Translations under genes and position numbers: made by a program
Shown here: positions 1-64,000 of the stretch, in pieces
Layout of the letters: each line of letters opens with the position of its first letter
Numbering within the stretch: the stretch's first letter is position 1
The notes under the pieces: model-generated
Told to the model about the DNA's origin: nothing
The model's input: only the letters and a program-made list of their open reading frames with translations
The model's database searches: none
Assembly: GCA_028287235.1 (NCBI GenBank)
Contig: JAQBQB010000002.1
Location: forward strand, 186,001-250,000
Direction of reading: 5' to 3'
DNA from: Gemmatimonadota bacterium
GTDB lineage: Bacteria; Gemmatimonadota; Gemmatimonadetes; Gemmatimonadales; Gemmatimonadaceae
Length of the DNA stretch: 64,000 bases

Positions 1-990
1 CGAGGGCAACACCGCCGCGCGGTCCTCGATGGCGTGGTACGCCAGCAGCGCCTTCCACGTGCCGAGCGGTTGATTCCCGAGCAGCGCCGCCTCGCCCACG
101 ATCGCACTCGGCTGCCACGCCAGCAGCGAGTCCTGATCGGCGAGACCGGCTGCCGTGAAGAAGGCCGCCCACTCCACACCCGGCGCCTTGCGCGCAAAGT
201 CGGTGCGCGCCCAGTGGTTGTTGCCCTTCGCGGGATCCTCGCTGTCCTCCACCTTCCAGTGCGACGCGGCGATCTGCGTCTCGAGTGCGACGACCGAGTC
301 TGCGCGCGCCGCGGCGTTGGAAAGCCCGGCGAGCGACAGCATCCGCGCGACGTGCGCGCGGTACGTGGCCCGCAGCGCGGCCATCTTGGGCGACGCGTCC
401 ACGTAGTAGCTGCGATCCGGCATCTCCACGCCGCCCTGAAAGAGCACTGCCGAGTTTCGGGTTGGCATATTGAAATCCTGCGTCACCCAGAAGCCGAACG
501 GATTGTCCGTATGGAGAACGCCGCGGTTCATGGGATCGACGTCTGCGCGGAGATGCGCGCCGAGGAAGCGCGCGAGCGCCGCGCGATCGGCGATGGCGGC
601 GATGGTATCGAGCAGCGGCCGGATCGGCGCCATGCCGCGCGTGGCAATCGACGCGGTATCGAGGAATGCCGTGTAGAAGTCGCCTACCTTGCGCAGGTCG
701 CTCCCCACCGCCGCGTGCGCGGCCGCCGCCTGGCGCACGATCTCCATGACGTGCGCCGTCGCCACCTTGTCGGCGATCTGGAAGCCGCCGTAGCTGCTCA
801 ACTCGGGCGGAATCTGGGTGTGTCTTTCCCAGGTGCCGTTGGCGTACTTGTAGAAGTCGTTGCCGGGGAGGACGGTGGTGTCCATGCCGGCGCGGTCGAG
901 GCCTAGCGTGGGGCGCTGGGCGGCGAGCGGAGCGGCGGCGGGCGCGAGCAGGGCCGCGATGGCCGCGGCGGCGGCGAGTTTTGAGATCAT
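1..990 (-). CDS. M13-family zinc metallopeptidase, secreted; C-terminus outside the window
   Basis: Reading leftward from the ATG at 990 gives 330 residues with no stop before the window edge, so the gene is partial. It opens with a hydrophobic Ala/Leu-rich signal peptide ending near residue 24 (LAAQ). The mature part has the conserved start of the peptidase M13 N-terminal domain (PGNDFYKYANGTW followed by IPPEL) and later QGGVEMPDRSYY, a typical M13 stretch. M13 enzymes (neprilysin/PepO type) are periplasmic or surface zinc endopeptidases. The catalytic HExxH and second zinc ligand sit in the C-terminal domain, which is not in this window, so activity cannot be judged. Family assignment is strong from the N-terminal half alone. 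Confidence 0.88.
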   Translation of the reverse strand, partial: MISKLAAAAAIAALLAPAAAPLAAQRPTLGLDRAGMDTTVLPGNDFYKYANGTWERHTQIPPELSSYGGFQIADKVATAHVMEIVRQAAAAHAAVGSDLRKVGDFYTAFLDTASIATRGMAPIRPLLDTIAAIADRAALARFLGAHLRADVDPMNRGVLHTDNPFGFWVTQDFNMPTRNSAVLFQGGVEMPDRSYYVDASPKMAALRATYRAHVARMLSLAGLSNAAARADSVVALETQIAASHWKVEDSEDPAKGNNHWARTDFARKAPGVEWAAFFTAAGLADQDSLLAWQPSAIVGEAALLGNQPLGTWKALLAYHAIEDRAAVLPS

Positions 991-1321
991 GTAGCGAGTT
1001 ACAGCAGGCGTCTGCGGTGCGCAAGCCGGGGAGACGGGAGTGAGTGATGTGGCGCACGGGGGTCCGGTGATACATCCACGACGCCTTGACGCTACCCGCG
1101 CTGCGTGCCTCATCCGGCCACACACATTCGCGCCGCTTGGCGGCGGGAAGGACGAGATGAGATCACTCATGTTGGGCCTGGGCATGGCGAGCTGGACGCC
1201 GCGATCAAACAGCTCGAGCTCGCGCAGCAGTACGACGACAAGTAATTCGGCGGCGCGAACGAGACGCGCCCGGTGTGATGAGCGTCCCCGCGGTCTCGCA
1301 TTGAGGACCTCGCGCTGTCAC
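991..1321. other. Intergenic stretch with a possible gene 3' remnant
   Basis: No complete gene is visible. On the + strand one frame ending at the TAA at about 1243-1245 reads GELDAAIKQLELAQQYDDK before the stop. This looks like the helical C-terminus of a real protein, but there is no start codon or upstream body, so it is probably a fragment. The rest is the upstream region of the M13 peptidase gene and the downstream region of the convergent-side neighbour. Confidence 0.3.
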
Positions 1322-2404
1322 TCACTCCCGGCGCTTCCATTGGCTGAACGTCTGCTCGGTCCCGGGCGCCGAGAAGTCGGACGGACGCGCCCGTCCCGGA
1401 GGTGCAATGAGAAAGCGCACCTCGTCGCCAACCCACTCGAGAATTCCCCGGCTCAGCTTCCCGGTGTCGCGGCCGCTCAGGTGGACGTAGTCGACGGCGA
1501 CCGGCCGCGCGCTGTCGTCGATGCGCATTCTCACATGCAGCATGACCTGTCCGCCGAACGTCACCTTCGACTCGTCGCCCGTGCCGACGCGCGATCCGAA
1601 CGGAAGCCAGTCCTGGCGCATCTCTTCGCCGTTCATCACGAGCCGGACCGGAACCCACGCGCCCTCGAGCCGGCGCAGCATGTCGCTCGATGATCTCGTG
1701 AGCTCGAACTCACCCGGCTCGCCGGCGGACGCCGGTGCACCGCCCGGCGGTTCGGCGGGCGCTTGCCGAACGCCGCCTGTGACGTTCGGCGGACGCGCCG
1801 CCGACACGCGCCGGAGCCGCTCGAGCGCGTGGCCCGTGCCGGGCTTCGACTCGAACGCCGCCGGCCGCGACGCCCCGACCACGCCGAGGCAAATCGTGAG
1901 CTCGTCGCCGTTTAGGACGAGGAGGCCGTAGGCCGAATGCCCGGCCTCGGGGCCCTCGACGAACTCGATGTCGAGCTGCATCGGCGACAGCGCGGTATCG
2001 ATCGTGAAGCGGCCGTCGTAGTGGGCTTCCGGCGACTCCATCCGGAACCGGTCGCCGTCGAACAGCAGCGTCGCGTGCGCGAGCATCGCGCTCGGCGCGT
2101 CGGTGCCGTCGATGCGCAGCGACTCGAACGCCCACGCGCCCTCGAGCGCGCGCAACGTCTCGACGTGACGGACGAGCGCCGGCCAGCTGGGGAATCCGTT
2201 CCGCCGGGCGACGACGGACTGCGCGTCGGCGAGCCTGAGCTGGGCGGCGCGCACTTTTGCGACGGTGAGACCGCGCGCCTTTGGCAGATGTCCGATAAAC
2301 GTGTGGGCGGCCCTGGCGTCGCCGGCGCGGAGCTCGGCGAGCAGGGTCTTGGCCTGGCCGCGGAAGTGCTCGAGGCTTGGCCGTGCGGGGAGTGTGTGGG
2401 TCAT
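1322..2404 (-). CDS. Two-repeat TIGR03067-like protein with N-terminal helical module
   Basis: The predicted protein has 360 residues. Residues ~5-85 form a helical module (FRGQAKTLLAELRAGD, then LADAQSVVARRNGFPSWPAL). This is often found at the N-terminus of bacterial ankyrin-type and uncharacterised proteins. Two beta-rich repeats follow, each starting LEGAW (about residues 87 and 250) and resembling the TIGR03067 lipocalin-like domain common in Planctomycetes and Gemmatimonadota. The repeats are joined by a Pro/Ala/Gly linker. No signal peptide is seen. The second of two adjacent ATGs (2404) is chosen because GGAGG at 2409-2413 sits 4 bases upstream of it. Function is unknown. Confidence 0.75.
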   Translation of the reverse strand: MTHTLPARPSLEHFRGQAKTLLAELRAGDARAAHTFIGHLPKARGLTVAKVRAAQLRLADAQSVVARRNGFPSWPALVRHVETLRALEGAWAFESLRIDGTDAPSAMLAHATLLFDGDRFRMESPEAHYDGRFTIDTALSPMQLDIEFVEGPEAGHSAYGLLVLNGDELTICLGVVGASRPAAFESKPGTGHALERLRRVSAARPPNVTGGVRQAPAEPPGGAPASAGEPGEFELTRSSSDMLRRLEGAWVPVRLVMNGEEMRQDWLPFGSRVGTGDESKVTFGGQVMLHVRMRIDDSARPVAVDYVHLSGRDTGKLSRGILEWVGDEVRFLIAPPGRARPSDFSAPGTEQTFSQWKRRE

Positions 2405-2607
2405 CATGCCTCCATGCATCACCCGGGTCCGCAGCAGGCTGCACGAGGTCATGGCCCGAACTACACGCGGGCAATGCGAAGGCGAGTTGAACTCTTCCCG
2501 CGGACCCGGCGGCTCCCTTCAAGCCGCGGAAATTTTACAACGGACGGGGCGGGAGCGCCAGCGGTTCGCACATACGACGCTGGCCCGCGTGGCGCTCCCC
2601 GACGACA

Positions 2608-5600
2608 TCATGGCACGATACCGGCCCCAACGTCGGTCGCGTTCTTCTGCAGGTACGGCACCCCCTGCTCCAACCACCGCGGCGCCGGCGCGCCCTTGAG
2701 GTAGTGATCGAAGAACTGGAAATACCGAACTGTCAGATCCTTCCGGTTGGCCAGCCCGCGCAGCCCGTGCCCTTCCCCCGGATACGCGAGCAACACCGCG
2801 TTCTTGCCGTTGTATCGCAGCGCATTATAGAACCCCAGCCCATTCTGGAACGCCACCGTCGGATCCGCCGTCCCGTGCATGATGAGGATCGGCTCTGTGA
2901 CGTCCGGCACGTGCGTCAACGCCGACTCCGACATGTAGATCTCGGGCTTTTCCCACGGCGAGAATCCCCACCGCCCCTGTCCGTACAGGTAGTAGTCGTT
3001 CCCGTTCGCGCCCGACCCACCGGGCACCTGATACCCCCAGCCCCAGTTCTGGCTGAAGTCCTGATAGAGATCCGTCACGCCCGCGCCGACGCCGACCGCC
3101 GCGAACAGCCGCGACCGCGTCGCGATGAACGCCGCGCCTTCGCCGCCGTACGAGTGCCCGTTCAATCCGATCTTCTTGGGATCGACGACGCCCATCGCGA
3201 TCACCTTCCGCACCGCGGCTTCGACCGAGTTGAGCTGGTCGGAGTGGCTCGAGCCGGTGTGATAGTAGATGTCCGGCACGAGCGTGATGTAGCCGTCGCT
3301 CGTCGCCTGGATGGGCATCGACCCCATGCCGGTCACGTAGCTCGGCGCCGAGTAGCGGTGCAGGTTCTGGGAGTTCTTCTCGTAGAAGTTGACGAGCATC
3401 GGACGCTTCTCGCCCGCCTTGTAGTCGTCCGGGTAGGTGAGCAGCGCCTGCAGACGATGACCGTCCTTGTCCTTGAAGTCGATGAGCTGCCGATGGCCCC
3501 ACAGATATTCGCTCTGCTGCGGGTTCGCGTCGGTGATCTTCTTCGCGTGGGCGAAGTCGGTACCGGTCGCGATGCGCAGATCGGGATACTCGGTGAACGT
3601 CTCGCGGCGCACGATGTAGACGTCGGCCTTGGCGGCCTTGGTCGGAACGCTGTACGCCGCGTCGTCGTACACGATGCCCTTCATCGTGCCGTCCGGCTCA
3701 CGCTCGGCGAAGCCCGACTTCTTGGTCCACTCGCCATAGGCGGAGAGGACCATCGGCTTCGAGATGTCGATCTTGTTCGCGATCGCTCCGCGCCCGCCGC
3801 GTCCGCCGCCGAACCCACCCGGCGCGCCACCACCGCCGCCGGCCACGGCGTCGGTATCCGGCTCGAGCTTCACGTAGCGATAGCGGATCTCGTTCTTCGC
3901 GCCCGCTCCCTTGGTGAGGCTCACTGGCTGCGAGCCGTCGTACGGAACGAAATAGAGATCGTAATTGCTTCGCGCAACGATGCCTTTGCCGTCGGCGGTG
4001 AATCCATCGACCCCGTAGCTCGGCTTGGGGCCGGGGTGATCGTAGAGCGCGTCGGTGAAGCTCACCGTGCCGCCGATGGTGTGCGTCGCGTTCGCGTCGA
4101 AATTATAGAACGCATACTTGTTGTCTTTCCAGAAGACGAACTCGTTCCCGTCTGGAGAGATGCCCACGATGTTCTGCCCGGTGAGCTGGCCCTTGGCGAT
4201 CAGCGTGCGCTCGCCAGTCTGCGTGTTCACGCGATAGATGTCGGCCGCCGGACGCTTGTAATCCGAGACGTACGCCCGCGCGTCCTGGCCCACCGCCCAG
4301 CGTCCGTCCTGGCTCACCTGCACGTCGCGCATGGTGCTGTCGGCGAGCATCACGAACTTCGCCGGCGCGATCTCGAACGATTCGCGGAAGGTGAAATTGC
4401 GATCGGCGTCGGCGCGGGTCATCTGCACCGACTGGATGCGGTCGTCCTTGGTATTCCACACGTCCACGTCGGCGACTTCGTCGGTTCCCTTGCGGCGCGC
4501 CGTGTCCGGCGCGGCCACCTGTTCCTTCATGCCGAAGAAGACCCGCTTGCCGTCGCCACTCCAGTCGAGCGCGGCGCGATCGCTGATGACCAGTCCCTTG
4601 GGCAACGCGCTCGCAGTGAGTGTCGCCGGCTTCGCGCTCATCGATGCCTGCACCACGCCCGACCCGACGAGATCGCGCACGTTGGGATAGACGACGACGG
4701 TGTTGTCTCGCTCGCGCATGCCCGCGACGTCCACGCCCTTGAGCACGGCGATGCCGGTGCCGGCGTCGTTCCACTGCAGGCGGTTGTAGACCTTGTTGTC
4801 GTTCTCGATCGGGACGGTGCGGTCGCTCGAGAGATCGATCACGAACAGGCCGTTGCCGTCGCGCGGCGTGGCGTCAACGGTGTAGGCGAGCAGATCGCCG
4901 CTGTGGTTGAACGCGATGTCGGCGACGGAGCCGAGGAGCTGATCGCGGCCGTTTGCGAGATTGTGTAGGATCACGTCGGATCCGCGCGGGCCGGTGGGCT
5001 CGGCTGCGGGCGTTGCTGCTCCCGATCCACCCGGTGCGCCGCCTCGGCCGCCGGGTGCGCCGGCGCCGTTGTTCGCGCGGCGGCGGAGGATGATGTAGTT
5101 CGAGTTGGCGGCGAAAGTGAAGGAGGCCACGTCCTGCCAGGCCTGAACTGCACCGGTCGCCAGGTTGCGGAGCTCGACGCGGGGGCGCTGGGCGGGCGCG
5201 TCACCGCGTGCGCCGTTTCCGGGTGCGGATGTGGGTGCGGCGCCCCCGCGGCGACCGCCGGCCCGGCCGCCGCCGCTCGACGGATCGACCTGGTACGCGA
5301 GCCACTTCGAGTCGTTCGAGAAGGCCGGGGCGGTGGCGCTCGCGACTTCGACCTCGTGATCGTCGCTGAGGCTGCGTAGGTGCATGGCCGGCTTGGCGTC
5401 GGCGGGGAGCGTGTTGGTGAGGGCGAGGACGTAGGTCACCCACTTGCCGTCGCCGGAGAGGGAGGAGCTGTTGATGCTCTTCCAGCGGGTGTAGTCGTCG
5501 ACGGTCAAAGCTCGTTTGGCGCTGGCGACGTTCGGCGCCGGGGCTTGGGCGAGGGCGGCGCTACTATAGATCAGCGAGAGCGCGAGGAGGGTGCGTACGG

Positions 5601-5613
5601 TAGCGAGGCGCAT
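2608..5613 (-). CDS. S9-family prolyl oligopeptidase, secreted
   Basis: A 1,001-residue protein with a clear signal peptide (MRLATVRTLLALSLIYSSAALAQA). A long beta-propeller-like region with Gly/Arg-rich insertions (GGRAGGRRGG, GGRGGAPGG) leads into a C-terminal alpha/beta-hydrolase domain. The nucleophile is in NGHSYGGEG (Ser about residue 821). The acid is in HGTADPTVAF and the catalytic His in YPGEGHGLR. This is the Ser-Asp-His triad of the S9 peptidase family, which cleaves short peptides, often after proline, probably in the periplasm. The low-complexity Gly/Arg insertions are typical of Gemmatimonadota S9 proteins. It is probably monocistronic. The long open frame on the opposite strand is a codon-bias shadow. 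Confidence 0.93.
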   Translation of the reverse strand: MRLATVRTLLALSLIYSSAALAQAPAPNVASAKRALTVDDYTRWKSINSSSLSGDGKWVTYVLALTNTLPADAKPAMHLRSLSDDHEVEVASATAPAFSNDSKWLAYQVDPSSGGGRAGGRRGGAAPTSAPGNGARGDAPAQRPRVELRNLATGAVQAWQDVASFTFAANSNYIILRRRANNGAGAPGGRGGAPGGSGAATPAAEPTGPRGSDVILHNLANGRDQLLGSVADIAFNHSGDLLAYTVDATPRDGNGLFVIDLSSDRTVPIENDNKVYNRLQWNDAGTGIAVLKGVDVAGMRERDNTVVVYPNVRDLVGSGVVQASMSAKPATLTASALPKGLVISDRAALDWSGDGKRVFFGMKEQVAAPDTARRKGTDEVADVDVWNTKDDRIQSVQMTRADADRNFTFRESFEIAPAKFVMLADSTMRDVQVSQDGRWAVGQDARAYVSDYKRPAADIYRVNTQTGERTLIAKGQLTGQNIVGISPDGNEFVFWKDNKYAFYNFDANATHTIGGTVSFTDALYDHPGPKPSYGVDGFTADGKGIVARSNYDLYFVPYDGSQPVSLTKGAGAKNEIRYRYVKLEPDTDAVAGGGGGAPGGFGGGRGGRGAIANKIDISKPMVLSAYGEWTKKSGFAEREPDGTMKGIVYDDAAYSVPTKAAKADVYIVRRETFTEYPDLRIATGTDFAHAKKITDANPQQSEYLWGHRQLIDFKDKDGHRLQALLTYPDDYKAGEKRPMLVNFYEKNSQNLHRYSAPSYVTGMGSMPIQATSDGYITLVPDIYYHTGSSHSDQLNSVEAAVRKVIAMGVVDPKKIGLNGHSYGGEGAAFIATRSRLFAAVGVGAGVTDLYQDFSQNWGWGYQVPGGSGANGNDYYLYGQGRWGFSPWEKPEIYMSESALTHVPDVTEPILIMHGTADPTVAFQNGLGFYNALRYNGKNAVLLAYPGEGHGLRGLANRKDLTVRYFQFFDHYLKGAPAPRWLEQGVPYLQKNATDVGAGIVP

Positions 5614-5709
5614 TCAGGTGCTGTCCGGTGTTTGGGGGGCTGCTTGGGGTACGTTGTACCGCGGCGCAACGCTGGGCTAGGGGGCTCCTCGCGGTTCCCT
5701 AGTCGCTAG

Positions 5710-6388
5710 GCGGGGCTGAACGCTTCGAACCGCCGATACATCAAGGCCGCCACGCTGGACCCGGTGGAGCTCTTCCCTTTCGTGCCATACATCCGGTACA
5801 TGCTGCCCGGCGTGATCAGCCTGGGGATCTTCATGACCGTGATGATCGTCGGCGCCATGTCGTACCTCGACGACAAGCAGCGCGGGGTCCATGAAGGCTA
5901 TCTCGTCACACTGAACACGAAACTGGAATTAGTACTGCGGCAGAACCTGGCCGGCACGATCAAGGCAACAATCAGCGGCGTGATGATCACGATCCTCGGC
6001 TGACTCGTCGCGGGCGTGTACGACATCATCAATCCGGTGCGCTTCCTCGCGCTGATCCTTCTCGTGATCGTCGTATCCTTTGCGTTCATGTCGATAATGG
6101 CGTGTCTCGTCGGACGAACGAACAATCCGATGCTGCCATGGGCTCTTTTCGGGGTGCTCAATGCGCTGTTGTACTTCCGAGTAGGGCGATTGATCCGACG
6201 CAGTCGTTGCCCAGCTGGCTGAGGTGGATTACGTATGTCGATCCGTTTACGTATGCGGTGGATGGGTTGAGGGTGTTGCTGCTCAAACGAGCGGCGGTGC
6301 GGGTTGTCATGTCGGACGCCTTTTTTCTGGCGTTGTTTGCCGGGGTGATGTTTGCGGGTCGGCGAAGTCGTTTCGGCGGACGTTGTAG
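5710..6388 (+). pseudogene. ABC-2 type transporter permease, decayed
   Basis: Translation in successive frames rebuilds the body of an ABC-2 membrane permease: VPYIRYMLPGVISLG, AMSYLDDKQRG, then PSWLRWITYVDPFTYAVDGLR near the C-terminus. The frame is interrupted by an in-frame TGA at 6001-6003 (ILG*LVAG). A frameshift lies near 6180, in the segment that should read LYFPSGAIYPTQSLPSWL. Another near 6355 precedes the natural ending SFRRTL and TAG at 6386-6388. The N-terminus is missing because a stop lies just upstream of AGLNASNRRYIKAATLDP. ABC-2 permeases export drugs or polysaccharides with a separate ATPase, and no ATPase gene is adjacent. The homology is clear and the gene is plainly non-functional. 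Confidence 0.8.
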
Positions 6389-6782
6389 GGAGCGCTTCGA
6401 CGGGATCGCTCGTTACGCTCGAAGAGCCGATATCTCGTCGGTCGCCCGTCGCGTTGCTGGCTAACTGAATATGGGAAAGTGACTTACGGGGCTCGAGGAA
6501 GCTTTATCGCCTCGCTACGCCATTCGAAAAATGCGACAGGAATCGTCGTTTTTCACCCTTTGGCTCCCGTAGGCTCGCGTTTCGTTCAGAACCTAGGCTG
6601 CCACGAATACCGCTGTTGCCGTGCGACGTCGGGCGTGGCGCCGCAGAAAACGAGTATTGGAGTCCTTCAATGATCGTTTTGGCGCGCTGGGCTCTAGCGC
6701 GCTGCCAAGCTTTCACGTCATTGTTCAGCTCTGTTCAGACCGTCATCGTTGCTCGATTCGCGACTCAAACAAACGCCAACAA
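6389..6782 (+). other. Non-coding junction at the left edge of the defence-like island
   Basis: About 390 bases separate the decayed permease from the first island gene. Base composition drops here towards A+T. No convincing gene, tRNA or integrase is visible. An open frame runs into the next gene from 6621, but its first 54 codons (MRRRAWRRRKRVLE...) look non-coding. I see no obvious attachment site or target duplication. Confidence 0.4.
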
Positions 6783-7733
6783 ATGGCCGAAAGCCGTCAG
6801 AAGACCTTTCATTACAAGCGGGCTCAAATCATTGGTGCCAAACCTCAGTCACTTTCCGGCATAATTCTGGCGGCACATAAAAAGGACGCTCGGCCGGCGA
6901 AGCGGTCGCACCGCTCAGGCGAAGGGAACAAACGCGTCCGCGTCGTGAACCAGTGCTACGCGCGCGGACAGATGGTGGTCGGCTGCCTCCTCGACTACAA
7001 CGAGGGCGACCATCAGACCATTTTGACCGTCGGTGAAGATGATCTGGAGTACGCGATCAGCCTGTTGCCGCTGGCCGAAAGGCAGCAGGTGATGAGCGGC
7101 AGCCTGTTTTTCGGGGTTCAGGAAAACCACGTGGTGGTCATGCAGTCCCAGGCTTTGCGCGCAGCTGAGTTCCAAGCGTATCTGAATTGGTGGCTGATTC
7201 AATCCGCCCAGGTGCTTGAGGACGGGGCGTTTATCTCTCTTGATAACGTCGCCTCAAAAGCAGGGAAGGCGATCCTGACTGGGGTTAAAGCGGTCACCCT
7301 GCGCGCTTCCGTGACCGATGATATATTACCGGTAGCCGAACAAAACCCGAACTTTGGCGGGCTCACCCGAGATCTGAAGTCCAGGATTTTCGAAATGCTT
7401 CGGACCGAAGGGACGTTTGATGATACGCCGGATGTTGATGCTGCGACACAAATTGACGACGTGGATTTTTCTCTCGAAATCCGACGTCGCGGACGACAGA
7501 AGGGAAAGACGTCGGTTATGGACGGCCTTGCTCGAGTTCTGCGTGATGCCGACGAATCAATTTTCCAGATTGAGACGAAGCGGGGCAAGGTTCGCGGTGT
7601 TGACCTGTGGTTGACGGAACAAAAATCCGTGAAGACAATCAACTCAGTTCCAGAGCTTGCGGATGTCGCGGACAAGATGCAGAAATGGCTAGACTTCCTT
7701 CTTGAGAGCCAGCAGGTATCGGAGGACGTGTGA
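6783..7733 (+). CDS. Hypothetical soluble protein coupled to a membrane protein
   Basis: A 316-residue predicted cytosolic protein starting MAESRQKTFHYKRAQ. I do not recognise the family. There is no signal peptide or membrane segment. The middle is mixed alpha/beta (MVVGCLLDYNEG, SLFFGVQENHVVVMQ, AAEFQAYLNWWLIQ) and the C-terminal half is rich in charged helices (DVDFSLEIRRRGRQKGK). It overlaps the next gene, a four-helix membrane protein, by four bases, so the two are translationally coupled. Codon use is less GC-rich than in flanking housekeeping genes, which suggests transfer. A soluble sensor plus small membrane effector is the layout of several abortive-infection pairs (for example RexA/RexB), but I see no sequence similarity to those. 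The start is the first ATG giving protein-like sequence. Confidence 0.7.
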   Translation: MAESRQKTFHYKRAQIIGAKPQSLSGIILAAHKKDARPAKRSHRSGEGNKRVRVVNQCYARGQMVVGCLLDYNEGDHQTILTVGEDDLEYAISLLPLAERQQVMSGSLFFGVQENHVVVMQSQALRAAEFQAYLNWWLIQSAQVLEDGAFISLDNVASKAGKAILTGVKAVTLRASVTDDILPVAEQNPNFGGLTRDLKSRIFEMLRTEGTFDDTPDVDAATQIDDVDFSLEIRRRGRQKGKTSVMDGLARVLRDADESIFQIETKRGKVRGVDLWLTEQKSVKTINSVPELADVADKMQKWLDFLLESQQVSEDV

Positions 7734-8317
7734 CCTCGGCACCGCAGCGGGTCGTTCAGATTGGTTTGAACGTGTTGGCAGTCGCGACTGTCGTTCTCGG
7801 TGCAGAGAATTGGTACCAGCACGTGCCTTCCTTCATCCCGCTCGTATTCACTGCGATTACCGGATTGAGTGCGGCCTTCGCGGCGCTCGCCTGGTATGCG
7901 ATCACGCAACTTGATAAGTTGAGCCAAGACATCGACACCTTCGGCTTTGGCTTGACGCAACGGGCGTTCGAATACATTCACGGTCGTAGGAACCGCGTAC
8001 TCTACGCCGGGATTGCTTGCACGATCGCCCTCGCTACTAATGCTGCTGTTGCAGCGATCATGGCCAGTGCGGCGAGATATTCGCTGGCTTACAAGTACTG
8101 CTTTGTCCTGGGCGCTGCAGCGACTGCAATCGCATCGTTGGCGGCAGTTCGAATCGTAACCGTCCATTCCAAGCTCCAGACGTTTCGTCGCGACTTGCTT
8201 TCGAGGCTGTTCGCCCAGAAAAAAGCGGCCGAGGTGATCCGTAATATTCGCGCCTCGGATGTATTGTCTGACGTGTCGACTGCGCCGGCTACGCAACTGT
8301 TACCGCACAGAAACTGA
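7730..8317 (+). CDS. Four-helix membrane protein, partner of the upstream gene
   Basis: A 195-residue protein starting at a GTG that overlaps the upstream stop (GTGA). GGAGG at 7721-7725 is the ribosome site. Four hydrophobic segments occur as two hairpins: about residues 6-24 and 31-54, then 87-108 and 116-137. Between the hairpins lies a charged loop (TQLDKLSQDIDTFGFGLTQRAFEYIHGRR), and a basic C-terminal tail follows (FRRDLLSRLFAQKKAAEVIRN). It is probably an inner-membrane protein. Its coupling to an unknown soluble protein at the edge of a defence-like island makes a membrane effector or anchor plausible, but this is inference. No family was recognised. Confidence 0.7.
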   Translation: MTSAPQRVVQIGLNVLAVATVVLGAENWYQHVPSFIPLVFTAITGLSAAFAALAWYAITQLDKLSQDIDTFGFGLTQRAFEYIHGRRNRVLYAGIACTIALATNAAVAAIMASAARYSLAYKYCFVLGAAATAIASLAAVRIVTVHSKLQTFRRDLLSRLFAQKKAAEVIRNIRASDVLSDVSTAPATQLLPHRN

Positions 8318-8362
8318 GCGATTCGCCGACTGCATGTCCGCAGTAGCAGGTGCGTTTACGAC

Positions 8363-8600
8363 CTATGCGACGGCTAGCCTGCTATTTTTCTTACTACCCG
8401 TCGACGACTCTTCCGCGATGTCGTTTGCCAGAGCATCGAACAACGATTGCAGATCAGATTGATCGGGCAAGCCGCGACGAACTGTCCCGACAAGCAGCTT
8501 TTTAGTTCGAGTCTTCTGGCGATGTCGCGCGCGCACTCCACGCTGATCCCCATTTTTTCCCCCAGCGTCATCGCCAGCGCACGCGTTGCCGGGCTACGCA
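8363..8600 (-). pseudogene. C-terminal remnant of an unidentified gene, frameshifted
   Basis: On the - strand, LAMTLGEKMGISVECARDIARR is read in one frame. After a shift at the T5 run (8499-8503) it continues KLLVGTVRRGLPDQSDLQS, then FDALANDIAEESSTG, and ends at TAG (8363-8365). Both halves look like genuine protein with consistent amphipathic character, so this is probably the broken 3' end of a gene. The family is not recognised. The 5' side stops near 8600, where an unrelated remnant on the other strand begins. Confidence 0.45.
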
Positions 8601-8601
8601 C

Positions 8602-8916
8602 GAGGCGACCGCCGCGGAGGACGCTGCGGGAACGACGACGCCGCACGACGATCTGGTCGTGGCGCCGTCCCACGAGGCCGGCGCGCTTGACGACTCGCGC
8701 GCCGTCGAGTACCGGCGCCTTTGAGGAGAGATGATCCGCGCCGAAGGCGCGGAGGTGCTGCGGATGCGAAATAGCGGCGCGATCGGGGACGACGCCATGC
8801 GGCGCATTCCGCGTGATCTCGACTTCGAGTCGATGCTGCTCGAGACGCGCGATCCGGTGACGGAGCCACCGAGCGAAGTGTCGGCGGCGATCGAGGGGAG
8901 AGACGGGGAGGAGTGA
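8602..8916 (+). pseudogene. C-terminal fragment of a CPA1-type Na+/H+ antiporter
   Basis: The frame ending at 8914-8916 reads HDDLVVAPSHEAGALDDSRA, EYRRL, stop, GEMIRAEGAEVLRMRNSGAI, then GDDAMRRIPRDLDFESMLLE. This is the cytoplasmic tail typical of bacterial CPA1 Na+/H+ antiporters, where the region normally runs EYRRLRREMIRAE...GDDAMRRIQRDLDLEE. An in-frame TGA just before GEMIRAE and the absence of the transmembrane body show it is a non-functional scrap. It begins abruptly at about 8602, next to a remnant on the other strand, marking a rearrangement junction. Confidence 0.65.
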
Positions 8917-9215
8917 TCACCGCGGTTCGTGAAACGACCGTTCTGCCGATATCACTTGGGGTTTGCGGCGAATCACCGTCACCAACCAGCCACTCATCGG
9001 CGCCTGCTAAGCGCCTTAGGTCACTGATCAGATTCTGCGACGCGTTTGCTAACCCGCCGAGCTTCCGCCGTACTTGAGCCGCCATGCATCACACGCGGGT
9101 CCGGGAGTTAGATGCCCACCGAACACATCATAGAGCCAAACGAAGCTGACGTCGTCTACAGGTCGCGAAGTCCGACTGTGACCTCGAGACGCCATATTAG
9201 GCACCGGCCTTCGGC
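8917..9215. other. Gap with no supported gene
   Basis: About 300 bases between the antiporter scrap and the next gene. Short open frames on the - strand (for example one reading LISDLRRLAGADEWLVGDG) look partly protein-like but have no clear start or family. I see no promoter or repeat worth naming. Confidence 0.3.
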
Positions 9216-10475
9216 ATGAAGCACCACTTCCCTCTTGCGACACGATGGGCCACCGACCTGATCGCGGCGATTCTACCGCCGTCGCGGGTTACGAACCTCG
9301 ACGTCAGGCACCTGCACCCGATCGCCGGTCTTCTCTACCGAGCGCACATGCTCGCCGGCGAGAGCTTGAATGCCATGCACATCCGAGTGCGGGCGACATA
9401 CAAAATCCTCGAGCGCGGATTCGACGCCCACCCCCAAAGTATGTCGGGCATATACGACAAGGCCTTCACGCAGCTGGATGCGCTCCAGCAGCGTGAGAGC
9501 GCGCTCGCCAGGGCGGCGTGGAACGCCAGTACCCAACAGCCGGACGATCGGTTTGGTTCTTTACTATCGTTATATCAATTCACGTATGAGAGTTATTATC
9601 GCACGCTTGCTGCTCCCGTCGTGGCAGCTGACGCTCTGTCGCGGACAAAGCAGCCGCTGACCGACGTCATCGACTCGGACGGACGCGTCAAGGTCCGAGT
9701 GATGGCCGAAATCGAAGCAGGCCAGCGCCTAAAGGCCGGCCTGCTAACCAATGGCCTGGACAACCACCTGCGCAACGCGAGCGCACACCATCACTATCAC
9801 ATTCTCAGCGACACTTCGATCGAACTCTGGGACGCGAATCCTAGGACCGGTGCCTACTCCTGGGGACCAGTCCGACTTTCGCACGCCGAGCTCTCGCGTC
9901 GCGTGTACGCCCTGACAGTCACTTGTTGCGTCCTGTTGCTAGCCCTCGCGCTGTTTGACATCGCGTACGGAAGGACGATGCGGGCACGCGGCTGGTCGAC
10001 GCTGGGCCCCCAGCGGCCGCGGCGCGATATCGCACTGGCCGAGATGGTCGATGCCGGCGCTCTTCACGGATTCGACGTCATCAAGGTGGACTTCGCGGGT
10101 GGTGATGCGATCGAGGTGGTGCTTCGCGTTCTCGATGAAACGGCGATCGATCAGACCTCAGAGATCCGGACGAGCACGGGTGCACGCTACGCGCGTGAAA
10201 TCAGGACGCACCACGCGCCGCTTCGTCAGCAAGCCTATGGGTTCATCCAGATGTCGCACGGAACCCATATCGCGTTCGCGACACTCCGGCTTCGAATCGT
10301 GGGGCGCGACGGCCAGGAGTCGTTCGGCGAGATCGCCGTGGATCGCAAGGCCCGCGAAGCCATTCTCACTGGCGAGACGACCATCGACGAAGTCGGGTCT
10401 CTGGTGGCAGTCGACACTCTGCCTGACCGAATGATCCCCGTGGTCCATACTGGCATCCCGCTTCGGATCAGATAG
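9216..10475 (+). CDS. Hypothetical protein with a HEPN-type R-x4-H motif
   Basis: A 419-residue protein. Residues 186-191 read RNASAH, inside HLRNASAHHHYHILSD. This matches the R-N-x3-H signature of HEPN-superfamily domains, many of which are metal-independent RNases in toxin-antitoxin, CRISPR and abortive-infection systems. The residues before it (ALQQRESALARAAWN, YQFTYESYYRTLAAPVVAAD) are helical, as a HEPN domain requires. A strongly hydrophobic segment follows at about 231-250 (VYALTVTCCVLLLALALFDI), either a membrane helix or a buried helix. The C-terminal third is beta-rich (VDFAGGDAIEVVLRVLDE; THIAFATLRLRIVGRDG). The gene is upstream of the restriction-modification gene in the same direction, about 240 bases away. 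The motif is seen directly; the HEPN fold and RNase role are inferred. Confidence 0.7.
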   Translation: MKHHFPLATRWATDLIAAILPPSRVTNLDVRHLHPIAGLLYRAHMLAGESLNAMHIRVRATYKILERGFDAHPQSMSGIYDKAFTQLDALQQRESALARAAWNASTQQPDDRFGSLLSLYQFTYESYYRTLAAPVVAADALSRTKQPLTDVIDSDGRVKVRVMAEIEAGQRLKAGLLTNGLDNHLRNASAHHHYHILSDTSIELWDANPRTGAYSWGPVRLSHAELSRRVYALTVTCCVLLLALALFDIAYGRTMRARGWSTLGPQRPRRDIALAEMVDAGALHGFDVIKVDFAGGDAIEVVLRVLDETAIDQTSEIRTSTGARYAREIRTHHAPLRQQAYGFIQMSHGTHIAFATLRLRIVGRDGQESFGEIAVDRKAREAILTGETTIDEVGSLVAVDTLPDRMIPVVHTGIPLRIR

Positions 10476-10714
10476 CCGCCTAGAGGCGACGCATCTTGAA
10501 CGGCGACAGCAGGACCAACTTGTCGCGAACGCGAAATTCCTGCCAGCCTCGTCGGCGTTGTCGCCGGCATTCTGATCAGAATGCGGGTGGCTACGCTAGA
10601 GGAACCGTGATACCGTTCGACAAGCCCGAACCTCGGATGGCATTCGTGGCGCCGCTAGACCGGCGCCCCGGAAGCCCACCGCCACCATCCCTTTCTTGCC
10701 CATCCGCCGAACGC

Positions 10715-13618
10715 ATGCCAGCTCCCGCCGCCGTACTCGAACTCGTGGAGCGTTTTCGTCGCAACCGCGAAGCGTATAAGGATCCGACGTACAACGAAAC
10801 GCAGTTACGGCGGGAGTTTGTTGACCCGCTGTTTGAGGCGCTCGGCTGGGATGTCAACAACCGGCGCGGATACGCCGAGGCATACAAAGACGTCGTTCAC
10901 GAAGACTCCATACGCATCGCCGGGCGGCCAAGAAGCCCCGACTACAGTTTTCGCATCGGCGGCGTCCGGAAGTTCTTCGTTGAGACGAAGAAGCCGGCGG
11001 TGAACGTCCGGACCGACGTCCCGTCCGCCTTCCAGCTTCGTCGGTATGCATGGTCCGCGCACCTGCCGGTGAGCATTCTGACCGACTTCGAGGAATTTGC
11101 CGTCTATGACGCGCGAGCGCGCCCGCGCCTAAACGCGAAAGCATCAGAGGCCAGAATATTTTATATCACCCACGAAGAATATGATGCTGAGTGGGATCGG
11201 CTCATCAATATCTTCTCGCCTGAGGCTATCCGTCGTGGCGAACTAGATCGCTTCGTCAAGGAAGCCGGACGTAAGCGCGGGGCCGATCCGGTGGATGACG
11301 TCTTCCTCGAAGAGATCGAGAATTGGCGCGCTCTCCTGGCCAAGAACATCGCGGCCAGAAATGGAGAGCTTTCGGCCGATGAGGTCAACGTTGCCGTCCA
11401 GATGACCGTCGATCGCATCGTTTTTCTGCGTATCGCGGAAGATCGCGGACTTGAGGACTACGGGCACCTCGCAGAGGCGGCCGAGAAGGACGGGGTCTAC
11501 TCCGCGCTCGGCAAACTCTTTCGCCGTGCGGACGATCGATACAACTCAGGTCTCTTCCACTTCGAGCCCGAGCGAGGTCGGCCCAGCGCGGCTGACACCT
11601 TCACCCTTCGACTGGACATTGACGACAAACCGCTCCGGGACATCATCGGCAGCCTGTACTATCCGGAGAGCCCATATGCGTTCTCGGTTCTTCCGGCTGA
11701 CATTCTCGGACAGGTCTACGAGCGCTTCTTGGGCAAGGTTATCCGCCTTACGCCTGGTCACCGCGCAGTCATCGAGGACAAGCCGGAAGTCCGAAAGGCA
11801 GGCGGCGTCTACTACACTCCCACCTACGTTGTTGACGATATCGTGGGAAGGACACTCGGCCCGCTACTCGCGGATCGCAGGCCAGTTCCGGCAACGAGAG
11901 GTAAGGAGACTGGGGCGAACATTCGGATCGTTGACCCAGCGTGCGGCTCGGGATCGTTTCTCCTCGGAGCGTATCAATTCCTACTCGACTGGCACCTTGA
12001 CTGGTACCTGGCGAACGATCCGGGCAAGTGGGCGCGGCAGCGGCAGCCTAGGTTGGTTCAGGTCAGATCCGATGAGTGGCGTCTAACGATCGACGAACGA
12101 AAGCGAATTCTATTGCAGAGCATCTACGGCGTCGACATCGATGCCCAAGCAGTCGAGGTGACGAAGCTCTCGCTGTTACTAAAAGTGCTTGAGGGAGAAA
12201 CACAGCAGACGGTCCAGACAAATCTTGCCCTCTACAATGGCGAGCGCGCCCTTCCCGACCTCGACGCGAACATTCGCCGCGGTAACTCAATCATCGATGC
12301 CGACTTCTTCTCCGGCCGCCTTGCTCTGGGCGGAGAGGACGATCCCTACTCGCGCATCCGGCCGTTTACTTGGGACGAAGAATTTCCGGCGATTTTCCGA
12401 CGCAAGAACGCCGGGTTCGACGCGGTGATAGGCAACCCGCCGTACGTTCTGATGCAGTCACTGGAAGAACCCATGATCGAGACATACTTGGCCCACAAGT
12501 ACCGGGCGGCTCGGTATAAGATCGATACTTATCATGTCTTTATGGAGCGTGGCATCGATCTACTGAGGGATGGCGGTCGGCTGGGGTACATAACCCCAAG
12601 TTCGTTTCTTCGGAACAAGTTCGCGCGGAACCTCCGCGAAGTAATTCTCGAGAAAACTGAAGTTGACACTCTTCGAGTGTTCAAGTATCCGGTCTTCAGA
12701 GACGCTAGCGTCGACACGTGCGAAACGATCTTAGTGCGACGCATGGCGCCCGCCAGGGATCACCAAGTATCTGTCATCAGCTCACAACTTCCGGAAGACG
12801 TTACTGAAGAGGAAAGCGTACCCCAGAGCGGTTGGGCATCGCATCCTGATAAGCAGTTCGGGCTCGTGGGGGGAGCGATGGCGGATTCACTCGCGGCGGC
12901 GCTGGACCAGAGGTCCATACCGCTTGGCGACTTCGCGACAGCTTACTTCGGGATTCAAACGTTCGCCAGAGAAGCATACGTCACCGACTGGCCGGCCACG
13001 AAGAATCATCGCCCGGTGATCGACGGCGTGAACATCGGACGCTACCGGCTTGCCCCTCCGAAGGAGTTTGTTGACTTTCAGCCGCGTTCGATAAAAAGCG
13101 GTGGCAACGCAGACGTTTATGCTCAAGCGCGAATCGGCGTGCGGCAAATCGGAGAGGTACCAATCGCGACCTTGGTGCCGCCAGGGCTTCTCACACTGAA
13201 CACGATCTACAACGTCTACCTCACCCGAGACGCCGGGTATGACCTGAGATTCGTGCTCGGGGTGATGTCATCGCAGCCAATTCGCTGGTATTGGCGTCAG
13301 GCGAACTTCGATCAAAAGCGCACGTTTCCAAAAATCAAGAAGGACGCCCTACTGGGGATTCCCATACCGCAGTTGGATTTTACCAAGTCTGCTGATCGCG
13401 CGTCTCAGCAAGCGGTCGTCGCCATGGTCGACGAGCTGATAGGCCTGGGCGAGCGGCTCGCGAAGGCAAAGACACCAGATGCAATCGAACTGGTCGAGCG
13501 TCGCGCCAGGCTCGTCGACCGCGAACTCGATGCAGCAGTCGCCAAGCTGTTCGGCTTGTCGAAGACCCAGGTTGAGTTCATGGCGGCAGCGGAACGCCGC
13601 GATGATGTCGCAGCTTAA
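10715..13618 (+). CDS. Type IIG-like restriction endonuclease/DNA methyltransferase fusion
   Basis: A 967-residue single-chain restriction-modification enzyme. The N-terminus holds a type I-R-like nuclease domain: PDYSF (D76) then FFVETKKP (E90, K92), a PD...ExK site. The middle is an N6-adenine methyltransferase with motif I DPACGSGSFLLG (about residue 408) and motif IV GNPPYVLMQ (about residue 574). The C-terminal third (TAYFGIQTFAREAYV, RTFPKIKKDALLGIPIPQ) is the TaqI/Eco57I-type target-recognition region. Such enzymes cut and methylate with one specificity domain and need no separate methylase. The start ATG at 10715 begins the conserved sequence. The open frame extends upstream to 10496, but that stretch is Arg/Pro-rich and unlikely to be translated. 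There is no helicase, so it is not a type I subunit. It is a core defence gene of this island. Confidence 0.88.
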   Translation: MPAPAAVLELVERFRRNREAYKDPTYNETQLRREFVDPLFEALGWDVNNRRGYAEAYKDVVHEDSIRIAGRPRSPDYSFRIGGVRKFFVETKKPAVNVRTDVPSAFQLRRYAWSAHLPVSILTDFEEFAVYDARARPRLNAKASEARIFYITHEEYDAEWDRLINIFSPEAIRRGELDRFVKEAGRKRGADPVDDVFLEEIENWRALLAKNIAARNGELSADEVNVAVQMTVDRIVFLRIAEDRGLEDYGHLAEAAEKDGVYSALGKLFRRADDRYNSGLFHFEPERGRPSAADTFTLRLDIDDKPLRDIIGSLYYPESPYAFSVLPADILGQVYERFLGKVIRLTPGHRAVIEDKPEVRKAGGVYYTPTYVVDDIVGRTLGPLLADRRPVPATRGKETGANIRIVDPACGSGSFLLGAYQFLLDWHLDWYLANDPGKWARQRQPRLVQVRSDEWRLTIDERKRILLQSIYGVDIDAQAVEVTKLSLLLKVLEGETQQTVQTNLALYNGERALPDLDANIRRGNSIIDADFFSGRLALGGEDDPYSRIRPFTWDEEFPAIFRRKNAGFDAVIGNPPYVLMQSLEEPMIETYLAHKYRAARYKIDTYHVFMERGIDLLRDGGRLGYITPSSFLRNKFARNLREVILEKTEVDTLRVFKYPVFRDASVDTCETILVRRMAPARDHQVSVISSQLPEDVTEEESVPQSGWASHPDKQFGLVGGAMADSLAAALDQRSIPLGDFATAYFGIQTFAREAYVTDWPATKNHRPVIDGVNIGRYRLAPPKEFVDFQPRSIKSGGNADVYAQARIGVRQIGEVPIATLVPPGLLTLNTIYNVYLTRDAGYDLRFVLGVMSSQPIRWYWRQANFDQKRTFPKIKKDALLGIPIPQLDFTKSADRASQQAVVAMVDELIGLGERLAKAKTPDAIELVERRARLVDRELDAAVAKLFGLSKTQVEFMAAAERRDDVAA

Positions 13619-13683
13619 CGACCAGGAATGAACGTGTCCCGTTCGATAGTGAAGCACAGTGTCTCTGGGACTCTCGTCGTGAG

Positions 13684-14466
13684 TCATGCCCCCGCGTCGA
13701 CAGCGACAAGACCTAGGTCTTCCCAGCTCTCAGCTCTGCTAACCCGACACACCCGGCAAAGCGCGTAGTTCTCCGGCAACCGGGCGACGGCCCATGCGTG
13801 GGCTATCTCAGTCGGAAACTGAGGCGGAACGTCCGGAAGCATCATGCGGAACATCGCCCCCCAGGCGTCGCTACTTGATTCAATAACGACGAATAGGTGT
13901 GCTTCAGCCGACTGCCGTGCGGCGAGCTTACGACGATTGTCGACCTTCTGGAGCTCTCGCTCGACAGCATCGTTGATGAGCGAACCGTGTACCCAGCCGC
14001 CTGCACCAGGCGGTGCAATACATATCTGACCAGGAGTTTTCCAGCGGATTCGTTGACCAGCCTCGATTCGCAACTCCTTCCAGATTCTGGCCACGCTGGG
14101 GTGGCACGCATCACGCTCGACGAAAAAATCTCCGATTCCCGCAGCTTCGATCTCCGCCAGATACTCATCCACTCTTTCACGTATGCGGCGGATGTTCGCA
14201 TCCTTCGTTGGATCAACCAGCCAGTCGCCCGTGCTCCGACGGGCGTTGATCACCTGGCCGCCACGTCGCTCGTCCATCAACGCGGCCCGCGTTCTGAGCG
14301 CTACCGGGTCAGTTGCACGGGTTACCTCGACTGCAATTTCTGAATTGTCCTCTCGGAAGAGGCGGAAATCGCACTCGCCGTTCGATTGGGTCGCCGCGAA
14401 CTCGATCCTGACATCCGTGAAGAACGCTTCAAGGACACGTTGCGCTAATTCTTCCGCTTCGTTCAT
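13684..14466 (-). CDS. Hypothetical protein with a degenerate nuclease-like D...E-V-T motif
   Basis: A 260-residue protein starting MNEAEELAQRVLEAFF. Near the N-terminus CDFRLFRE (D33) is followed by IAVEVTRATD (E47-V-T49). The spacing resembles PD-(D/E)xK nucleases, but Thr replaces the catalytic Lys, so it could be a nuclease variant or an inactive fold. The remainder is mixed alpha/beta with a Pro/Gly loop (PGQICIAPPGAGGW). It is convergent with the restriction-modification gene (66-base gap) and divergent from the ubiquitin-like operon, so its module membership is unclear. The open frame continues upstream of the ATG at 14466, but that sequence is Arg/Ser/Cys-rich and unlike a protein N-terminus. 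No family recognised. Confidence 0.65.
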   Translation of the reverse strand: MNEAEELAQRVLEAFFTDVRIEFAATQSNGECDFRLFREDNSEIAVEVTRATDPVALRTRAALMDERRGGQVINARRSTGDWLVDPTKDANIRRIRERVDEYLAEIEAAGIGDFFVERDACHPSVARIWKELRIEAGQRIRWKTPGQICIAPPGAGGWVHGSLINDAVERELQKVDNRRKLAARQSAEAHLFVVIESSSDAWGAMFRMMLPDVPPQFPTEIAHAWAVARLPENYALCRVCRVSRAESWEDLGLVAVDAGA

Positions 14467-14869
14467 GGCGCCCGGCCTATTCGGTGTTGCTGCGGAACGG
14501 TGTTGCTGAAGTTCAGTAACGCTCGACGAGACCAGGCGCAGGGTGGTGGGTGAGCCTTTCCCAATCAAGGCGTCACCATCTCGCCCTCGAGACTCGGGCA
14601 TGACGCAGCGCCTGCGTAGTAAGCATCGTTTGGGGCACACCGACGCAGACAGGCGGCTTGCCCGAGTACACCACCGCCCCATCTTAGAGCTAACCGTTTG
14701 CAGCCGTTGTACTTAGGAAAACTTGCTTCCTAACACATGACGATGTAAATTGCGAACCCCAGGTTCCACGAAGCCATCATCGAAGCCCAGGCGTCCGCCC
14801 GGTCCCAGAGATCGCTGACGGGACAGAACGACGGCGCCGCAGCTGACGACGCCGCCGAAAGGCGGTGCG
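14467..14869. other. Divergent intergenic region
   Basis: About 400 bases between two divergent gene starts. It should hold the promoters of the operon to the right and the gene to the left. I see no confident -10/-35 pair, repeat or small gene. Confidence 0.35.
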
Positions 14870-15943
14870 ATGGACGGACTCAAAGGCTTCGCCGAGGTGG
14901 CGAAGCACATTTTATACGAGACGTTCGGGCTTCTCATTCCGGGCGGACTAGGCGCACTTACAGTCGTCGCCGCTGTAGCCCCGTCGTGGCTGGCACTGCT
15001 CCTCGCATTCGCTCGCGCGAATCCATGGCTGGCGCTCGGCGGAGCGTACGTACTCGGCTATCTTGTCCAGGCGCTTTCTCGTCCCGCGAACGCGATCGGC
15101 GAGTGGATTCTTCAGTCGCCCAGCCGCCTGATCGTTCTTGCTGGTCGGCTTGTTCCGGAGCTCGCCCGTCGCGCAGCATCAGCCGTGGCGAGTGTCGATC
15201 ACGCGTTGACCGGACGTCACAAGCACTCACGTGACGACCATCGACCGCGCGCCGACTTCGACGCGATCATCGAGGCCTACTGGAAGCGTCGGCTCGGACT
15301 CGCCGCCGATGCAACGATCTCGGATACGCAGACGAGAAACCTCAGCTTCTCTCAACTCATCGGAGAGCGAGACGGGTTAGATCGGTTTCGCGCAGCGACA
15401 TCGTTGACCCGAGCCGCGAGCGCGCTCGCGGCAATTGTTATGGCAATCCTGCTCGCGCAGGTGCTGCGCGCTGAGCGCGAGCTCACGTGGCAACTCACCG
15501 GTGTTGTCGAGCTGTTGGTGATAGTCTTTTACGGGGCGCTCGAGCGCGCCGACATGTATGACGATCTGTGGCGCTCGTCGCTCAAGTCGCAGTTCCTCTG
15601 CGCCGTTTCAAGAGCCCAACCTCTAGATCCGTACATTGCTCTCGAGGCGCGGGTTGAGCCCGACGCCATAGCAGCTTGCTCTGCGCTGGCACGCACGGAT
15701 GCGGCAACGAGTTCGGTACAACGAACACGTAGCGGTAGTCAGGAGGAGACTTCCCCCAACACGCGGGAAGCGGAGCGAGAGGGGCGCGGTGGAGAGCCGC
15801 CGCCAGATGGTGTCAGCACGCCTTTCGCGAAGTCGCCGACTCCTATTCCCCTCATTCCTACCACTACCCCGGCGCCGCTGGCGCCGCAGGAGAATTCCCG
15901 TGTCTCAGCTCGTCATCAAGTTCCTCAACGTGGGCCAGGGTGA
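14870..15943 (+). CDS. Membrane protein, first gene of the E2-E1/JAMM operon
   Basis: A 357-residue protein of unknown family. It has two hydrophobic hairpins: about residues 20-45 and 50-70 (IPGGLGALTVVAAVAPSWLA; LALGGAYVLGYLVQAL), and about 182-198 and 208-222 (ALAAIVMAILLAQVL; TGVVELLVIVFYGAL). A charged cytosolic loop of roughly 110 residues lies between. The C-terminal ~80 residues are disordered and Ser/Thr/Pro-rich, ending RGPG. It overlaps the start of the metallo-beta-lactamase gene by 44 bases, so the two are co-expressed. In an antiviral system it would be the natural membrane effector or the conjugation target; both are inference. Confidence 0.75.
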   Translation: MDGLKGFAEVAKHILYETFGLLIPGGLGALTVVAAVAPSWLALLLAFARANPWLALGGAYVLGYLVQALSRPANAIGEWILQSPSRLIVLAGRLVPELARRAASAVASVDHALTGRHKHSRDDHRPRADFDAIIEAYWKRRLGLAADATISDTQTRNLSFSQLIGERDGLDRFRAATSLTRAASALAAIVMAILLAQVLRAERELTWQLTGVVELLVIVFYGALERADMYDDLWRSSLKSQFLCAVSRAQPLDPYIALEARVEPDAIAACSALARTDAATSSVQRTRSGSQEETSPNTREAEREGRGGEPPPDGVSTPFAKSPTPIPLIPTTTPAPLAPQENSRVSARHQVPQRGPG

Positions 15944-16940
15944 TTCGACCCACATCGTGTTACCCAACGGCGATCATATGCTCGTCGATATCAACCTCGA
16001 TCCCAAGAGCCGCGGGATCGATGTCATCCAGTATCTCGCCGATCAACTTCCCGATGGTGAGGATTCCCAGCGCCTTGCCTACTTCGTGAACACCCATCCG
16101 CACGACGACCACATTCGTGGATGCGGCCAGCTTGGCAACCAGTTCGAAATCGGCGAGATGTGGGAGTCGGGACACCGACTCGACTGCGACGAGGGCGAGA
16201 ACGAGCAGTATGACAAGTTCATCGCCCTCACCGAAGATATGGAGGAAGACGATGCGCTCTATCAGCCCTGCTCTTCGTCGGAGACGTATGCGGAGATCGA
16301 CGGAGTAACCTTTCACGTCTTTCGCCCGAGCCGTCACGTCCGCCTCGACAAGAACATGACCGCTGAGGAGAAAAAGAATCGCATCCACGACGAGTGCATG
16401 GTGCTGAAGATGAGCTACGCGGGACGCTCCGTCATGATCACCGGTGACAGTCACCTGGATGCGTGGAAGAGTATCATCAAGCATTACGACGACGACCTGC
16501 TCAAGTGCAACGTGCTCCGGTCGAGTCACCACTGTTCTCGTACGTTCTTCAAACAGCGATGTGAAGACGACGAGGCTTGGACCGAGCATCTGGACGTGCT
16601 GGACCCCGACGTCATCGTCGTCTCCGTGGGCTCCGAGAATACTCACGATCACCCCCACGACGACATGCTGGACGAATACGAATCTCGCGTGGGTGTGGAT
16701 AACGTCCTGCGGACAGATGAACGGTTCACCGTCGTCCTCACGATCGACGACGACGGGACGATGACGTGGGAAATGGATGATGAGGATTTCCAGGCCGAGT
16801 ACGAGCTTCCTGAACCGGAAGACGACGGTAACGACGATGGCGGCTCCGGCGCACGGCGCCGTGGCACTGAGGGCGCGCTCGCGACCGCCGCTCGCATCGT
16901 CTCGAAGACTCGGCTTGGCGACAAGAGTCCGACCGCCTAG
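15900..16940 (+). CDS. ComEC/Rec2-like metallo-beta-lactamase-fold hydrolase
   Basis: A 346-residue protein. It starts SQLVIKFLNVGQGDSTHIVL, the entry strand of the ComEC/Rec2-type MBL fold. The metal motif is THPHDDH (H66, H68, D70, H71). Further ligand candidates are in MITGDSHLD and LRSSHHCSRTFF. The C-terminal tail is very acidic (EYELPEPEDDGNDDGG). The GTG at 15900 is preceded by AGGAG at 15888-15892, 7 bases away, which fixes the start. MBL enzymes of this type hydrolyse phosphodiesters or similar bonds in nucleic acids or nucleotides; the substrate here is unknown. It lies between a membrane protein and an E2-E1 fusion, all in one direction with tiny gaps, so it belongs to that module. 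Confidence 0.85.
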   Translation: MSQLVIKFLNVGQGDSTHIVLPNGDHMLVDINLDPKSRGIDVIQYLADQLPDGEDSQRLAYFVNTHPHDDHIRGCGQLGNQFEIGEMWESGHRLDCDEGENEQYDKFIALTEDMEEDDALYQPCSSSETYAEIDGVTFHVFRPSRHVRLDKNMTAEEKKNRIHDECMVLKMSYAGRSVMITGDSHLDAWKSIIKHYDDDLLKCNVLRSSHHCSRTFFKQRCEDDEAWTEHLDVLDPDVIVVSVGSENTHDHPHDDMLDEYESRVGVDNVLRTDERFTVVLTIDDDGTMTWEMDDEDFQAEYELPEPEDDGNDDGGSGARRRGTEGALATAARIVSKTRLGDKSPTA

Positions 16941-16958
16941 TCGGCGAGAGGCGCGCCG

Positions 16959-19046
16959 ATGTCCAGCCGTTTTGGGATGCGCCCGCGAAAGCGGCCGGCC
17001 GCCGCACGGCCGGCCGGCCAAGCCTCGGAGCAAGTTGACACGGCACCAGCACCGGAAGGCGACCCGATCAACGCCCCGGCTGTTCCGTCGCGTGCCTCGT
17101 GGTGGGACCGATTCCGACCGCTATTTCTGCGGGAGATCGCCTCGGCGCGCGAGCTAGGGCTCGTTCCTCGGATCGCTGCGTGGCCTCTCGACGTCGCTGG
17201 AACTCGGACGGTGGAGCGCCTCATCGTGTCGGGCCGGGTGCGCGTGAAGGCTGCACGCCCAGGTGAAGGCGAGAAGTGGTATGGTCTCGATTTCGACTTT
17301 AGCTACCCCACGAACTACCCGTTCGACAAATTGGACGTCCGTCCGTGTGACACACGCATTCGCCGGCGCCGCCATCAAACCGCGAATGGCGATCTCTGCT
17401 TCATGCAGGAGGAGCTTGAACCATGGGCTGTTGGCTATGGAATCGCGCGAGGTGTTGACGGTGCCCGAGCCTTCGTAGCGGCCGAGGTGACGGGAAAGTT
17501 CGCCCATGAGGTACCGGCCGCAGAACTCATCGCCTATCTCCCTCGCGAAACGGCGTACGTCCGCGGCGTTCTCCTTCCACCGCACGCCGTTTGGACGAAA
17601 CCGCCGGCAACGACCGGCACGATGAAGCTCGAGTGGGACAAATGGGGGGAGCAGCCAGCGCTCGCACTGCTTGGCCCGTTTGCCCCCGCAGCCGCCGACC
17701 TTAACGATCGGCCGATGCGGGACACGAACGATCGCCTCTGGGAAGCTCTCCGACTCCGCCAGAATCCCGTACGTCCGAACAAGTACAACGTGGTCGACGG
17801 CCTTTGGTTCGCGCTCGATTCCGAACCCTCCCCGTTCACCGATTTCACGGGGTTCGAGGTGATGCTTTGCCATCACTTGAATTTCACGGCGGACGCTATC
17901 GACAAGCTTCTCGAAGCGGCACTCACGAAGGGAGTTCGCGAGCGCGGCTGGTTCCCGATTGCCCTTAGCTACCCGCGACGCACGACGGGGGCTGGCGCAA
18001 CGGTGGACAGAATTCAGCGCGAGTGGCTCTTCATCAACCTCGAATGGCCCAAGCTCATCGAAGACCGCGTGCGAAAGAATCACCTCCGCGCCACGCTCTT
18101 CCGCCCGCGGCTTGAGGTCCGCGGCGTTCCTTCGTACAGCGTGAGTGCGCAGGACCTAGCACGCCGAGTAGGCCCGATCTACGAACACGATTCTGTCGCG
18201 CGGGCTCGGGTAGTGATTGTCGGACTTGGTGCGCTTGGTTCGACAGTAGCGCGCAGCCTCGCGGCCGCTGGAGTCCGTGATTTTGTGCTCGTTGATCCCG
18301 ATGTCGTCAAGCCAGGCAACGTCGTTCGCCACGAAGGACGCCTACCCGATGTGGGACGGATGAAGGTGCGGGCGATGCATCAAATCCTGCGTGAAACAAA
18401 CCCGCACGTGAGCGTGCAAACGCTGTTGGGAACCCGTGCTGAGTCCGGCGCGTTCGAGACAGTCTTGCTGGATCGCAAGAATCGGCCGGCGCTTGTAGTC
18501 GCGACTGTTGCCCTCAAGGCCGTTGATGGCCAGATCGATGACGTGGCGAGACAAGCTGAGCCGCCGCTACCCGTTCTTCACGCATGGGTTACTGCGCAAG
18601 CCCAGGTAGCGCGCGCCTTCCTGACGATCCCGGGCCGGACAGCTTGTCTATACTGCAACGGTCTCTACGAGAAGGCAGCCGATGGGACGTATATCATCGC
18701 TCCGGATGTCGAGGCCGAACCATTCTTCGAGGCGAGTTGCGTCGATCCGACCTTCCCGGGCGCCGGGAATGCGAATGCGCTAGCTGCCCATGTCATCACT
18801 GAAATGGCCCTCGACATCCTCCACGATCGTCTCGTAGACGAGGAGTCCCACTGGGTGTTCGCGGGCAATCGAGTGGGGACGGTTGCGCCGGGCTACGCTG
18901 TCCCGCCACTCACCGTGGTACGAAGTGGATTCCGCCCGCATCCGGAATGCCCGGTGTGCAGCACACGTGAGCTACTGGGCTCACTCGATGAGACTCTGGA
19001 CGCCCTGTTTCACAAAGAACTGGACCGTCTTCGTGAAACGCCGTAA
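16959..19046 (+). CDS. E2-E1 fusion: ubiquitin-activating-like adenylyltransferase with N-terminal E2-like domain
   Basis: A 695-residue protein. Residues ~50-190 look E2-like. HQTANGDLCF places a Cys (C147) after a His and Gly in the pattern of bacterial E2 domains. Residues ~410-640 are a ThiF/E1 adenylation domain with nucleotide loop VIVGLGALGS (G422-G427). LVDPDVVKPGNVVRHEG and GRMKV supply the Asp, Asn, Arg and Lys of the ATP site. The predicted catalytic E1 cysteine is C594 in EASCVDPTFPGAG. Two CxxC pairs (CLYC 563-566, CPVC 674-677) form a structural zinc site. This layout matches Cap2 of type II CBASS, but there is no CD-NTase gene here. GAGAGG at 16946-16951 precedes the ATG by 7 bases. 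It presumably activates a C-terminus and attaches it to a target. Catalytic cysteines are assigned by pattern only. Confidence 0.88.
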   Translation: MSSRFGMRPRKRPAAARPAGQASEQVDTAPAPEGDPINAPAVPSRASWWDRFRPLFLREIASARELGLVPRIAAWPLDVAGTRTVERLIVSGRVRVKAARPGEGEKWYGLDFDFSYPTNYPFDKLDVRPCDTRIRRRRHQTANGDLCFMQEELEPWAVGYGIARGVDGARAFVAAEVTGKFAHEVPAAELIAYLPRETAYVRGVLLPPHAVWTKPPATTGTMKLEWDKWGEQPALALLGPFAPAAADLNDRPMRDTNDRLWEALRLRQNPVRPNKYNVVDGLWFALDSEPSPFTDFTGFEVMLCHHLNFTADAIDKLLEAALTKGVRERGWFPIALSYPRRTTGAGATVDRIQREWLFINLEWPKLIEDRVRKNHLRATLFRPRLEVRGVPSYSVSAQDLARRVGPIYEHDSVARARVVIVGLGALGSTVARSLAAAGVRDFVLVDPDVVKPGNVVRHEGRLPDVGRMKVRAMHQILRETNPHVSVQTLLGTRAESGAFETVLLDRKNRPALVVATVALKAVDGQIDDVARQAEPPLPVLHAWVTAQAQVARAFLTIPGRTACLYCNGLYEKAADGTYIIAPDVEAEPFFEASCVDPTFPGAGNANALAAHVITEMALDILHDRLVDEESHWVFAGNRVGTVAPGYAVPPLTVVRSGFRPHPECPVCSTRELLGSLDETLDALFHKELDRLRETP

Positions 19047-19737
19047 ATCCCATTCGTCGGACGGTACCCCTGCATACGGGTTCGAGGAACCTGAATCAAC
19101 GGAAGGGGGCGTCACGCCTCAAAGCCGTGGACGCCGGAACGGGTTTGGGTCACGCAATCCAAGGCCGGCGGCGGGAGCGGGGCTGGTCCTACCATCCCAC
19201 CTTGCCCGCGTCTACGCGCTGCGATCTGTTGAACAAACTCTCAAGTCAGAGTCCGAATCGAAGGCTGGCGTCGAGACGGGCGGCGTGCTTGTTGGATTTC
19301 TCGATCACAAGCTCGACGCCGTGGTGGTAACGGCCGCAAGCGGACCGGGCCCCGGAGCGCGTCACAGCGCATTCTCGTTCAACCGCGACCGTGCCTTCTG
19401 TCAGGCGTTTATCGATCGGCACGCAGCGGAATCGGCGGGTTGTATCGACTTCGTCGGTGAGTGGCACAAGCATCCGGAGCCGAATCCGTGGCCGAGCCCA
19501 ACCGACTGCTCGACCTACGTGAAGTTGGCAATCGATGCCAACTCCCATGTCGATCGACCTGTCGTCCTCATATCCGGCACGACTCGCACGCGGGAAATCG
19601 GCTGGCGCTGGGTCGAAGCGTACGTTGGAGTGAACGCGTTCGTCTTTCGTGCCCACGGATTCGAACAACGGCCCATTCGATGGCTGCCTGACGAAGCGTA
19701 TGACGATCTCATAGCGCATGGTGTTGACGTCGAGTGA
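19033..19737 (+). CDS. JAB1/MPN/Mov34 (JAMM) metalloprotease, deubiquitinase-like
   Basis: A 234-residue protein with a complete JAMM zinc-peptidase signature. Glu is in VETGGVLVG (E81). The motif H-x-H-x7-S-x2-D is in EWHKHPEPNPWPSPTD (H145, H147, S155, D158). The first ~50 residues are disordered and basic. The GTG at 19033 is chosen because it gives a 14-base overlap with the E2-E1 stop; the open frame extends further upstream only as a shadow of that gene. JAMM proteins such as Cap3 of CBASS cleave isopeptide bonds after a conjugated C-terminus. Next to an E2-E1 fusion it is expected to process or reverse the conjugation. It is the last gene of the operon. Confidence 0.88.
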   Translation: MKRRKSHSSDGTPAYGFEEPESTEGGVTPQSRGRRNGFGSRNPRPAAGAGLVLPSHLARVYALRSVEQTLKSESESKAGVETGGVLVGFLDHKLDAVVVTAASGPGPGARHSAFSFNRDRAFCQAFIDRHAAESAGCIDFVGEWHKHPEPNPWPSPTDCSTYVKLAIDANSHVDRPVVLISGTTRTREIGWRWVEAYVGVNAFVFRAHGFEQRPIRWLPDEAYDDLIAHGVDVE

Positions 19738-20529
19738 GACACATGACGTTTGACTGAAATGGAACGTCCCTCGCGGCTCACTTCGCGTCGCCCCGAGGCA
19801 AACCCAATCTCCAACGCGAGGTCACAATTGCGTCCGCGTGGACCCAACTCCTTACATCAGGCCTCCGCGCCGAATTTGATCCATGACCCGCCTTTGTTCG
19901 GTACGACCCTCGTTAGGCTGCGGGTGTCTCGAGAATCATTCGCCCGCGGCCACGAACTAAGAGCACGGTAACGAACGAGAATTCATCGGGAGCGGAGACG
20001 TGAAGCGCGTGTACGCGGCGATTTGCAACGAACGCTCAACAACATTCCGTGGCGCGCGCTGCTCGGGCTGGCGAGACGTTGGCTGGCGCCGCGGCACGTC
20101 GGCGCGACAGCGCGGCGAAGCGTCATCACGGCTTGGCACCTTCGAACGCAGAGCTCGCGGTAATCGCACGCATAGCGAAAATCCACGAACCAGTGGACGG
20201 TCGCGAGTGCTGTTCCGCGTCACCCACCGACGCAGCGCGGCCCGCGGCGCTGCCGGCGCGGCAGCCCCGGCACGTGTTCCCCTAGCGGACCTCGACGGCG
20301 CGGCCAGCAATCCACGAGCGCGCCATAGAAATCCGACACCGCGGCTGGCACCGACACCGCACGGCAAGAGCCATCGTTGCGCAGTGAGCAGTTACGTGGT
20401 GCGGCGTCCGCTCCACGATCGCGAGACGGCTCGACCGGTCTCGCGCAGTCCGGCCGGACGCCGGCCACCTCACGCTGGCATGACGCGGCCCCTGTATTCT
20501 GCCGTCCCTACCCACCCCGGAGTCGCGGA
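19738..20529. other. Long gap with no supported gene
   Basis: About 790 bases. Frames open on both strands are Arg/Pro-rich and lack family resemblance or a ribosome site. The region separates the protein-conjugation operon from the next hypothetical gene. I see no repeat, tRNA or integrase. It may hold a promoter for the gene at 20530. Confidence 0.35.
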
Positions 20530-21246
20530 ATGGACGCCAGAACCTTCGAACGGCGTTGCTCGATGCAGGGGATCGCCGACGTGATTGGCGCGCACCGCGA
20601 CTTGTGCGCGCGGGCCGCCGAGTCGACGGCGTATGAGCATTTCAACAAGGTGATCGACATGTTGGATTCGCTCCAAGCGGAACAATACTCCGCGCCGAAC
20701 GAGCTCCGAGCGCTCGACGCGCGCCGAAGCGCGTTGATGGAGGAGATCCGCATCACGCTCGCCAGCATCGAAGCGACCCGGGCGCTGCGGCGGCGCGGAG
20801 CCGCCCCCCTTCCGCCGTTCGAGCAACCCTCCCGCCGGCTCGACGCCTACCGCTTCTCGCACTATGTCACCGGCCGCGTCGACTTGGCGGCCGAGCATGC
20901 AGCGGCCCTCGTCGAGGATGGACTGCATCCGAGAACGTTTGATGACGTGCGCACCCTGATAGACGCGCTCATCGAGGTTGACCGCGAGCACGCCTACCTC
21001 GAGGCCATATTTCGATCGTTTGACCTTCGGGTGAATCACGCGAGCGAGTTCGCGCCGAAGCGAACACTGCGCGACGATGCTCGTCCGTACGCCGAGCGCG
21101 GGTGGGCTCACGGTGCACCAACCATTCGCGACGGTGGCCACGCCGTTCTGCGAGCGGCCCGTAACGCCGAAGCGAGCGGCTCCGAGGCCAACAGAAACCG
21201 AACAAACGCTGCAGCGGGTGGCGCGCGGGTGATGCACTGTCGCTGA
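20530..21246 (+). CDS. Hypothetical helical protein
   Basis: A 238-residue protein, family not recognised. Third codon positions are strongly GC-rich in this frame up to about 21060, which supports real coding; the opposite-strand frame does not show this. The N-terminal half is predicted helical (FNKVIDMLDSLQAEQ; RSALMEEIRITLASIEATRAL). The middle has LIDALIEVDREHAYLEAIF. The last ~55 residues are Arg/Ala/Gly-rich and look less natural, so the true end may be disturbed. ATG at 20530 is used; a second ATG at 20563 is also possible. There are no membrane segments. It stands alone between the conjugation operon and the repeat tract. Confidence 0.5.
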   Translation: MDARTFERRCSMQGIADVIGAHRDLCARAAESTAYEHFNKVIDMLDSLQAEQYSAPNELRALDARRSALMEEIRITLASIEATRALRRRGAAPLPPFEQPSRRLDAYRFSHYVTGRVDLAAEHAAALVEDGLHPRTFDDVRTLIDALIEVDREHAYLEAIFRSFDLRVNHASEFAPKRTLRDDARPYAERGWAHGAPTIRDGGHAVLRAARNAEASGSEANRNRTNAAAGGARVMHCR

Positions 21247-21869
21247 CGGACTGCGGGGCAAGGTGAGAGTTCGCAAACAGCAGCGGGCCAAAGCCACGAA
21301 CGGCCGTCCGGCGATCCGATGAGACAGTGGCATGCGTAACGCCGGCCGTTCCCCTGCCGTCTCGACTCCAAGGAGTCGATGACGGCGTAGTTGCGAACAA
21401 CCCTGCGTGTCTTGGACGGCTGCAGACCGGAGCCTACCCGCTGGCTGACTCCAACCGAGTGTTGGAGACGCGGACCGTGTGAGCTGCTTGGGCTTGCGGG
21501 CGGAGCAAAGACGCGAGGAGTTGGTGCTGACGTCTCATCGCACTCGTGTTGGGAGCGTCTTGGCGCAGTGAGAGCCGCAGCAGGCGAGCACTACGACCGG
21601 GCGGGTAGCTCGGCGACCACACTCAGCCGACATCACGATAGAAGCCGGACGATCGGCGCTCGCGCCGCGACCGATCGGATCGGACTGCCCGCGGCGCGAT
21701 GAGACGAGTTGCATCGCCGGCTGTCGAAGCAGCTTGCACGTCCACCGAAGGCGTCCGCGCAGACGCCGCACTCGCCGACGTGGCGAGCGGACCGTGCCTG
21801 TAGGCTCGCGAGCCTCGGATTAGCGGGTGGCGGAGCCGGCAGAACGCACTGCGGACTTTACTGGTCGCA
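21247..21869. other. Gap with no supported gene
   Basis: About 620 bases with short, low-quality open frames on both strands and no family resemblance. It leads directly into the 21-bp repeat tract. Confidence 0.3.
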
Positions 21870-22560
21870 GAGTTGACCGCCACCAACGATGAGTTGATGA
21901 GCACCAAAGAATAGACGACTTCTACCATCGCGGAGGCGAGCGCCACCAACGGGGAACCGACTGCCACCAACGCGGAGACGATGGCCACCAACGAAGAGAC
22001 GACCAGCACCAGCGCAGACTTCACTTGCACCGTCGCGGCGGCCACCGGCACCAAGCGAGCGACGAACTTGCCACTAACGATGAGCTGACTCCCACCACGG
22101 AATAGGTCACCGCCACCAAGGCGGAGCCCACCGCCACCAAGGATGAGCGGACATGCGCCATCGCAGAGGCGAGTGCCACCAACGTGTCTCTCGACTTGCA
22201 CCAGCGGAGAGGCGACCGCCACCAAGGAATAGGCGACCGCAACCAACGAATACGCGACCGCCACCAACGGTGAGCGGACTTGCACCAGCGCAGAGGCGAC
22301 CGCCACCAACGAAGCGCGGGCCTTCCGCCAGCGCAGCGGCGACTGCCACCATCGCCGAGCGGACTTGCACCAACGATGAGCCGAGCGCCACCAAATGGCC
22401 GTTCAAACTGACACATCGGCAGCTACTAGCGCACCGGCTGCATCGACGACAAGGATGATACCTCGAGGTCATCGCCACCAACCGATGTCGCATCGCCACC
22501 AAGCAGTCTCGCATCGCCACCAAGTAGTCTCGCATCGCCACCGAACATGGCCGAAGCGGA
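21870..22560. repeat. Degenerate 21-bp tandem repeat tract
   Basis: About 690 bases of imperfect, head-to-tail repeats of period 21. The core is GACCGCCACCAACGAA plus about five variable bases. It is clearest between 22210 and 22380, where successive units run on with only one-base slips. A second variant (GTCTCGCATCGCCACCAAG plus two) repeats three times at about 22485-22550. A 21-base period equals seven codons. On the + strand the units read A-T-A-T-N-E-x heptads broken by stops and shifts; on the - strand they read L-V-A-V-A-x-x. Units abut with no unique spacers, so this is not CRISPR. It could be a decayed heptad (coiled-coil) gene or a minisatellite. Confidence 0.7.
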
Positions 22561-22625
22561 ACCAGATGTTACGCGATCAATCACCGAAGATGGTGGCGGC
22601 GCCAGCTATCCAGCTTGGACGAGCA

Positions 22626-23258
22626 CTATTGGTTTCGACTTCCCCGCAACCACAGCGCCTCATCGACCTGAGCGAGCGTGATCTCGGTACCAGCAATCGC
22701 GTCCTTGAACAACGCTGCGAGACGATCAGGATCCGGCTCTTGAACGCCCGCCGACTCCGCTGCGCCCCAGATATGCCTGTCGATGGCGATTGCATCGTGC
22801 CCGAGCTGGAGACGCATGAAGGACGCGGTCTTCGGACCGACGCCGAACACCGCGCGGAGCTTGTCGATCGCGTCCGGACGAATGACCCAGGTCGCGAGCT
22901 CGTGGATCGTCTCCACACCCTCATCGCGCAGGAGATCGGCGAGACCCCAGATCGTAGCACACTTCCTGAGGTTGGCGATGTTCAGAAACGCTTGAGGCCC
23001 GCTTGCTCGCAGCACGGATCTCAACCCCGACGTCACCGACGCTTGCGGACAATCGCTAATGATGCGCTTTACACGGGGCGCGACGATGGCGTTGTAGTTT
23101 ACTCCACTCTGTAGAGTCGCGTCCGCGAGCACCGCACCTACGTGGGCACTTCCGAGGCTCGCGCAGCTCCAACGTTCTGTCGACTTCGGCAGATCCAGAG
23201 TACGTATGAGCGCGGCGAGGGAGCGAACCTGTTCCGGTCGAGAGACAGAAGCGGGCAT
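22626..23258 (-). CDS. HhH-GPD superfamily DNA glycosylase-like protein
   Basis: A 210-residue protein, last gene of a five-gene operon. The helix-hairpin-helix is LRAVFGVGPKTASFM (G139-A145). The conserved Asp of the HhH-GPD family is in AIAIDRHIWGAA (D160). K143 in the hairpin is at or near the position used by bifunctional glycosylase/lyases, but alignment is needed to confirm. There is no iron-sulphur Cys cluster at the C-terminus. HhH-GPD enzymes flip out and excise damaged or modified bases. It starts 14 bases after the stop of the upstream gene, with GGAG about 7 bases before the ATG. The neighbours (a UDG-like protein and nuclease-like proteins) suggest attack on modified DNA rather than housekeeping repair. 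Confidence 0.8.
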   Translation of the reverse strand: MPASVSRPEQVRSLAALIRTLDLPKSTERWSCASLGSAHVGAVLADATLQSGVNYNAIVAPRVKRIISDCPQASVTSGLRSVLRASGPQAFLNIANLRKCATIWGLADLLRDEGVETIHELATWVIRPDAIDKLRAVFGVGPKTASFMRLQLGHDAIAIDRHIWGAAESAGVQEPDPDRLAALFKDAIAGTEITLAQVDEALWLRGSRNQ

Positions 23259-23272
23259 TGATTACTCCAGGT

Positions 23273-24130
23273 TCAAGTGACTCTTAGTCGTACTCGTTTG
23301 AACAAGAGTCTGGTTGCGCTATACTCAACAACGCCGTCCGACGACTCTGAGACCCGGCGGTTCCGGGGGCTAGGCTGGCGTCGGAGAGAAGCTTCAGCTT
23401 CCGGCCGCTCCTCTTGCGAGTACGAATAAGTCCACTCCTCGGACGATTCCAAGTCGTCGAAGTCCTCGGCATCCGCAAACCTGAGAAAGTGTGTCCACAC
23501 GCTGGCATACCGCTCACGATACTTCTTGGCGAAGAATGCAAGCACCCTCGGATCTCCGCCCCATGTCTGCCAGTCCGTCTTCGGGATGAAAAAGTAGTTA
23601 CACGGATGAATGTTCCTGACGAATCGTCGCGTAATGTCGGCGGTGTCCCACCGGGCGAAGTCAGTGTTGCCGTCTTTGACTGGAAAGATGTGCGCGACAT
23701 GCCATCCCGCCGCGCTCGCGGTTGGCGCACACATCTTCGCCACCTCGAACATGTGGGTCGGCATCGTCTCGATCACGGCTCGAAATGACGAAGCTTCGAT
23801 TTCCCCGCCATGGAATAGCGCCGCGTGAAGCCACCACGCCGGCGCATTGTCCGTCGCCCGAAAACGACTGCCGTCACAAGCCTTGTAGTCGCACCCTCTC
23901 ACGGTGCCTCGAACTGCGCGAACCAACGCCAGCGGGTCCGTGGAGTCTAAGTAGCTCGCGAAGGCGCGATGGAAGCGCTCGAGCACACCGGGCTCGATGA
24001 GTGTGCGAGCGGCGTGATTCGTGAAAAACGACTCGAGCGTCCCGTCGAATCGGCTTGGGCTTGGCGCCAATTGATTTGCAGACGAGACCAATCGCTTCGC
24101 GTCCGCGGCAATCCGCAACAGCACAGTCAA
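23273..24130 (-). CDS. Putative HNH-like nuclease protein
   Basis: A 285-residue protein that begins at a TTG overlapping the stop of the upstream gene (TTGA). The centre reads GWHVAHIFPVKDGNTDF (H144, H147, D153, N155), then FVRNIHPCNYFFIPK (N173, H175, N178). This resembles an HNH/treble-clef-type site with His-Asn-His spacing, but it is not a textbook match. The N-terminal 120 residues are helical (LESFFTNHAARTLIEPGVLE). The C-terminal 60 residues are acidic then Arg-rich and probably disordered. Its place between glycosylase-like genes would fit a strand-cleaving role. Family assignment is tentative. Confidence 0.6.
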   Translation of the reverse strand: MTVLLRIAADAKRLVSSANQLAPSPSRFDGTLESFFTNHAARTLIEPGVLERFHRAFASYLDSTDPLALVRAVRGTVRGCDYKACDGSRFRATDNAPAWWLHAALFHGGEIEASSFRAVIETMPTHMFEVAKMCAPTASAAGWHVAHIFPVKDGNTDFARWDTADITRRFVRNIHPCNYFFIPKTDWQTWGGDPRVLAFFAKKYRERYASVWTHFLRFADAEDFDDLESSEEWTYSYSQEERPEAEASLRRQPSPRNRRVSESSDGVVEYSATRLLFKRVRLRVT

Positions 24131-24834
24131 TTGCTCAAGCTGCGCCGCACCCGCTGCCAGTCAGTCAACTGCTGCGTGAGCGGTCGCAGCGTGTTCTGAA
24201 TTCTCGCGCCGCAATGATAGACCGCGAGGAGTGTCGTAATACGCCCCTCTGTCGGCAGGGCGATTCCTTCTAAAGACTCGACCGCGCGTTTGTACGGACC
24301 AGCGTGTCGCGGCAGCCCATAGGCACCGAGCACGCAACCGTGCGCACGCGCCCCGAGGGCGACGATGACTCGCGGCTGCACGAGATCAACCTGCGCGCGC
24401 AGAAGAGTCATCGAGTCCTCGCCAAACCACTCAGTCCTGACTGGCGCCGACATTCCGCCGGATTTCAGCCAGAGCGAGGCGTTTGTCAGCCAGACACCGC
24501 ATGACGACCTTCTTTCGTCGCGCGCGTCGGTAGCTGCGGGTGGTGGCGGAATCGGCCGGCCGATGCTTTCAAGCAGCTTTCGAAGCGCCTCGTTGGTGGG
24601 GTTCCCTGGCGCATCGAAACCTTTGTTCTTCTCGAAGTACGCGACGTCTCCCCAGTCTTGGCCCACAACCATGAGGTCCGCTTCGAGGTCGTGTGCCCAC
24701 ACTGTCCATGGCCCGATGTGGTCGGAGTCGAAGCGTCCGCCACCAACAACGGAGGGATTCTCCAGAGCAAACGGCGTTGGATCGTACGCCTTCCGCTCGG
24801 CCACTAACTCGGAGTAGCGGACGGATCGAGTCAT
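24127..24834 (-). CDS. Uracil-DNA glycosylase superfamily protein
   Basis: A 235-residue protein of the UDG superfamily by motif order. ADLMVVGQDWGD (58-62) is motif A. GVWLTNASLW (N118) fits the Asn-containing segment. PRVIVALGARAHGCVLG is the central strand and helix. LLAVYHCGARIQN (H207) takes the place of the usual motif B H-P-S. The Trp after GQD, where many families have P-x, and YHCG instead of HPS suggest altered base specificity. It overlaps both neighbours by four bases. UDG-like enzymes excise uracil or modified bases; in this operon a role against phage DNA is inferred, not shown. Confidence 0.75.
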   Translation of the reverse strand: MTRSVRYSELVAERKAYDPTPFALENPSVVGGGRFDSDHIGPWTVWAHDLEADLMVVGQDWGDVAYFEKNKGFDAPGNPTNEALRKLLESIGRPIPPPPAATDARDERRSSCGVWLTNASLWLKSGGMSAPVRTEWFGEDSMTLLRAQVDLVQPRVIVALGARAHGCVLGAYGLPRHAGPYKRAVESLEGIALPTEGRITTLLAVYHCGARIQNTLRPLTQQLTDWQRVRRSLSN

Positions 24835-25514
24835 GCTGTGATCACAGCGTCGATGCCGAATGCGTCGAGCTCCGGAACCTTCGGGATGCGGGACGAGCTC
24901 CCACTAAGAACTCTTCTGGCAGTCCAAAGCATGGCAAGTGAGTCGAGTACGTCCGACGTCAGGCTGGAAGGCCACGCTCCGGCGAGACCTGCCGCGTCAC
25001 ACCCGAGGTTCGTCGCGAGCAGCCTCACTCGCGCCGCTCGGCCATCCGCCTCGTGTTTCGAGACGGAAAGCGCCGTGCCTCCATTCATAAGTGCGAACGA
25101 CACCTCAGGGTGTCCTTCCATAATCCGACCAGAGGCAACGCCACCCGAGCGCACCAACTTGTCGACTTCCACAATCTTCGGAACGAGTGCGAATCCCTGT
25201 TTGCTGCAACCTTTGCCTTCGACGGACCGCCCAATTTCGTTGGCCTGGGAATAGTCTGTCGCCGCAAGCACTGGTCGGATCGGGGCGTTGAAAACGCAGG
25301 AAGCACGGTGACCGAGGAGCTGCCGGGCTTCGCGGTCGGCGGCACGGACACCGCGGTCGAGCAATCCGATCGGAATATCGATTACAGCGAGCTCGAGGTC
25401 CTGGTCCGCGATCAGGTCCGCGACGGATGGAACGACAGAGATGCGCAGCTGACCGTCACCATAATCTTTCGCAACCATCCATCCCGCTGAACAACCGTCG
25501 ACGCCGGCGATCAT
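24831..25514 (-). CDS. DUF429 (predicted RNase H-like nuclease) protein
   Basis: A 227-residue protein that matches DUF429. It has the opening strand IAGVDGCSAGWMVA (D6), then AVIDIPIGL (D46), an arginine-rich helix ADREARQLLG, CVFNAPIRPVL, KIVEVDKL and MEGHPEVSFAL (E133-E137). The Asp/Asp/Glu arrangement is that of an RNase H-like fold, and DUF429 is predicted to be a nuclease, without experimental proof known to me. ATGA overlaps with both neighbours show strict co-translation. It is second in the operon. Confidence 0.82.
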   Translation of the reverse strand: MIAGVDGCSAGWMVAKDYGDGQLRISVVPSVADLIADQDLELAVIDIPIGLLDRGVRAADREARQLLGHRASCVFNAPIRPVLAATDYSQANEIGRSVEGKGCSKQGFALVPKIVEVDKLVRSGGVASGRIMEGHPEVSFALMNGGTALSVSKHEADGRAARVRLLATNLGCDAAGLAGAWPSSLTSDVLDSLAMLWTARRVLSGSSSRIPKVPELDAFGIDAVITA

Positions 25515-26251
25515 GAGACTTGGGCAGCGGAGGCCGGTTGTGAGCTCGCCGCCTCGTCTGCCAACGCGGCCAACGGAGCCGCATCCACGAATATCTTGTG
25601 CGAGAATTTTCCAAGCTTATGGCGGCCGAGCCCGAGGTAGCATTCGACAACCTTGATTGCCGCCTCCCACTCCTTTTGTTCAGTTGGGCCGCCCACGTCA
25701 GTCGCATTTGTGAAGTAAACGTTCACTAGATGGGCGCGGATCCCATTCTGCTGTCGCAGAAAATGCAGGTGGGCGATTCGGTTCGTGTATTGGTAAAAGG
25801 TATTCGTCCAATCGACCGATCCCACGGACTTTGGCGCAAGATCCTGCTGAACCTCCCGAATACTCTTGAGGATTCGACCTTTCGCCGGCTCAGACGCGCG
25901 TGTCCGAGGCGAGACGATCTCCGGAATGTGCGCCTTGGCCTCGACGAGCAAGTAATCGCTTGTGGACGTCTTGGCGAGGCCGTCCCACATCGGACCACCG
26001 GACGGCCAGAAGTCGGGCAGTGAGCGTTTAGGCAGCGCGACGTTGAACCTCGTAAAGGTTGCGGAATCGCGGTATTCAACGAACCTCTCAGTTCGTAGGG
26101 GCGATAACCATTCGATCTGCGTCGATGCAGAAAGCTTTAGCGCGGATTTGATCGGCGTGTCCAGCAGCTCGGGAGCACGGTCCACGGCTACTTGCAGCCA
26201 GCGTTGACTGCCTTTCGAGGCGAACTGCCGTGCTGACGGGCTTGGGGGCAT
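25511..26251 (-). CDS. PD-(D/E)xK-like nuclease, first gene of the glycosylase operon
   Basis: A 246-residue protein. MWDGLAKT (D90) followed by YLLVEAKAHIPEI (E104, K106) gives a PD-(D/E)xK nuclease-type site on paired strands. The remainder includes FYQYTNRIAHLHFLRQQ and ECYLGLGRHKLGKFS, a layout seen in uncharacterised restriction-like proteins. The ATG at 26251 is chosen over the longer open frame (to 26413) because GGAGA lies about 8 bases upstream and the extension is Arg-rich. It overlaps the DUF429 gene by four bases. It presumably cleaves DNA at or near sites processed by its operon partners. Confidence 0.75.
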   Translation of the reverse strand: MPPSPSARQFASKGSQRWLQVAVDRAPELLDTPIKSALKLSASTQIEWLSPLRTERFVEYRDSATFTRFNVALPKRSLPDFWPSGGPMWDGLAKTSTSDYLLVEAKAHIPEIVSPRTRASEPAKGRILKSIREVQQDLAPKSVGSVDWTNTFYQYTNRIAHLHFLRQQNGIRAHLVNVYFTNATDVGGPTEQKEWEAAIKVVECYLGLGRHKLGKFSHKIFVDAAPLAALADEAASSQPASAAQVS

Positions 26252-26620
26252 GCCACTTCTCCAATTCCAAGGATTCCAACGTCGGCCGGGAGTATGGACC
26301 AACGCATCGCGTCTCGCTAGGTCGAAACGAACGCAGCGTAATACTTGCCGCCCCGTGTGCCCGGCTTTCTCGGAATTTTTCCGGTCGACGGGGAAATCCA
26401 GTGTCGCACGCAAGACCGTCGGACTTCAACTGCGGCGCCCCGCGCCGAGTAAAATCCGCACGGCTCCGAGTTGTTGGCGGAAGAGACTTCGCACCGATGA
26501 ATCTCGATATTAGACGAATCTCATCACCTGGATCTTGTCACAGTTTCATAGCGTTCCGCAAACACCTGTCACCTTTCGGGCCGTGATCGCGACACAATCG
26601 CCAACCGCCCGGCCGTCGAG
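26252..26620. other. Upstream region of the glycosylase operon
   Basis: About 370 bases, probably the promoter region of the leftward operon and the right boundary of the defence-like island. No gene, inverted repeat or attachment site is convincing. Confidence 0.35.
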
Positions 26621-27178
26621 CTATTTCGCGCAGCGTTCCCATGTTGGCGACTTCGTACGTACGGCCTTGTTCAGAGAATCCTGCCTCTTCCGAGCCAAGC
26701 TGTCTCTTTCGTCGACATCTGGAGCTGGCACCATTTCTACGTGCACCCAGTCGGCGCAAACGTCATCGACTAACCGAATGCTGAACACCATCGTTCCAGA
26801 CCCGTGAAGCTCAGCACGACAGGTCAACGCAGACGAGACACATGCCTTGCTCCACGGATCGGCGCCAATCAAATCCGGCACCCATAACCAGCCAACGATG
26901 TGAGGCGAAACGGCGTCAGGATCGGCGCGTGATGCCGAACGATTGAGAACAATGGCAACGTCCGGCCGGATGCTTGCCGTGAACGTCACCGAATCAACAC
27001 CGACAAATGTCGTCATCTCAGCGTGAACCGTGACCGGCTTTTTCTGGTCGCGAATCCGTCGACTCGAGGGAGTCTGACATGCCAGCACGAGCAGGGCTGG
27101 CCCAGCCAAGCGCAGCCACCAACCACCAACCACCAGGCAAGACTGCACTTTAGCGCACCTGATTATCTCTAGATTCAC
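26621..27178 (-). CDS. Putative lipoprotein
   Basis: A 185-residue protein with a hydrophobic N-terminal segment ending in a lipobox (ALLVLAC, Cys at about residue 34). The mature part is beta-rich (VTVHAEMTTFVGVDSVTFTA; GTMVFSIRLVDDVCADWVHV) with two Cys in the middle (KACVSSALTC) that could form a disulphide. It ends in a charged helix. No family recognised. It probably sits in the inner leaflet or outer membrane facing the periplasm. The start could be later than 27178; the lipobox is at an unusual distance from this ATG. Confidence 0.55.
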   Translation of the reverse strand: MNLEIIRCAKVQSCLVVGGWWLRLAGPALLVLACQTPSSRRIRDQKKPVTVHAEMTTFVGVDSVTFTASIRPDVAIVLNRSASRADPDAVSPHIVGWLWVPDLIGADPWSKACVSSALTCRAELHGSGTMVFSIRLVDDVCADWVHVEMVPAPDVDERDSLARKRQDSLNKAVRTKSPTWERCAK

Positions 27179-27220
27179 GAGCGTTTTGGCGCCTTCTGAG
27201 GCGCGAAAGATATCCCGACG

Positions 27221-28936
27221 CTATCTCGCGCCCGCCACACACCGGAACCCCGTGTTCGGCAACTCCGACCCGCCCGCAGTCACGCGCAAGTGACCGCGCC
27301 ACCAACCCGTCGCGACCGTGTCCGCCGTATCGAACGCACCGCCGCGGATCACGCGATGCTCCGACATCGAGTCCGGCAACGCCGCGGCGCCGGGATATGA
27401 CGCCATCGGGGAGCTTGTCCACTCCCAGACGTTCCCGCTCATGTCCTCGACGCCCTCCGGCGTCGCGCCCCGCGGAAAGCTGCCGACCGGAACAGGCCCC
27501 GGGCGGTGCGCTGACTCGGTGTTCGCGCTCGCCGGTTGCCGCGCATCGCCATACGGAAACACACGCCCTGTGCGACCGCGCGCCGCCGCTTCCCACTCGA
27601 GCTCCGTCGGAAGACGGCCGCCGTCCCGATACTTCCACGCGCAGTAGTTGGCGGCATCCGCCCACGTCACACGCGTCACCGGCATTCGGTCGGCGGGACG
27701 CGCGCCGCGCCACGGCGGAGGCGCCTGAGTCGCTATTACAAATTTCTCGTAGTCGCCGACGGTGACCTCGGTGCGCTCGATCTGAAACGCATCGAGGTGC
27801 ACGACGTGCCGCGGGCGGACGATCGCCGGACCGTCGTCACTTCCGATGACGTACTCCCCAGCGGGGATGGCGGCGAGCGCAGAAACCAACGCCGTCGGCG
27901 CGGCGGTCGTGGTCGCGGCCGCGCCGGTTGCGGTGCGTCGCGCCGATAGCGCGTATGCGCCGGCGGCGACGGCAACGAGCGTCGCGAAGCCGATCCCGAT
28001 ACGCCGCGCGCCGGCCCGCGGCGTTCGGGTCGCGGCAGCACGACCTACCGGTGGCCTCGTCGTCGATGCACTCGTTGCAACGGCGCCCGACGTCGACGGC
28101 CCGCCACCGCCAAACGCGCGCACAACATCGTGCGCCGTCTGCGGCCGCGCGGCGGGATCGGCGGCGAGGCACGCCGTGATCGCCGCGTCGACGTGCGGCG
28201 GAACGTCGGTGCGCACGTTGCTCACGGAATCGGGCGGACCCGCGAGGCGCTTCATCATCGCGGCCATCGGCGTCGGCCCCTCGAATGGAACCCGGCCCGC
28301 GAGCAGCTCGTACGCCATCACGCCCAGGGCATAGATGTCGACGCGATGGTCGACGGCTTCGCCGGTCACCTGCTCGGGCGAGAGATACGCCGGAGTGCCG
28401 AGCATGATGCCGGTCGCCGTGAGCTGCGCGAGATCCGCGCTGCGCGCGATGCCGAAGTCCGTCACGAGACAACGGCCCGACTCGGCGTCGACGAGAATGT
28501 TCGGCGGCTTGATGTCGCGATGGATCACGCCGCGTTTGTGCGCATGCGCGAGCGCGCTCGCGACCTCCGATACGATGCGCACGACGTCGTCGACCGGCAG
28601 CGGTCCCTCACGCTCGAGGCGATCGGCAATCGAACCGCCGGCGATGCAGGGCATCGCGAGATACAGCAGATCGTCGCGCTGTCCGATGAAGTGCAGCGGA
28701 ATGATGTTCGGATGCGACAGACCCGCGATCGTCTCCGCTTCGCGTCGAAAGCGCTCGAGCATCGACTTCGATGTGATGATGTCGGGCGACAACACCTTCA
28801 CGGCGAGATCGCGCTTCAGCGCCAGATCGAGTACGAGATAGACGACGGCGAAGCCGCCCTCGCCGAGCGGGCGAACGACTTCATAGCCATCGCCGAGCGC
28901 GGCGCCGAGTTGCTCGGCGAGGGGATCGCCGTTCAT
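27221..28936 (-). CDS. Ser/Thr protein kinase fused to a formylglycine-generating-enzyme-like domain
   Basis: A 571-residue protein. Residues ~18-280 are a Hanks-type kinase: glycine loop LGEGGFAVVY, AVKVL lysine, catalytic loop IHRDIKPPN, DFGIA and GTPAYLSPEQ. A Ser/Thr/Pro linker and one membrane helix (IGIGFATLVAVAAGAYALSA) follow. The C-terminal ~220 residues are a sulfatase-modifying-factor/FGE-like domain (PAGEYVIGSDDG; VTRVTWADAANYCAWK; GRLPTELEWEAAARG; GNVWEWTSS; HRVIRGGAFD; NTGFRCV). In this family the outer domain usually serves as a sensor or ligand-binding module, not as an enzyme. ATG at 28936 is used; the open frame continuing to 30673 is only the antisense of the next gene. It is divergent from two TPR genes. 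Confidence 0.88.
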   Translation of the reverse strand: MNGDPLAEQLGAALGDGYEVVRPLGEGGFAVVYLVLDLALKRDLAVKVLSPDIITSKSMLERFRREAETIAGLSHPNIIPLHFIGQRDDLLYLAMPCIAGGSIADRLEREGPLPVDDVVRIVSEVASALAHAHKRGVIHRDIKPPNILVDAESGRCLVTDFGIARSADLAQLTATGIMLGTPAYLSPEQVTGEAVDHRVDIYALGVMAYELLAGRVPFEGPTPMAAMMKRLAGPPDSVSNVRTDVPPHVDAAITACLAADPAARPQTAHDVVRAFGGGGPSTSGAVATSASTTRPPVGRAAATRTPRAGARRIGIGFATLVAVAAGAYALSARRTATGAAATTTAAPTALVSALAAIPAGEYVIGSDDGPAIVRPRHVVHLDAFQIERTEVTVGDYEKFVIATQAPPPWRGARPADRMPVTRVTWADAANYCAWKYRDGGRLPTELEWEAAARGRTGRVFPYGDARQPASANTESAHRPGPVPVGSFPRGATPEGVEDMSGNVWEWTSSPMASYPGAAALPDSMSEHRVIRGGAFDTADTVATGWWRGHLRVTAGGSELPNTGFRCVAGAR

Positions 28937-29089
28937 CGCGGCGGCGGCGGTGGCGTCGGCATTTTGCTCTGATAGTACACGCGCCGTCGCGCGGCGTCGA
29001 GAGCGCCGCGGTACTGGCGGCCCGCACTCGAGCAGGTAGCTTGTGTGATCGCCCCACGCCCCGCCCTCCCTCTCCGCGACGCCGGCACA

Positions 29090-31408
29090 ATGGCCCGCTT
29101 CCCAATCATCGTCGCGCTGCTGGCCCTCGCCTCGGTCCGTGCGAGCGCGCAGTGCCCCGACGGAACCGCGCCGCCGTGCCAACGGGTCGCGACGTCGCAA
29201 CTCACGCGCCGAGCCGAGCCGCGCGCGCTCGGCGAGCGTGCCTGGGTCGTCGTGCCGTTCGCGAATGTCGCGAAGGCGCAGGAGATCGACTGGCTTCGCG
29301 ACGCGAGCGTCAACCTGCTCTCCCTCGATTTGAGCCGGTGGTCGGACATCGTCGTCGTCGACGACAAACACGTCGGCGATCTGTTGCGCGAGTTGCCACC
29401 CGCGCGCCTCGCCGGCCTCACGCTGAGCGACGGGCTGGGCATCGCGCGACGGGCCGGCGCGGCGACGCTCGTGATGGGCGATTTCGTGAAGGTCGGGCGT
29501 ACGATCCGCATCATCGCCAACGTCTTCGACACGAAGACGGGAACTCGCATCCGTACCGTGCAGCAGAGCACCGATGCCGATTCCCTGCTCGGGGCCTTTG
29601 GACCGCTCGCGCGCTCGGTGTTGTCGGTGCCGCCCCCGGCCGACGCGAAGCTCGGCGCGGTTGGCACGTCGCGCGTCGACGCGTATCGCGAATACCTGCT
29701 CGGCGAGAGTGCGCTGAACCGGTTCGAGCTCACGAACGCCAAGCAACATTTGTCGAAGGCGCTCACCTTGGATTCGACATTCGCGCTGGCGCACTTCAAG
29801 CTCGCGCTCGCGATTCACTGGGACGGCGCCTCGGACGACACGACCGAACGTACCCACGCACTGAGTGCCGCGCGGCTGGGCGGATCGCTTCCGCCGCGAG
29901 AGCGGGCGCTCATCAGTGCGCGCGTCGCGCTGGCAAATGGCGAGACCGAGCGCTCGTGCGCCGCGGTGCGTGGGCTCGCGGCGAAGGATTCGTCGGATGT
30001 CGAGGCGCTCTACGCGATCGGCGAATGTGAGTACCACGGCGGACGCATCCTCGAACGAATCGACTCGAGCCATGCGCGCCTGCGTGGAAACTGGAACGTG
30101 GCGATCGCCGCGTTCCGGCGTGTGCTGTGGCTCGATCCGACGTATCACCCGGCATTCGAGCATATCCTCGACGCGTTGACGAGGGACCGCTTCATCGTCT
30201 GCGCGTCCGCGGAGTTCAGCTGTGGCAACGATCCGAATTCCTGGCTGGTCATCGCGCTGCGCGACGCCGATTCCCTGCTCATCGTCCCGCTGCGGTCGCG
30301 GTCGGCCGAGCTGTCGGCGGCACAAATACGCTCCGAACGCGAGCGAGCTCCCCTCCTCAACAAACGCGCGGCGCAACGCATCGCCGAGGAGTGGGTCACC
30401 GCGGGTCCGTCCGAGGCGCGAGCACACCTCGATCTCGCGAGCGTCGACCTCGCGCTCGGTGAGATCGATCGCGCGAGCGACGAGCTGCAAACGATCGGGG
30501 CCGCGGTCGACGAGAACACGCGTCTCGCGAGCCTCACCAGCCGCGTCCACATCGCGATCATCCGCGGCCGGGGTGCCGAGGCGCACGCCGTGTTCGATAC
30601 GCTGGTGCGGTTGTCGGCAAAGACAATCGACTACGGCGGTCCCAATGCCATGTTGAGCGCGACATTCGGCCACTTCGCGCCGGTCACCGCCGCGCTTCGA
30701 CGGCTGGGCGAAGAGGGGCGGTGGTCACCCGCCAAGCTGCAGTACTGGATGGACCAGCCGCGCGTCATGCTTGGCGTGCCCTCGGACAGCGCCGGCGCCC
30801 ACGAGCACCGATATTGGAGTTCTCTCACCGCCGACACCGCGTGCGCCGCCGGCGCGCCGCGCTGCCGAACGACGGCACTGCTGCCGTCGCTCGCGTATGG
30901 TCTGCGCATGCATCGCGATTGGTGGCCGCCCTTCCCGGTCACCGCCGCCGGTTTCCGGTTCGGGCCGGCCGAGGCAATCGTACGTCAGCGGCGCGACCTG
31001 CTGTCGTCAGCGGTAGTGGGGCTCGAACAGATCACCCGCAGTCGGATCAATGCCGGCGCGATCGATCAGGCGACCGGGGTGATCGCGGCGGACGCCGCAC
31101 TCGCCGCGAACGACACTGTGGCAGCGCGGCGCAATACGCGATTCTTCGTCGACTCGGTCGCGCCGATGGCGGTATGGATCTCGGCTGGTGCGCCGCTGGG
31201 CGGATCGGAGACGCTTCAGTCGCGATGGCTTCTGTTGCCGCGCATGATGCTCCTGCGCGCCGAGCTTGCCGACGCGGCGCGCGACATGGATGAGGCGCGC
31301 GAGTGGTACGCCAAAGTGCTCAGCCTGTGGTCCGACGCCGATCCGGAGCTGCAACCGACGGTGTCGCGCATTCGCGCGGCGTTGGCGAGGGCCGGCGGCA
31401 CGCCCTGA
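29090..31408 (+). CDS. Secreted TPR protein with FlgO/TolB-like N-terminal domain (copy 1)
   Basis: A 772-residue protein with a signal peptide (MARFPIIVALLALASVRASAQ) followed by CPDGTAPPC. Residues ~50-190 form an alpha/beta domain (WVVVPFANVAKAQEIDWLRD; LGIARRAGAATLVMGDFVKV; IIANVFDTKTG) like the FlgO/TolB-N domain often linked to kinases. The rest is TPR-like helices (FELTNAKQHLSKALTLDSTF; NVAIAAFRRVLWLDPTYHPAFEH) ending EWYAKVLSLWSDADPELQP. It is a paralogue of the next gene along the full length. ATG at 29090 begins the signal peptide. It is transcribed divergently from the kinase gene, so shared regulation is likely. Confidence 0.82.
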   Translation: MARFPIIVALLALASVRASAQCPDGTAPPCQRVATSQLTRRAEPRALGERAWVVVPFANVAKAQEIDWLRDASVNLLSLDLSRWSDIVVVDDKHVGDLLRELPPARLAGLTLSDGLGIARRAGAATLVMGDFVKVGRTIRIIANVFDTKTGTRIRTVQQSTDADSLLGAFGPLARSVLSVPPPADAKLGAVGTSRVDAYREYLLGESALNRFELTNAKQHLSKALTLDSTFALAHFKLALAIHWDGASDDTTERTHALSAARLGGSLPPRERALISARVALANGETERSCAAVRGLAAKDSSDVEALYAIGECEYHGGRILERIDSSHARLRGNWNVAIAAFRRVLWLDPTYHPAFEHILDALTRDRFIVCASAEFSCGNDPNSWLVIALRDADSLLIVPLRSRSAELSAAQIRSERERAPLLNKRAAQRIAEEWVTAGPSEARAHLDLASVDLALGEIDRASDELQTIGAAVDENTRLASLTSRVHIAIIRGRGAEAHAVFDTLVRLSAKTIDYGGPNAMLSATFGHFAPVTAALRRLGEEGRWSPAKLQYWMDQPRVMLGVPSDSAGAHEHRYWSSLTADTACAAGAPRCRTTALLPSLAYGLRMHRDWWPPFPVTAAGFRFGPAEAIVRQRRDLLSSAVVGLEQITRSRINAGAIDQATGVIAADAALAANDTVAARRNTRFFVDSVAPMAVWISAGAPLGGSETLQSRWLLLPRMMLLRAELADAARDMDEAREWYAKVLSLWSDADPELQPTVSRIRAALARAGGTP

Positions 31409-31504
31409 CTGACGAGCGGCGCCCGACGCTTCCGCTGGCAACCGTACAGGGACGGCGACGCTGTAGCCGATGGCGGCGCGAGCGCGGACGTCATAGCTTG
31501 GCTC

Positions 31505-33862
31505 ATGGATCAGCGACGACTCGATGTTCGTGCCGGCGCGCGCGCGATGGCGGCTCTGTTCGTGTCGTTGGCACCGGGCGTGGCGCGCGCGCAGTGCCCC
31601 GATGGTACTCCCCCTCCGTGCCATTCGGCGGCCACTGTCAGCCGGCGCGCCGCGCCCGCGCTGAGCGATCGCATGTGGATCGTCGTGCCCTTCACGAACG
31701 TGACGCGCGCGCCGGACCTCGAGTGGCTGCGCGATGCGAGCGTCAATCTCCTCTCGCTCGACCTCGGACGCTGGACCGACATCGGCGTCGTGGACGACAA
31801 GCGAGTCGCCGACCTGCTCCGAACGCTTCCGGTCTCGCGCGCTGCACAGGCGCTGTCATTGGGCGACGGCATCGCGCTTGCTCGCCAGGCAGGTGCTGGC
31901 CGGCTGGTGATGGGCGACTTCATCAAGGTGGGGCGTGGTACCCGTCTCGTCGCCAACGTGTTCGAGGTGCGCAGCGGAACAAGGCTTCGTTCCGTGCAGC
32001 AGCCGGTACCCGATCCGGACTCGCTGCTCTCCGCATTCGGGCCACTCGCGCGAGCGGTGCTGGCGGTCGCGCCGCCGCGCGACGCGAGCGTCGGTGCCAC
32101 CGGAACGACCAGCGCCGACGCCTATCGCGAATACCTCGCGGGACTCGCGTCCCTCCACCAATTCGAGCTCACGAATGCGCGTCGTCATCTTCTCGCGGCG
32201 CTCAAGTTCGATTCCACGTTCGCGCTCGCGCACTACAAGCTGTCCATCGCGATGCACTGGACGGCCCTGCGTCTGACCGATGCCGAGCGCGCGCGCGGGT
32301 CCGACGTCGAGCGGGCCCACGCCGTTGCGGCCGCCCGACTGGGTGGTGCCTTGCCTCCGCGCGAGCGCGCGCTCATCAGCAGTCGCCTCGCGTCGTCATC
32401 CGGTGATCCCGAGCGTGCGTGCACCACGTTGGCAACGCTCGTGCAGCATGACTCCCTCGACGTCGAGGCGCTCTATGCGCTCGGCGACTGCCGCTTCCAC
32501 GCGGGATATCTCCCACCCGAGCCCACGGCCGACACCACGCGTGGGCGCTTCCGCGGAGATTGGAATGGCGCCATCGCGGCGTTCCGGCGCGTGCTCGTCA
32601 TCGACCCGAGCTACCATCCTGCCTTCGAGCACGTGATCGACATGCTCGCCACGACACAGGTGACGGTGTGCGCCGTGGAACGGCCAGGCTGTGGGAACGA
32701 CTTGGGGACGTATGCGGGCTGGGTCATTCGGGATGCCGATACGCTCCTGATACAGCCCGTGCGGGGCAACTCCACGGTGAAGACGCCGATGCGCGCGCGG
32801 CAGGACTCGACGCGTTCACCCCTGCTGAACCTCCGGGAGGCGCGGCGAATCGCGCGCGAGTGGGCGGACGCGGGTCCGGGCGAGGCACGTGCTCACCTCA
32901 ACCTCGCGAAGCTCGACATGCAGCTCGGCGAGCTCGCGGCAGCCAAGGCGGAGCTCGCGCTCATTCCGGCGAACGGCGATGCAACGGCGCGTACCAACGC
33001 GCTGGAAGCTCGCGTGCAAGTGGCGATCATGCTCGGCGAGGGCGATGCTGGCCGAGCAGCGCTCGACACACTTTCGCGCGAGTTGCCTGACGACTCGACG
33101 AAGGCGCTACGGATTGGAGGGCTCGAGGCGCCTTTCGGACGCGTGCATCCGATGTTGGCCGCCATCGATGCATACGGGGCATCGCAGGGTTGGTCGGCGG
33201 AGCGCCGCACCTATGCACGACATCGTCCCTATGCAATGCTGGGCGTCCCCCTGGCATCCATGGCCGAGGACGAGCGGCGTTACGGGCAATCAATTCCGGG
33301 CGATACGCTCTGTGCCGCCGGCCGCCCACGCTGTCGTAGCACCGAGCTGTTCTTCACGATGGCGTACCTGCCTCGCGTGCCGCGAGCGTGGTCGCCGTAC
33401 AATTCACGCGGGGCCACGAGCATCCGGTTCTTCGGATCGCACGCGATCTGGCTGCGCGACACGTCATACGAGCGCACCGTCGCGGAACTTCTCGATTCGC
33501 TCGGGACGGCATCGCGCCGATCGGGGAACGACGACCTCGCGATACCCCTGCACGCGAGCGAGATCTACCTCGCGCTCGGCGATTCGCTGAGTGCCCTTCG
33601 CGCGACTCGGACGTTCACCGACTCGACGTTGGCGGTGCTGGCGCGCATCTCGACCAGCAACGATGCGTGGGAATGGCCGTACCTGCTCTCGCCGCGGATG
33701 ATGAAGCAGCGCGGCGACCTCGCGGCACGGATGGGCTATCCCGACGAGGCGCGTGGATGGTACGAGCGGGTGTTGAGCCTCTGGTCGGATGCCGATCCCG
33801 AATTCAAGCCCGAGGTCGACCGCGTGCGAGCCGCCCTCGCGGCGACGACGACGAAACGCTGA
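31505..33862 (+). CDS. Secreted TPR protein with FlgO/TolB-like N-terminal domain (copy 2)
   Basis: A 785-residue paralogue of the preceding gene in the same order: signal peptide, CPDGTPPPC, WIVVPFTNVTRAPDLEWLRD, GDFIKVGRGTRLVANVFEV, then TPR-like repeats and the shared ending WYERVLSLWSDADPEFKP. Copies are collinear but well diverged, so the duplication is old. The gap between copies is about 100 bases, so they may form one transcript. Its stop is followed at once by an IS3 transposase fragment; the C-terminus still matches copy 1, so the insertion did not truncate the protein. The substrate or ligand is unknown. Confidence 0.82.
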   Translation: MDQRRLDVRAGARAMAALFVSLAPGVARAQCPDGTPPPCHSAATVSRRAAPALSDRMWIVVPFTNVTRAPDLEWLRDASVNLLSLDLGRWTDIGVVDDKRVADLLRTLPVSRAAQALSLGDGIALARQAGAGRLVMGDFIKVGRGTRLVANVFEVRSGTRLRSVQQPVPDPDSLLSAFGPLARAVLAVAPPRDASVGATGTTSADAYREYLAGLASLHQFELTNARRHLLAALKFDSTFALAHYKLSIAMHWTALRLTDAERARGSDVERAHAVAAARLGGALPPRERALISSRLASSSGDPERACTTLATLVQHDSLDVEALYALGDCRFHAGYLPPEPTADTTRGRFRGDWNGAIAAFRRVLVIDPSYHPAFEHVIDMLATTQVTVCAVERPGCGNDLGTYAGWVIRDADTLLIQPVRGNSTVKTPMRARQDSTRSPLLNLREARRIAREWADAGPGEARAHLNLAKLDMQLGELAAAKAELALIPANGDATARTNALEARVQVAIMLGEGDAGRAALDTLSRELPDDSTKALRIGGLEAPFGRVHPMLAAIDAYGASQGWSAERRTYARHRPYAMLGVPLASMAEDERRYGQSIPGDTLCAAGRPRCRSTELFFTMAYLPRVPRAWSPYNSRGATSIRFFGSHAIWLRDTSYERTVAELLDSLGTASRRSGNDDLAIPLHASEIYLALGDSLSALRATRTFTDSTLAVLARISTSNDAWEWPYLLSPRMMKQRGDLAARMGYPDEARGWYERVLSLWSDADPEFKPEVDRVRAALAATTTKR

Positions 33863-34733
33863 GTGACGTTGTCCCAGGAAAGGCGGGCAGGTCAAAAGCG
33901 GGAGACCTTCCGGATTGCCGTCGCTCGTGCGTGTCGGCTGGCGGGGCTGTCGCGCACGTCGTGGTATCACCGGAGCGCGGCGGACGACCAGCAGGTGTTG
34001 CGGCGACGTATCCGCGAGCTCGCGATGGCGCGGCCGCGGTTCGGGTACAATCGCCTTCACATTCTCTTACGGCGCGAGGGCTGGCGCGTGAACAAGAAGC
34101 GCGTGCGGCGGCTGTACCGGCTCGAAGGCCTGCAGGTGCGCATGCAGGTGCGCATGCGGGTGCGGCGGCGGAAGCACATGGCGCTCCGTCGCGGGCCGGC
34201 GCCAGTGCCAACGGGGCCGGCCCAGCGGTGGAGTATGGATGTCGTGCATGATCAGTCGTTCGACGGCCGCCCCTTTCGCGTGCTCACGGTGGTCGATCAG
34301 TGGAGTCGCGAGAGTCCCCGAGAGTCCCATGCTAGAGGTGGGGTTTTCGCTCACGGGAAAAAGCGTCGTGGCCGCTTTGGAACGGTTGCTCGTGGTCGCC
34401 GGATTGCCCGTGTCAATCACCGTCGATCACCTCACCGAGTTTATGTCGAAGGCGCTGGAAGCCTGGGCGTTCTACCGAGGGGTGCAGCTCGACTTCACAC
34501 GGCCGGGCAAACCCACGGACAACGGGCACATCGCGTCGTTCAACGGGCGCTTGCGCGACGAGTGCTTGAACGTGCATCAACTCCTGTCGATCGAGCACGC
34601 CCGGGCGACGATTGAAGCGTGGCGGCGGGACTACAACGAGGTGCGTCCACACGGCTCGCTCGGGGACCGGACCCCCGCCGAGTTCATCCAAGCACGTCAG
34701 GAACGACGGACCGAAAACGCGGGCTCGTTCTAG
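33863..34733 (+). pseudogene. IS3-family transposase (orfB), broken by a 10-bp duplication
   Basis: Two frames together give an IS3 orfB transposase. The helix-turn-helix-like start is LAGLSRTSWYHRS, then PRFGYNRLHILLRREGWRVN. The DDE domain has SMDVVHD (first Asp), ITVDHLTEF (second Asp, normally DNGTEF) and NGRLRDECLN (Glu), ending RPHGSLGDRTPAEF. The frame changes because the 10-mer CGAGAGTCCC occurs twice in tandem (34309-34318 and 34319-34328). Removing one copy restores WSRESPMLEVGFSLTGKSVV exactly. No orfA or clear terminal repeats are present, so this is a defective remnant. An in-frame 12-base duplication near 34130-34155 (LQVRMQVRM) is also visible. Confidence 0.9.
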
Positions 34734-35059
34734 CAATGAACGGTTCGCCTTTGGGACCAACGTCACGGCGACGCCCAGCCTGAGAAGTGATTGTTCACGG
34801 AGGGGGGAAGCGACCCAATTCCGGTACTCCGGCGAACCGGCTCGGCAATCGGACTCGGTGAAGCCTCGGTGGACCCGCATAGCTTCGAGGCCCATCCAGC
34901 CCCAGCACGCGGGCCGGGAGTCCAGCGCCTGCCACAGCAATAGAAGACAAGACACTCGTGCCGCCCGGCTACATCCTACGCTTGGCTGGGGTTGGACCCT
35001 GCGGGCAGGTGCCACTCTTCACTTGCCGACGGTGCGGAAGGCCTGCTTCCAAGGAAACG
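34734..35059. other. Gap after the IS3 remnant
   Basis: About 325 bases. It probably contains the lost right end of the insertion sequence and the promoter of the histidine kinase. I could not find an inverted repeat matching the left side. No gene is supported. Confidence 0.35.
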
Positions 35060-36697
35060 ATGAACCTAGAGCCGAGCTCCCACTGGGCACCGCCCGCGCG
35101 CAGTCCCCATCGGCGGTCTCGACGGACACTGGTGAGCCGCTACCTGCTCGCAGTCGTGCTGGTGCTGGCGGCCTTCGCGGGCAGCGCCGTGCTCAAGAGC
35201 CGCTGGAACGGGCCAAGCTTCCTCTTCTTCGTGCCGGTGATCGCCATCGCCGCGTGGCGTGGGGGCCGCGGACCGACGGTCGTCGCCACCACGCTGTCGT
35301 TCCTGCTGATCGACTGGTTTTTCATCCCTCCCGCCCGCTCGTTCGAGATCGTTGGACCGACCGCGATCCTGAATTCGATCGCTTTTCTCGTCCTGGCGGC
35401 GACCATCATCATCGCGATGGAGGCCCTTCAGCGAGCGCGCGCGCGCGCCGAGACGGTCGCGCTCCGTGCGTCGCGGCTGCTCGAGGTGACGACCGCGCTC
35501 TCGGAGGCGACGACGGTGGAGGAGGTCACGGCCGCCGTGCTGGACAAGGGACTCGCACTGCTGGAGGCGTCGCACGGAGTGCTCGTCCGGAGCGACGGTA
35601 CGCAGACGGAGCTGCTCGGCGTGAATGGGCTACCCGAGCTCGACGCGGAAACGCGCCGTCGTATGCTGGCGCCCGATACCGCGGGGCCGGTCATGGACTC
35701 GGTGCGCACGGGGCGACCAATCTGGCTGCGCTCCGTCGAGGAGTTCAGACGGCGCTACCCGTTGGCCTTCGAGGTACTGCACGCGGTCAACGATCCGCGT
35801 GCACTGGTCGCGGCCCCTCTGACCCATGGCGGAGAGACGTTCGGCGCCATCTCGTTCATCTTCGACGGCGCCTCTGCATTCGGCGTGGTCGACGAAACAT
35901 TCACGCTGCTGCTCGCGCAGGCGACGGGCACCGCCCTGTTCCGCGCCGGGAGCTACGACCTGGAGCGGCAGCGCCGGCGCGACGCCGAGACGCTGGCTCG
36001 CGCGCGAGAGGATGTGCTCGGCGTGGTCGCGCACGACCTCCGGAATCCATTGAGTGTCATCAGCGGAGCGACCCAGCTTCTCGTTGAGGAAGCGCTCACG
36101 CCGGCCGCCCGGGCCAAGCTTGGCAATACGTCGCACCGCGCGGTCAAGCAGATGAATCGGTTGATCGAGGATCTACTCGATGCCGTCCGGCTGCAGGCGG
36201 GGACGATGTCGCTCAATCTGGAGGTCGTCCCGGTGATCGACATCGTGCAGCAGAGTGAGGACACCTTCAGTCCGCTCGCCGAGACGCAGAAGATCAACTT
36301 CCGCGTTGACTGTGCGCCGCGCCCGGACATGGTTCGCGTAGACCCGGTGCGACTCTCGCAGGTGTTGGGCAATCTGATCGGCAATGCGCTCAAGTTCACG
36401 CCTGCCACAGGCACGGTGACTCTGCGGGTGGGGGCGCACTCGGGTCGAGCCTTGTTCGAGGTCGTCGACACGGGCCCTGGCATCGACCAGGCATACCTGC
36501 CGTATGTCTTTCAAGACTTCTGGCAGGCTCGGAAAGGTGATGGGCGTGGCGTAGGCCTCGGGCTCGCCATCGCGAAGGCGCTCGTGGAAGCGCACGGCGG
36601 CGAGCTCTGGGTCGAGAGTACGCGGGGCCTGGGCAGTGCCTTCTGCTTTACGGTCCCGCTGATCTCGCGAGAGTCGGAGGCGCCCAGCGTCTCTTGA
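35060..36697 (+). CDS. Membrane sensor histidine kinase (DUF4118-GAF-HisKA-HATPase)
   Basis: A 545-residue protein. Residues ~28-120 carry the DUF4118/KdpD-type membrane region with helices around YLLAVVLVLAAFAGSAV, FLFFVPVIAIAAWRGGRGPT and SIAFLVLAATIIIAM. A GAF domain follows (~135-285). The HisKA box is VLGVVAHDLRNPLSVISG (phospho-acceptor His). The ATPase has N box VLGNLIGNALKFTP, G1 VVDTGPGID and G2 GRGVGLGLAIAKALVEAHGG. It lacks the KdpD universal-stress domain. AAGGA at 35051-35055 precedes the ATG by 4 bases. No partner response regulator is adjacent, so it is an orphan sensor within a region of broken genes. Confidence 0.88.
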   Translation: MNLEPSSHWAPPARSPHRRSRRTLVSRYLLAVVLVLAAFAGSAVLKSRWNGPSFLFFVPVIAIAAWRGGRGPTVVATTLSFLLIDWFFIPPARSFEIVGPTAILNSIAFLVLAATIIIAMEALQRARARAETVALRASRLLEVTTALSEATTVEEVTAAVLDKGLALLEASHGVLVRSDGTQTELLGVNGLPELDAETRRRMLAPDTAGPVMDSVRTGRPIWLRSVEEFRRRYPLAFEVLHAVNDPRALVAAPLTHGGETFGAISFIFDGASAFGVVDETFTLLLAQATGTALFRAGSYDLERQRRRDAETLARAREDVLGVVAHDLRNPLSVISGATQLLVEEALTPAARAKLGNTSHRAVKQMNRLIEDLLDAVRLQAGTMSLNLEVVPVIDIVQQSEDTFSPLAETQKINFRVDCAPRPDMVRVDPVRLSQVLGNLIGNALKFTPATGTVTLRVGAHSGRALFEVVDTGPGIDQAYLPYVFQDFWQARKGDGRGVGLGLAIAKALVEAHGGELWVESTRGLGSAFCFTVPLISRESEAPSVS

Positions 36698-36729
36698 GAC
36701 GCCGTCGGCATCGTGATGTACGGAGTCGC

Positions 36730-36946
36730 CGGAGGCAGTTGGCCTTCGCATCCAGCGGGAGAATGGACGACAGAGAATCGCGCGCCTGTTCCTCATGGAA
36801 CCGGCAGATGGCATCGAGGATGACGGTGCCGGAGTTGCTCCGCGCGATCATCTCGAGCCGCCGGTTCTCGCCGGCCAGCGACCTGTCGGCCGTCGCCTCT
36901 GCTCGGTGACGTCGCCCTTCGTTCCCATTGGCCAGCTCTCCATGGA
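36730..36946 (-). pseudogene. PAS/GAF sensor-kinase remnant
   Basis: On the - strand GTKGDVTEQRR (a typical PAS C-terminus) is read in one frame. After a shift, GENRRLEMIARSNSGTVILD continues AICRFHEEQ...LSSILPLDAK. This is the usual start of a GAF domain in PAS-GAF sensor kinases. The coding potential ends near 36730. Only about 70 codons remain, so it is a scrap of a larger kinase. Identity rests on recognisable motifs; confidence is moderate. Confidence 0.5.
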
Positions 36947-37038
36947 CGACCGCCCGTTGACACGATTCATCGCCGTCGGCAGGGAGTCAAGCGAGCCGGA
37001 GGGCCAAGCGACGCTCGCCGATGCTCGCCGTAAGCCAC

Positions 37039-37746
37039 CTAGTGAGCCCTTCGGCAGCTCCATCCGGCTTTCTCGAGGGCCGCGGCCACCTGATCGGATG
37101 CCAGAAAGGCGATCAGCCGCCTGGCGGCTTCCCCTTCCTTGGTCCCGGTCACAATCGCGCCCGAGAAGATGGAGACGAACCGTACGTCCTCTGGAATCGG
37201 ACCGACGTACGCCACGCCGGGGAGGTTGAGAAGCTCGCTGGCTGGGAAGATCGCGATCTCCGCTTCGCCTCGGCCGACCGCTGGGGCCTCGAGGTTCGAA
37301 CTCTTGCTCGCGAGGGCCTCCGCGATGCCCAGCCGTGGAAACAACTTCTTCACGAGATAGCTACCGGTGCTGCTCTCCGGGAGCGCGACTGACGTCGCGC
37401 GCAGCAGCGTCTGCTCGAATGCCTCGACGGTTCGAATATCGGGTATCGGTGTTCCCATACGCACGCCAACGCCTGCTGGCGTCTGAGCCAGATCGACGTC
37501 CGACCCTCTGATGATGCGGCCTTCGGCGATGAGCTCATCGAGCCCTTCCCTGAACATGATGACGACGTCGGCGGGAACTCCTCGGCGAAGCTGGGAGCCG
37601 ATCACGTCGGGCGTATTTCCCTGGGATGGCCCCGCGCCCGTCGTGACCTTGATGCCGGTCGTTGTCTCGAATTCGGGAAGCACGATCTCATACGCCGTGA
37701 GGAAGCCCCCGGATGAGAGGACCTTGACCTGCTGGCCTGGCGCTTC
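37039..37746 (-). pseudogene. ModA-like substrate-binding protein, damaged at both ends
   Basis: The body is a molybdate-type substrate-binding protein: QVKVLSSGGFLTAYEIVLPE, PEFETTTGIKVTTGAG, RRGVPADVVIMFREGLDEL, GSYLVKKLFPRLGI, RLIAFLASDQVAAALEKAG. Upstream of the first motif there is an in-frame TGA (37747-37749) and no signal peptide, so the N-terminus is lost or shifted. At the C-terminus, EKAG is followed by WSCRRAH and TAG. A one-base shift would give the more natural EKAGMELPKGSLG, so a single G is probably missing near 37065. No ABC permease or ATPase gene is adjacent. It may be a true pseudogene or reflect sequencing error in G runs. Confidence 0.7.
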
Positions 37747-37817
37747 TCACCCGTCTGAACCATCGGCTGGGACACCTCCTCGGCGACTCTCAAGAGGCTC
37801 ACGATTCGGCCGCTGAG

Positions 37818-38831
37818 TTACCGCTGTCCCGAGCGGGACGGTCCGAGAAAGGCGCCGGCATCGCGAGCGGTCGCCTCGGGGATCTCCTCCATCGGGACGT
37901 GGCCGGCGCCCGGGTACACCCGCAACTCGGCGCCAACGATGCCGCGCTGGAACCCGTGCGCGTCGGACAACGGGATCCATTGATCCAGCTGGCCCCACTG
38001 AATCAGGACAGGCAGCTTCAGCTCGCCCAGCCGATCCGCCAGGTTCGGATCCGACGGACCCGTGATCCGCGCCACCATCGCACCGCGGTTGCCGGTGCGC
38101 CGCACCATCGCCGAGTAGCGATCGACGACTGCATTGGTGAGCCGCGACGGATCGCCATAGACCCCCGCGAGGTTGCGGCGGATCACGAAGCGCGGCGTGA
38201 CATGTTGAATCAGAAAGGGGCCGACGATGGGCGTCTGCGCCAGCTTGAACAGCGCCGGCGGCGGCATCGGCGCGAAGCCGCCGGCGTCGACGAGGATCAG
38301 CTTGCGGACCCGCTCCGGGTGCGCGAGTACGAACATCAGCGCCGTGCGCCCACCCATCGAGTTGCCGGCGATATCGGTGCGCTCGATGTGGAGGCTATCG
38401 AGCAGCGCCGCAACGACACGGACGTGTCGCTGAGCGGTGTAGTCGCCGTCCGGTGCCGGCCCGGTCAGCCCGAATCCGGGCAGATCCAGTCGGATCAGCC
38501 GCCGGGTGCCGGCGAGCTGTCGCACCCAGCGATCCCAGGTGAACAGCGACGACCCGAATCCATGCAGCAGCACCAGCGGCTGTCCCGTCCCCTCGTCGCG
38601 ATAGTGGATCCGCATCCCTTCGATGTGGACGAACCTGGATGGCGCCGCTCCGTACTCCGGCATCAGCGCGGCGAGCGGAATGTCGGGCCGCACCATCGCC
38701 GCGATCGCAATGACCGCGACGAGCAGCAGCGACCCGACCGCGATCGCCGCTCCACGCAGCACGCGTCGGGTCAACGACCGCCGGCACGGAGGAGAAGCGC
38801 GCACGATCCGCTCGGAAGCGATGGAAGTCAT
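37818..38831 (-). CDS. Alpha/beta hydrolase, membrane-anchored
   Basis: A 337-residue alpha/beta-fold hydrolase. One N-terminal membrane helix (GAAIAVGSLLLVAVIAIAAMV) precedes the catalytic domain. The oxyanion region is VLLHGFGSSLFTW. The nucleophile Ser is in IAGNSMGGRTAL, the acid in WGQLDQWIPL and the His in PGAGHVPMEE. The fold covers esterases, lipases and C-C bond hydrolases, and the substrate cannot be told from sequence. It is followed 28 bases upstream by a CrtC-like gene in the same direction, so the two probably form an operon and may act on the same lipophilic compound. Confidence 0.88.
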   Translation of the reverse strand: MTSIASERIVRASPPCRRSLTRRVLRGAAIAVGSLLLVAVIAIAAMVRPDIPLAALMPEYGAAPSRFVHIEGMRIHYRDEGTGQPLVLLHGFGSSLFTWDRWVRQLAGTRRLIRLDLPGFGLTGPAPDGDYTAQRHVRVVAALLDSLHIERTDIAGNSMGGRTALMFVLAHPERVRKLILVDAGGFAPMPPPALFKLAQTPIVGPFLIQHVTPRFVIRRNLAGVYGDPSRLTNAVVDRYSAMVRRTGNRGAMVARITGPSDPNLADRLGELKLPVLIQWGQLDQWIPLSDAHGFQRGIVGAELRVYPGAGHVPMEEIPEATARDAGAFLGPSRSGQR

Positions 38832-38859
38832 TTTGGGGGCCCTCCCGCAAAGGTGTCGA

Positions 38860-39951
38860 TTACCGGTACACGTGACCGAAGTACATCATCTCCCAGATTC
38901 CCGGATCGCTGACGTTTTCTACCAGCTTGCCGTCGACGAAGCGCTCGAGCTGCACGTTGCCGGTGAAGCGCAGGTACGCGCCGTCGAATCGCGCCAGCCT
39001 GGCCAGGAGATGCTTCAATCCGCTGACCTGTGTGATGAGCTCCTCATCGGCGATCGTTTTCGAACGGTTGTAGCTCACCCGATATCGATCCGGCCCATCC
39101 GCATACTCGTAGACCACGACGTTCGGGACCGGTTTGCCGCTTTGCGGGTCCGTATGCTCGTCTTCGAGATGGAACGTGACCTTGCGTCCATCGTCGGCGA
39201 TGATCTTGGCCCCCTTGGCCAACATGAAGATCGGCAACTCCGCGTCGCCATACGCCTTCTCGGCAAAGATGTAGCTGGATACGATCGAATAGTCGCCGGC
39301 CTGTGCTCGTCCCCAGTACCAGTGATTGATGAGCGTCGCCATCGACACATCACCCCAGTTGTGGTCGTGATAGCCGATGCCCTGGAGATGCTCTTGTTTT
39401 CCGCGAATGTTCAGGTCGACTGTCACGTCGCCCTGAGGCACCGCGGGTAACCACGCAAAGAAGTGCTCGTCGTGCTCACCGAAGTACATGCAGCCCGACG
39501 TGGGCCGCCACGAAGGCACCTGCCCCGTCAACGTGATGTCGCCGGTGACACCCTCGTGCGAGAAGTGGATGTCGTATTGGTGCAGGTCGCCGCGGAAAGT
39601 GTTGTCACCGATCCGGACGTCGCACCGATCGCGGCGGGCCGAGAACGCACTGGGCGCAACGTGCGCTTCGAGACTGATCGGCGGCTGACCGGGCCGCGTG
39701 AGCTCCAGTGAGGCGAACGGCGCCAGCGCGCCGTCCGGGCTCAGCTGTGCCTTCGTGTAGAAGACGATGACCAGCGACGAGCCGTCGCTCAGGTGGGAAT
39801 CGAAGTACCACCATTCGTAGCCGCCCGGTCCGCCGTCGGTGCGCATACCGTCTTCGAAGGCCTGGATGCGCCGGGGCTGGATTCCGAGCTTCGCAAAATC
39901 TTCAGGCGTGTCGGCAAACCGGGCAGTGGACAGATGATGTGACGTGAGCAT
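38860..39951 (-). CDS. CrtC/AttH-like lipocalin-type hydratase family protein
   Basis: A 363-residue protein. GGYEWWYFDSHLSDGSSLVI near the start and GIGYHDHNWGDVSMA in the middle are hallmarks of the carotenoid 1,2-hydratase (CrtC)/AttH family, a double lipocalin-like beta-barrel. CrtC adds water to carotenoids, while other members have different or unknown substrates. No carotenoid biosynthesis genes are nearby, so the name is a family label only. There is no signal peptide. ATG at 39951 is used because the upstream frame is not protein-like. It is the first gene of a probable pair with the alpha/beta hydrolase. Confidence 0.8.
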   Translation of the reverse strand: MLTSHHLSTARFADTPEDFAKLGIQPRRIQAFEDGMRTDGGPGGYEWWYFDSHLSDGSSLVIVFYTKAQLSPDGALAPFASLELTRPGQPPISLEAHVAPSAFSARRDRCDVRIGDNTFRGDLHQYDIHFSHEGVTGDITLTGQVPSWRPTSGCMYFGEHDEHFFAWLPAVPQGDVTVDLNIRGKQEHLQGIGYHDHNWGDVSMATLINHWYWGRAQAGDYSIVSSYIFAEKAYGDAELPIFMLAKGAKIIADDGRKVTFHLEDEHTDPQSGKPVPNVVVYEYADGPDRYRVSYNRSKTIADEELITQVSGLKHLLARLARFDGAYLRFTGNVQLERFVDGKLVENVSDPGIWEMMYFGHVYR

Positions 39952-40307
39952 GGGAGCTTCCGTTGCAGGGCCTGTCGACGAATCTCTCGTCGGGCAGCGC
40001 AACGGTCTTGATGCCCGTTGTGGTACGCCGTTGCTCGTCGGCTCGCAAGCAATCCCGTTCAAGAGCATCCCCGCCTTCGCTGACAACTTGCACGCGGGAT
40101 CTCACTGTGACGGATCGAATGCGGATGTGCGTGGGGCGGTGGCACGTGAGAGTTGGCCTGATTCTCGATCTCGTCGTTCCGGTCGACTATGCCCGTCCGA
40201 CGTCACGCGCCCGGTGTCGGGAGCTGCCGCACCGGGCCACACCAAGCGGAATGCCATGACAGATACCATCACCGATGGCCATCAGCGATGGCCAAAGGAC
40301 ACACACG
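39952..40307. other. Divergent intergenic region
   Basis: About 350 bases between the CrtC-like gene and the fumarase gene. It should hold both promoters. A short direct repeat (CGATGGCCA twice, at about 40273 and 40287) precedes the fumarase ribosome site. Nothing else is clear. Confidence 0.35.
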
Positions 40308-41640
40308 ATGCCTGACGTTCGCAAGGAAACCGACAGCCTCGGCGAAGTCGATGTTGCCGCCGACAAGCTCTGGGGTGCCCAGACCCAGCGCTCACTCGAG
40401 CACTTCAGCATCGGTCATGATCTGATGCCGCGCGAGATGATCGGCGCGTTCGCCACGCTGAAGAAGGGCGCCGCGAATGCCAACCTTGCGGGCAAACGGC
40501 TCGACGACAAGCGCCACGCGCTGATCGTGCGGGTCTGTGACGAGATCCTTGCCGGCCAGCATCAGGACATGTTCGCGCTGCACGTCTGGATGACGGGGAG
40601 CGGGACGCAATTCAACATGAACGTGAACGAGGTGATCTCCAACCGCTGTTGCCAGCTCGCTGGCACGTCGGTCGGGAGCAAGACTCCGGTGCACCCGCGG
40701 TGAAGGAGCGGCTCATCCCGGCGGTGAAGGCGCTGCGTGATGCGCTCGTCGCGAAGAGCGCGCAGTGGAAGGACATCGTCAAGATCGGGCGGACGCATAT
40801 GCAGGACGCCACGCCTCTCACGCTGGGCCAGGAGTGGTCGGGCTATGCGGGCGTGCTCTCGGACGATCTCGAGCGCATCGAAGCCGCGGTGAAGGGCGTG
40901 TATCGCCTCGCGCTCGGCGGCACGGCGGTGGGCACTGGCCTCAACTCGACGCCCGACTTCGGCGAGGCAGCCGCGGCCGAGATCGCGAAGCTCACGAAGC
41001 TGCCGTTCGTGAGCGCGCCGAACAAGTTCACCGTGCAGGGCGCCCACGACGATCAGGTACAGCTTTCGGGTACGCTGCGCACGCTGGCGGTGTCACTCTA
41101 CAAGATCGCCAACGACGTCCGACTCATGTCCTGCGGCCCGCGCGCCGGATTCGCCGAGCTGGTGATCCCGGCAAACGAGCCGGGTCGTCGATCATGCCGG
41201 GCAAGGTGAACCCGACCCAGGCCGAGGCGCTGACGATGATCGCCGCGCAGGTCATGGCAAACGATGTGGCGGTGGGCTTCGGCGGTGCCGGGGGCTACCT
41301 CGAGATGAACGTCTACAAGCCGTTGATCATCTACAACGTCACGCACTCGATCACACTCATGACCGACGGCTGCACGAACTTCCGCGCGTTCCTGGTGGAA
41401 GGGACGAAGCCGAACCTGAAGAAGATCAAGGAGTACGTCGATCGCTCGTTGATGCTCGTGACGGCGCTCTCGCCGGTCATCGGCTACGACAAGGCGTCGA
41501 AGTTGGCGCACTACGCGAACGACAACGACCTCACGCTGAAGGCGGCCAACCAGAAGTTGGGCTTCGTCCCCGAGGACGAGTTCGACCGCATCGTCGATCC
41601 GGCCAAGATGGTCAAACCCTACGTCGCGACCGCCAAATAG
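40308..41640 (+). pseudogene. fumC: Class II fumarate hydratase, interrupted by a deletion and a frameshift
   Basis: Three frames rebuild a class II fumarase: [89 protein letters not shown] and a normal C-terminus. After KTPVHP (about 40700) the sequence jumps to [15 protein letters not shown], so roughly 25-30 residues including the conserved HPND...SQSSND active-site segment are gone and the frame shifts to a stop. At about 41181 one base is missing in CCGGG/TCG, which breaks the [11 protein letters not shown] loop. The enzyme interconverts fumarate and malate in the TCA cycle; this copy cannot work. AAAGGA precedes the ATG at 40308. An intact copy is expected elsewhere unless this is an assembly fault. 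Confidence 0.9.
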
Positions 41641-41686
41641 CGGACATTCGCCGGCTCGGCGTGCAACCAGAGGAGAGCGATACCGT

Positions 41687-42979
41687 ATGCGTGGCCGTTG
41701 GGTGCGCTCTGTGTATTTATTGTGGCTTGGGCTGAGTGTGTGTGCATGGCCGGCCCGTTCCCAGGCGGCGCGAGACATACTCGGCGGTCCGGACAGCCAC
41801 GAGACGGGAGAAGGCCCCCACGGACATCTCCTGGGGGACTGGGGTGGTACGCGCACACGCCTGGCCGGCCGCGGTGTGACCTTCGATCTCCAGTACGTCG
41901 CCGACTTCCTCGGGAACATCGAGGGCGACAAGCCGGGGACATTCGCGGCTTGGGATCGCATCCGGGGAACGGTCGTTATCGCGTTCGACTCGCTGGGCCT
42001 GCCGGGATTGCACTTCTTTGCGACGGGAGTTTGGCAGGAAGGCAGCAGTCTCGGGACCTACCTGGGCCTCCTGACCAGTCCCAGCGGAATGTCGAGCCAG
42101 AACACCTTTCGCCTCGATTCCTGGTGGGTCGAGAAGCGATGGCTGAAGGATCGCCTCGTGGCGCGCGTGGGTCAGTTCGCGGGTCAGGACTTCTACGGAG
42201 CCCAGCATCTTGCCGCGTCGTTCATCTTCGAGCCGATGGGCTATGCGCTGGGCAATCTGTTCAACACGTTCGAAGTCTTCGACCCTCCCTCGACGCCCGC
42301 CGTGGAGATCCGTGTCGTGCCGATCCCCCACCTCTACGTGAAATCGATGTTGATGGCTGGGGACAGCGTGCCCTTCACACACAACAGAACCGGCCTCATT
42401 CCGCAGCTTCACGGACATCACGTCAGCGTTGCGGAGATCGGGTTCACGCCAGGTCAGAAGGCATCGTCCGTGCGTGCCTTCGACAACGTCGCGACCCGCA
42501 AGGGATACTCCGGCCTCTATCAGTTCGGCGTGTCGTACAATCCCGGAACGTTCATCGCGCCGACGACCGGGACTACTCGGTCGCAGAACTATCTCCTCTA
42601 CGGAATGGCGAGCCAGGCGCTCTGGCGCGTGAACCCGAAGGGAGGCAAGGGGCTGGATGCAACGGTGGCGTACGACTGGAGTCCGCCGAGCGTCAACCGC
42701 CTCTACCGGGAGCTCACGGCTGGGCTGAGCTACAACGAGCCGCTGCCGGTGCACTTTCACAACGCGATGTCGATCGGCTACGTGCAGAACACTCTGAGCC
42801 CGGAGTTCCTTCCTCCCGGGGTGCCCGGTTGGAGGCCCGAGCACGCCGTGGAGCTCAACGTGCTGCTGGACCCCATGCAATGGCTCCTGGTGCAGCCCGT
42901 GATCCAGTATTTCGCCAATGCCGGAGGCGGCACGCAGCACGCGGTCGTTCTGGGATTCAGAACCAAGGTGGACTTCTAG
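41687..42979 (+). CDS. OprB-family carbohydrate-selective porin
   Basis: A 430-residue outer-membrane protein. A signal peptide ends near residue 28 (WPARSQA). LLGDWGGTRTRLAGRGVTFDLQY is the canonical OprB entry, followed by beta-strand-rich sequence (GQFAGQDFYGAQHLAASFIF; GLYQFGVSYNPG; HAVELNVLLDPMQWLLVQPV). It ends in Phe (GFRTKVDF), as outer-membrane barrels do. OprB porins admit sugars across the outer membrane. A GAGGAG ribosome site precedes the ATG by about 9 bases. Its stop overlaps the GTG of the next gene by one base, so the two were co-transcribed. Confidence 0.88.
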   Translation: MRGRWVRSVYLLWLGLSVCAWPARSQAARDILGGPDSHETGEGPHGHLLGDWGGTRTRLAGRGVTFDLQYVADFLGNIEGDKPGTFAAWDRIRGTVVIAFDSLGLPGLHFFATGVWQEGSSLGTYLGLLTSPSGMSSQNTFRLDSWWVEKRWLKDRLVARVGQFAGQDFYGAQHLAASFIFEPMGYALGNLFNTFEVFDPPSTPAVEIRVVPIPHLYVKSMLMAGDSVPFTHNRTGLIPQLHGHHVSVAEIGFTPGQKASSVRAFDNVATRKGYSGLYQFGVSYNPGTFIAPTTGTTRSQNYLLYGMASQALWRVNPKGGKGLDATVAYDWSPPSVNRLYRELTAGLSYNEPLPVHFHNAMSIGYVQNTLSPEFLPPGVPGWRPEHAVELNVLLDPMQWLLVQPVIQYFANAGGGTQHAVVLGFRTKVDF

Positions 42980-43362
42980 TGGCGCTGACATTGAAGGAGC
43001 GCTCACAGTTCGTCCTCGCCTTCGCGCGAGTCCTATTCGTCGCCGGGCAGTCGACGGCCCACACTGTGGCGGCCGCCGAACGGCTCGCCGGGATTCTCGA
43101 TCTGCGTGCCAGGCTCTTCGTCCGTTGGGGAGAGCTGCAACTGGTGGCGGAAGACGGTGACGCTACGCTCGTCTGCGTCACGGAGGCCGATCCCGCTGGC
43201 GTGGACATGACGCGGGTGACGTCCGCCATGCGGGCACTCGACGACCTGGACGCAGGGCGGCTTACGCCAACCGCCGCGATCGAGCGCGTCCGCTCGATCT
43301 CACAGGCGCCGCCGGGGCCCACATGGCTGTTCGCTTTCGCTGCCGGGTCGGGGCGCTTGTAA
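42979..43362 (+). pseudogene. ThrE-like threonine/serine exporter, N-terminal fragment
   Basis: The 127-codon frame begins at a GTG overlapping the porin stop (TAGTG). It resembles the cytoplasmic N-terminal part of ThrE/DUF1212 exporters: FARVLFVAGQSTAHTVAAAERL, ARLFVRWGELQLVAEDG, then GPTWLFAFAAG where the first membrane helix should start. It stops at TAA directly after, with none of the ~10 membrane helices. The 3' end overlaps the end of the large kinase gene on the other strand by 63 bases. The fragment is probably a rearrangement junction product and not functional. Confidence 0.65.
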
Positions 43363-46300
43363 CGCCTTGGCTGCGGCGGGAAGGGCGAAGCGGAAGGCCG
43401 CGCCGTGCGATTCGCGTGCCGTGGCCCACAACCGCCCGCCATGCGCCTGCATGATCGAGCGGCAGATCGAGAGGCCCATTCCCAGGCCGTCGGGTTTCGT
43501 CGTGAACAAAGGCTCGAAGATGCGCTGCGCCACGGTGGGGTCGAGCCCCGTCCCGGTGTCCTCCACCGAGACCACCACGCTGCCGTCGTCGTCGAGTGCC
43601 GACGACACCACGAGCTCCCGCGGGTCCGCGGTCGCGCTCATCGCGTCGATGCCGTTCAGGATGAGATTGAGGACCACCTGCTGTAGCTGCACCCGATCGC
43701 CTGCCACCGGTCGAGTGCTCGCGGCGAGCTCGGTGCGAAGCACGATGCCCCGCCGCTGCATCTCGCTGCGGGTGAGGATCAGCACCTCCTGGATGGTGTC
43801 GTCGATGTCGAGCATCGTCACCTGCGGCCCGGACTTCTTCGCGAGCGCGCGCAGCCCGCGGATCACCTCGGCCGCGCGCTGGCCGTCGCTCACCACGCGC
43901 GAGAACGCCTGCCGTGCTTCGTCGAGGTCGGGCATCTCCCGATTCAGCCAGCGCAACCCCGCGCCGCCATTGCTCACGATGGCCGCGAGCGGCTGGTTGA
44001 TCTCGTGGGTGATCGAGGCGGCGAGCTCACCCATCGTCGTCAACCGTGCCACGCGCGCCACCTCTCCCTGCGCTTCTCGCAGTGCCTCGTCGGCACGCCG
44101 GCGCTCGGTGATGTCCATGATCACGCCGGTGTATTCGAGCTCACCGGACGCCGTGACGTCCGGGCGACCCACGGTGTGCAGGTGCCTGATCGAGCCGTCG
44201 GCCAGCTCGATGCGATACTCCTGCTCGAACCGCGCCCGGTCGCGCACGGCTCGCTCGAGCGCATCCTGGAACGCGATCCGGTCGTCGGCATGCACCATCG
44301 CCACGAACTTCGCGACCGACGGTAGCGCGTCCGTCGCGCTCAGGCCGAACATGCGCCGGAGCTCGGCGGACCAGGAGATATCCTCGGTGTCGACGATCCA
44401 CCGCCAGCTCCCCGTATGGCTGATCTGCTGCGCGTCGGCGAGGGACGCTTCACTTCGCCGCAGGTCCGCGTAGAGGCGGGCATTGTCCAGCGAGATCGCC
44501 GCCTGCGACGCGAGCAACTCCAGCACGGCGACGCGGTCCGACGTGAAGGCGTACGGCGTCAGGTTGTTCTCCAGATAGAGCGCGCCGACCAGCTTGGTCT
44601 GTTTGACGACCGGCAGGCACAGGACGGACCTGGAGTGCTTCTGCCGGACATACTCGTCGTCCGAATACGGGTTCCCGACCGACGCGTCATCAAGGACCAC
44701 GCTTTCCCGCGACCTGATCACGTAGTGGAGAGCGGACAGGGGTAGCGCCAATGGAGCGACGGCCATCTCTTGAACCGTGACCTCGATCCTACCGTGGCCG
44801 GTGGTAGCCTCCGCCACGATCTGCAGCGCGTCGCCCCTGACAAGGATGAGCAGGCCACGCTCGGCGCCTGCATGCTCGATCGCGATCCTCATGAGAGTCT
44901 CGATGAGCTTTCCGAGTTCAATCTCGCCCGATACCGCCTGTGAAGCCTTGAGCACCGTCGCAACGTCCAACTGGCCGATGAGTGCGCCGATCGTGGTGGG
45001 AGATGCCGGGATCGGATGCTCGCGGAGCTTCGGATAGAGTTCGTCGAGTTGCCGCACCTTACCGTCGGCGCCCCAGCGGAGATAGCAGTACCGGGCATTT
45101 CGCAGATAGACGTCGGCGATGGCCCCGAAACCACGTGCCGCGTAGAACCGCGCGGCCACCTCATGGGCTGTGCCCTCGTTCTGGACGAAGCCGTGCTCGC
45201 GAGCCGACTGAATCGCCTGCTCGTACAGGCGCATTGCATCGACGTCACGTCCCTCAAGGCGCGCGATCTCGGCCGACACCAGTGCGTGCTTGTCGCCGAA
45301 CGTCGGTGGATAGGCCTCGGTCCACTCGCGCAGTTGCTCGCGGTGTGCCGTCAGGAGGTCGCGCCACTCTTGCTGCCGCTCAGGTTGGGCGGTCTCGTAG
45401 ACCGCCGCAATAGCGAGCGCAGCGTAGTAGTGGTAGTCGAGCAACTGGATATGGACGATGGCGACCGAAAGCAGCGGCTTCACCTTGTCGGCTGCCGCGA
45501 GCGCCTCGGCGTAGTCGCCCGACAGGAAACGGGCCTTCAGTTTGAGAATCCAGAAAAAGCAGATCTTCATCGTCATCCCGTCCCCTGCCAGCTGCGCCTC
45601 GACCGTCGCCTCGTCGAACTGCGCGTCGCTGAAGGTGGAGAAGCTCGCGGTCTGGCCCAGCATAGTCGCGATAAAGCGTTGCTGGCTCCCGATCATGTCT
45701 GCCGCGTCTCCGTAACTGGCTTCCCGGGCCAAATCCAACGCCCTCTCCGACTCCCGCCACACCGCGTCGAGTGGATCGTTCCGCAGGAGAAGCGCTGTGA
45801 TTGCTTGGAACTCGCTGTAGCAAGCATAGGTCAGCTCCCCCGTTTCAATCGCGGTCCGAACGCTCACCCGCATGTAATCGATCGCGCTCCCGATGGGCTG
45901 CGTCCAGACGGCGGTGCTTCCCATCGCGTGGTAGACCCTCGCCTGGTAGGTGATAAAGCCATGTTTCACGACCAGGTCGCAGGCGAGTTTGGCGAAACGG
46001 TAGGCATCATGGTACCGGTGAAAGACCGGCGCGAGCATGAACCCGCAGTTACCATAGGCGTGCGCGGAAGCACCACTCGTCCCGTACTGCATGCTGACCT
46101 TCACCATGCGGCACGCGAGCAGGCAATAAAAATGAAAGTCGGTAAAGTAGGCTGGGACAGTAAGGACCGAGAGCACCTGCAGGGCGGCCTGCAGTTCCGG
46201 ATCGGTTATCAGCGGCAGGTCGATCAGGCTTTCAATCGGCCTCTCACCCAGAGTGTTCCAGACCGTCTCGTATTCGGCCTGGACTTGCTCGAACGTTGGG

Positions 46301-48834
46301 TGTGCCGGCATCTCGATGCCGAACAGACGCAGGCACGTGAGCGCGCTGACCACGGCTTGCGGGTTCTCGGACTTCGTGACATGGAACTGAATCTTCAGCT
46401 GGTAGACGGCCGCCCTGTCGACTTTCGATTCCGCGCGCTGCAGCAACTCCGCAATCAGTTGCTCGGCTTTGTCGAAGTTACCGCTCAAAAGCTCGCACTG
46501 CGCGCGTTCGAGCCACAGGCTGAACGTCAACTCGTATTGGCTGTCCCAGTCTCCTTCGTCCCACAGAGCCATGCCGGCCGCAAGATACACGCACGCCGAC
46601 GCATAGGCCGCCGACGCCTTGGCCTTTCGCCCGGCCCGCAGGTCAATCGTCGCCACCTGCGCTTTCTCGTCCCGGTCGATCAGCCGCGCGGCGCCCCGAT
46701 TGAATTGGCTCGCCACATCGAACAGATGCTCTGCGAGCTGATTCGCCGTCATGCTCGCCAGTAGGACGCGTCCGATGCGCAGGTGGACTTCGACGCGCTG
46801 CGGTTCGGGAATCAGCGAGTAAGCCGCCTGCTGGATGCGGTCGTGAAGGAACCTGAAGGCGCTGTCGTGGTGGAAGACAAGCCCAGCGTGGACGGCTTCC
46901 CAGAGTGCGGCGTGACTCCTCTCCTCCGTTTCCGCGTTGACCAGGGCCAAGGTGGCGATGTCGGCGATATTACCCAGGCAGGCGAGCTGTTTCAGGGCTT
47001 CCTGGGTTGTGGCAGAGAACCGCTTCAGTTTCGCCACCATAAGGTCCACTACGCTATCGGTGTAGCTCTTGGCGCGGATGCGATCCATGTCCCATTGCCA
47101 GGCCAGCGTGTCCGGGTCGAACGCGAGCAGCCCCTCTTCGGCCAGCGCCGTGAAGAACTGGATTGCGAAGAACGGATTTCCGCCGGTCCTCTCCTGGACC
47201 AGCTGAGCCAAAGGCAGTGCGCGCCCCGGCTCGCAATGCAGGGCATCGGCGATGAGCTGCCCGACATCGTCGAGTCCGAGGGGCGCCAGCACGATCTCCT
47301 GGACCGGCACTCCGGCTTTGCGGATCGCCTCCAGCGTGCGCAGTAGCGGGTGAACCGGACCGACCTCGTTGTCCCTGTAGACCCCGACCAGCAGCAGGTG
47401 CCGCACCTCCGAGTGCGTGATCAGGTACTCCAGGAGGTCGAGCGTCGCCGCATCCAGCCACTGGAGATCGTCGAGGAACAGGGCGAGCGGGTGCTCCGGT
47501 CTGGCGAAGACGCCGATGAGCCGCCGGAAGACCAGTTGAAAGCGGTTCTTTGCATCCTGCGGCGCGAGCTCGGGAACGGGCGGCTGTTTCCCGATGACGA
47601 GCTCGATCTCGGGGATGAGGTTCACGATGAGCTGCCCGTTCTGGCCCAGCGCGTCGTGCAACGCGTCCCGCCATCGTCCGAGCTCCGCCTCGCTCTGCCC
47701 TAAGAGTGAACGCACAAGACTCTGGAAGGCCTGCGCCAGCGTGGCGTACGGAACGTCGCGCGTGTACTGATCGAACTTGCCGGACGCGAACAGCCCGCGC
47801 CACGGAACGAGCACCTTGTGCAGCTCGTTCACCACTGACGACTTGCCGATACCCGAATAGCCGGACACGATGACGAGTTCCGGCGCGCCAGTCGTCACGA
47901 CGCGGTCGAAGGAATCGACCAACGTGTGGATCTCCCGTTCGCGGCCGTACAGCCGCTCGGGGATCACGAGCCGGTCGGAGAGGTCCTGCGTGGCGAGCGT
48001 GAAGCAGTCGATCAGTCCCGACGCCTCCCAATCGGCGAGACAGCGCCGTAGATCGAATGCGAGACCAGCGGCGGTCTGGTACCGGTCCTCGGCCGTCTTG
48101 GCGAGGAGCTTCAGCACGATCGCCGAGAGCTGAGCCGGCACTGTGCTCACGCGCTCGCTCGGCGCCACCGGCTGTCGGGCGATGTGGCAGTACACCCACT
48201 CCATCGGGTCGCTCGCGGTGAAGGGCAACGCCCCGGTGAGCATCTCGTAAAAGGTGACTCCCAATGCATAGAGATCGCTGCGCGAGTCGACGGAGCGGTT
48301 CATCCGCCCCATCTGCTCCGGCGCCATGTAGGCCAGCGTACCGGCGATCACGTCGGGCGGCGCGGGCGGCTGATGTTCGCGCGGTAGGCGCGAGGCGATC
48401 CCGAACCCGGTGAGCCACACGCCATCGGTGGCGGTGTTCACCAGGATGTTGGCCGGCGTGACGTCCTTGTGAATCAACCCGCGCGCGTGCAGCCGGCCGA
48501 GGGCGGCGGCGAGGGGGATAGCGATATGTAGAAAGGTGGCGACGGCTAGTGGCACCCCCAGAAGGCTCTCGAGCGGCTCGCCCCCATGGTCCTCGAGCAC
48601 GAGCATCTGCCGCACGTCGCGCCGGACGAGTTCGACCGGCCGCGCGGCCCAGTCGGCCTCGAGTTGAGGCCGTAGGGCGAGCTCATGCTCGAGCCGGCGG
48701 AGAGACTGCAGCGAGGGATACTCCTCGGCCGGCGCGACGACGAGGATCGGGTCGAGGCCGTCAGCGAGCCCGCGCGACAAGGTGAACGGGCCACCCCGCA
48801 ACGTTGAGAATTCGTACGCCGAGAGTTCCGTCAC
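43300..48834 (-). CDS. Giant Ser/Thr kinase-AAA ATPase-GAF-PAS-histidine kinase
   Basis: An 1,844-residue multidomain signalling protein. Residues ~10-270 are a Hanks-type kinase with IHKDVTPANIL (D124), but LTGFGIAS (142-145) replaces the metal-binding DFG Asp by Gly, so activity is doubtful. Residues ~290-600 are an AAA_16 ATPase with Walker A VSGYSGIGKSSVV (~325). A long TPR-like helical region runs to ~1280. A GAF domain (~1290-1450) and PAS domain (~1470-1590, ending YTGVIMDITERRRADE) precede HisKA (GELAASITHEINQPL, His ~1611) and HATPase (GLGMGLSICRSIMQAHGG). This is the trifunctional kinase/ATP-binding/histidine-kinase architecture. It starts at a GTG. Its last ~20 residues read through the opposite-strand ThrE fragment, so the natural C-terminus may have been replaced. 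Confidence 0.88.
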   Translation of the reverse strand: MTELSAYEFSTLRGGPFTLSRGLADGLDPILVVAPAEEYPSLQSLRRLEHELALRPQLEADWAARPVELVRRDVRQMLVLEDHGGEPLESLLGVPLAVATFLHIAIPLAAALGRLHARGLIHKDVTPANILVNTATDGVWLTGFGIASRLPREHQPPAPPDVIAGTLAYMAPEQMGRMNRSVDSRSDLYALGVTFYEMLTGALPFTASDPMEWVYCHIARQPVAPSERVSTVPAQLSAIVLKLLAKTAEDRYQTAAGLAFDLRRCLADWEASGLIDCFTLATQDLSDRLVIPERLYGREREIHTLVDSFDRVVTTGAPELVIVSGYSGIGKSSVVNELHKVLVPWRGLFASGKFDQYTRDVPYATLAQAFQSLVRSLLGQSEAELGRWRDALHDALGQNGQLIVNLIPEIELVIGKQPPVPELAPQDAKNRFQLVFRRLIGVFARPEHPLALFLDDLQWLDAATLDLLEYLITHSEVRHLLLVGVYRDNEVGPVHPLLRTLEAIRKAGVPVQEIVLAPLGLDDVGQLIADALHCEPGRALPLAQLVQERTGGNPFFAIQFFTALAEEGLLAFDPDTLAWQWDMDRIRAKSYTDSVVDLMVAKLKRFSATTQEALKQLACLGNIADIATLALVNAETEERSHAALWEAVHAGLVFHHDSAFRFLHDRIQQAAYSLIPEPQRVEVHLRIGRVLLASMTANQLAEHLFDVASQFNRGAARLIDRDEKAQVATIDLRAGRKAKASAAYASACVYLAAGMALWDEGDWDSQYELTFSLWLERAQCELLSGNFDKAEQLIAELLQRAESKVDRAAVYQLKIQFHVTKSENPQAVVSALTCLRLFGIEMPAHPTFEQVQAEYETVWNTLGERPIESLIDLPLITDPELQAALQVLSVLTVPAYFTDFHFYCLLACRMVKVSMQYGTSGASAHAYGNCGFMLAPVFHRYHDAYRFAKLACDLVVKHGFITYQARVYHAMGSTAVWTQPIGSAIDYMRVSVRTAIETGELTYACYSEFQAITALLLRNDPLDAVWRESERALDLAREASYGDAADMIGSQQRFIATMLGQTASFSTFSDAQFDEATVEAQLAGDGMTMKICFFWILKLKARFLSGDYAEALAAADKVKPLLSVAIVHIQLLDYHYYAALAIAAVYETAQPERQQEWRDLLTAHREQLREWTEAYPPTFGDKHALVSAEIARLEGRDVDAMRLYEQAIQSAREHGFVQNEGTAHEVAARFYAARGFGAIADVYLRNARYCYLRWGADGKVRQLDELYPKLREHPIPASPTTIGALIGQLDVATVLKASQAVSGEIELGKLIETLMRIAIEHAGAERGLLILVRGDALQIVAEATTGHGRIEVTVQEMAVAPLALPLSALHYVIRSRESVVLDDASVGNPYSDDEYVRQKHSRSVLCLPVVKQTKLVGALYLENNLTPYAFTSDRVAVLELLASQAAISLDNARLYADLRRSEASLADAQQISHTGSWRWIVDTEDISWSAELRRMFGLSATDALPSVAKFVAMVHADDRIAFQDALERAVRDRARFEQEYRIELADGSIRHLHTVGRPDVTASGELEYTGVIMDITERRRADEALREAQGEVARVARLTTMGELAASITHEINQPLAAIVSNGGAGLRWLNREMPDLDEARQAFSRVVSDGQRAAEVIRGLRALAKKSGPQVTMLDIDDTIQEVLILTRSEMQRRGIVLRTELAASTRPVAGDRVQLQQVVLNLILNGIDAMSATADPRELVVSSALDDDGSVVVSVEDTGTGLDPTVAQRIFEPLFTTKPDGLGMGLSICRSIMQAHGGRLWATARESHGAAFRFALPAAAKALQAPRPGSESEQPCGPRRRL

Positions 48835-49277
48835 GACTCACCCGCTGCGCGAGTCTGCGTGGCACGTACTCCGTCGGCGTGCACCTGACCGCCGGCGGCG
48901 ACGAGACGTTCCCTACGTCATAGTCGTAGACACGATCGCCTTTGGCAAGCACGAAGTGCGACCGTCGAGGCGCGCTGCCAGCCGTGCTGGTCCACGGCCC
49001 GGCTGGCGTCTGCTAACTCGTGCGGGACGCCCCAACCGTCATTACGGAGACCCGGAGCTGGAGTACCGGTCCGAGCGATTCTGAGCGCACCCATCGGGTC
49101 CACGATGCGAGGTCCACCGGAGTCGACAGCCAGTTCTGACTGCCCGCGGAAGTCCCTGACAGCTCGACCGCTGCGCGCCAGCTCGCGCTGACGCCGAGCA
49201 GCACGCTCAGCGAAGTGACGAGAGCGCCGGTGCAGCGGCACCGAGGCTCTCACTTGCTGTTCAACGGCTTCCTGAGG
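48835..49277. other. Gap with no supported gene
   Basis: About 440 bases upstream of the giant kinase. Open frames on the - strand are Arg/Ser-rich with no family resemblance. It probably includes the kinase promoter. Confidence 0.35.
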
Positions 49278-49355
49278 AGCGGGCGACCGGACTCGAACCG
49301 GCGACGTCCAGCTTAGCAAGCCGGGCTCGTGAGGGTATTGCTTTCCAGGGCCCGC
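49278..49355 (-). other. tRNA-like remnant with intact 3' half
   Basis: On the - strand there is a good anticodon arm (CCGGC-TTGCTAA-GCTGG, anticodon position GCT), a 5-base variable loop, a T-arm (GCCGG-TTCGAGT-CCGGT) and the acceptor strand CGCCCGC. The acceptor can pair six of seven with GCGGGCC at the 5' side. The D-arm is not recognisable and no CCA is encoded. The acceptor and T-arm are most like tRNA-Gly, but the anticodon would be Ser. It is more likely a pseudo-tRNA or the duplicated 3' end left by an integrating element than a working tRNA. Confidence 0.5.
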
Positions 49356-49637
49356 GGTTCCTGCTCGGGGGGCGAAACGTGCGCTACCTGATGTACTTTC
49401 AGGTGAGGCAGCGTTCAACCGCACAGGCATCGGCGGAAGCTATTAGTACGGAAGATCTTGCGTGGCGCCGGGCGCGGAGCCTCACTTGCGTGCGCGCCCT
49501 CTACCACCGTGAAATGGCGCAGAACATACACCAGAATTTCCGCGCGAAGCGCGATACGCCTTGAACATTGAGGTGTTCCCTGACGCAAACGGTTCACGAC
49601 AAATCAGTTACGTCAGCACACGGCTGGTGTATGTTTA
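49356..49637. other. Gap with no supported gene
   Basis: About 280 bases between the tRNA-like remnant and the tRNA-Pro terminator. No gene or repeat is convincing. Confidence 0.3.
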
Positions 49638-49677
49638 GTAAAACGACTTACGGCCGGTGTTTGTGCCGTAAGTCGTT
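49638..49677 (-). terminator. Rho-independent terminator of tRNA-Pro
   Basis: A perfect 13-bp inverted repeat, AACGACTTACGGC (49642-49654) with GCCGTAAGTCGTT (49665-49677), has a 10-base loop. Read on the - strand it lies 18 bases after the tRNA 3' end and runs into TTTT, the layout of an intrinsic terminator. Confidence 0.85.
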
Positions 49678-49695
49678 GTCACTTCACCATTTGGA

Positions 49696-49769
49696 TCGGG
49701 ACGGCGGGATTCGAACCCGCGACCCCCTGAACCCCATTCAGGTGCGCTACCGGACTGCGCTACGTCCCG
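49696..49769 (-). tRNA. tRNA-Pro (anticodon GGG)
   Basis: 74 bases on the - strand fold as a complete tRNA. The acceptor is CGGGACG with CGTCCCG plus discriminator A. The D-arm is GCGC-AGTCCGGTA-GCGC and the anticodon arm CTGAA-TGGGGTT-TTCAG, with GGG at positions 34-36. The T-arm is GCGGG-TTCGAAT-CCCGC. C1-G72 and A73 fit bacterial proline tRNA identity. CCA is not encoded. It reads proline codons CCC and CCU. Confidence 0.95.
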
Positions 49770-49883
49770 TCCGCCGCTCACTCACCCGAGCCGGACAGTC
49801 CGAGGAGTATAGCCGCAAAGCCGCGACTCGACAACCGGCGAAGGGCGAACGATTTGGCTACCCCATACCCCCAGAACGATTCA

Positions 49884-50240
49884 CTATTGCACGGTGACCG
49901 TGAGCGTCCCGCTCACGGCGCTATCGACCGCCGACATCACCCGCACCCGGCCACTCCCGGCAACCAGCCCGCGCACCCGAAACACGCCAGACGAGCCGGC
50001 GGCGATCGTATCGAGCTGAATCACCCCAGGCGTCTCGTTGCGCACGATCGGAGCGGGGCACCCCGCCTCGACCGTCGTCGCGATGGTCACGCTCTGCGCC
50101 ACGGCGAGCGTGACCGACGCCGGCGAAAACTGCGCGATCGCGCGACAGGGCGCGACGTCGAGCGGCTGATCGCTACAGTCGATCGCGACAACGCACACCA
50201 CGAGCGCGCAGCTCACCGCGGCAATGGACCATCGGGACAT
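49884..50240 (-). CDS. Small secreted protein with Ig-like (BIG2-type) domain
   Basis: A 118-residue protein. A hydrophobic N-terminal segment (WSIAAVSCALVVCVVAIDC) could be a signal peptide or a weak lipobox. The rest is a single beta-sandwich-like repeat (SPASVTLAVAQSVTIATTVE; TIAAGSSGVFRVRGLVAGSGRVRVMS; VSGTLTVTVQ) in the style of bacterial Ig-like domains, where SVTLAVAQSVTI and a final V-x-V strand are typical. It is likely periplasmic or surface-exposed. Function unknown; common as small proteins in Gemmatimonadota. Confidence 0.65.
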   Translation of the reverse strand: MSRWSIAAVSCALVVCVVAIDCSDQPLDVAPCRAIAQFSPASVTLAVAQSVTIATTVEAGCPAPIVRNETPGVIQLDTIAAGSSGVFRVRGLVAGSGRVRVMSAVDSAVSGTLTVTVQ

Positions 50241-50442
50241 CGCACCACTCTCGCAACGGGACTATTCAGAAATACTGATGCGCGCGCCGCGGGGCCACTG
50301 CTCTGCCGCGCAGGACTCGCCGATCGGCCGGTCCACGGGCTCGTCGTGGGCCTGAACCGACCCCGACTTGCGCATCAATGTCAACCACGAGCATTGTTCC
50401 GCGGCGACCGTCCCCGTACGCGCTCCCCTCTCCCCCCCTCCG

Positions 50443-50766
50443 GTGACGTCTCCTCTCGTGCTCGGAATCATCTGCGGCCTGGTGTTCGGACTGCTCGCCG
50501 CGGTCTCCATGCTTCCGATGGAATTCCCCGACAAACGTTCGGCGCTCCTCGGTGCATTCTTCAATCGATGCGGCATCGGCTTCGCCATCGGGGCCGCGTG
50601 GGGATCGCCGCAGCTCACTGCCCTGCACCTGCCCGGATGGAGCGTCGGCGTCGCCTTCGGCTTCATCCTCAGCACCGCCGATGCGATCATCACCAAGGCC
50701 TACGTGCCGATCCTCACGATCGGCACGGTCGGCGGTGGCGTGATCGGGTGGCTCATCGGCCGATGA
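50443..50766 (+). CDS. Small hydrophobic membrane protein
   Basis: A 107-residue protein starting at GTG 50443 (VTSPLVLGIICGLVFGLLAA). It has four hydrophobic segments: SPLVLGIICGLVFGLLAAVSML; ALLGAFFNRCGIGFAIGAAWG; GWSVGVAFGFILSTADAI; VPILTIGTVGGGVIGWLIG. Upstream codons of the open frame are not protein-like, and no strong ribosome site is visible. It is convergent with the WrbA gene (13-base gap). Family not recognised. Confidence 0.6.
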   Translation: MTSPLVLGIICGLVFGLLAAVSMLPMEFPDKRSALLGAFFNRCGIGFAIGAAWGSPQLTALHLPGWSVGVAFGFILSTADAIITKAYVPILTIGTVGGGVIGWLIGR

Positions 50767-50779
50767 CCGGGAGCGAGGG

Positions 50780-51379
50780 TCAGCGCGCCAGCTTCTCGGC
50801 GAATTCCACCAACCGCTTCGCCTGATAGCGAATCGCGGTCTTGCTCTCCTCGCCGATCGGATCGTTGCCCGCGGTGAGGCTGACGCCGTACGGGTTGCCG
50901 CCGGCGGCGTAGAGCGACGGGTCGCTGTAGCCCGGCGGAACGATGATCGCGCCCCAATGCATCATCGTCGTATAAAGACTGATGAGCGTCGTCTCCTGCC
51001 CGCCGTGCGCGTTCAACGCACTGGTCATCGCGGTGACGGCCTTGTTCGCGAGCTTCCCCTGTGCCCAGATCGGGCCGAGGGTATCGATGAACACGCGGAG
51101 CTGGCTCGCCACCACGCCGAAGCGCGTGGGGCAACTGAAGAAGTAGGCGTTCGCCCACTCCATGTCGTCCGTGCTGGCCTCCTGGACGTGCGCCGTGGCC
51201 TCGACGTGCGCTTTCCACGGCGCCTGCCCCTCGATGACCGCGGGCGGCGCGGTCTCGCGCACCTTTCTCAACCGAACCTCGGCGCCGGCTGCCTTCGCGG
51301 CGTCGGCCGCGACCTCGGCCATCTGGTGGTTGTGGCCGTAGGTGCTGTAGTAGATCACTGCGACGCGTGCGTTGCTCAT
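50780..51379 (-). CDS. wrbA: NAD(P)H:quinone oxidoreductase, WrbA family
   Basis: A 199-residue flavodoxin-fold protein, the usual WrbA length. The FMN phosphate loop is [52 protein letters not shown] covers the second FMN loop and the WrbA-specific insertion. [22 protein letters not shown] is the conserved third loop. WrbA reduces quinones by two electrons using NAD(P)H, which limits oxidative stress. The ATG at 51379 has GGAG 9 bases upstream. Longer in-frame extensions (to 51514) are not conserved. Confidence 0.92.
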
Positions 51380-51459
51380 CGTACGTGCTCCGTTCCGGTT
51401 GGTGACCCGGGAACGGCTTGCAAAATTGCAACCGCGACCGCCGGCGAGCGCCGCCGAGA

Positions 51460-51804
51460 TCAGGCGCGCATGCCGTAATCCGGAGGCGGACCGAACATCC
51501 GGCGCGCCAGCCACGCGAGGATCAGGAGCGGCACCAGCACCACGAACGCGATCTTGAGCGCCACGATCCCCACGGAGAGGAACGCCATCAGCACGCCGAA
51601 CGTGGCGCCGATGAGCCCCACCACCACGCTGACGACGATCAGCAGTGGAAGCCCCACGAGGAACAGCACCAACAGCAGCGGCAGCGCGAGCAGTCCGAGC
51701 ACGGCAACGATCGGCAGGCCGACCACGGCGAGCACGATCCCCACGGGGATCAGCGCCATCAGTGCCAAGGCGCCGAAGAACAGCGCGCGAATCAGGGCAA
51801 ACAT
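51460..51804 (-). CDS. Small multi-helix membrane protein (paralogue A)
   Basis: A 114-residue, almost wholly hydrophobic protein ([22 protein letters not shown]...) with about three to four membrane helices. It ends in a short basic/Pro tail ([15 protein letters not shown]). The order of motifs ([31 protein letters not shown] then [18 protein letters not shown]) is shared with the next gene, so the two are tandem paralogues. Function unknown. Confidence 0.7.
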
Positions 51805-51853
51805 GCTCGTTCTCGCCTCTGGTTGACGGACCATCGGCCCGAATCAGGCCAAA

Positions 51854-52306
51854 TCAGGCTGGCTCGAACCCGGTCGCGGGACCGCTCGAGCTGTCGGTGC
51901 TCGAATCCGTCGTATCGCTCGACGATGTGTCGGTGGACGACGTGTCGGTGCCGGTGCCACGGCGCTTGCATCCCCAGCGGAACACCCTCGACGTCAGCTT
52001 CCACACGAGCCAAATGGGGAGCACGACGAACAGGCCGATCTTGATCGCGACGATGCCCACCGCCAGCACCACGCCGAGGAGCCCCATGAGCATGCCGCCG
52101 ACGATCAGCACCATGAAGATGGGCAGCCCGAAAAGGAAGAGCAGCACGAGCACCGGCAGCGCGAGGACGGACAGGATCGCGAGGAGCGGCAGTCCGACCA
52201 CCTTGAGCAGGAACGCGATCGGCACCAGCAGCCCGAGCCCGCCGAGCTTGAACAACCACCGCAGCGCCGCAATCCGCACCAGCAACCCACTGATCACCGA
52301 CCACAT
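51854..52306 (-). CDS. Small multi-helix membrane protein (paralogue B)
   Basis: A 150-residue paralogue of the preceding gene (VVGLPLLAILSVLALPVLVLLFLFGLPIFMVLIV; GIVAIKIGLFVVLPIWLVWK). It adds a Cys/Arg stretch and a Ser/Thr/Asp-rich disordered tail (TDTSSTDTSSSDTTDSS). The tail probably faces the cytoplasm or periplasm as a flexible linker. It is co-directional with its paralogue (49-base gap) and lies just downstream of hemQ, so the three may share a transcript. Function unknown. Confidence 0.7.
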   Translation of the reverse strand: MWSVISGLLVRIAALRWLFKLGGLGLLVPIAFLLKVVGLPLLAILSVLALPVLVLLFLFGLPIFMVLIVGGMLMGLLGVVLAVGIVAIKIGLFVVLPIWLVWKLTSRVFRWGCKRRGTGTDTSSTDTSSSDTTDSSTDSSSGPATGFEPA

Positions 52307-52349
52307 TGTCGTCCCGCCTCAGATGAGGTGATGGCAGAACGTACGGCGG

Positions 52350-53174
52350 TCAGCCGCCGATGGTTTCGACGGTGGTTTCGAGCTCGTCCCACGGGATGAG
52401 CTTTCCCACGTAGAAATCGCCGAAGTCGGCGTACTTGGCGCTCACCTCGTCGAAGCGCATGTCGGTCACGAGCTTCTTGAAGTCGAGCGGATTCTTGGCG
52501 AACAGCGTCACGCCCCACTCCCAGGCGTCGAAGCCGATGGCGCCGGAGATGATCTGCAGCACCCGTCCCGCATACCGGCGGCCGGTCGTGCCGTGGGTCT
52601 GCATGAGTTGGCTCCGCTCGTCCAACGTGAGCGAGTACCAGTTCTGGCCGGCGTCGCGCCGCTTCGACATCGGATAGAAGCTGACATACGGCATCGCTTC
52701 CGGCAGCGGCGGATACAGCCGGCGGTTGACGTGCGCCGAATCGCGCTCGGCCGCGGCACGGCGCGCGAGCTCGGCGACGTAGACCTCGTCGCCCACCGCG
52801 CCGCCGCGCTCTGCCGCCTCGCGCGCGAGCTGCGCCGTGAGGTGATAGAGGCCCGCTTCGGTCACACTGAGGAAGGAGTACACGGGCCGAAGTGCATCCA
52901 TGATCGGAAGACGACGAAACGCCTCCTGTGCCTGGCCGATCTCGTCGAGCGTCGGCCGAAAGTGCACGACCATGATGTCCGCTGTGGACCCGATGAGTCT
53001 CGCCGCTGCGGACCATCCGGCGTCAGGCGTCGCCAGACTCGCCTGTGTCGATTCGACGCGTGGCCGCCGCGCGTCGCCGAGCGCGGTGCGGTCGATGGAG
53101 AATATCTGATGGAGGGCATACCACCCCTCGAGCGTCTCGGGAGGGTGCGCCCGCTGTTGTTTGACTGATTCCAT
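52350..53174 (-). CDS. hemQ: Coproheme decarboxylase (HemQ), chlorite-dismutase family
   Basis: A 274-residue protein of the chlorite dismutase-like superfamily. GWYALHQIFSIDR opens the ferredoxin-like barrel. PYVSFYPMSKRR matches the HemQ signature with catalytic Tyr and Lys. The heme-ligand region is LMQTHGTTGRRYAGRVLQII, followed by DAWEWGVTLFAKNPLDFKKLVTDMRFDE. HemQ converts coproheme III to heme b in the coproporphyrin-dependent pathway, using peroxide. No other heme genes are adjacent. An insertion of about 30 residues near the N-terminus (GDARRPRVESTQASLATPDAG) is longer than in Firmicutes HemQ. Confidence 0.9.
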   Translation of the reverse strand: MESVKQQRAHPPETLEGWYALHQIFSIDRTALGDARRPRVESTQASLATPDAGWSAAARLIGSTADIMVVHFRPTLDEIGQAQEAFRRLPIMDALRPVYSFLSVTEAGLYHLTAQLAREAAERGGAVGDEVYVAELARRAAAERDSAHVNRRLYPPLPEAMPYVSFYPMSKRRDAGQNWYSLTLDERSQLMQTHGTTGRRYAGRVLQIISGAIGFDAWEWGVTLFAKNPLDFKKLVTDMRFDEVSAKYADFGDFYVGKLIPWDELETTVETIGG

Positions 53175-53292
53175 GGCAAAAAGCTAAACCCGGCGCCTTT
53201 CGGGCCGATACTCTCACACGGCATCCCCTTTGCCATTGTGGGGTGTGGCATCAGGAAGTCGAACCGTTTCAGCCACGAGGCAGAGGCGCTGT

Positions 53293-53499
53293 ATGTCGGA
53301 CCAACAGCACGATCGCCAGATCTCGTATCGCACCCAAGGAGCCGACCGGCGCCGCGGTCAGCTTCGCGCGCTTCTGCTCTCAGCAGCCGACGCCGCCCGG
53401 CAGAACCGGCGCATTCCCGAGCTGGCCGCACGCATGGCGCGGCCGGTGGGACGCGCGGTTCGCGACCGAGTATCGATGCTGTTGAGCGCCGCGGGCTGA
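53293..53499 (+). CDS. Small hypothetical basic protein
   Basis: A 68-residue, Arg/Gln/Ala-rich helical protein (MSDQQHDRQISYRTQ; RRGQLRALLLSAADAARQN; RIPELAARMARPV). The last codons and the stop lie inside a strong terminator hairpin, which supports this as a true gene end. No family recognised. It is divergent from hemQ. Confidence 0.55.
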   Translation: MSDQQHDRQISYRTQGADRRRGQLRALLLSAADAARQNRRIPELAARMARPVGRAVRDRVSMLLSAAG

Positions 53500-53513
53500 C
53501 CGCGGCGCTTTTT
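53485..53513 (+). terminator. Rho-independent terminator containing a stop codon in its loop
   Basis: Perfect 10-bp stem AGCGCCGCGG (53485-53494) with CCGCGGCGCT (53500-53509), 5-base loop GCTGA, then TTTT. The TGA stop of the preceding small gene is 53497-53499, so the gene ends within the hairpin. Confidence 0.9.
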
Positions 53514-53543
53514 CGTTCGTCGGGTCGCCGTGGAAGCGGCGAC

Positions 53544-53903
53544 TCAGCGCTTTGAGTTGTCGGCTTGGGGAATGCCGACGGAATCTCGGCGCACCGCGCG
53601 AGCGGCGCGGCAGTACTCCTCGAGCTCCGCGTCGCTGGCCCGCTGCCAGCCGGCCGGAATGGGCGACAACCGCCGGCGATCGAGCCCGCGCTCGAAGGTG
53701 AGCCAACCCTGCGCGACGCTCGGGCTGAGCCCGGACCGTCCGCCCACCGTGAGGCGCCGATCGCGATCGCGCCGTTCGGCCGCGAGCTCCTCGGACTTGC
53801 TCAACGAACGCCGCTCCTGGCTCCGCCGCTCCGTCGCTCTCGGAACGACGTCGAATACCTGCCACTCATCGCCAATGGCATCGACAAACGTACGCAGCGC
53901 CAC
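53544..53903 (-). CDS. Small hypothetical protein
   Basis: A 119-residue protein read from a GTG (VALRTFVDAIGDEWQVFDVV). AAGGAGG about 6 bases upstream is an excellent ribosome site and fixes this start over the earlier ATG at 53942. The middle is very charged (RSQERRSLSKSEELAAERRDRDR), and the end reads GWLTFERGLDRRRLSPIPAGWQRASDAELEEYC. The opening (W-x-V-F-D-V) and the GWLTFE...RRRLSPIPAGW block are conserved-looking. Function is unknown; likely cytosolic. Confidence 0.65.
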   Translation of the reverse strand: MALRTFVDAIGDEWQVFDVVPRATERRSQERRSLSKSEELAAERRDRDRRLTVGGRSGLSPSVAQGWLTFERGLDRRRLSPIPAGWQRASDAELEEYCRAARAVRRDSVGIPQADNSKR

Positions 53904-53974
53904 GAAAAGCCTCCTTGCACAGTCCGAGCGTACGTTCTGCACGCCAGGTGCCAGACACGGCCGGAAATTACTTC

Positions 53975-54562
53975 CTAAGCGGACACATCAGACTGCCGGC
54001 GGGGCTGGAATTTCGGATGTTTCGCGGTCCACCGAAAGCGCACGATCGTCGCCGCGAGAATGACCACGCCGCAGGCCATGATCCCGACCTTTTCGGCGTC
54101 CAGCAGGTCCATGGGCGAGTTGTCGAGGTGCTGGTCGCTGAGCGAGCCGTGCACGATGAACAGCGCGGCGACGAGATACGTGAGATAGTGCAGCGGCTTC
54201 CATCGCTGGCGTCCGATCTCGGCGCGGTAGATCGACGTGATCACCGTGAACGCCAGCAGATAGAGCGCGATGGCGCCGAGGGAGTTCACGAACGGCTGCT
54301 CGGGCGACGAGACGGGAAAGAGGATGTCGCCAATGCCGAAGTGCGGCTTGTCGGCGAAGAGCAGCGGAATGGGGTGGAGCACCGCCAGACCCAGGCCGAT
54401 GTACGCGGTCCAGTTGTGCAGCTTGAGGATGTTGATTCGCTTGTGGGGCCAGCGCTTCCAGGGGTTGTACCGCGCGGACATGAGCAGCCCGAGGAGTACG
54501 TTGGCACTCAACAGATACACCGTGGCGAGGCCGAGATAGCTGGTCAGGTCTTTAGGATCCAT
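53975..54562 (-). CDS. Ferric-reductase-like membrane heme protein
   Basis: A 195-residue membrane protein with about five helices. LHNWTAYIGLGLAVLHPIPLL and PLHYLTYLVAALFIVHGSLS give two His-x(12-13)-His pairs in adjacent helices, the b-heme ligand pattern of the ferric reductase/NOX/YedZ-like membrane domain. There is no FAD- or NAD-binding domain, so it would need partners for electron transfer. ATG at 54562 begins MDPKDLTSYLGLATVYLLS; the longer open frame upstream is the shadow of the divergent PAP2 gene. Confidence 0.78.
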   Translation of the reverse strand: MDPKDLTSYLGLATVYLLSANVLLGLLMSARYNPWKRWPHKRINILKLHNWTAYIGLGLAVLHPIPLLFADKPHFGIGDILFPVSSPEQPFVNSLGAIALYLLAFTVITSIYRAEIGRQRWKPLHYLTYLVAALFIVHGSLSDQHLDNSPMDLLDAEKVGIMACGVVILAATIVRFRWTAKHPKFQPRRQSDVSA

Positions 54563-54607
54563 GTTTCGCTTTACGAATGAGACGCACCGATCGTTCAGGC
54601 CGGCGGC

Positions 54608-55477
54608 ATGGGGGCTGCAACGACGGTTGACGACGCCGAACTGGAAAGTGGATTGAGACGAACCTGGAACGTACTTGCTGCGGCTTGCGTGTCGGCGGCA
54701 TCCCTTGCCGCGGCGAGGCCCCTCGCGGCGCAGTCGGCCGAGCCGCCGGAGCACAAGACATTTTATAGCGGAAAGGATGCGGCTATCGGCGCGGGGTTTC
54801 TCGCCGCGAGCGCGGGTTTGAGCATCTTCGACGCACGCCTCGCGCATTTCTTCCAGGATTCGATGCACCTGCACGTCCGAGTGGGGCGCAGGGTCGACAA
54901 TTTTTTCACGCACATCAACGAGACCACGCTCACGGCCGGCGGGCTCGCGGTGTACGCGGTGGCGCGGCTCACCGGCCAGCATCACGTAGCCAACGCCGCC
55001 TTCCACGTTTCAGAATCGGTGTTCGCGGCGAGCGTGACGAGCCAGCTCATTCGCGGCCCACTGGGACGCACCCGGCCCCGCGACGCCGACAAGCCGTTCG
55101 AGAACCAGTACGATTTCCGTTTCATGCAGGGGTTCGGCCACTTTCAACAGCGCGCGTTTCCGTCGATCCACTCGTCGTCGGGGTTCGCCGCCGCGTCGGC
55201 GATCGTGGCCGAGGTGCACCACCGCAGCCCCGGGGCCACGTGGTTCGTGGCCGTTCCCGCCTATGCGGTGGCGATGACGCCAGGCCTCTCGCGCATGTAC
55301 CTCGGCCAACACTGGGCGAGCGACATCTTCGCCGGCGCGGTGTTGGGGACGTTCTATGGCTGGCGAGTGGTCAACTACTCGTACTCGCACACCACCACGC
55401 CGGTGGATCGCGTGTTTCTCGGGAAGACGGATCGGACGAGGACCGGGATTCCCGTCGGGTGGAGCGTGACGTTCTAG
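54608..55477 (+). CDS. PAP2-family phosphatase, secreted or membrane-bound
   Basis: A 289-residue protein. A signal-like segment (LAAACVSAASLAAARPLAAQ) is followed by the PAP2 domain. Motif 1 is RGPLGRTRP (Arg where Lys is usual), motif 2 is FPSIHSSSGF and motif 3 is SRMYLGQHWASD. These hold the catalytic His and phosphate-binding residues of acid phosphatase/lipid phosphatase (PAP2) enzymes such as undecaprenyl-diphosphate phosphatases. Hydrophobic stretches around the motifs are weaker than in integral PgpB-type enzymes, so it may be periplasmic. The true start could be at a later codon than 54608. Confidence 0.83.
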   Translation: MGAATTVDDAELESGLRRTWNVLAAACVSAASLAAARPLAAQSAEPPEHKTFYSGKDAAIGAGFLAASAGLSIFDARLAHFFQDSMHLHVRVGRRVDNFFTHINETTLTAGGLAVYAVARLTGQHHVANAAFHVSESVFAASVTSQLIRGPLGRTRPRDADKPFENQYDFRFMQGFGHFQQRAFPSIHSSSGFAAASAIVAEVHHRSPGATWFVAVPAYAVAMTPGLSRMYLGQHWASDIFAGAVLGTFYGWRVVNYSYSHTTTPVDRVFLGKTDRTRTGIPVGWSVTF

Positions 55478-55516
55478 CTGGCCGCGATTCGAAGCTCTTG
55501 CCGCTATCGAACCCGG

Positions 55517-56803
55517 TCAGCGAGCCAACACCGCGGCTCCGGAAAGTGCTCCGACCGCCGTACGCACTCGCGGAATCAACGCCTCGATCTGTTCGACGGA
55601 GACCACGCCGATCGAGAGCCGGAACCAACCGTTGTCGCCGGCGGCACCGAATGCACCAAAGGGAACGGCGGCGAGTCCGGCGGCGTGCAGCAGGTAGCGC
55701 CGAACGTCCTCGTCGGTGGCCAGCAGCTCGCCAGTCGGCGTCCGCAGCCCGTGCAGCGCGAAACGAGCGCTGACGTAGATCGCGCCCTGTGGCCGGATGC
55801 ACTCGACGGGCAATCCGTCGCGCTGCAGAGTCATCAACCCGTCGAAGAGCGCGTCGAGCCGCTGCTCGACTTCGCCGCGCATGTTCTCCATGAACCGGTC
55901 CACGGCCGCGTGGTCGTTCAGGAGACGTGTCGTCGCGATCTGCTCGGCGCGCGGTGCCCAGGCGCCGACGTGTCCGATGACGTCGTTCATTGGCTTGATG
56001 ACGTCCGGCGGAGCGATCGCCCAGCCCACACGAAGGCCGGTGGCCGCAAACGCCTTCGAGATCGCATCGACGATGACGACGTACGGCGCGATCTCGGGCC
56101 GAAGTGAAATAGGATCCACGTGCTTGCCGCCGCGCGTGGTGAGCATCCAGTACACCTGATCGTACATCACGAACAGCGCGCGCTCGTCGGGCGCGCGACG
56201 CGCGTTCTCCTCGAGCACGAGATCGCAGATCGCCCCGAGCTGACCGGCGTCGAACAACGTGCCGGTGGGATTGAGGGGCGAGTTGAGGGCGAGCACGCGC
56301 GCGCCGCGAATCACCGGGCGAAGTTGTTCGGCCGTGGGCAGAAACCCCGTGCGCGCGTCGCACTGCACCGTCACGGCGTTGGCGCCGAGGATCTGACAGT
56401 AGTAGTCGTTGTTCCACGAGGGCACGCCGAACACGACACGATCGCCCGGGTCGACCAAGGCTCGGTACATCGCGTAGATCGCCGGCCGCGCGCCGGAGGC
56501 GATCAACACCGACTCGATGGGAAACTCGAGCCCGAGCCGCCGCGCGTAGAACTCGCGCACGGCGTTGCGCAGCGTCTCCAATCCGATCGGCGGCGGATAG
56601 GTGGATTCGCCGGCTCGAAGCGCGTCGACGATTCCATCCTCGAGCTCACGCGGGATGCGGAAATACTTCGAGGAAAAATCGCCGACCGTGAGGTCGACGA
56701 GTTCCTTCCCTTCCTTCACCAACCCACGGACCTCGGCGGCGATCCGCAGAATGGCGGAGGCACGGAGGTCTCCCGAGAGAATCGACAGGCGTCGGTTTGG
56801 CAT
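55517..56803 (-). CDS. PLP-dependent aminotransferase, class I/II
   Basis: A 428-residue fold-type I aminotransferase. The Schiff-base Lys is in VVIVDAISKAFAATGLRVGWAI. LNSPLNPTGTLFDAGQL is the conserved PNPTG-like loop. ALFVMYDQVYWML contains the Asp-x-x-Tyr pair that holds PLP. GEGTYPPPIG-like GESTYPPPIGLETLR starts the substrate region, and NGWFRLSIGV holds the carboxylate-binding Arg. It transfers amino groups from an amino acid, but the specific substrate is unclear. It starts 102 bases from the left inverted repeat of the GxxExxY cassette. Confidence 0.9.
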   Translation of the reverse strand: MPNRRLSILSGDLRASAILRIAAEVRGLVKEGKELVDLTVGDFSSKYFRIPRELEDGIVDALRAGESTYPPPIGLETLRNAVREFYARRLGLEFPIESVLIASGARPAIYAMYRALVDPGDRVVFGVPSWNNDYYCQILGANAVTVQCDARTGFLPTAEQLRPVIRGARVLALNSPLNPTGTLFDAGQLGAICDLVLEENARRAPDERALFVMYDQVYWMLTTRGGKHVDPISLRPEIAPYVVIVDAISKAFAATGLRVGWAIAPPDVIKPMNDVIGHVGAWAPRAEQIATTRLLNDHAAVDRFMENMRGEVEQRLDALFDGLMTLQRDGLPVECIRPQGAIYVSARFALHGLRTPTGELLATDEDVRRYLLHAAGLAAVPFGAFGAAGDNGWFRLSIGVVSVEQIEALIPRVRTAVGALSGAAVLAR

Positions 56804-56905
56804 AACTCGAAAGTGCGAAGAAAACGTTGTGGGTGGAAGGGTCGGGTACTTCGGGCGGACGTTCGGGCTCTAGCTTGGCGAGTCGGGCCGCTCTATCGGG
56901 CTGCG

Positions 56906-56945
56906 TTCCGTCATTTTTCACGCGGATGACTCCGATGACTCCGAT
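56906..56945 (+). repeat. Left inverted repeat of the GxxExxY cassette
   Basis: TTCCGTCATTTTTCAC followed by 9-base GATGACTCC-type units. It matches the reverse complement of 57360-57398 with one gap and four mismatches. The gene's start codon and first residues (MTPMTPI) lie inside it. Confidence 0.8.
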
Positions 56946-57387
56946 CATTCCGGATAAAGCGATCGTGCTGCTCGAGAAAGAGCTGACATCGGTGATGATC
57001 GGGGGATTTTACGAGGTCTACAACGGGTTGGGGTACGGGTTTCTCGAAACCAACTACCGCAACGCCTTGGCGCTCGAGTACCAAGCGCGAGGTCTGTCCG
57101 TAGCACGCGAGGTGGGGATCGCCGTGCGGTACAAGGGGCATGTAGTCGGCAGGTACCGCGCCGACATGATCGTCGAGGGCAAGGTGCTGGTGGAGGTCAA
57201 ATGCAGCGCGGCGCTCTCGCCGCCGGATCACAAGCAGGTTGCGAACTACCTGCGCGCCACCGGCGTCCCGATCGCCCTGCTCTTTCACTTCGGACCGAAG
57301 CCCGAGTTCCACCGCTCCATTCTGAGCAACACCCAACAAAGCCCTTCAAAATCCGCCGCACCCGAGTCATCCGAGTCATCCGAGTGA
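56926..57387 (+). CDS. GxxExxY-family protein (PDDEXK_3-like)
   Basis: A 153-residue protein. IGGFYEVYNGLGYGFLETNY contains the family motif G-x-x-E-x-x-Y. YRADMIVEGKVLVEVKCSAAL carries the Asp...Glu-x-Lys of a PD-(D/E)xK-type fold. GxxExxY proteins are common in Planctomycetes and relatives and have no proven function. Unusually, both ends of the gene (MTPMTPI at the start, ESSESSE at the end) are encoded by flanking inverted repeats of 9-base units, which suggests it travels as a cassette. ATG at 56926 is used; one at 56935 is also possible. Confidence 0.83.
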   Translation: MTPMTPIIPDKAIVLLEKELTSVMIGGFYEVYNGLGYGFLETNYRNALALEYQARGLSVAREVGIAVRYKGHVVGRYRADMIVEGKVLVEVKCSAALSPPDHKQVANYLRATGVPIALLFHFGPKPEFHRSILSNTQQSPSKSAAPESSESSE

Positions 57388-57398
57388 AAATGACGGAA
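57360..57398 (-). repeat. Right inverted repeat of the GxxExxY cassette
   Basis: Reverse complement reads TTCCGTCATTTTCACTCGG then GATGACTCG units, matching the left repeat (56906-56945). The stop codon of the gene lies within it. Confidence 0.8.
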
Positions 57399-57454
57399 TC
57401 GTCCCGGCAAAGCCGCCGGTCGAGGCTTGAAAGCACCCTCGATCGGCCCAATCG

Positions 57455-57844
57455 CTAAGCTGCTTCGACCTCCCCAAGTTGTCTCCGCACCGCCGCCAAC
57501 ACGACCCTCGGCTCCGCGGGCTTGGGGATGTATCCGTCGCATCCGGCATCCACGGCCTTTTGCTGGTCCGACGCGAGTGCATGGGCGGTCAACGCAATGA
57601 TCGGGATCGATGCCGTTTCGGGGTCGGCCTTCAGTCGGCGGGTGGCTTCCCAGCCATCGATCAACGGAATCGACACGTCCATCAGGATGATCGCCGGATG
57701 CTCGCGCTGCGCCGCCTCGATTCCCGCCTGTCCGTCGCGCGCCTCGATGACCGTGTAGCCCGAGTGCCGAAGGATCGTGGAGTAAATGACGAGGTTGTCC
57801 TCGTTGTCTTCGACGAGGAGCACCGTTTTGTTCGTCCCGGGCAT
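57455..57844 (-). CDS. Stand-alone response regulator receiver protein
   Basis: A 129-residue single receiver domain. KTVLLVEDNEDNLVIY has the acidic pair. IILMDVSIPLIDGWEATRRLK has the phospho-acceptor Asp, IIALTAHA the Thr, and DGYIPKPAEP the Lys. There is no output domain, so it is a CheY/DivK-like relay protein. The ATG at 57844 is used; the longer frame to 57964 is not conserved. No histidine kinase is adjacent; it may serve the orphan kinases elsewhere in this window. Confidence 0.88.
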   Translation of the reverse strand: MPGTNKTVLLVEDNEDNLVIYSTILRHSGYTVIEARDGQAGIEAAQREHPAIILMDVSIPLIDGWEATRRLKADPETASIPIIALTAHALASDQQKAVDAGCDGYIPKPAEPRVVLAAVRRQLGEVEAA

Positions 57845-57975
57845 ACGGCCTTGGTAGAGGTGACGGGCTAGCCAGGCCATCCGAGACTGGAAGAATCGCG
57901 CCACCAACCGAGCGCGGCGATTCATTGGTCCGGCGCTTGCTTTTCTAGCGGCCGGGATGGTCAAATCAAGGGCAC

Positions 57976-58347
57976 ATGGACTACGGGCAGACGACGGATT
58001 CGGACGACGGCGGGAAGCGGGAAGAGACCGGCGGTGACGAAGAGGCGGCCGGGCGCATGCGTCGCGCGATCAGCGCCGCGTCGAAGGGTACGGGCTCGCG
58101 CGAAGAATTGAAAGCGTCGGCGCGCGCGCTCGTCGAGCAGCTGCGTTCCGAGAATCAACGGCCCGAGCAGATGCTGCTGCAAATCAAGAAAATTCTCGCC
58201 GAGTCCGGCCTGCGGCCGTCGTACGCCGCGGCGAAAGACAGCTCCGTCGCGGCCGGCGCCGAGGCGTCGGTCTATCGCGACGTGATTGCCTGGAGCATCC
58301 GCTTCTACTACGCCGATCGCTCGGCCGTCACAGGGAACGACAGCTAG
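57976..58347 (+). CDS. Small hypothetical protein
   Basis: A 123-residue acidic-then-helical protein (MDYGQTTDSDDGGKREETGG; REELKASARALVEQLRSENQ; RPEQMLLQIKKILAESGLRP; YRDVIAWSIRFYYADR). GC-rich third positions support coding. It is divergent from the response regulator (gap about 130 bases), and its stop overlaps the end of the release factor gene on the other strand by four bases. No family recognised. Confidence 0.65.
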   Translation: MDYGQTTDSDDGGKREETGGDEEAAGRMRRAISAASKGTGSREELKASARALVEQLRSENQRPEQMLLQIKKILAESGLRPSYAAAKDSSVAAGAEASVYRDVIAWSIRFYYADRSAVTGNDS

Positions 58348-59960
58348 GGCGCGACTTCGTGGAACGCGACGTCCTTTTCCCGCTCGAGCGCCCAACGTAG
58401 GCCCCAGGCATCCTCGAAGAGGATGAGCGGGCTGCCCTTCGCGTCCCACAACAGCATGCGGCCGCGGTCCCGGGCGATTCGCTCGATCTCGCGCATCGGC
58501 CCCACGACCCAGCGCGGGTAGCGCGCCGCGATTCGCTCCAACTTGCACAGCGCGCCGTACTCGTGCTCCAGGCGATGCAGCATGACGTCGAACTGCAGCT
58601 CGCCCACCGCGCCGACGATCGGCGTGGGGCTCACGGTATCCGTGCCGGAGGTGAAGAACACCTGGGCGGCGCCTTCCTCGGTCAGCTGCCGAAGCCCGGC
58701 GTCGAGCTGCTTTCGCTTCATCGGGTCGAGGAGCACGATGCGCGCGAAGTGCTCCGGCGCGAAGCGCGGAATGCCGCTGAACTCGATGTCGTTCGTTTCC
58801 GAAAGCGAGTCGCCGATGCGCAGGTTGCCGCGGTCCATCACGCCGATGACGTCGCCCGGCCACGCCTCTTCGACCGCCGTGCGCTCGCGCGCCATGAACT
58901 GCTGCGGCGAGGCGAGACGGATCATCTTGCCCGTCCGCACGTGCTTCACCTGCATTCCCGCCTCGAAACGTCCCGACGCAATGCGCACGAACGCCACGCG
59001 ATCGCGGTGCTTGGGGTCCATGTTCGCCTGAATCTTGAACACGAAGCCGGTGAACTGCTCGTCGGTCGGGTTCACGATGCCGGCGGCGATGCCGGTCACC
59101 TCGCGCGGCGCCGGCGGCGGCGCGAGCTCGAGGAACTCGCGCAGGAACGGCTCGACGCCGAAGTTCGTGAGCGCGCTGCCGAAGAACACCGGCGACAGCT
59201 CGCCGGTGATGAACGCCTGCTCGTCGAACGGATGGCCCGCCGCGTCGAGCAGTGAGATGTCCTGAATGAGCTTCTCCTGCGACTCGGCGCCGAGCACTTC
59301 GCGGAGCTCCGCGTCGTGGAGCGACGAGATGGCAACGGTGGCCCGGGTCGCGCCGTGATGCTCGCCGCGCTCGAACAGGTGCACCTGCTTCTGCCGGCGG
59401 TCGTACACGCCGACGAACGCGCCATCCTTGTGAATGGGCCAGGTGATGGGATGGCAGGCGATCTCGAGATCGGCTTCGACGTCGCTCAGCAGCTTGAGCG
59501 GATCTTCACCGACGCGGTCGCACTTGTTCACGAACGTGAAGATCGGCATGCGGCGGCGCTTGCACACCGCGAAGAGCTGCCGCGTGCGATCTTCGACGCC
59601 CTTGCGATTGTCGAGCAGCATCACCGCGCTGTCGGCGGCGACGAGCGTGCGATAGGTATCCTCGGAGAAGTCCTCGTGGCCGGGCGTGTCGAGGAGGTTG
59701 ATGTGATACCCCTCGTACATGAACTGCATCACGCTCGACGTGACCGAGATGCCGCGCTCCTGCTCGAGCTTCATCCAGTCCGACGTGGCGTGCCGCGCGG
59801 CACGCCGCGACTTGACCGACCCCGCGAGATGGATGGCTCCGCCGTACAGCAGGAGCTTCTCCGTCAGCGTGGTCTTGCCGGCGTCGGGGTGGCTGATGAT
59901 CGCGAAGGTCCGCCGGGTTTTGACGGCGTCCTGCAGTTGGCTCTCGAGGTCGACCGACAA
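58344..59960 (-). CDS. prfC: Peptide chain release factor 3
   Basis: A 538-residue translational GTPase. G1 is ISHPDAGKTTLTEKLL, G2 is RGISVTSSVMQF (switch I), G3 is LLDTPGHEDFSEDTYR and G4 is FVNKCDRVG. Domain II and the RF3-specific C-terminal domain (VSPTPIVGAVGELQFDVMLHRLEHEYG) follow. RF3 uses GTP to release RF1/RF2 from the ribosome after peptide release. Length and domain order are typical. The start reads MSVDLESQLQDAVKTRRTFAI. It is a standard housekeeping gene. Confidence 0.96.
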   Translation of the reverse strand: MSVDLESQLQDAVKTRRTFAIISHPDAGKTTLTEKLLLYGGAIHLAGSVKSRRAARHATSDWMKLEQERGISVTSSVMQFMYEGYHINLLDTPGHEDFSEDTYRTLVAADSAVMLLDNRKGVEDRTRQLFAVCKRRRMPIFTFVNKCDRVGEDPLKLLSDVEADLEIACHPITWPIHKDGAFVGVYDRRQKQVHLFERGEHHGATRATVAISSLHDAELREVLGAESQEKLIQDISLLDAAGHPFDEQAFITGELSPVFFGSALTNFGVEPFLREFLELAPPPAPREVTGIAAGIVNPTDEQFTGFVFKIQANMDPKHRDRVAFVRIASGRFEAGMQVKHVRTGKMIRLASPQQFMARERTAVEEAWPGDVIGVMDRGNLRIGDSLSETNDIEFSGIPRFAPEHFARIVLLDPMKRKQLDAGLRQLTEEGAAQVFFTSGTDTVSPTPIVGAVGELQFDVMLHRLEHEYGALCKLERIAARYPRWVVGPMREIERIARDRGRMLLWDAKGSPLILFEDAWGLRWALEREKDVAFHEVAP

Positions 59961-60102
59961 CGGGAACTACCTAGATTCAAAGAGTAGAAGGCACATCGAG
60001 GGTCTGTACACGCCAAGGGCCCGACCCCGCAGGATCAGGCCCCCGCCCCCCGGACACCCAGAGTAATTTAATGGCCATGCACCCCCGAATGGAGTGTCCC
60101 GC

Positions 60103-60873
60103 GTGACCCCTTGGGTCCGGCGGCTGATCGTCGCCAACATCGTGGTGTTCTTTCTTCAGCAAACGGCGCCGGCTATCACCAACGCGCTGGTGTTCGTGCC
60201 GCGGTACATCTTCGTCCAGCCGTGGACGGTGGTGACGTATATGTTCCTCCACGGCGGGATCACGCACATTCTCTTCAACATGCTCGGTCTGTACTTCTTC
60301 GGGCCGCGTGTGGAGGAGCGCATCGGCTCGAACCGGTTCATCACGCTGTACGGCATCAGTGGCGTGTCCGGCGCGATCCTCTCGATGTTCTTCGCGCCGA
60401 ACGCTCCGATCATCGGCGCGTCGGGCGCGGTGTTCGGCGTGATGCTCGCGTTCGCGCGCTTCTGGCCGACGGCGCAGATCTACATCATGGGCATCCTGCC
60501 GCTCGAAGCGCGGTTCGCGGTCATTCTGTTCGCGCTGATCTCACTCTGGAGCGGCTTCAACGGCTCGCGCGGCGGCGTCGCCGACTTCGCGCACCTGGGG
60601 GGATTCGTCGGCGCGTGGGCATATCTTACCTGGCTCGACCGGCGCGCCGGGGCTCGGAGCTTTCGAGCGCAGACCACGCCGAAAATCGGAAAGGACGTGC
60701 TCGGAAATTGGCGGCGTGTCGATCCGAAGGCAGTGCACGAGGTGAATCGCGACGAGGTGAATCGGATCCTCGACAAGATCAGCGCGACCGGGCTCGGAAG
60801 TTTGACGCCGACGGAGCGGCTGTTCCTGTCGAACTTCGTGCCGCCCGACGATCGGGTGCCGCCGATTTCCTAA
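60103..60873 (+). CDS. Rhomboid-family intramembrane serine protease
   Basis: A 256-residue membrane protein. VVTYMFLHGGITHILFNMLGLYFFG holds the conserved His/Asn helix, IIGASGAVFGVMLAF the catalytic Gly-x-Ser-Gly, and FAHLGGFVGAW the catalytic His. About six membrane helices are visible, and a cytosolic C-terminal tail of ~70 residues follows. Rhomboids cut transmembrane substrates within the bilayer. GTG at 60103 is chosen because GGAG lies 8 bases upstream; another GTG at 60094 is inside that site. Substrate unknown. Confidence 0.9.
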   Translation: MTPWVRRLIVANIVVFFLQQTAPAITNALVFVPRYIFVQPWTVVTYMFLHGGITHILFNMLGLYFFGPRVEERIGSNRFITLYGISGVSGAILSMFFAPNAPIIGASGAVFGVMLAFARFWPTAQIYIMGILPLEARFAVILFALISLWSGFNGSRGGVADFAHLGGFVGAWAYLTWLDRRAGARSFRAQTTPKIGKDVLGNWRRVDPKAVHEVNRDEVNRILDKISATGLGSLTPTERLFLSNFVPPDDRVPPIS

Positions 60874-60921
60874 GGGTTGGACCCGCGCACCGTACCGCGC
60901 GCGTCCGCGTGTTGTTGAGAG

Positions 60922-61254
60922 TTATGCGATGTCGAGAATGAGCTCGACCGCCTCGACGTAGCGCCGCCAGTTGGCCGTCTCGGCGCCTACGGCACGGCGG
61001 CCCGACGCGGTGAGCTGGTAGTATTTCGCGCGGCGGTTGTTCTCGGTGGTCTGCCAGTCGCTCTCGATCCACCCGCGCTGCTCGAGTCGCTGGAGCGCGG
61101 GATAGAGCGAGCCTTGATTGACGTCGAGGGTGCCGCGGGAGAACTGCTGGATTCGCGCGCTGATGCCCCAGCCGTGCATCGGCTCGAGGGTGAGCGTCTT
61201 GAGGATCAGGAGGTCGAGCGTGCCGCGGAGGACGTCGGACTGATCGTGCGCCAT
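60922..61254 (-). CDS. PadR-family transcriptional regulator
   Basis: A 110-residue protein. The winged-helix PadR domain is clear: DVLRGTLDLLILKTLTLEPMHGWGISARI, then VNQGSLYPALQRLEQRGWIESDW and RAKYYQLTASG. It ends with WRRYVEAVELIL, the short PadR-s2-type helix used for dimerisation. PadR proteins repress genes for efflux or stress and are usually released by small ligands. A perfect 8-bp dyad lies 7 bases upstream of its ATG (61254), so self-regulation is likely. No ABC transporter is adjacent, which is unusual for this family in Gemmatimonadota. Confidence 0.92.
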   Translation of the reverse strand: MAHDQSDVLRGTLDLLILKTLTLEPMHGWGISARIQQFSRGTLDVNQGSLYPALQRLEQRGWIESDWQTTENNRRAKYYQLTASGRRAVGAETANWRRYVEAVELILDIA

Positions 61255-61261
61255 GGGGGCC

Positions 61262-61282
61262 TTCTGTCGTGTTTCGACAGAA
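61262..61282. promoter_or_regulatory. Candidate PadR operator
   Basis: Perfect inverted repeat TTCTGTCG-TGTTT-CGACAGAA, arms 61262-61269 and 61275-61282, lying between 8 and 28 bases upstream of the padR start codon. Position and symmetry fit an autoregulatory site for a dimeric winged-helix repressor. Confidence 0.55.
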
Positions 61283-61315
61283 CGTAGGACTGCTCCTGTC
61301 GGAATGCAACAGGAG

Positions 61316-61424
61316 AGTGGCGAACCGGACGCGAGTCGAGGGACCTCCGTCACAGACGGAGATCCCTCGACGTCGCTCGGAACCACAACGGCTTCGCTTC
61401 GCTCAGGATGACACGCGCGACTCT
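61316..61424. repeat. Intergenic hairpin repeat of the CHPERSE type
   Basis: Contains a long stem-loop: GTCGAGGGA..CCTCCGTC at 61336-61353 pairs with GACGGAGA..TCCCTCGAC at 61357-61375. It is followed by CGGCTTCGCTTCGCTCAGGATGACACGCG. The reverse strand translates as CHPERSEAVVVPSDVEGS, a well-known artefact of dispersed intergenic repeats in soil bacteria. It is not a coding sequence. Confidence 0.7.
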
Positions 61425-62093
61425 CTACTGCGAATCGGACGTCCCGAGCGCCACGGCGCGCTGGCCCTTGCTCTCGATGACGAACACCACGCGCCGATTC
61501 TGCTCCGCGCCGGGCTTGTCGCCCCACGCACCCGGAATCACGAGACGCGTCTTGCCGTAGCCCACGGTGTTGAGTTGCTCTCCGCCCAATCCCTGCGACA
61601 CGAGATAGTCGCGCACCGCGGACGCGCGCCGCTTGGACAGATCGAGATTGTAGCGCGCCGAGCCCGCGGGATCGGCGAAGCCTTCGACCGTCACCTTGGA
61701 GCCGGGATAGTACTGCTGCACTACGTGCGCGAAGCGCTCGAGCGCCACATGGTCGCGGTCCATCACCGACGCGTCGTTGAAGGCAAAGTTCACGGGCATC
61801 GCGAACTGCAGCCCATCCTGCATCGCCGTGATCTTGGCGCCGAAGTCGGTGCGCAGCGTCTGCAGCTCGGTGCGGAGCGCCTGGACGTCGCCGCGCACCA
61901 TGCCGAGGTCCTGCCGCAGCGCGCTGTCGCTGGCGGCGCGTTCAGCGCGTTCAGCCGCGAGCGCGCTCTGTTGCTGCGCGAGGGACGCCTGTTGCTGTTC
62001 CGTGGCGCGCCGAAGCGCGCCGGTCGTCGCACATCCGCTGAGCAGGGCGACCGCCGCGCCCGCGGCGATGATCGATCCATTGTGAAACCGCAT
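61425..62093 (-). CDS. OmpA-family lipoprotein, peptidoglycan-binding
   Basis: A 222-residue protein. The lipobox is VALLSGCATTG (Cys at about residue 21). A coiled-coil of ~65 residues follows (EQQQASLAQQQSALAAERAE; LRTELQTLRTDFGAK). The C-terminal OmpA/MotB domain has VTVEGFADPAGSARYNLDLSKRRASAVRDYL and EQNRRVVFVIE, with the Asp and Arg that bind diaminopimelate. It probably anchors the outer membrane to peptidoglycan, like Pal. AGGAG precedes the ATG at 62093 by about 5 bases. Confidence 0.92.
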   Translation of the reverse strand: MRFHNGSIIAAGAAVALLSGCATTGALRRATEQQQASLAQQQSALAAERAERAASDSALRQDLGMVRGDVQALRTELQTLRTDFGAKITAMQDGLQFAMPVNFAFNDASVMDRDHVALERFAHVVQQYYPGSKVTVEGFADPAGSARYNLDLSKRRASAVRDYLVSQGLGGEQLNTVGYGKTRLVIPGAWGDKPGAEQNRRVVFVIESKGQRAVALGTSDSQ

Positions 62094-62156
62094 TGGTTCT
62101 CCTGGAAGGGGGTGAAAATCCAACGCTCCCCATCGCGTGCAAGAACCGAGCACGAG

Positions 62157-62170
62157 ATCACAAATGTGAT
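62157..62170. promoter_or_regulatory. Dyad upstream of the OmpA-like gene
   Basis: ATCACA-AA-TGTGAT, perfect 6-bp arms, 64 bases upstream of the ompA-like start. It could be a regulator site. The half-sites resemble CRP/FNR-type TGTGA, but the two-base spacing is not the standard one. Confidence 0.3.
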
Positions 62171-62289
62171 GACCGTCACGACCGCTGCGTGGAGTACCTC
62201 ACAGGCGGCGAGGGTAGATGAGTTTCCTCATGAGTACTTGCTCATTGATCGGCCGCGGTCGCGTTCGCCTCGGAACGCGTCAACCGGCC

Positions 62290-62877
62290 CTACGACGGCG
62301 CCTTGAACTCCGGCAGCACCGTTCGCGTATCGGTGATCTGGTCGCGGATCTTGAACCGCGCGTCCAGATACCGCCGGTACGCCTTTCCCAGCGCCGTCGA
62401 CGCGGAGGTGAACGGCGTCTGGCAGCGTAGCACCGTGCTGGGGTCGGCCTGACAGGCCATGGCCGCCGCCGACAACCGGTCGAGCGCAGCGCGGGCCGCG
62501 CGGAGCGACCCCACCAGCTCGGCGTGCATCGCGCGCAGATCGTCGGGCGCGCGGACGCCGGCGAACCGGCTCACGATGTCGTCGACGACCAGGGCCGCGC
62601 CCTCGCTCCGACGCGCGATCTCGAAGAACAGCACGCCCGCCGAGTCGCGCGCGGCAAACATCATCTGAATGCGGACCTGGGCACGGACGGGGAAAAAGTC
62701 CAACCGATGGATCGCGCTGTCGGCGATGTGGATGATCGATTGCGCGTACACCGCTTCCTCGCGCGCAGGGTCGTGGGCGGCGGGCGTCTGCGCCGTTGCG
62801 CGGACGGCCGGCGCAGCGAGAGCAACGAGCGCGACGCACATCACGACGACCCGCGCGACACCGACAGGACGAATCAT
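62290..62877 (-). CDS. Secreted hypothetical helical protein
   Basis: A 195-residue protein with a clear signal peptide (ARVVVMCVALVALAAPAVRATAQ). The rest is alpha-helical (QSIIHIADSAIHRLDFFPVR; DIVSRFAGVRAPDDLRAMHA; STALGKAYRRYLDARFKIRD) with two Cys that could pair (ACQADPSTVLRC). It is periplasmic by prediction. It lies divergent to the TolC-type gene, so it may be co-regulated with an efflux system. Family not recognised. Confidence 0.72.
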   Translation of the reverse strand: MIRPVGVARVVVMCVALVALAAPAVRATAQTPAAHDPAREEAVYAQSIIHIADSAIHRLDFFPVRAQVRIQMMFAARDSAGVLFFEIARRSEGAALVVDDIVSRFAGVRAPDDLRAMHAELVGSLRAARAALDRLSAAAMACQADPSTVLRCQTPFTSASTALGKAYRRYLDARFKIRDQITDTRTVLPEFKAPS

Positions 62878-62995
62878 GCGAGGCTCGGGATGATGGGACC
62901 ACAAACGACCCGTCCTGATAGTCCGCATTCCTTGTTCCCGACGCAAGCCGATCTCGTGCGCCCCGGTCCCACTTGTGCATTGGATCGCGGCGACC

Positions 62996-64000
62996 ATGCA
63001 GCACGGCGTACACTCCCGGACACGAGTCGCACCGTGTCGTGCTCTTCTCGTGAGCACGATGCTCGTTGCCGTGTCCGGTTGCACCGTAGGCACCCCACGC
63101 ATCGACGGCGTTCCCGGCACGGCGCCGACGCCATCGACTCCATGGACCGTTCCCGCGGCGGCGCGGACTCCACCGCCGCCCCCGGAACCGCCGCTTGCGC
63201 CCGCCGCGTCCGCGGCACTCGAGGCCGACTCGGCCACCGCGGGCGGAGCGCGCGATCTCTCGCTCATCGACGTCGTCGATCTCGCGCTCCGTAACAACCC
63301 GGCCACGCGCGACTCGTGGGAGACCGCGGTCGCGGCCGTCGACCAATATGGCGCGAGTCGCGGGTCGTTGTATCCGAACGTGAATGGAAACGTCACGCTG
63401 TCGCGCTCGATGAGCGCGACCGGAACGACCAGCACCGGGCTCCCCGCTGGACAGACCGGCGACAGCCTCACCAACGGCGGCACTCGAACGACCAGCGTCG
63501 TGTCGACCACGCGCACGCAGTTCGCGCCGTCCGTGTCGCTCTCCTATCTGATCTTGGACCTCGGCGGCCGCGCCGGCACCATCGAAACGGCGAAGCAACA
63601 GGCGATCGCCGCGAACCTCGCGCACAACGCGACGGTCCAGAACGTGGTGCTGCAGGTGGAGTCGGCCCTCTTTTCTTTTCTCGCCACCCGCGCGCTGCGC
63701 GACGCGCAGCTCACGGCCGTCGACGAAGCGCGTGCCGACACGGCAGCGTCCGAGGCTCGGTTGCGCGTTGGCGTGGGCACGCTGGAAGAAGTCCTGCAGA
63801 CGCGAACGGCGCTCGCGCAGGCGCGCGTGCAGCTCGCCACGCTCGAGGGCAACCTGCTCGCCGCGCGCGGAACGCTTGCCGTGGCCATGGGGCTGCGCGC
63901 CAACGCGCGGTTCGTGATTCCAAACATCGAGACGTCGGGGTCCGTCGCCACCGTGGCGGCGTCGGTCGACACGCTGATCAACCGCTCTATTGTAGCGCGA
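62996..64000 (+). CDS. TolC-family outer-membrane efflux protein, C-terminus outside the window
   Basis: 335 codons are present and the frame stays open at the edge. The N-terminus has a basic stretch, then LLVSTMLVAVSGC, a lipobox typical of outer-membrane factor lipoproteins. A Pro-rich linker follows. LSLIDVVDLALRNNPATRDSW is the standard start of the first OEP repeat, and VVLQVESALFSFLATRALRDAQ and LEEVLQTRTALAQARVQLATLE match the coiled-coil helices. TolC-type proteins form trimeric exit ducts for RND, MFS or ABC exporters. ATG at 62996 is used; a GTG at 63050 is possible. Partner pump genes probably lie to the right. Confidence 0.88.
   Translation, partial: MQHGVHSRTRVAPCRALLVSTMLVAVSGCTVGTPRIDGVPGTAPTPSTPWTVPAAARTPPPPPEPPLAPAASAALEADSATAGGARDLSLIDVVDLALRNNPATRDSWETAVAAVDQYGASRGSLYPNVNGNVTLSRSMSATGTTSTGLPAGQTGDSLTNGGTRTTSVVSTTRTQFAPSVSLSYLILDLGGRAGTIETAKQQAIAANLAHNATVQNVVLQVESALFSFLATRALRDAQLTAVDEARADTAASEARLRVGVGTLEEVLQTRTALAQARVQLATLEGNLLAARGTLAVAMGLRANARFVIPNIETSGSVATVAASVDTLINRSIVAR

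What the first reader, a model, noticed from the sequence alone, without database searches (positions are those of the whole stretch)
22626..26251. Five-gene coupled operon of glycosylase-like and nuclease-like proteins: a base-excision-style defence cassette
PD-(D/E)xK-like nuclease, DUF429, UDG-like, possible HNH-like and HhH-GPD-like genes are in one direction. Three successive four-base overlaps are followed by a 14-base gap. Two different DNA glycosylase folds plus two or three nuclease-like folds in one transcript is not a known repair operon. It fits a system that recognises modified or uracil-containing phage DNA, removes the base and cuts the site. The UDG-like protein has GQDWG and YHCG in place of common motifs, which suggests unusual base specificity. 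The precedent is Brig1-type glycosylase defence, but I know of no described system with this combination.
Basis: partly seen in the sequence, partly recalled or inferred. Interest (0 to 1): 0.88.

Follow-up and report, generated by a model that had tools for sequence, protein, structure and literature searches.

The report
Glycosylase–nuclease gene cluster in defence island
A Gemmatimonadaceae bacterium carries five tightly packed genes for two DNA-base-removing enzymes and three probable nucleases beside known antiviral genes; the five are not found together elsewhere in these searches, but two of them (a uracil-glycosylase relative and a DUF429 nuclease) recur as a pair, which points to a possible new way of attacking foreign DNA.

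Summary
The five genes are real, co-directional and tightly packed on the minus strand (26251–22626). Fold calls mostly hold. [quoted passage not shown] P5 is an HhH glycosylase with invariant Lys and Asp. P2 is DUF429. P1 carries a conserved PD-(D/E)xK-type motif. P4 is only tentatively HNH-like. The genes lie in a low-GC island with a type IIG restriction gene and an E2/E1–JAB operon, and four other UDG-superfamily genes exist in the genome, so housekeeping repair is unlikely.

The five-gene set was found nowhere else, so 'one conserved system' is not supported. P4 relatives mostly pair with Schlafen-type helicases, some P5 relatives with QueC/deoxyribosyltransferase genes, and P1 relatives stand alone. 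What recurs is DUF429 next to a UDG: in G095 (4-base overlap, dissimilar DUF429) and in G329 (different subfamilies). That is 2 of 37 other DUF429 genomes against 0.05–0.14 expected (P 0.001–0.008). 'Unusual base specificity' is not supported: GQDW and HCG are family-wide and Brig1's Asn→Glu change is absent. Best reading: a defence-island operon built on a DUF429–UDG core plus opportunistic neighbours.

The parts
25511..26251 (-). P1: PD-(D/E)xK-motif protein, 246 aa
   Evidence: ORF; relatives in 4 same-family genomes and an Azospirillum plasmid; invariant E59, W89-D90, E104-A-K106 in the alignment; no Pfam hit. Relatives are not next to DUF429/UDG/HhH genes.
24831..25514 (-). P2: DUF429 (PF04250), RNase H-like superfamily, 227 aa; ATGA overlap with P1
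   Evidence: Pfam E 2.3e-50; RNase H-like clade D with RuvC-type resolvases, predicted active nuclease (PMC3985635)
24127..24834 (-). P3: UDG-superfamily glycosylase, 235 aa, family-4 fold without the Fe-S cysteines; ATGA overlap with P2
   Evidence: Pfam E 9.3e-9; relatives in 13 loci; AlphaFold pLDDT 90.6; best fold match S. tokodaii family-4 UDG, Z 19.2, rmsd 2.9 over 185 residues; D60, N118 invariant, H207 near-invariant
23273..24130 (-). P4: unknown protein with a possible HNH/His-Me-like motif (GWHVAHIF...HPCN); probable start GTG 24124; lacks a C-terminal domain of about 60 aa found in relatives
   Evidence: 39-45% identical relatives in 4 same-family genomes; invariant H147, N178; no known family; single-sequence fold uninformative
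22626..23258 (-). P5: HhH-GPD-type glycosylase/AP-lyase-like protein, 210 aa, no Fe-S loop; 14 bases after P4
   Evidence: PADLOC OGG E 9.2e-5; family profile to OGG/AP lyase 9o00 E 2e-4; invariant K143 and D160 in the 10-sequence alignment
6621..19737 (+). Neighbouring defence-type genes in the same low-GC stretch (type IIG restriction-modification 10496-13618; MBL-fold, E2/E1-type and JAB proteins 15789-19737)
   Evidence: Pfam and PADLOC; GC 0.56-0.63 over most of 6-28 kb (one 2-kb step at 0.665) against 0.63-0.69 elsewhere

Best explanation
This is an accessory operon in a defence-rich island of a Gemmatimonadaceae genome. Its core is a DUF429–UDG pair. Proposed mechanism: P3, an Fe–S-free member of a sparse, mobile subfamily of family-4-fold uracil-DNA glycosylases, removes a uracil-type base (uracil or a 5-modified uracil) from incoming or replicating phage DNA and leaves abasic sites. 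DUF429, an RNase H/RuvC-like nuclease, and perhaps P5's AP-lyase activity then break the strand there. P1 and P4 are further nuclease-like genes joined to the transcript, either extending the same system or acting as independent small defence genes that use the same promoter. Shown here: genes, packing, folds and motifs, island context, and recurrence of the DUF429–UDG neighbourhood. Inferred: substrate, the order of reactions, antiviral role, and cooperation of the five products.
For: Translational packing and coding signal. Defence-type neighbours and lowered GC. Four further UDG-superfamily genes in the same genome (95–144 bits against 36 for P3), so P3 is unlikely to be the housekeeping repair enzyme. 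P3 fold Z 19.2 to family-4 UDG, with D60 and N118 invariant and H207 near-invariant. The subfamily is patchy: 2 clear carriers in 395 genomes of the phylum, yet found in several other bacterial phyla, an archaeon, an SPbeta-like phage and a predicted viral contig. DUF429 sits directly upstream of the UDG in G095, with a GTGA overlap. The two DUF429s show no BLAST similarity although the UDGs are 54% identical, which suggests independent pairing. A third DUF429/UDG neighbourhood of other subfamilies lies in G329, 176 bases apart. Two of 37 other DUF429 genomes against 0.05–0.14 expected, P 0.001–0.008. P5 keeps the Lys+Asp of bifunctional glycosylase/lyases. Precedent: UDG-superfamily Brig1 and the Brig3–BapA operon (PMC11078745, PMC13160076).
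Against: Nothing here measures activity. Of 11 other genomes with this UDG subfamily that were searched, 9 have no DUF429 and in the other 2 no pairing with the UDG was seen, so the UDG does not need it. The pair statistic rests on two cases. One (G095) was found through the UDG itself, and in the other (G329) both family matches are only modestly above their cut-offs (UDG 24.7 against 24.3 bits, DUF429 31.4 against 23). Five-gene synteny was seen once.
Confidence: 0.42

Rival explanations
1. Chance co-transcription in a defence island: several independent one- or two-gene accessory modules (P1; DUF429-UDG; P4; P5) were inserted side by side and share a promoter, without a common pathway.
For: P1 relatives lack the other four as neighbours. 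P4 relatives pair with SLFN-g3 helicases in 3 of 5 loci. P5 relatives are the third gene of nucleoside-deoxyribosyltransferase-QueC operons in 3 plasmid-collection records and are without recognisable partners in others. The five-gene set was found once.
Against: Four-base overlaps between P1, P2 and P3 suggest established translational coupling, and DUF429-UDG recurs.
Confidence: 0.38
2. A DNA-repair operon: base excision of deaminated or oxidised bases (UDG plus OGG-like lyase) with associated nucleases, useful to the host rather than antiviral.
For: Both glycosylases keep residues expected for repair-type chemistry, and two DUF429 genes lie near photolyase-like genes (one annotated; one read from its sequence).
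Against: Four other UDG-superfamily genes are in the genome; P3 and P1 are absent from the same-genus genomes searched; the cluster sits among restriction and E1/JAB genes; the UDG subfamily is rare and also carried by phages.
Confidence: 0.13
3. A fragment or derivative of a QueC/7-deazaguanine-type immune operon, with P5 the relict OGG component.
For: P5 matches PADLOC OGG, and its relatives sit beside QueC and PfkB/deoxyribosyltransferase genes.
Against: No QueC, TGT, deoxyribosyltransferase or CD-NTase was recognised among the neighbours tested. P5's catalytic residues are intact and it is packed into a different operon.
Confidence: 0.05

Closest known systems
Brig1 (UDG-superfamily alpha-glucosyl-hmC DNA glycosylase, PMC11078745)
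   Same: UDG superfamily; best fold match is the same S. tokodaii family-4 UDG; located in a defence island
   Different: P3 keeps the uracil-reading Asn (N118) where Brig1 uses Glu147; P3 is packed with DUF429 and nuclease-like genes, whereas Brig1 alone suffices. Direct sequence comparison not done.
Brig3-BapA operon (5hmC glycosylase plus glucosyl hydrolase, PMC13160076)
   Same: A UDG-superfamily glycosylase working with an operon partner in a defence island
   Different: The partner is a sugar hydrolase, not a nuclease; no DUF429 or HhH gene was found in the passages read
Family-4 uracil-DNA glycosylases (S. tokodaii 4zbx/4zby, T. maritima 1vk2)
   Same: Fold (Z 17.6-19.2), Asn of the recognition motif, His of motif 2, position of Fe-S ligands in most relatives of P3
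   Different: P3 and its G095 relative have lost all four Fe-S cysteines; motif 1 is GQDW rather than a GExPG-type motif
OGG-like third gene of QueC / PfkB-deoxyribosyltransferase operons (QueC cluster 4 of PMC13329287; PADLOC 'OGG')
   Same: P5 belongs to this protein family (28-33% identity, invariant K and D)
   Different: No QueC or deoxyribosyltransferase beside P5 in the window
DUF429 (PF04250)
   Same: P2 is a clear member, with the first-strand and later acidic positions kept
   Different: Most DUF429 genes examined here are not next to a glycosylase gene

Membership tests
Family-4 uracil-DNA glycosylase (P3) | UDG alpha/beta fold closest to family 4 | tested here: met
   pLDDT 90.6; Z 19.2 to 4zbx; profile E 2e-9
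Family-4 uracil-DNA glycosylase (P3) | Four Fe-S cysteine ligands | tested here: not met
   Cys present in 8 relatives; replaced at all four positions in P3 and L004
UDG superfamily (P3) | Catalytic acid in motif 1, recognition Asn, His in motif 2 | tested here: met
   D60, N118 and H207 conserved across the subfamily; N118 = StoUDG N82 in the profile alignment
Brig1-type defence glycosylase (P3) | Glu in place of the recognition Asn (E147) | tested here: not met
   P3 has Asn118 (residue roles from PMC11078745)
Brig1-type defence glycosylase (P3) | Excision of a modified phage base that gives immunity | not testable with these tools
   Needs enzyme and plaque assays
HhH-GPD glycosylase / AP lyase (P5) | Helix-hairpin-helix with catalytic Lys and Asp | tested here: met
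   GVGPK (K143) and D160 invariant in the 10-sequence alignment; profile hit to OGG/AP lyase
Type IV CBASS / QueC-type operon | QueC-like and TGT or deoxyribosyltransferase partners beside the OGG gene | tested here: not met
   None among the operon and island proteins scanned
DUF429 (P2) | PF04250 above the gathering score | tested here: met
   171.7 bits against a 23-bit cut-off
PD-(D/E)xK nuclease superfamily (P1) | Conserved D...ExK core in the right fold | tested here: inconclusive
   D90/E104/K106 invariant; no Pfam hit; fold not predicted
HNH / His-Me finger nuclease (P4) | Beta-beta-alpha metal finger with catalytic His and Asn | tested here: inconclusive
   H147 and N178 invariant; no profile hit; single-sequence model unusable
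Conserved five-gene system | The five families together in other genomes | tested here: not met
   Not found in the neighbourhoods of P3, P4, P5 or P1 relatives

The most novel reading that the evidence does not exclude
A base-excision restriction system: a glycosylase and a DUF429 RNase H-like nuclease form a functional pair that strips a uracil-type base from phage DNA and cuts at the abasic site. In this genome the pair is extended by an OGG-like AP lyase and two more nucleases into a five-enzyme pathway. DUF429 would gain its first function.
Probability: 0.2. Interest if true: 0.82.

Novelty: new variant of a known kind. Interest (0 to 1): 0.45.

Why it matters
DUF429 is a widespread family for which I found no established function. 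A recurring link to glycosylases would make that function directly testable, and would extend glycosylase defence (Brig1, Brig3) from stand-alone base removal to removal plus cutting.

Tried and rejected
Unusual specificity from GQDWG/YHCG: rejected, the motifs are subfamily-wide and Asn118 is kept. Housekeeping UDG: rejected as unlikely. Conserved five-gene operon: not found. A DUF429-like ORF near the P4 relative in L030 (8600–9607): not accepted (no DUF429 Pfam hit; hhalign probability 24%). Viral-collection scans with P3 alone, P5 and the P4 alignment gave no relatives; the P3-family alignment gave one. Plasmid scans with P3, P4, P1 and P5 gave few or no close hits. The single-sequence model of P4 was useless. 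Literature searches for DUF429 with UDG, and for HhH-GPD glycosylases in defence islands, returned nothing. Searches centred on other carriers' families could not be run. Brig proteins did not appear among the listed PDB sequence or fold matches of P3, so no direct comparison was made. The genome-contig scan used only two short peptide patterns, so P3 relatives lacking them were missed.

Full report
What is there. The window holds five minus-strand genes between 26251 and 22626. P1 and P2, and P2 and P3, overlap by ATGA. P4 begins either at the TTG that overlaps P3's stop or, as alignment with its homologue in L030 suggests, at the GTG two codons on, leaving a 2-base gap. P5 follows P4 after 14 bases. 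All five show coding-type codon-position GC. The stretch lies in a mostly lower-GC region (6–28 kb) that also encodes a type IIG restriction-modification enzyme and an MBL, E2/E1-type and JAB gene set. The host family is Gemmatimonadaceae: the same-family genome G095 corresponds to a public Gemmatimonadaceae contig.

What the proteins are. P2 is DUF429, placed in the RNase H-like superfamily with RuvC-type resolvases (PMC3985635). P3 is a UDG-superfamily protein. A 12-sequence alignment gave a confident model whose best match is the family-4 UDG of Sulfolobus tokodaii, Z 19.2. The family profile aligns P3 N118 with StoUDG N82, the uracil-reading residue that Brig1 replaces by Glu. D60 and H207 are also kept across the subfamily. 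Eight relatives keep the four Fe–S cysteines; P3 and its nearest relative in G095 have lost all four. P5 is an HhH protein with the Lys and Asp of bifunctional glycosylases invariant in its family. P1 has a conserved D...ExK motif. P4 remains unassigned beyond an invariant His and Asn.

Distribution. The P3 subfamily is sparse: 2 clear carriers in 395 sampled genomes of the phylum, with scattered carriers in Actinomycetota, Planctomycetota, Bacillota, Bacteroidota, Myxococcota, an archaeon and others, a predicted viral contig and Bacillus phage SPR. The window's genome has four other UDG-superfamily genes.

Do the genes belong together? Not as a set of five. P1 relatives lack the partners. P4 relatives are followed by SLFN-g3 helicases in three of five loci. 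P5 relatives are the third gene after a PfkB/deoxyribosyltransferase and a QueC in three plasmid-collection records; a QueC group of that kind is described in PMC13329287. But DUF429 next to a UDG recurs. In G095, the only other clear carrier found in the phylum, DUF429 directly precedes the UDG with a GTGA overlap. The two DUF429s are not detectably similar by BLAST while the UDGs are 54% identical, which suggests separate pairing events. In G329 a different, Cys-bearing UDG-superfamily gene lies 176 bases before a different DUF429 gene. In 37 DUF429-bearing genomes other than this one, with 83 UDG-superfamily genes, 0.05–0.14 such neighbours are expected and two were seen, P 0.001–0.008. Two cautions apply: G095 was first met through the UDG, and G329's UDG match is barely above the cut-off. 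Of 11 other genomes with this UDG subfamily, 9 lack DUF429 and the other two have one that was not seen paired with the UDG.

Verdict. The claim of one conserved five-gene cassette is not supported; a smaller DUF429–UDG association is. The most likely mechanism is base removal by P3 followed by strand breakage by DUF429 and possibly P5, aimed at foreign DNA. That sequence of events is inferred, not shown.

Noticed in passing
window 14870-19737: Membrane protein, MBL-fold protein, E2/E1-type ThiF protein and JAB protein in one direction: a ubiquitin-like conjugation operon with no CD-NTase recognised among the neighbours scanned.
   Followed up: partly
window 21866-22542: Degenerate 21/42-base tandem repeats (consensus with CACCAACGAAGAG) directly downstream of the operon, function unknown.
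   Followed up: no
L029 4557-7665, L031 4730-7969, L032 3027-5441: P4 relatives are followed by an SLFN-g3 helicase in the same direction in three same-family genomes: a candidate two-gene defence module.
   Followed up: partly
L038 2925-5549, L039 2943-5540, L056 1942-4543: Three-gene operon PfkB/nucleoside deoxyribosyltransferase - QueC - OGG-like glycosylase in three plasmid-collection records; the third gene is the P5 family.
   Followed up: partly
L113 5796-8098: A UDG-superfamily protein with cysteines and an altered motif 1, followed by a DUF429 protein with a long N-terminal extension (G329).
   Followed up: partly
L012 3716-7188: In Paenibacillus naphthalenovorans the UDG relative is followed about 34 bases later by a protein with an EIDISIF...AIELK (PD-(D/E)xK-like) motif, and further on by a PLD-ResIII helicase.
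   Followed up: partly
L081 4980-5636: The SPbeta-like Bacillus phage SPR carries a P3 relative (spr_108).
   Followed up: no
L066 4935-5696 and L067 around 5041-5637: Two P1-family copies with identical match scores in genome G109, flanked by repeated short ORFs (LECPQQKHTL / VCFCC) that may be cassette-type recombination sites.
   Followed up: no
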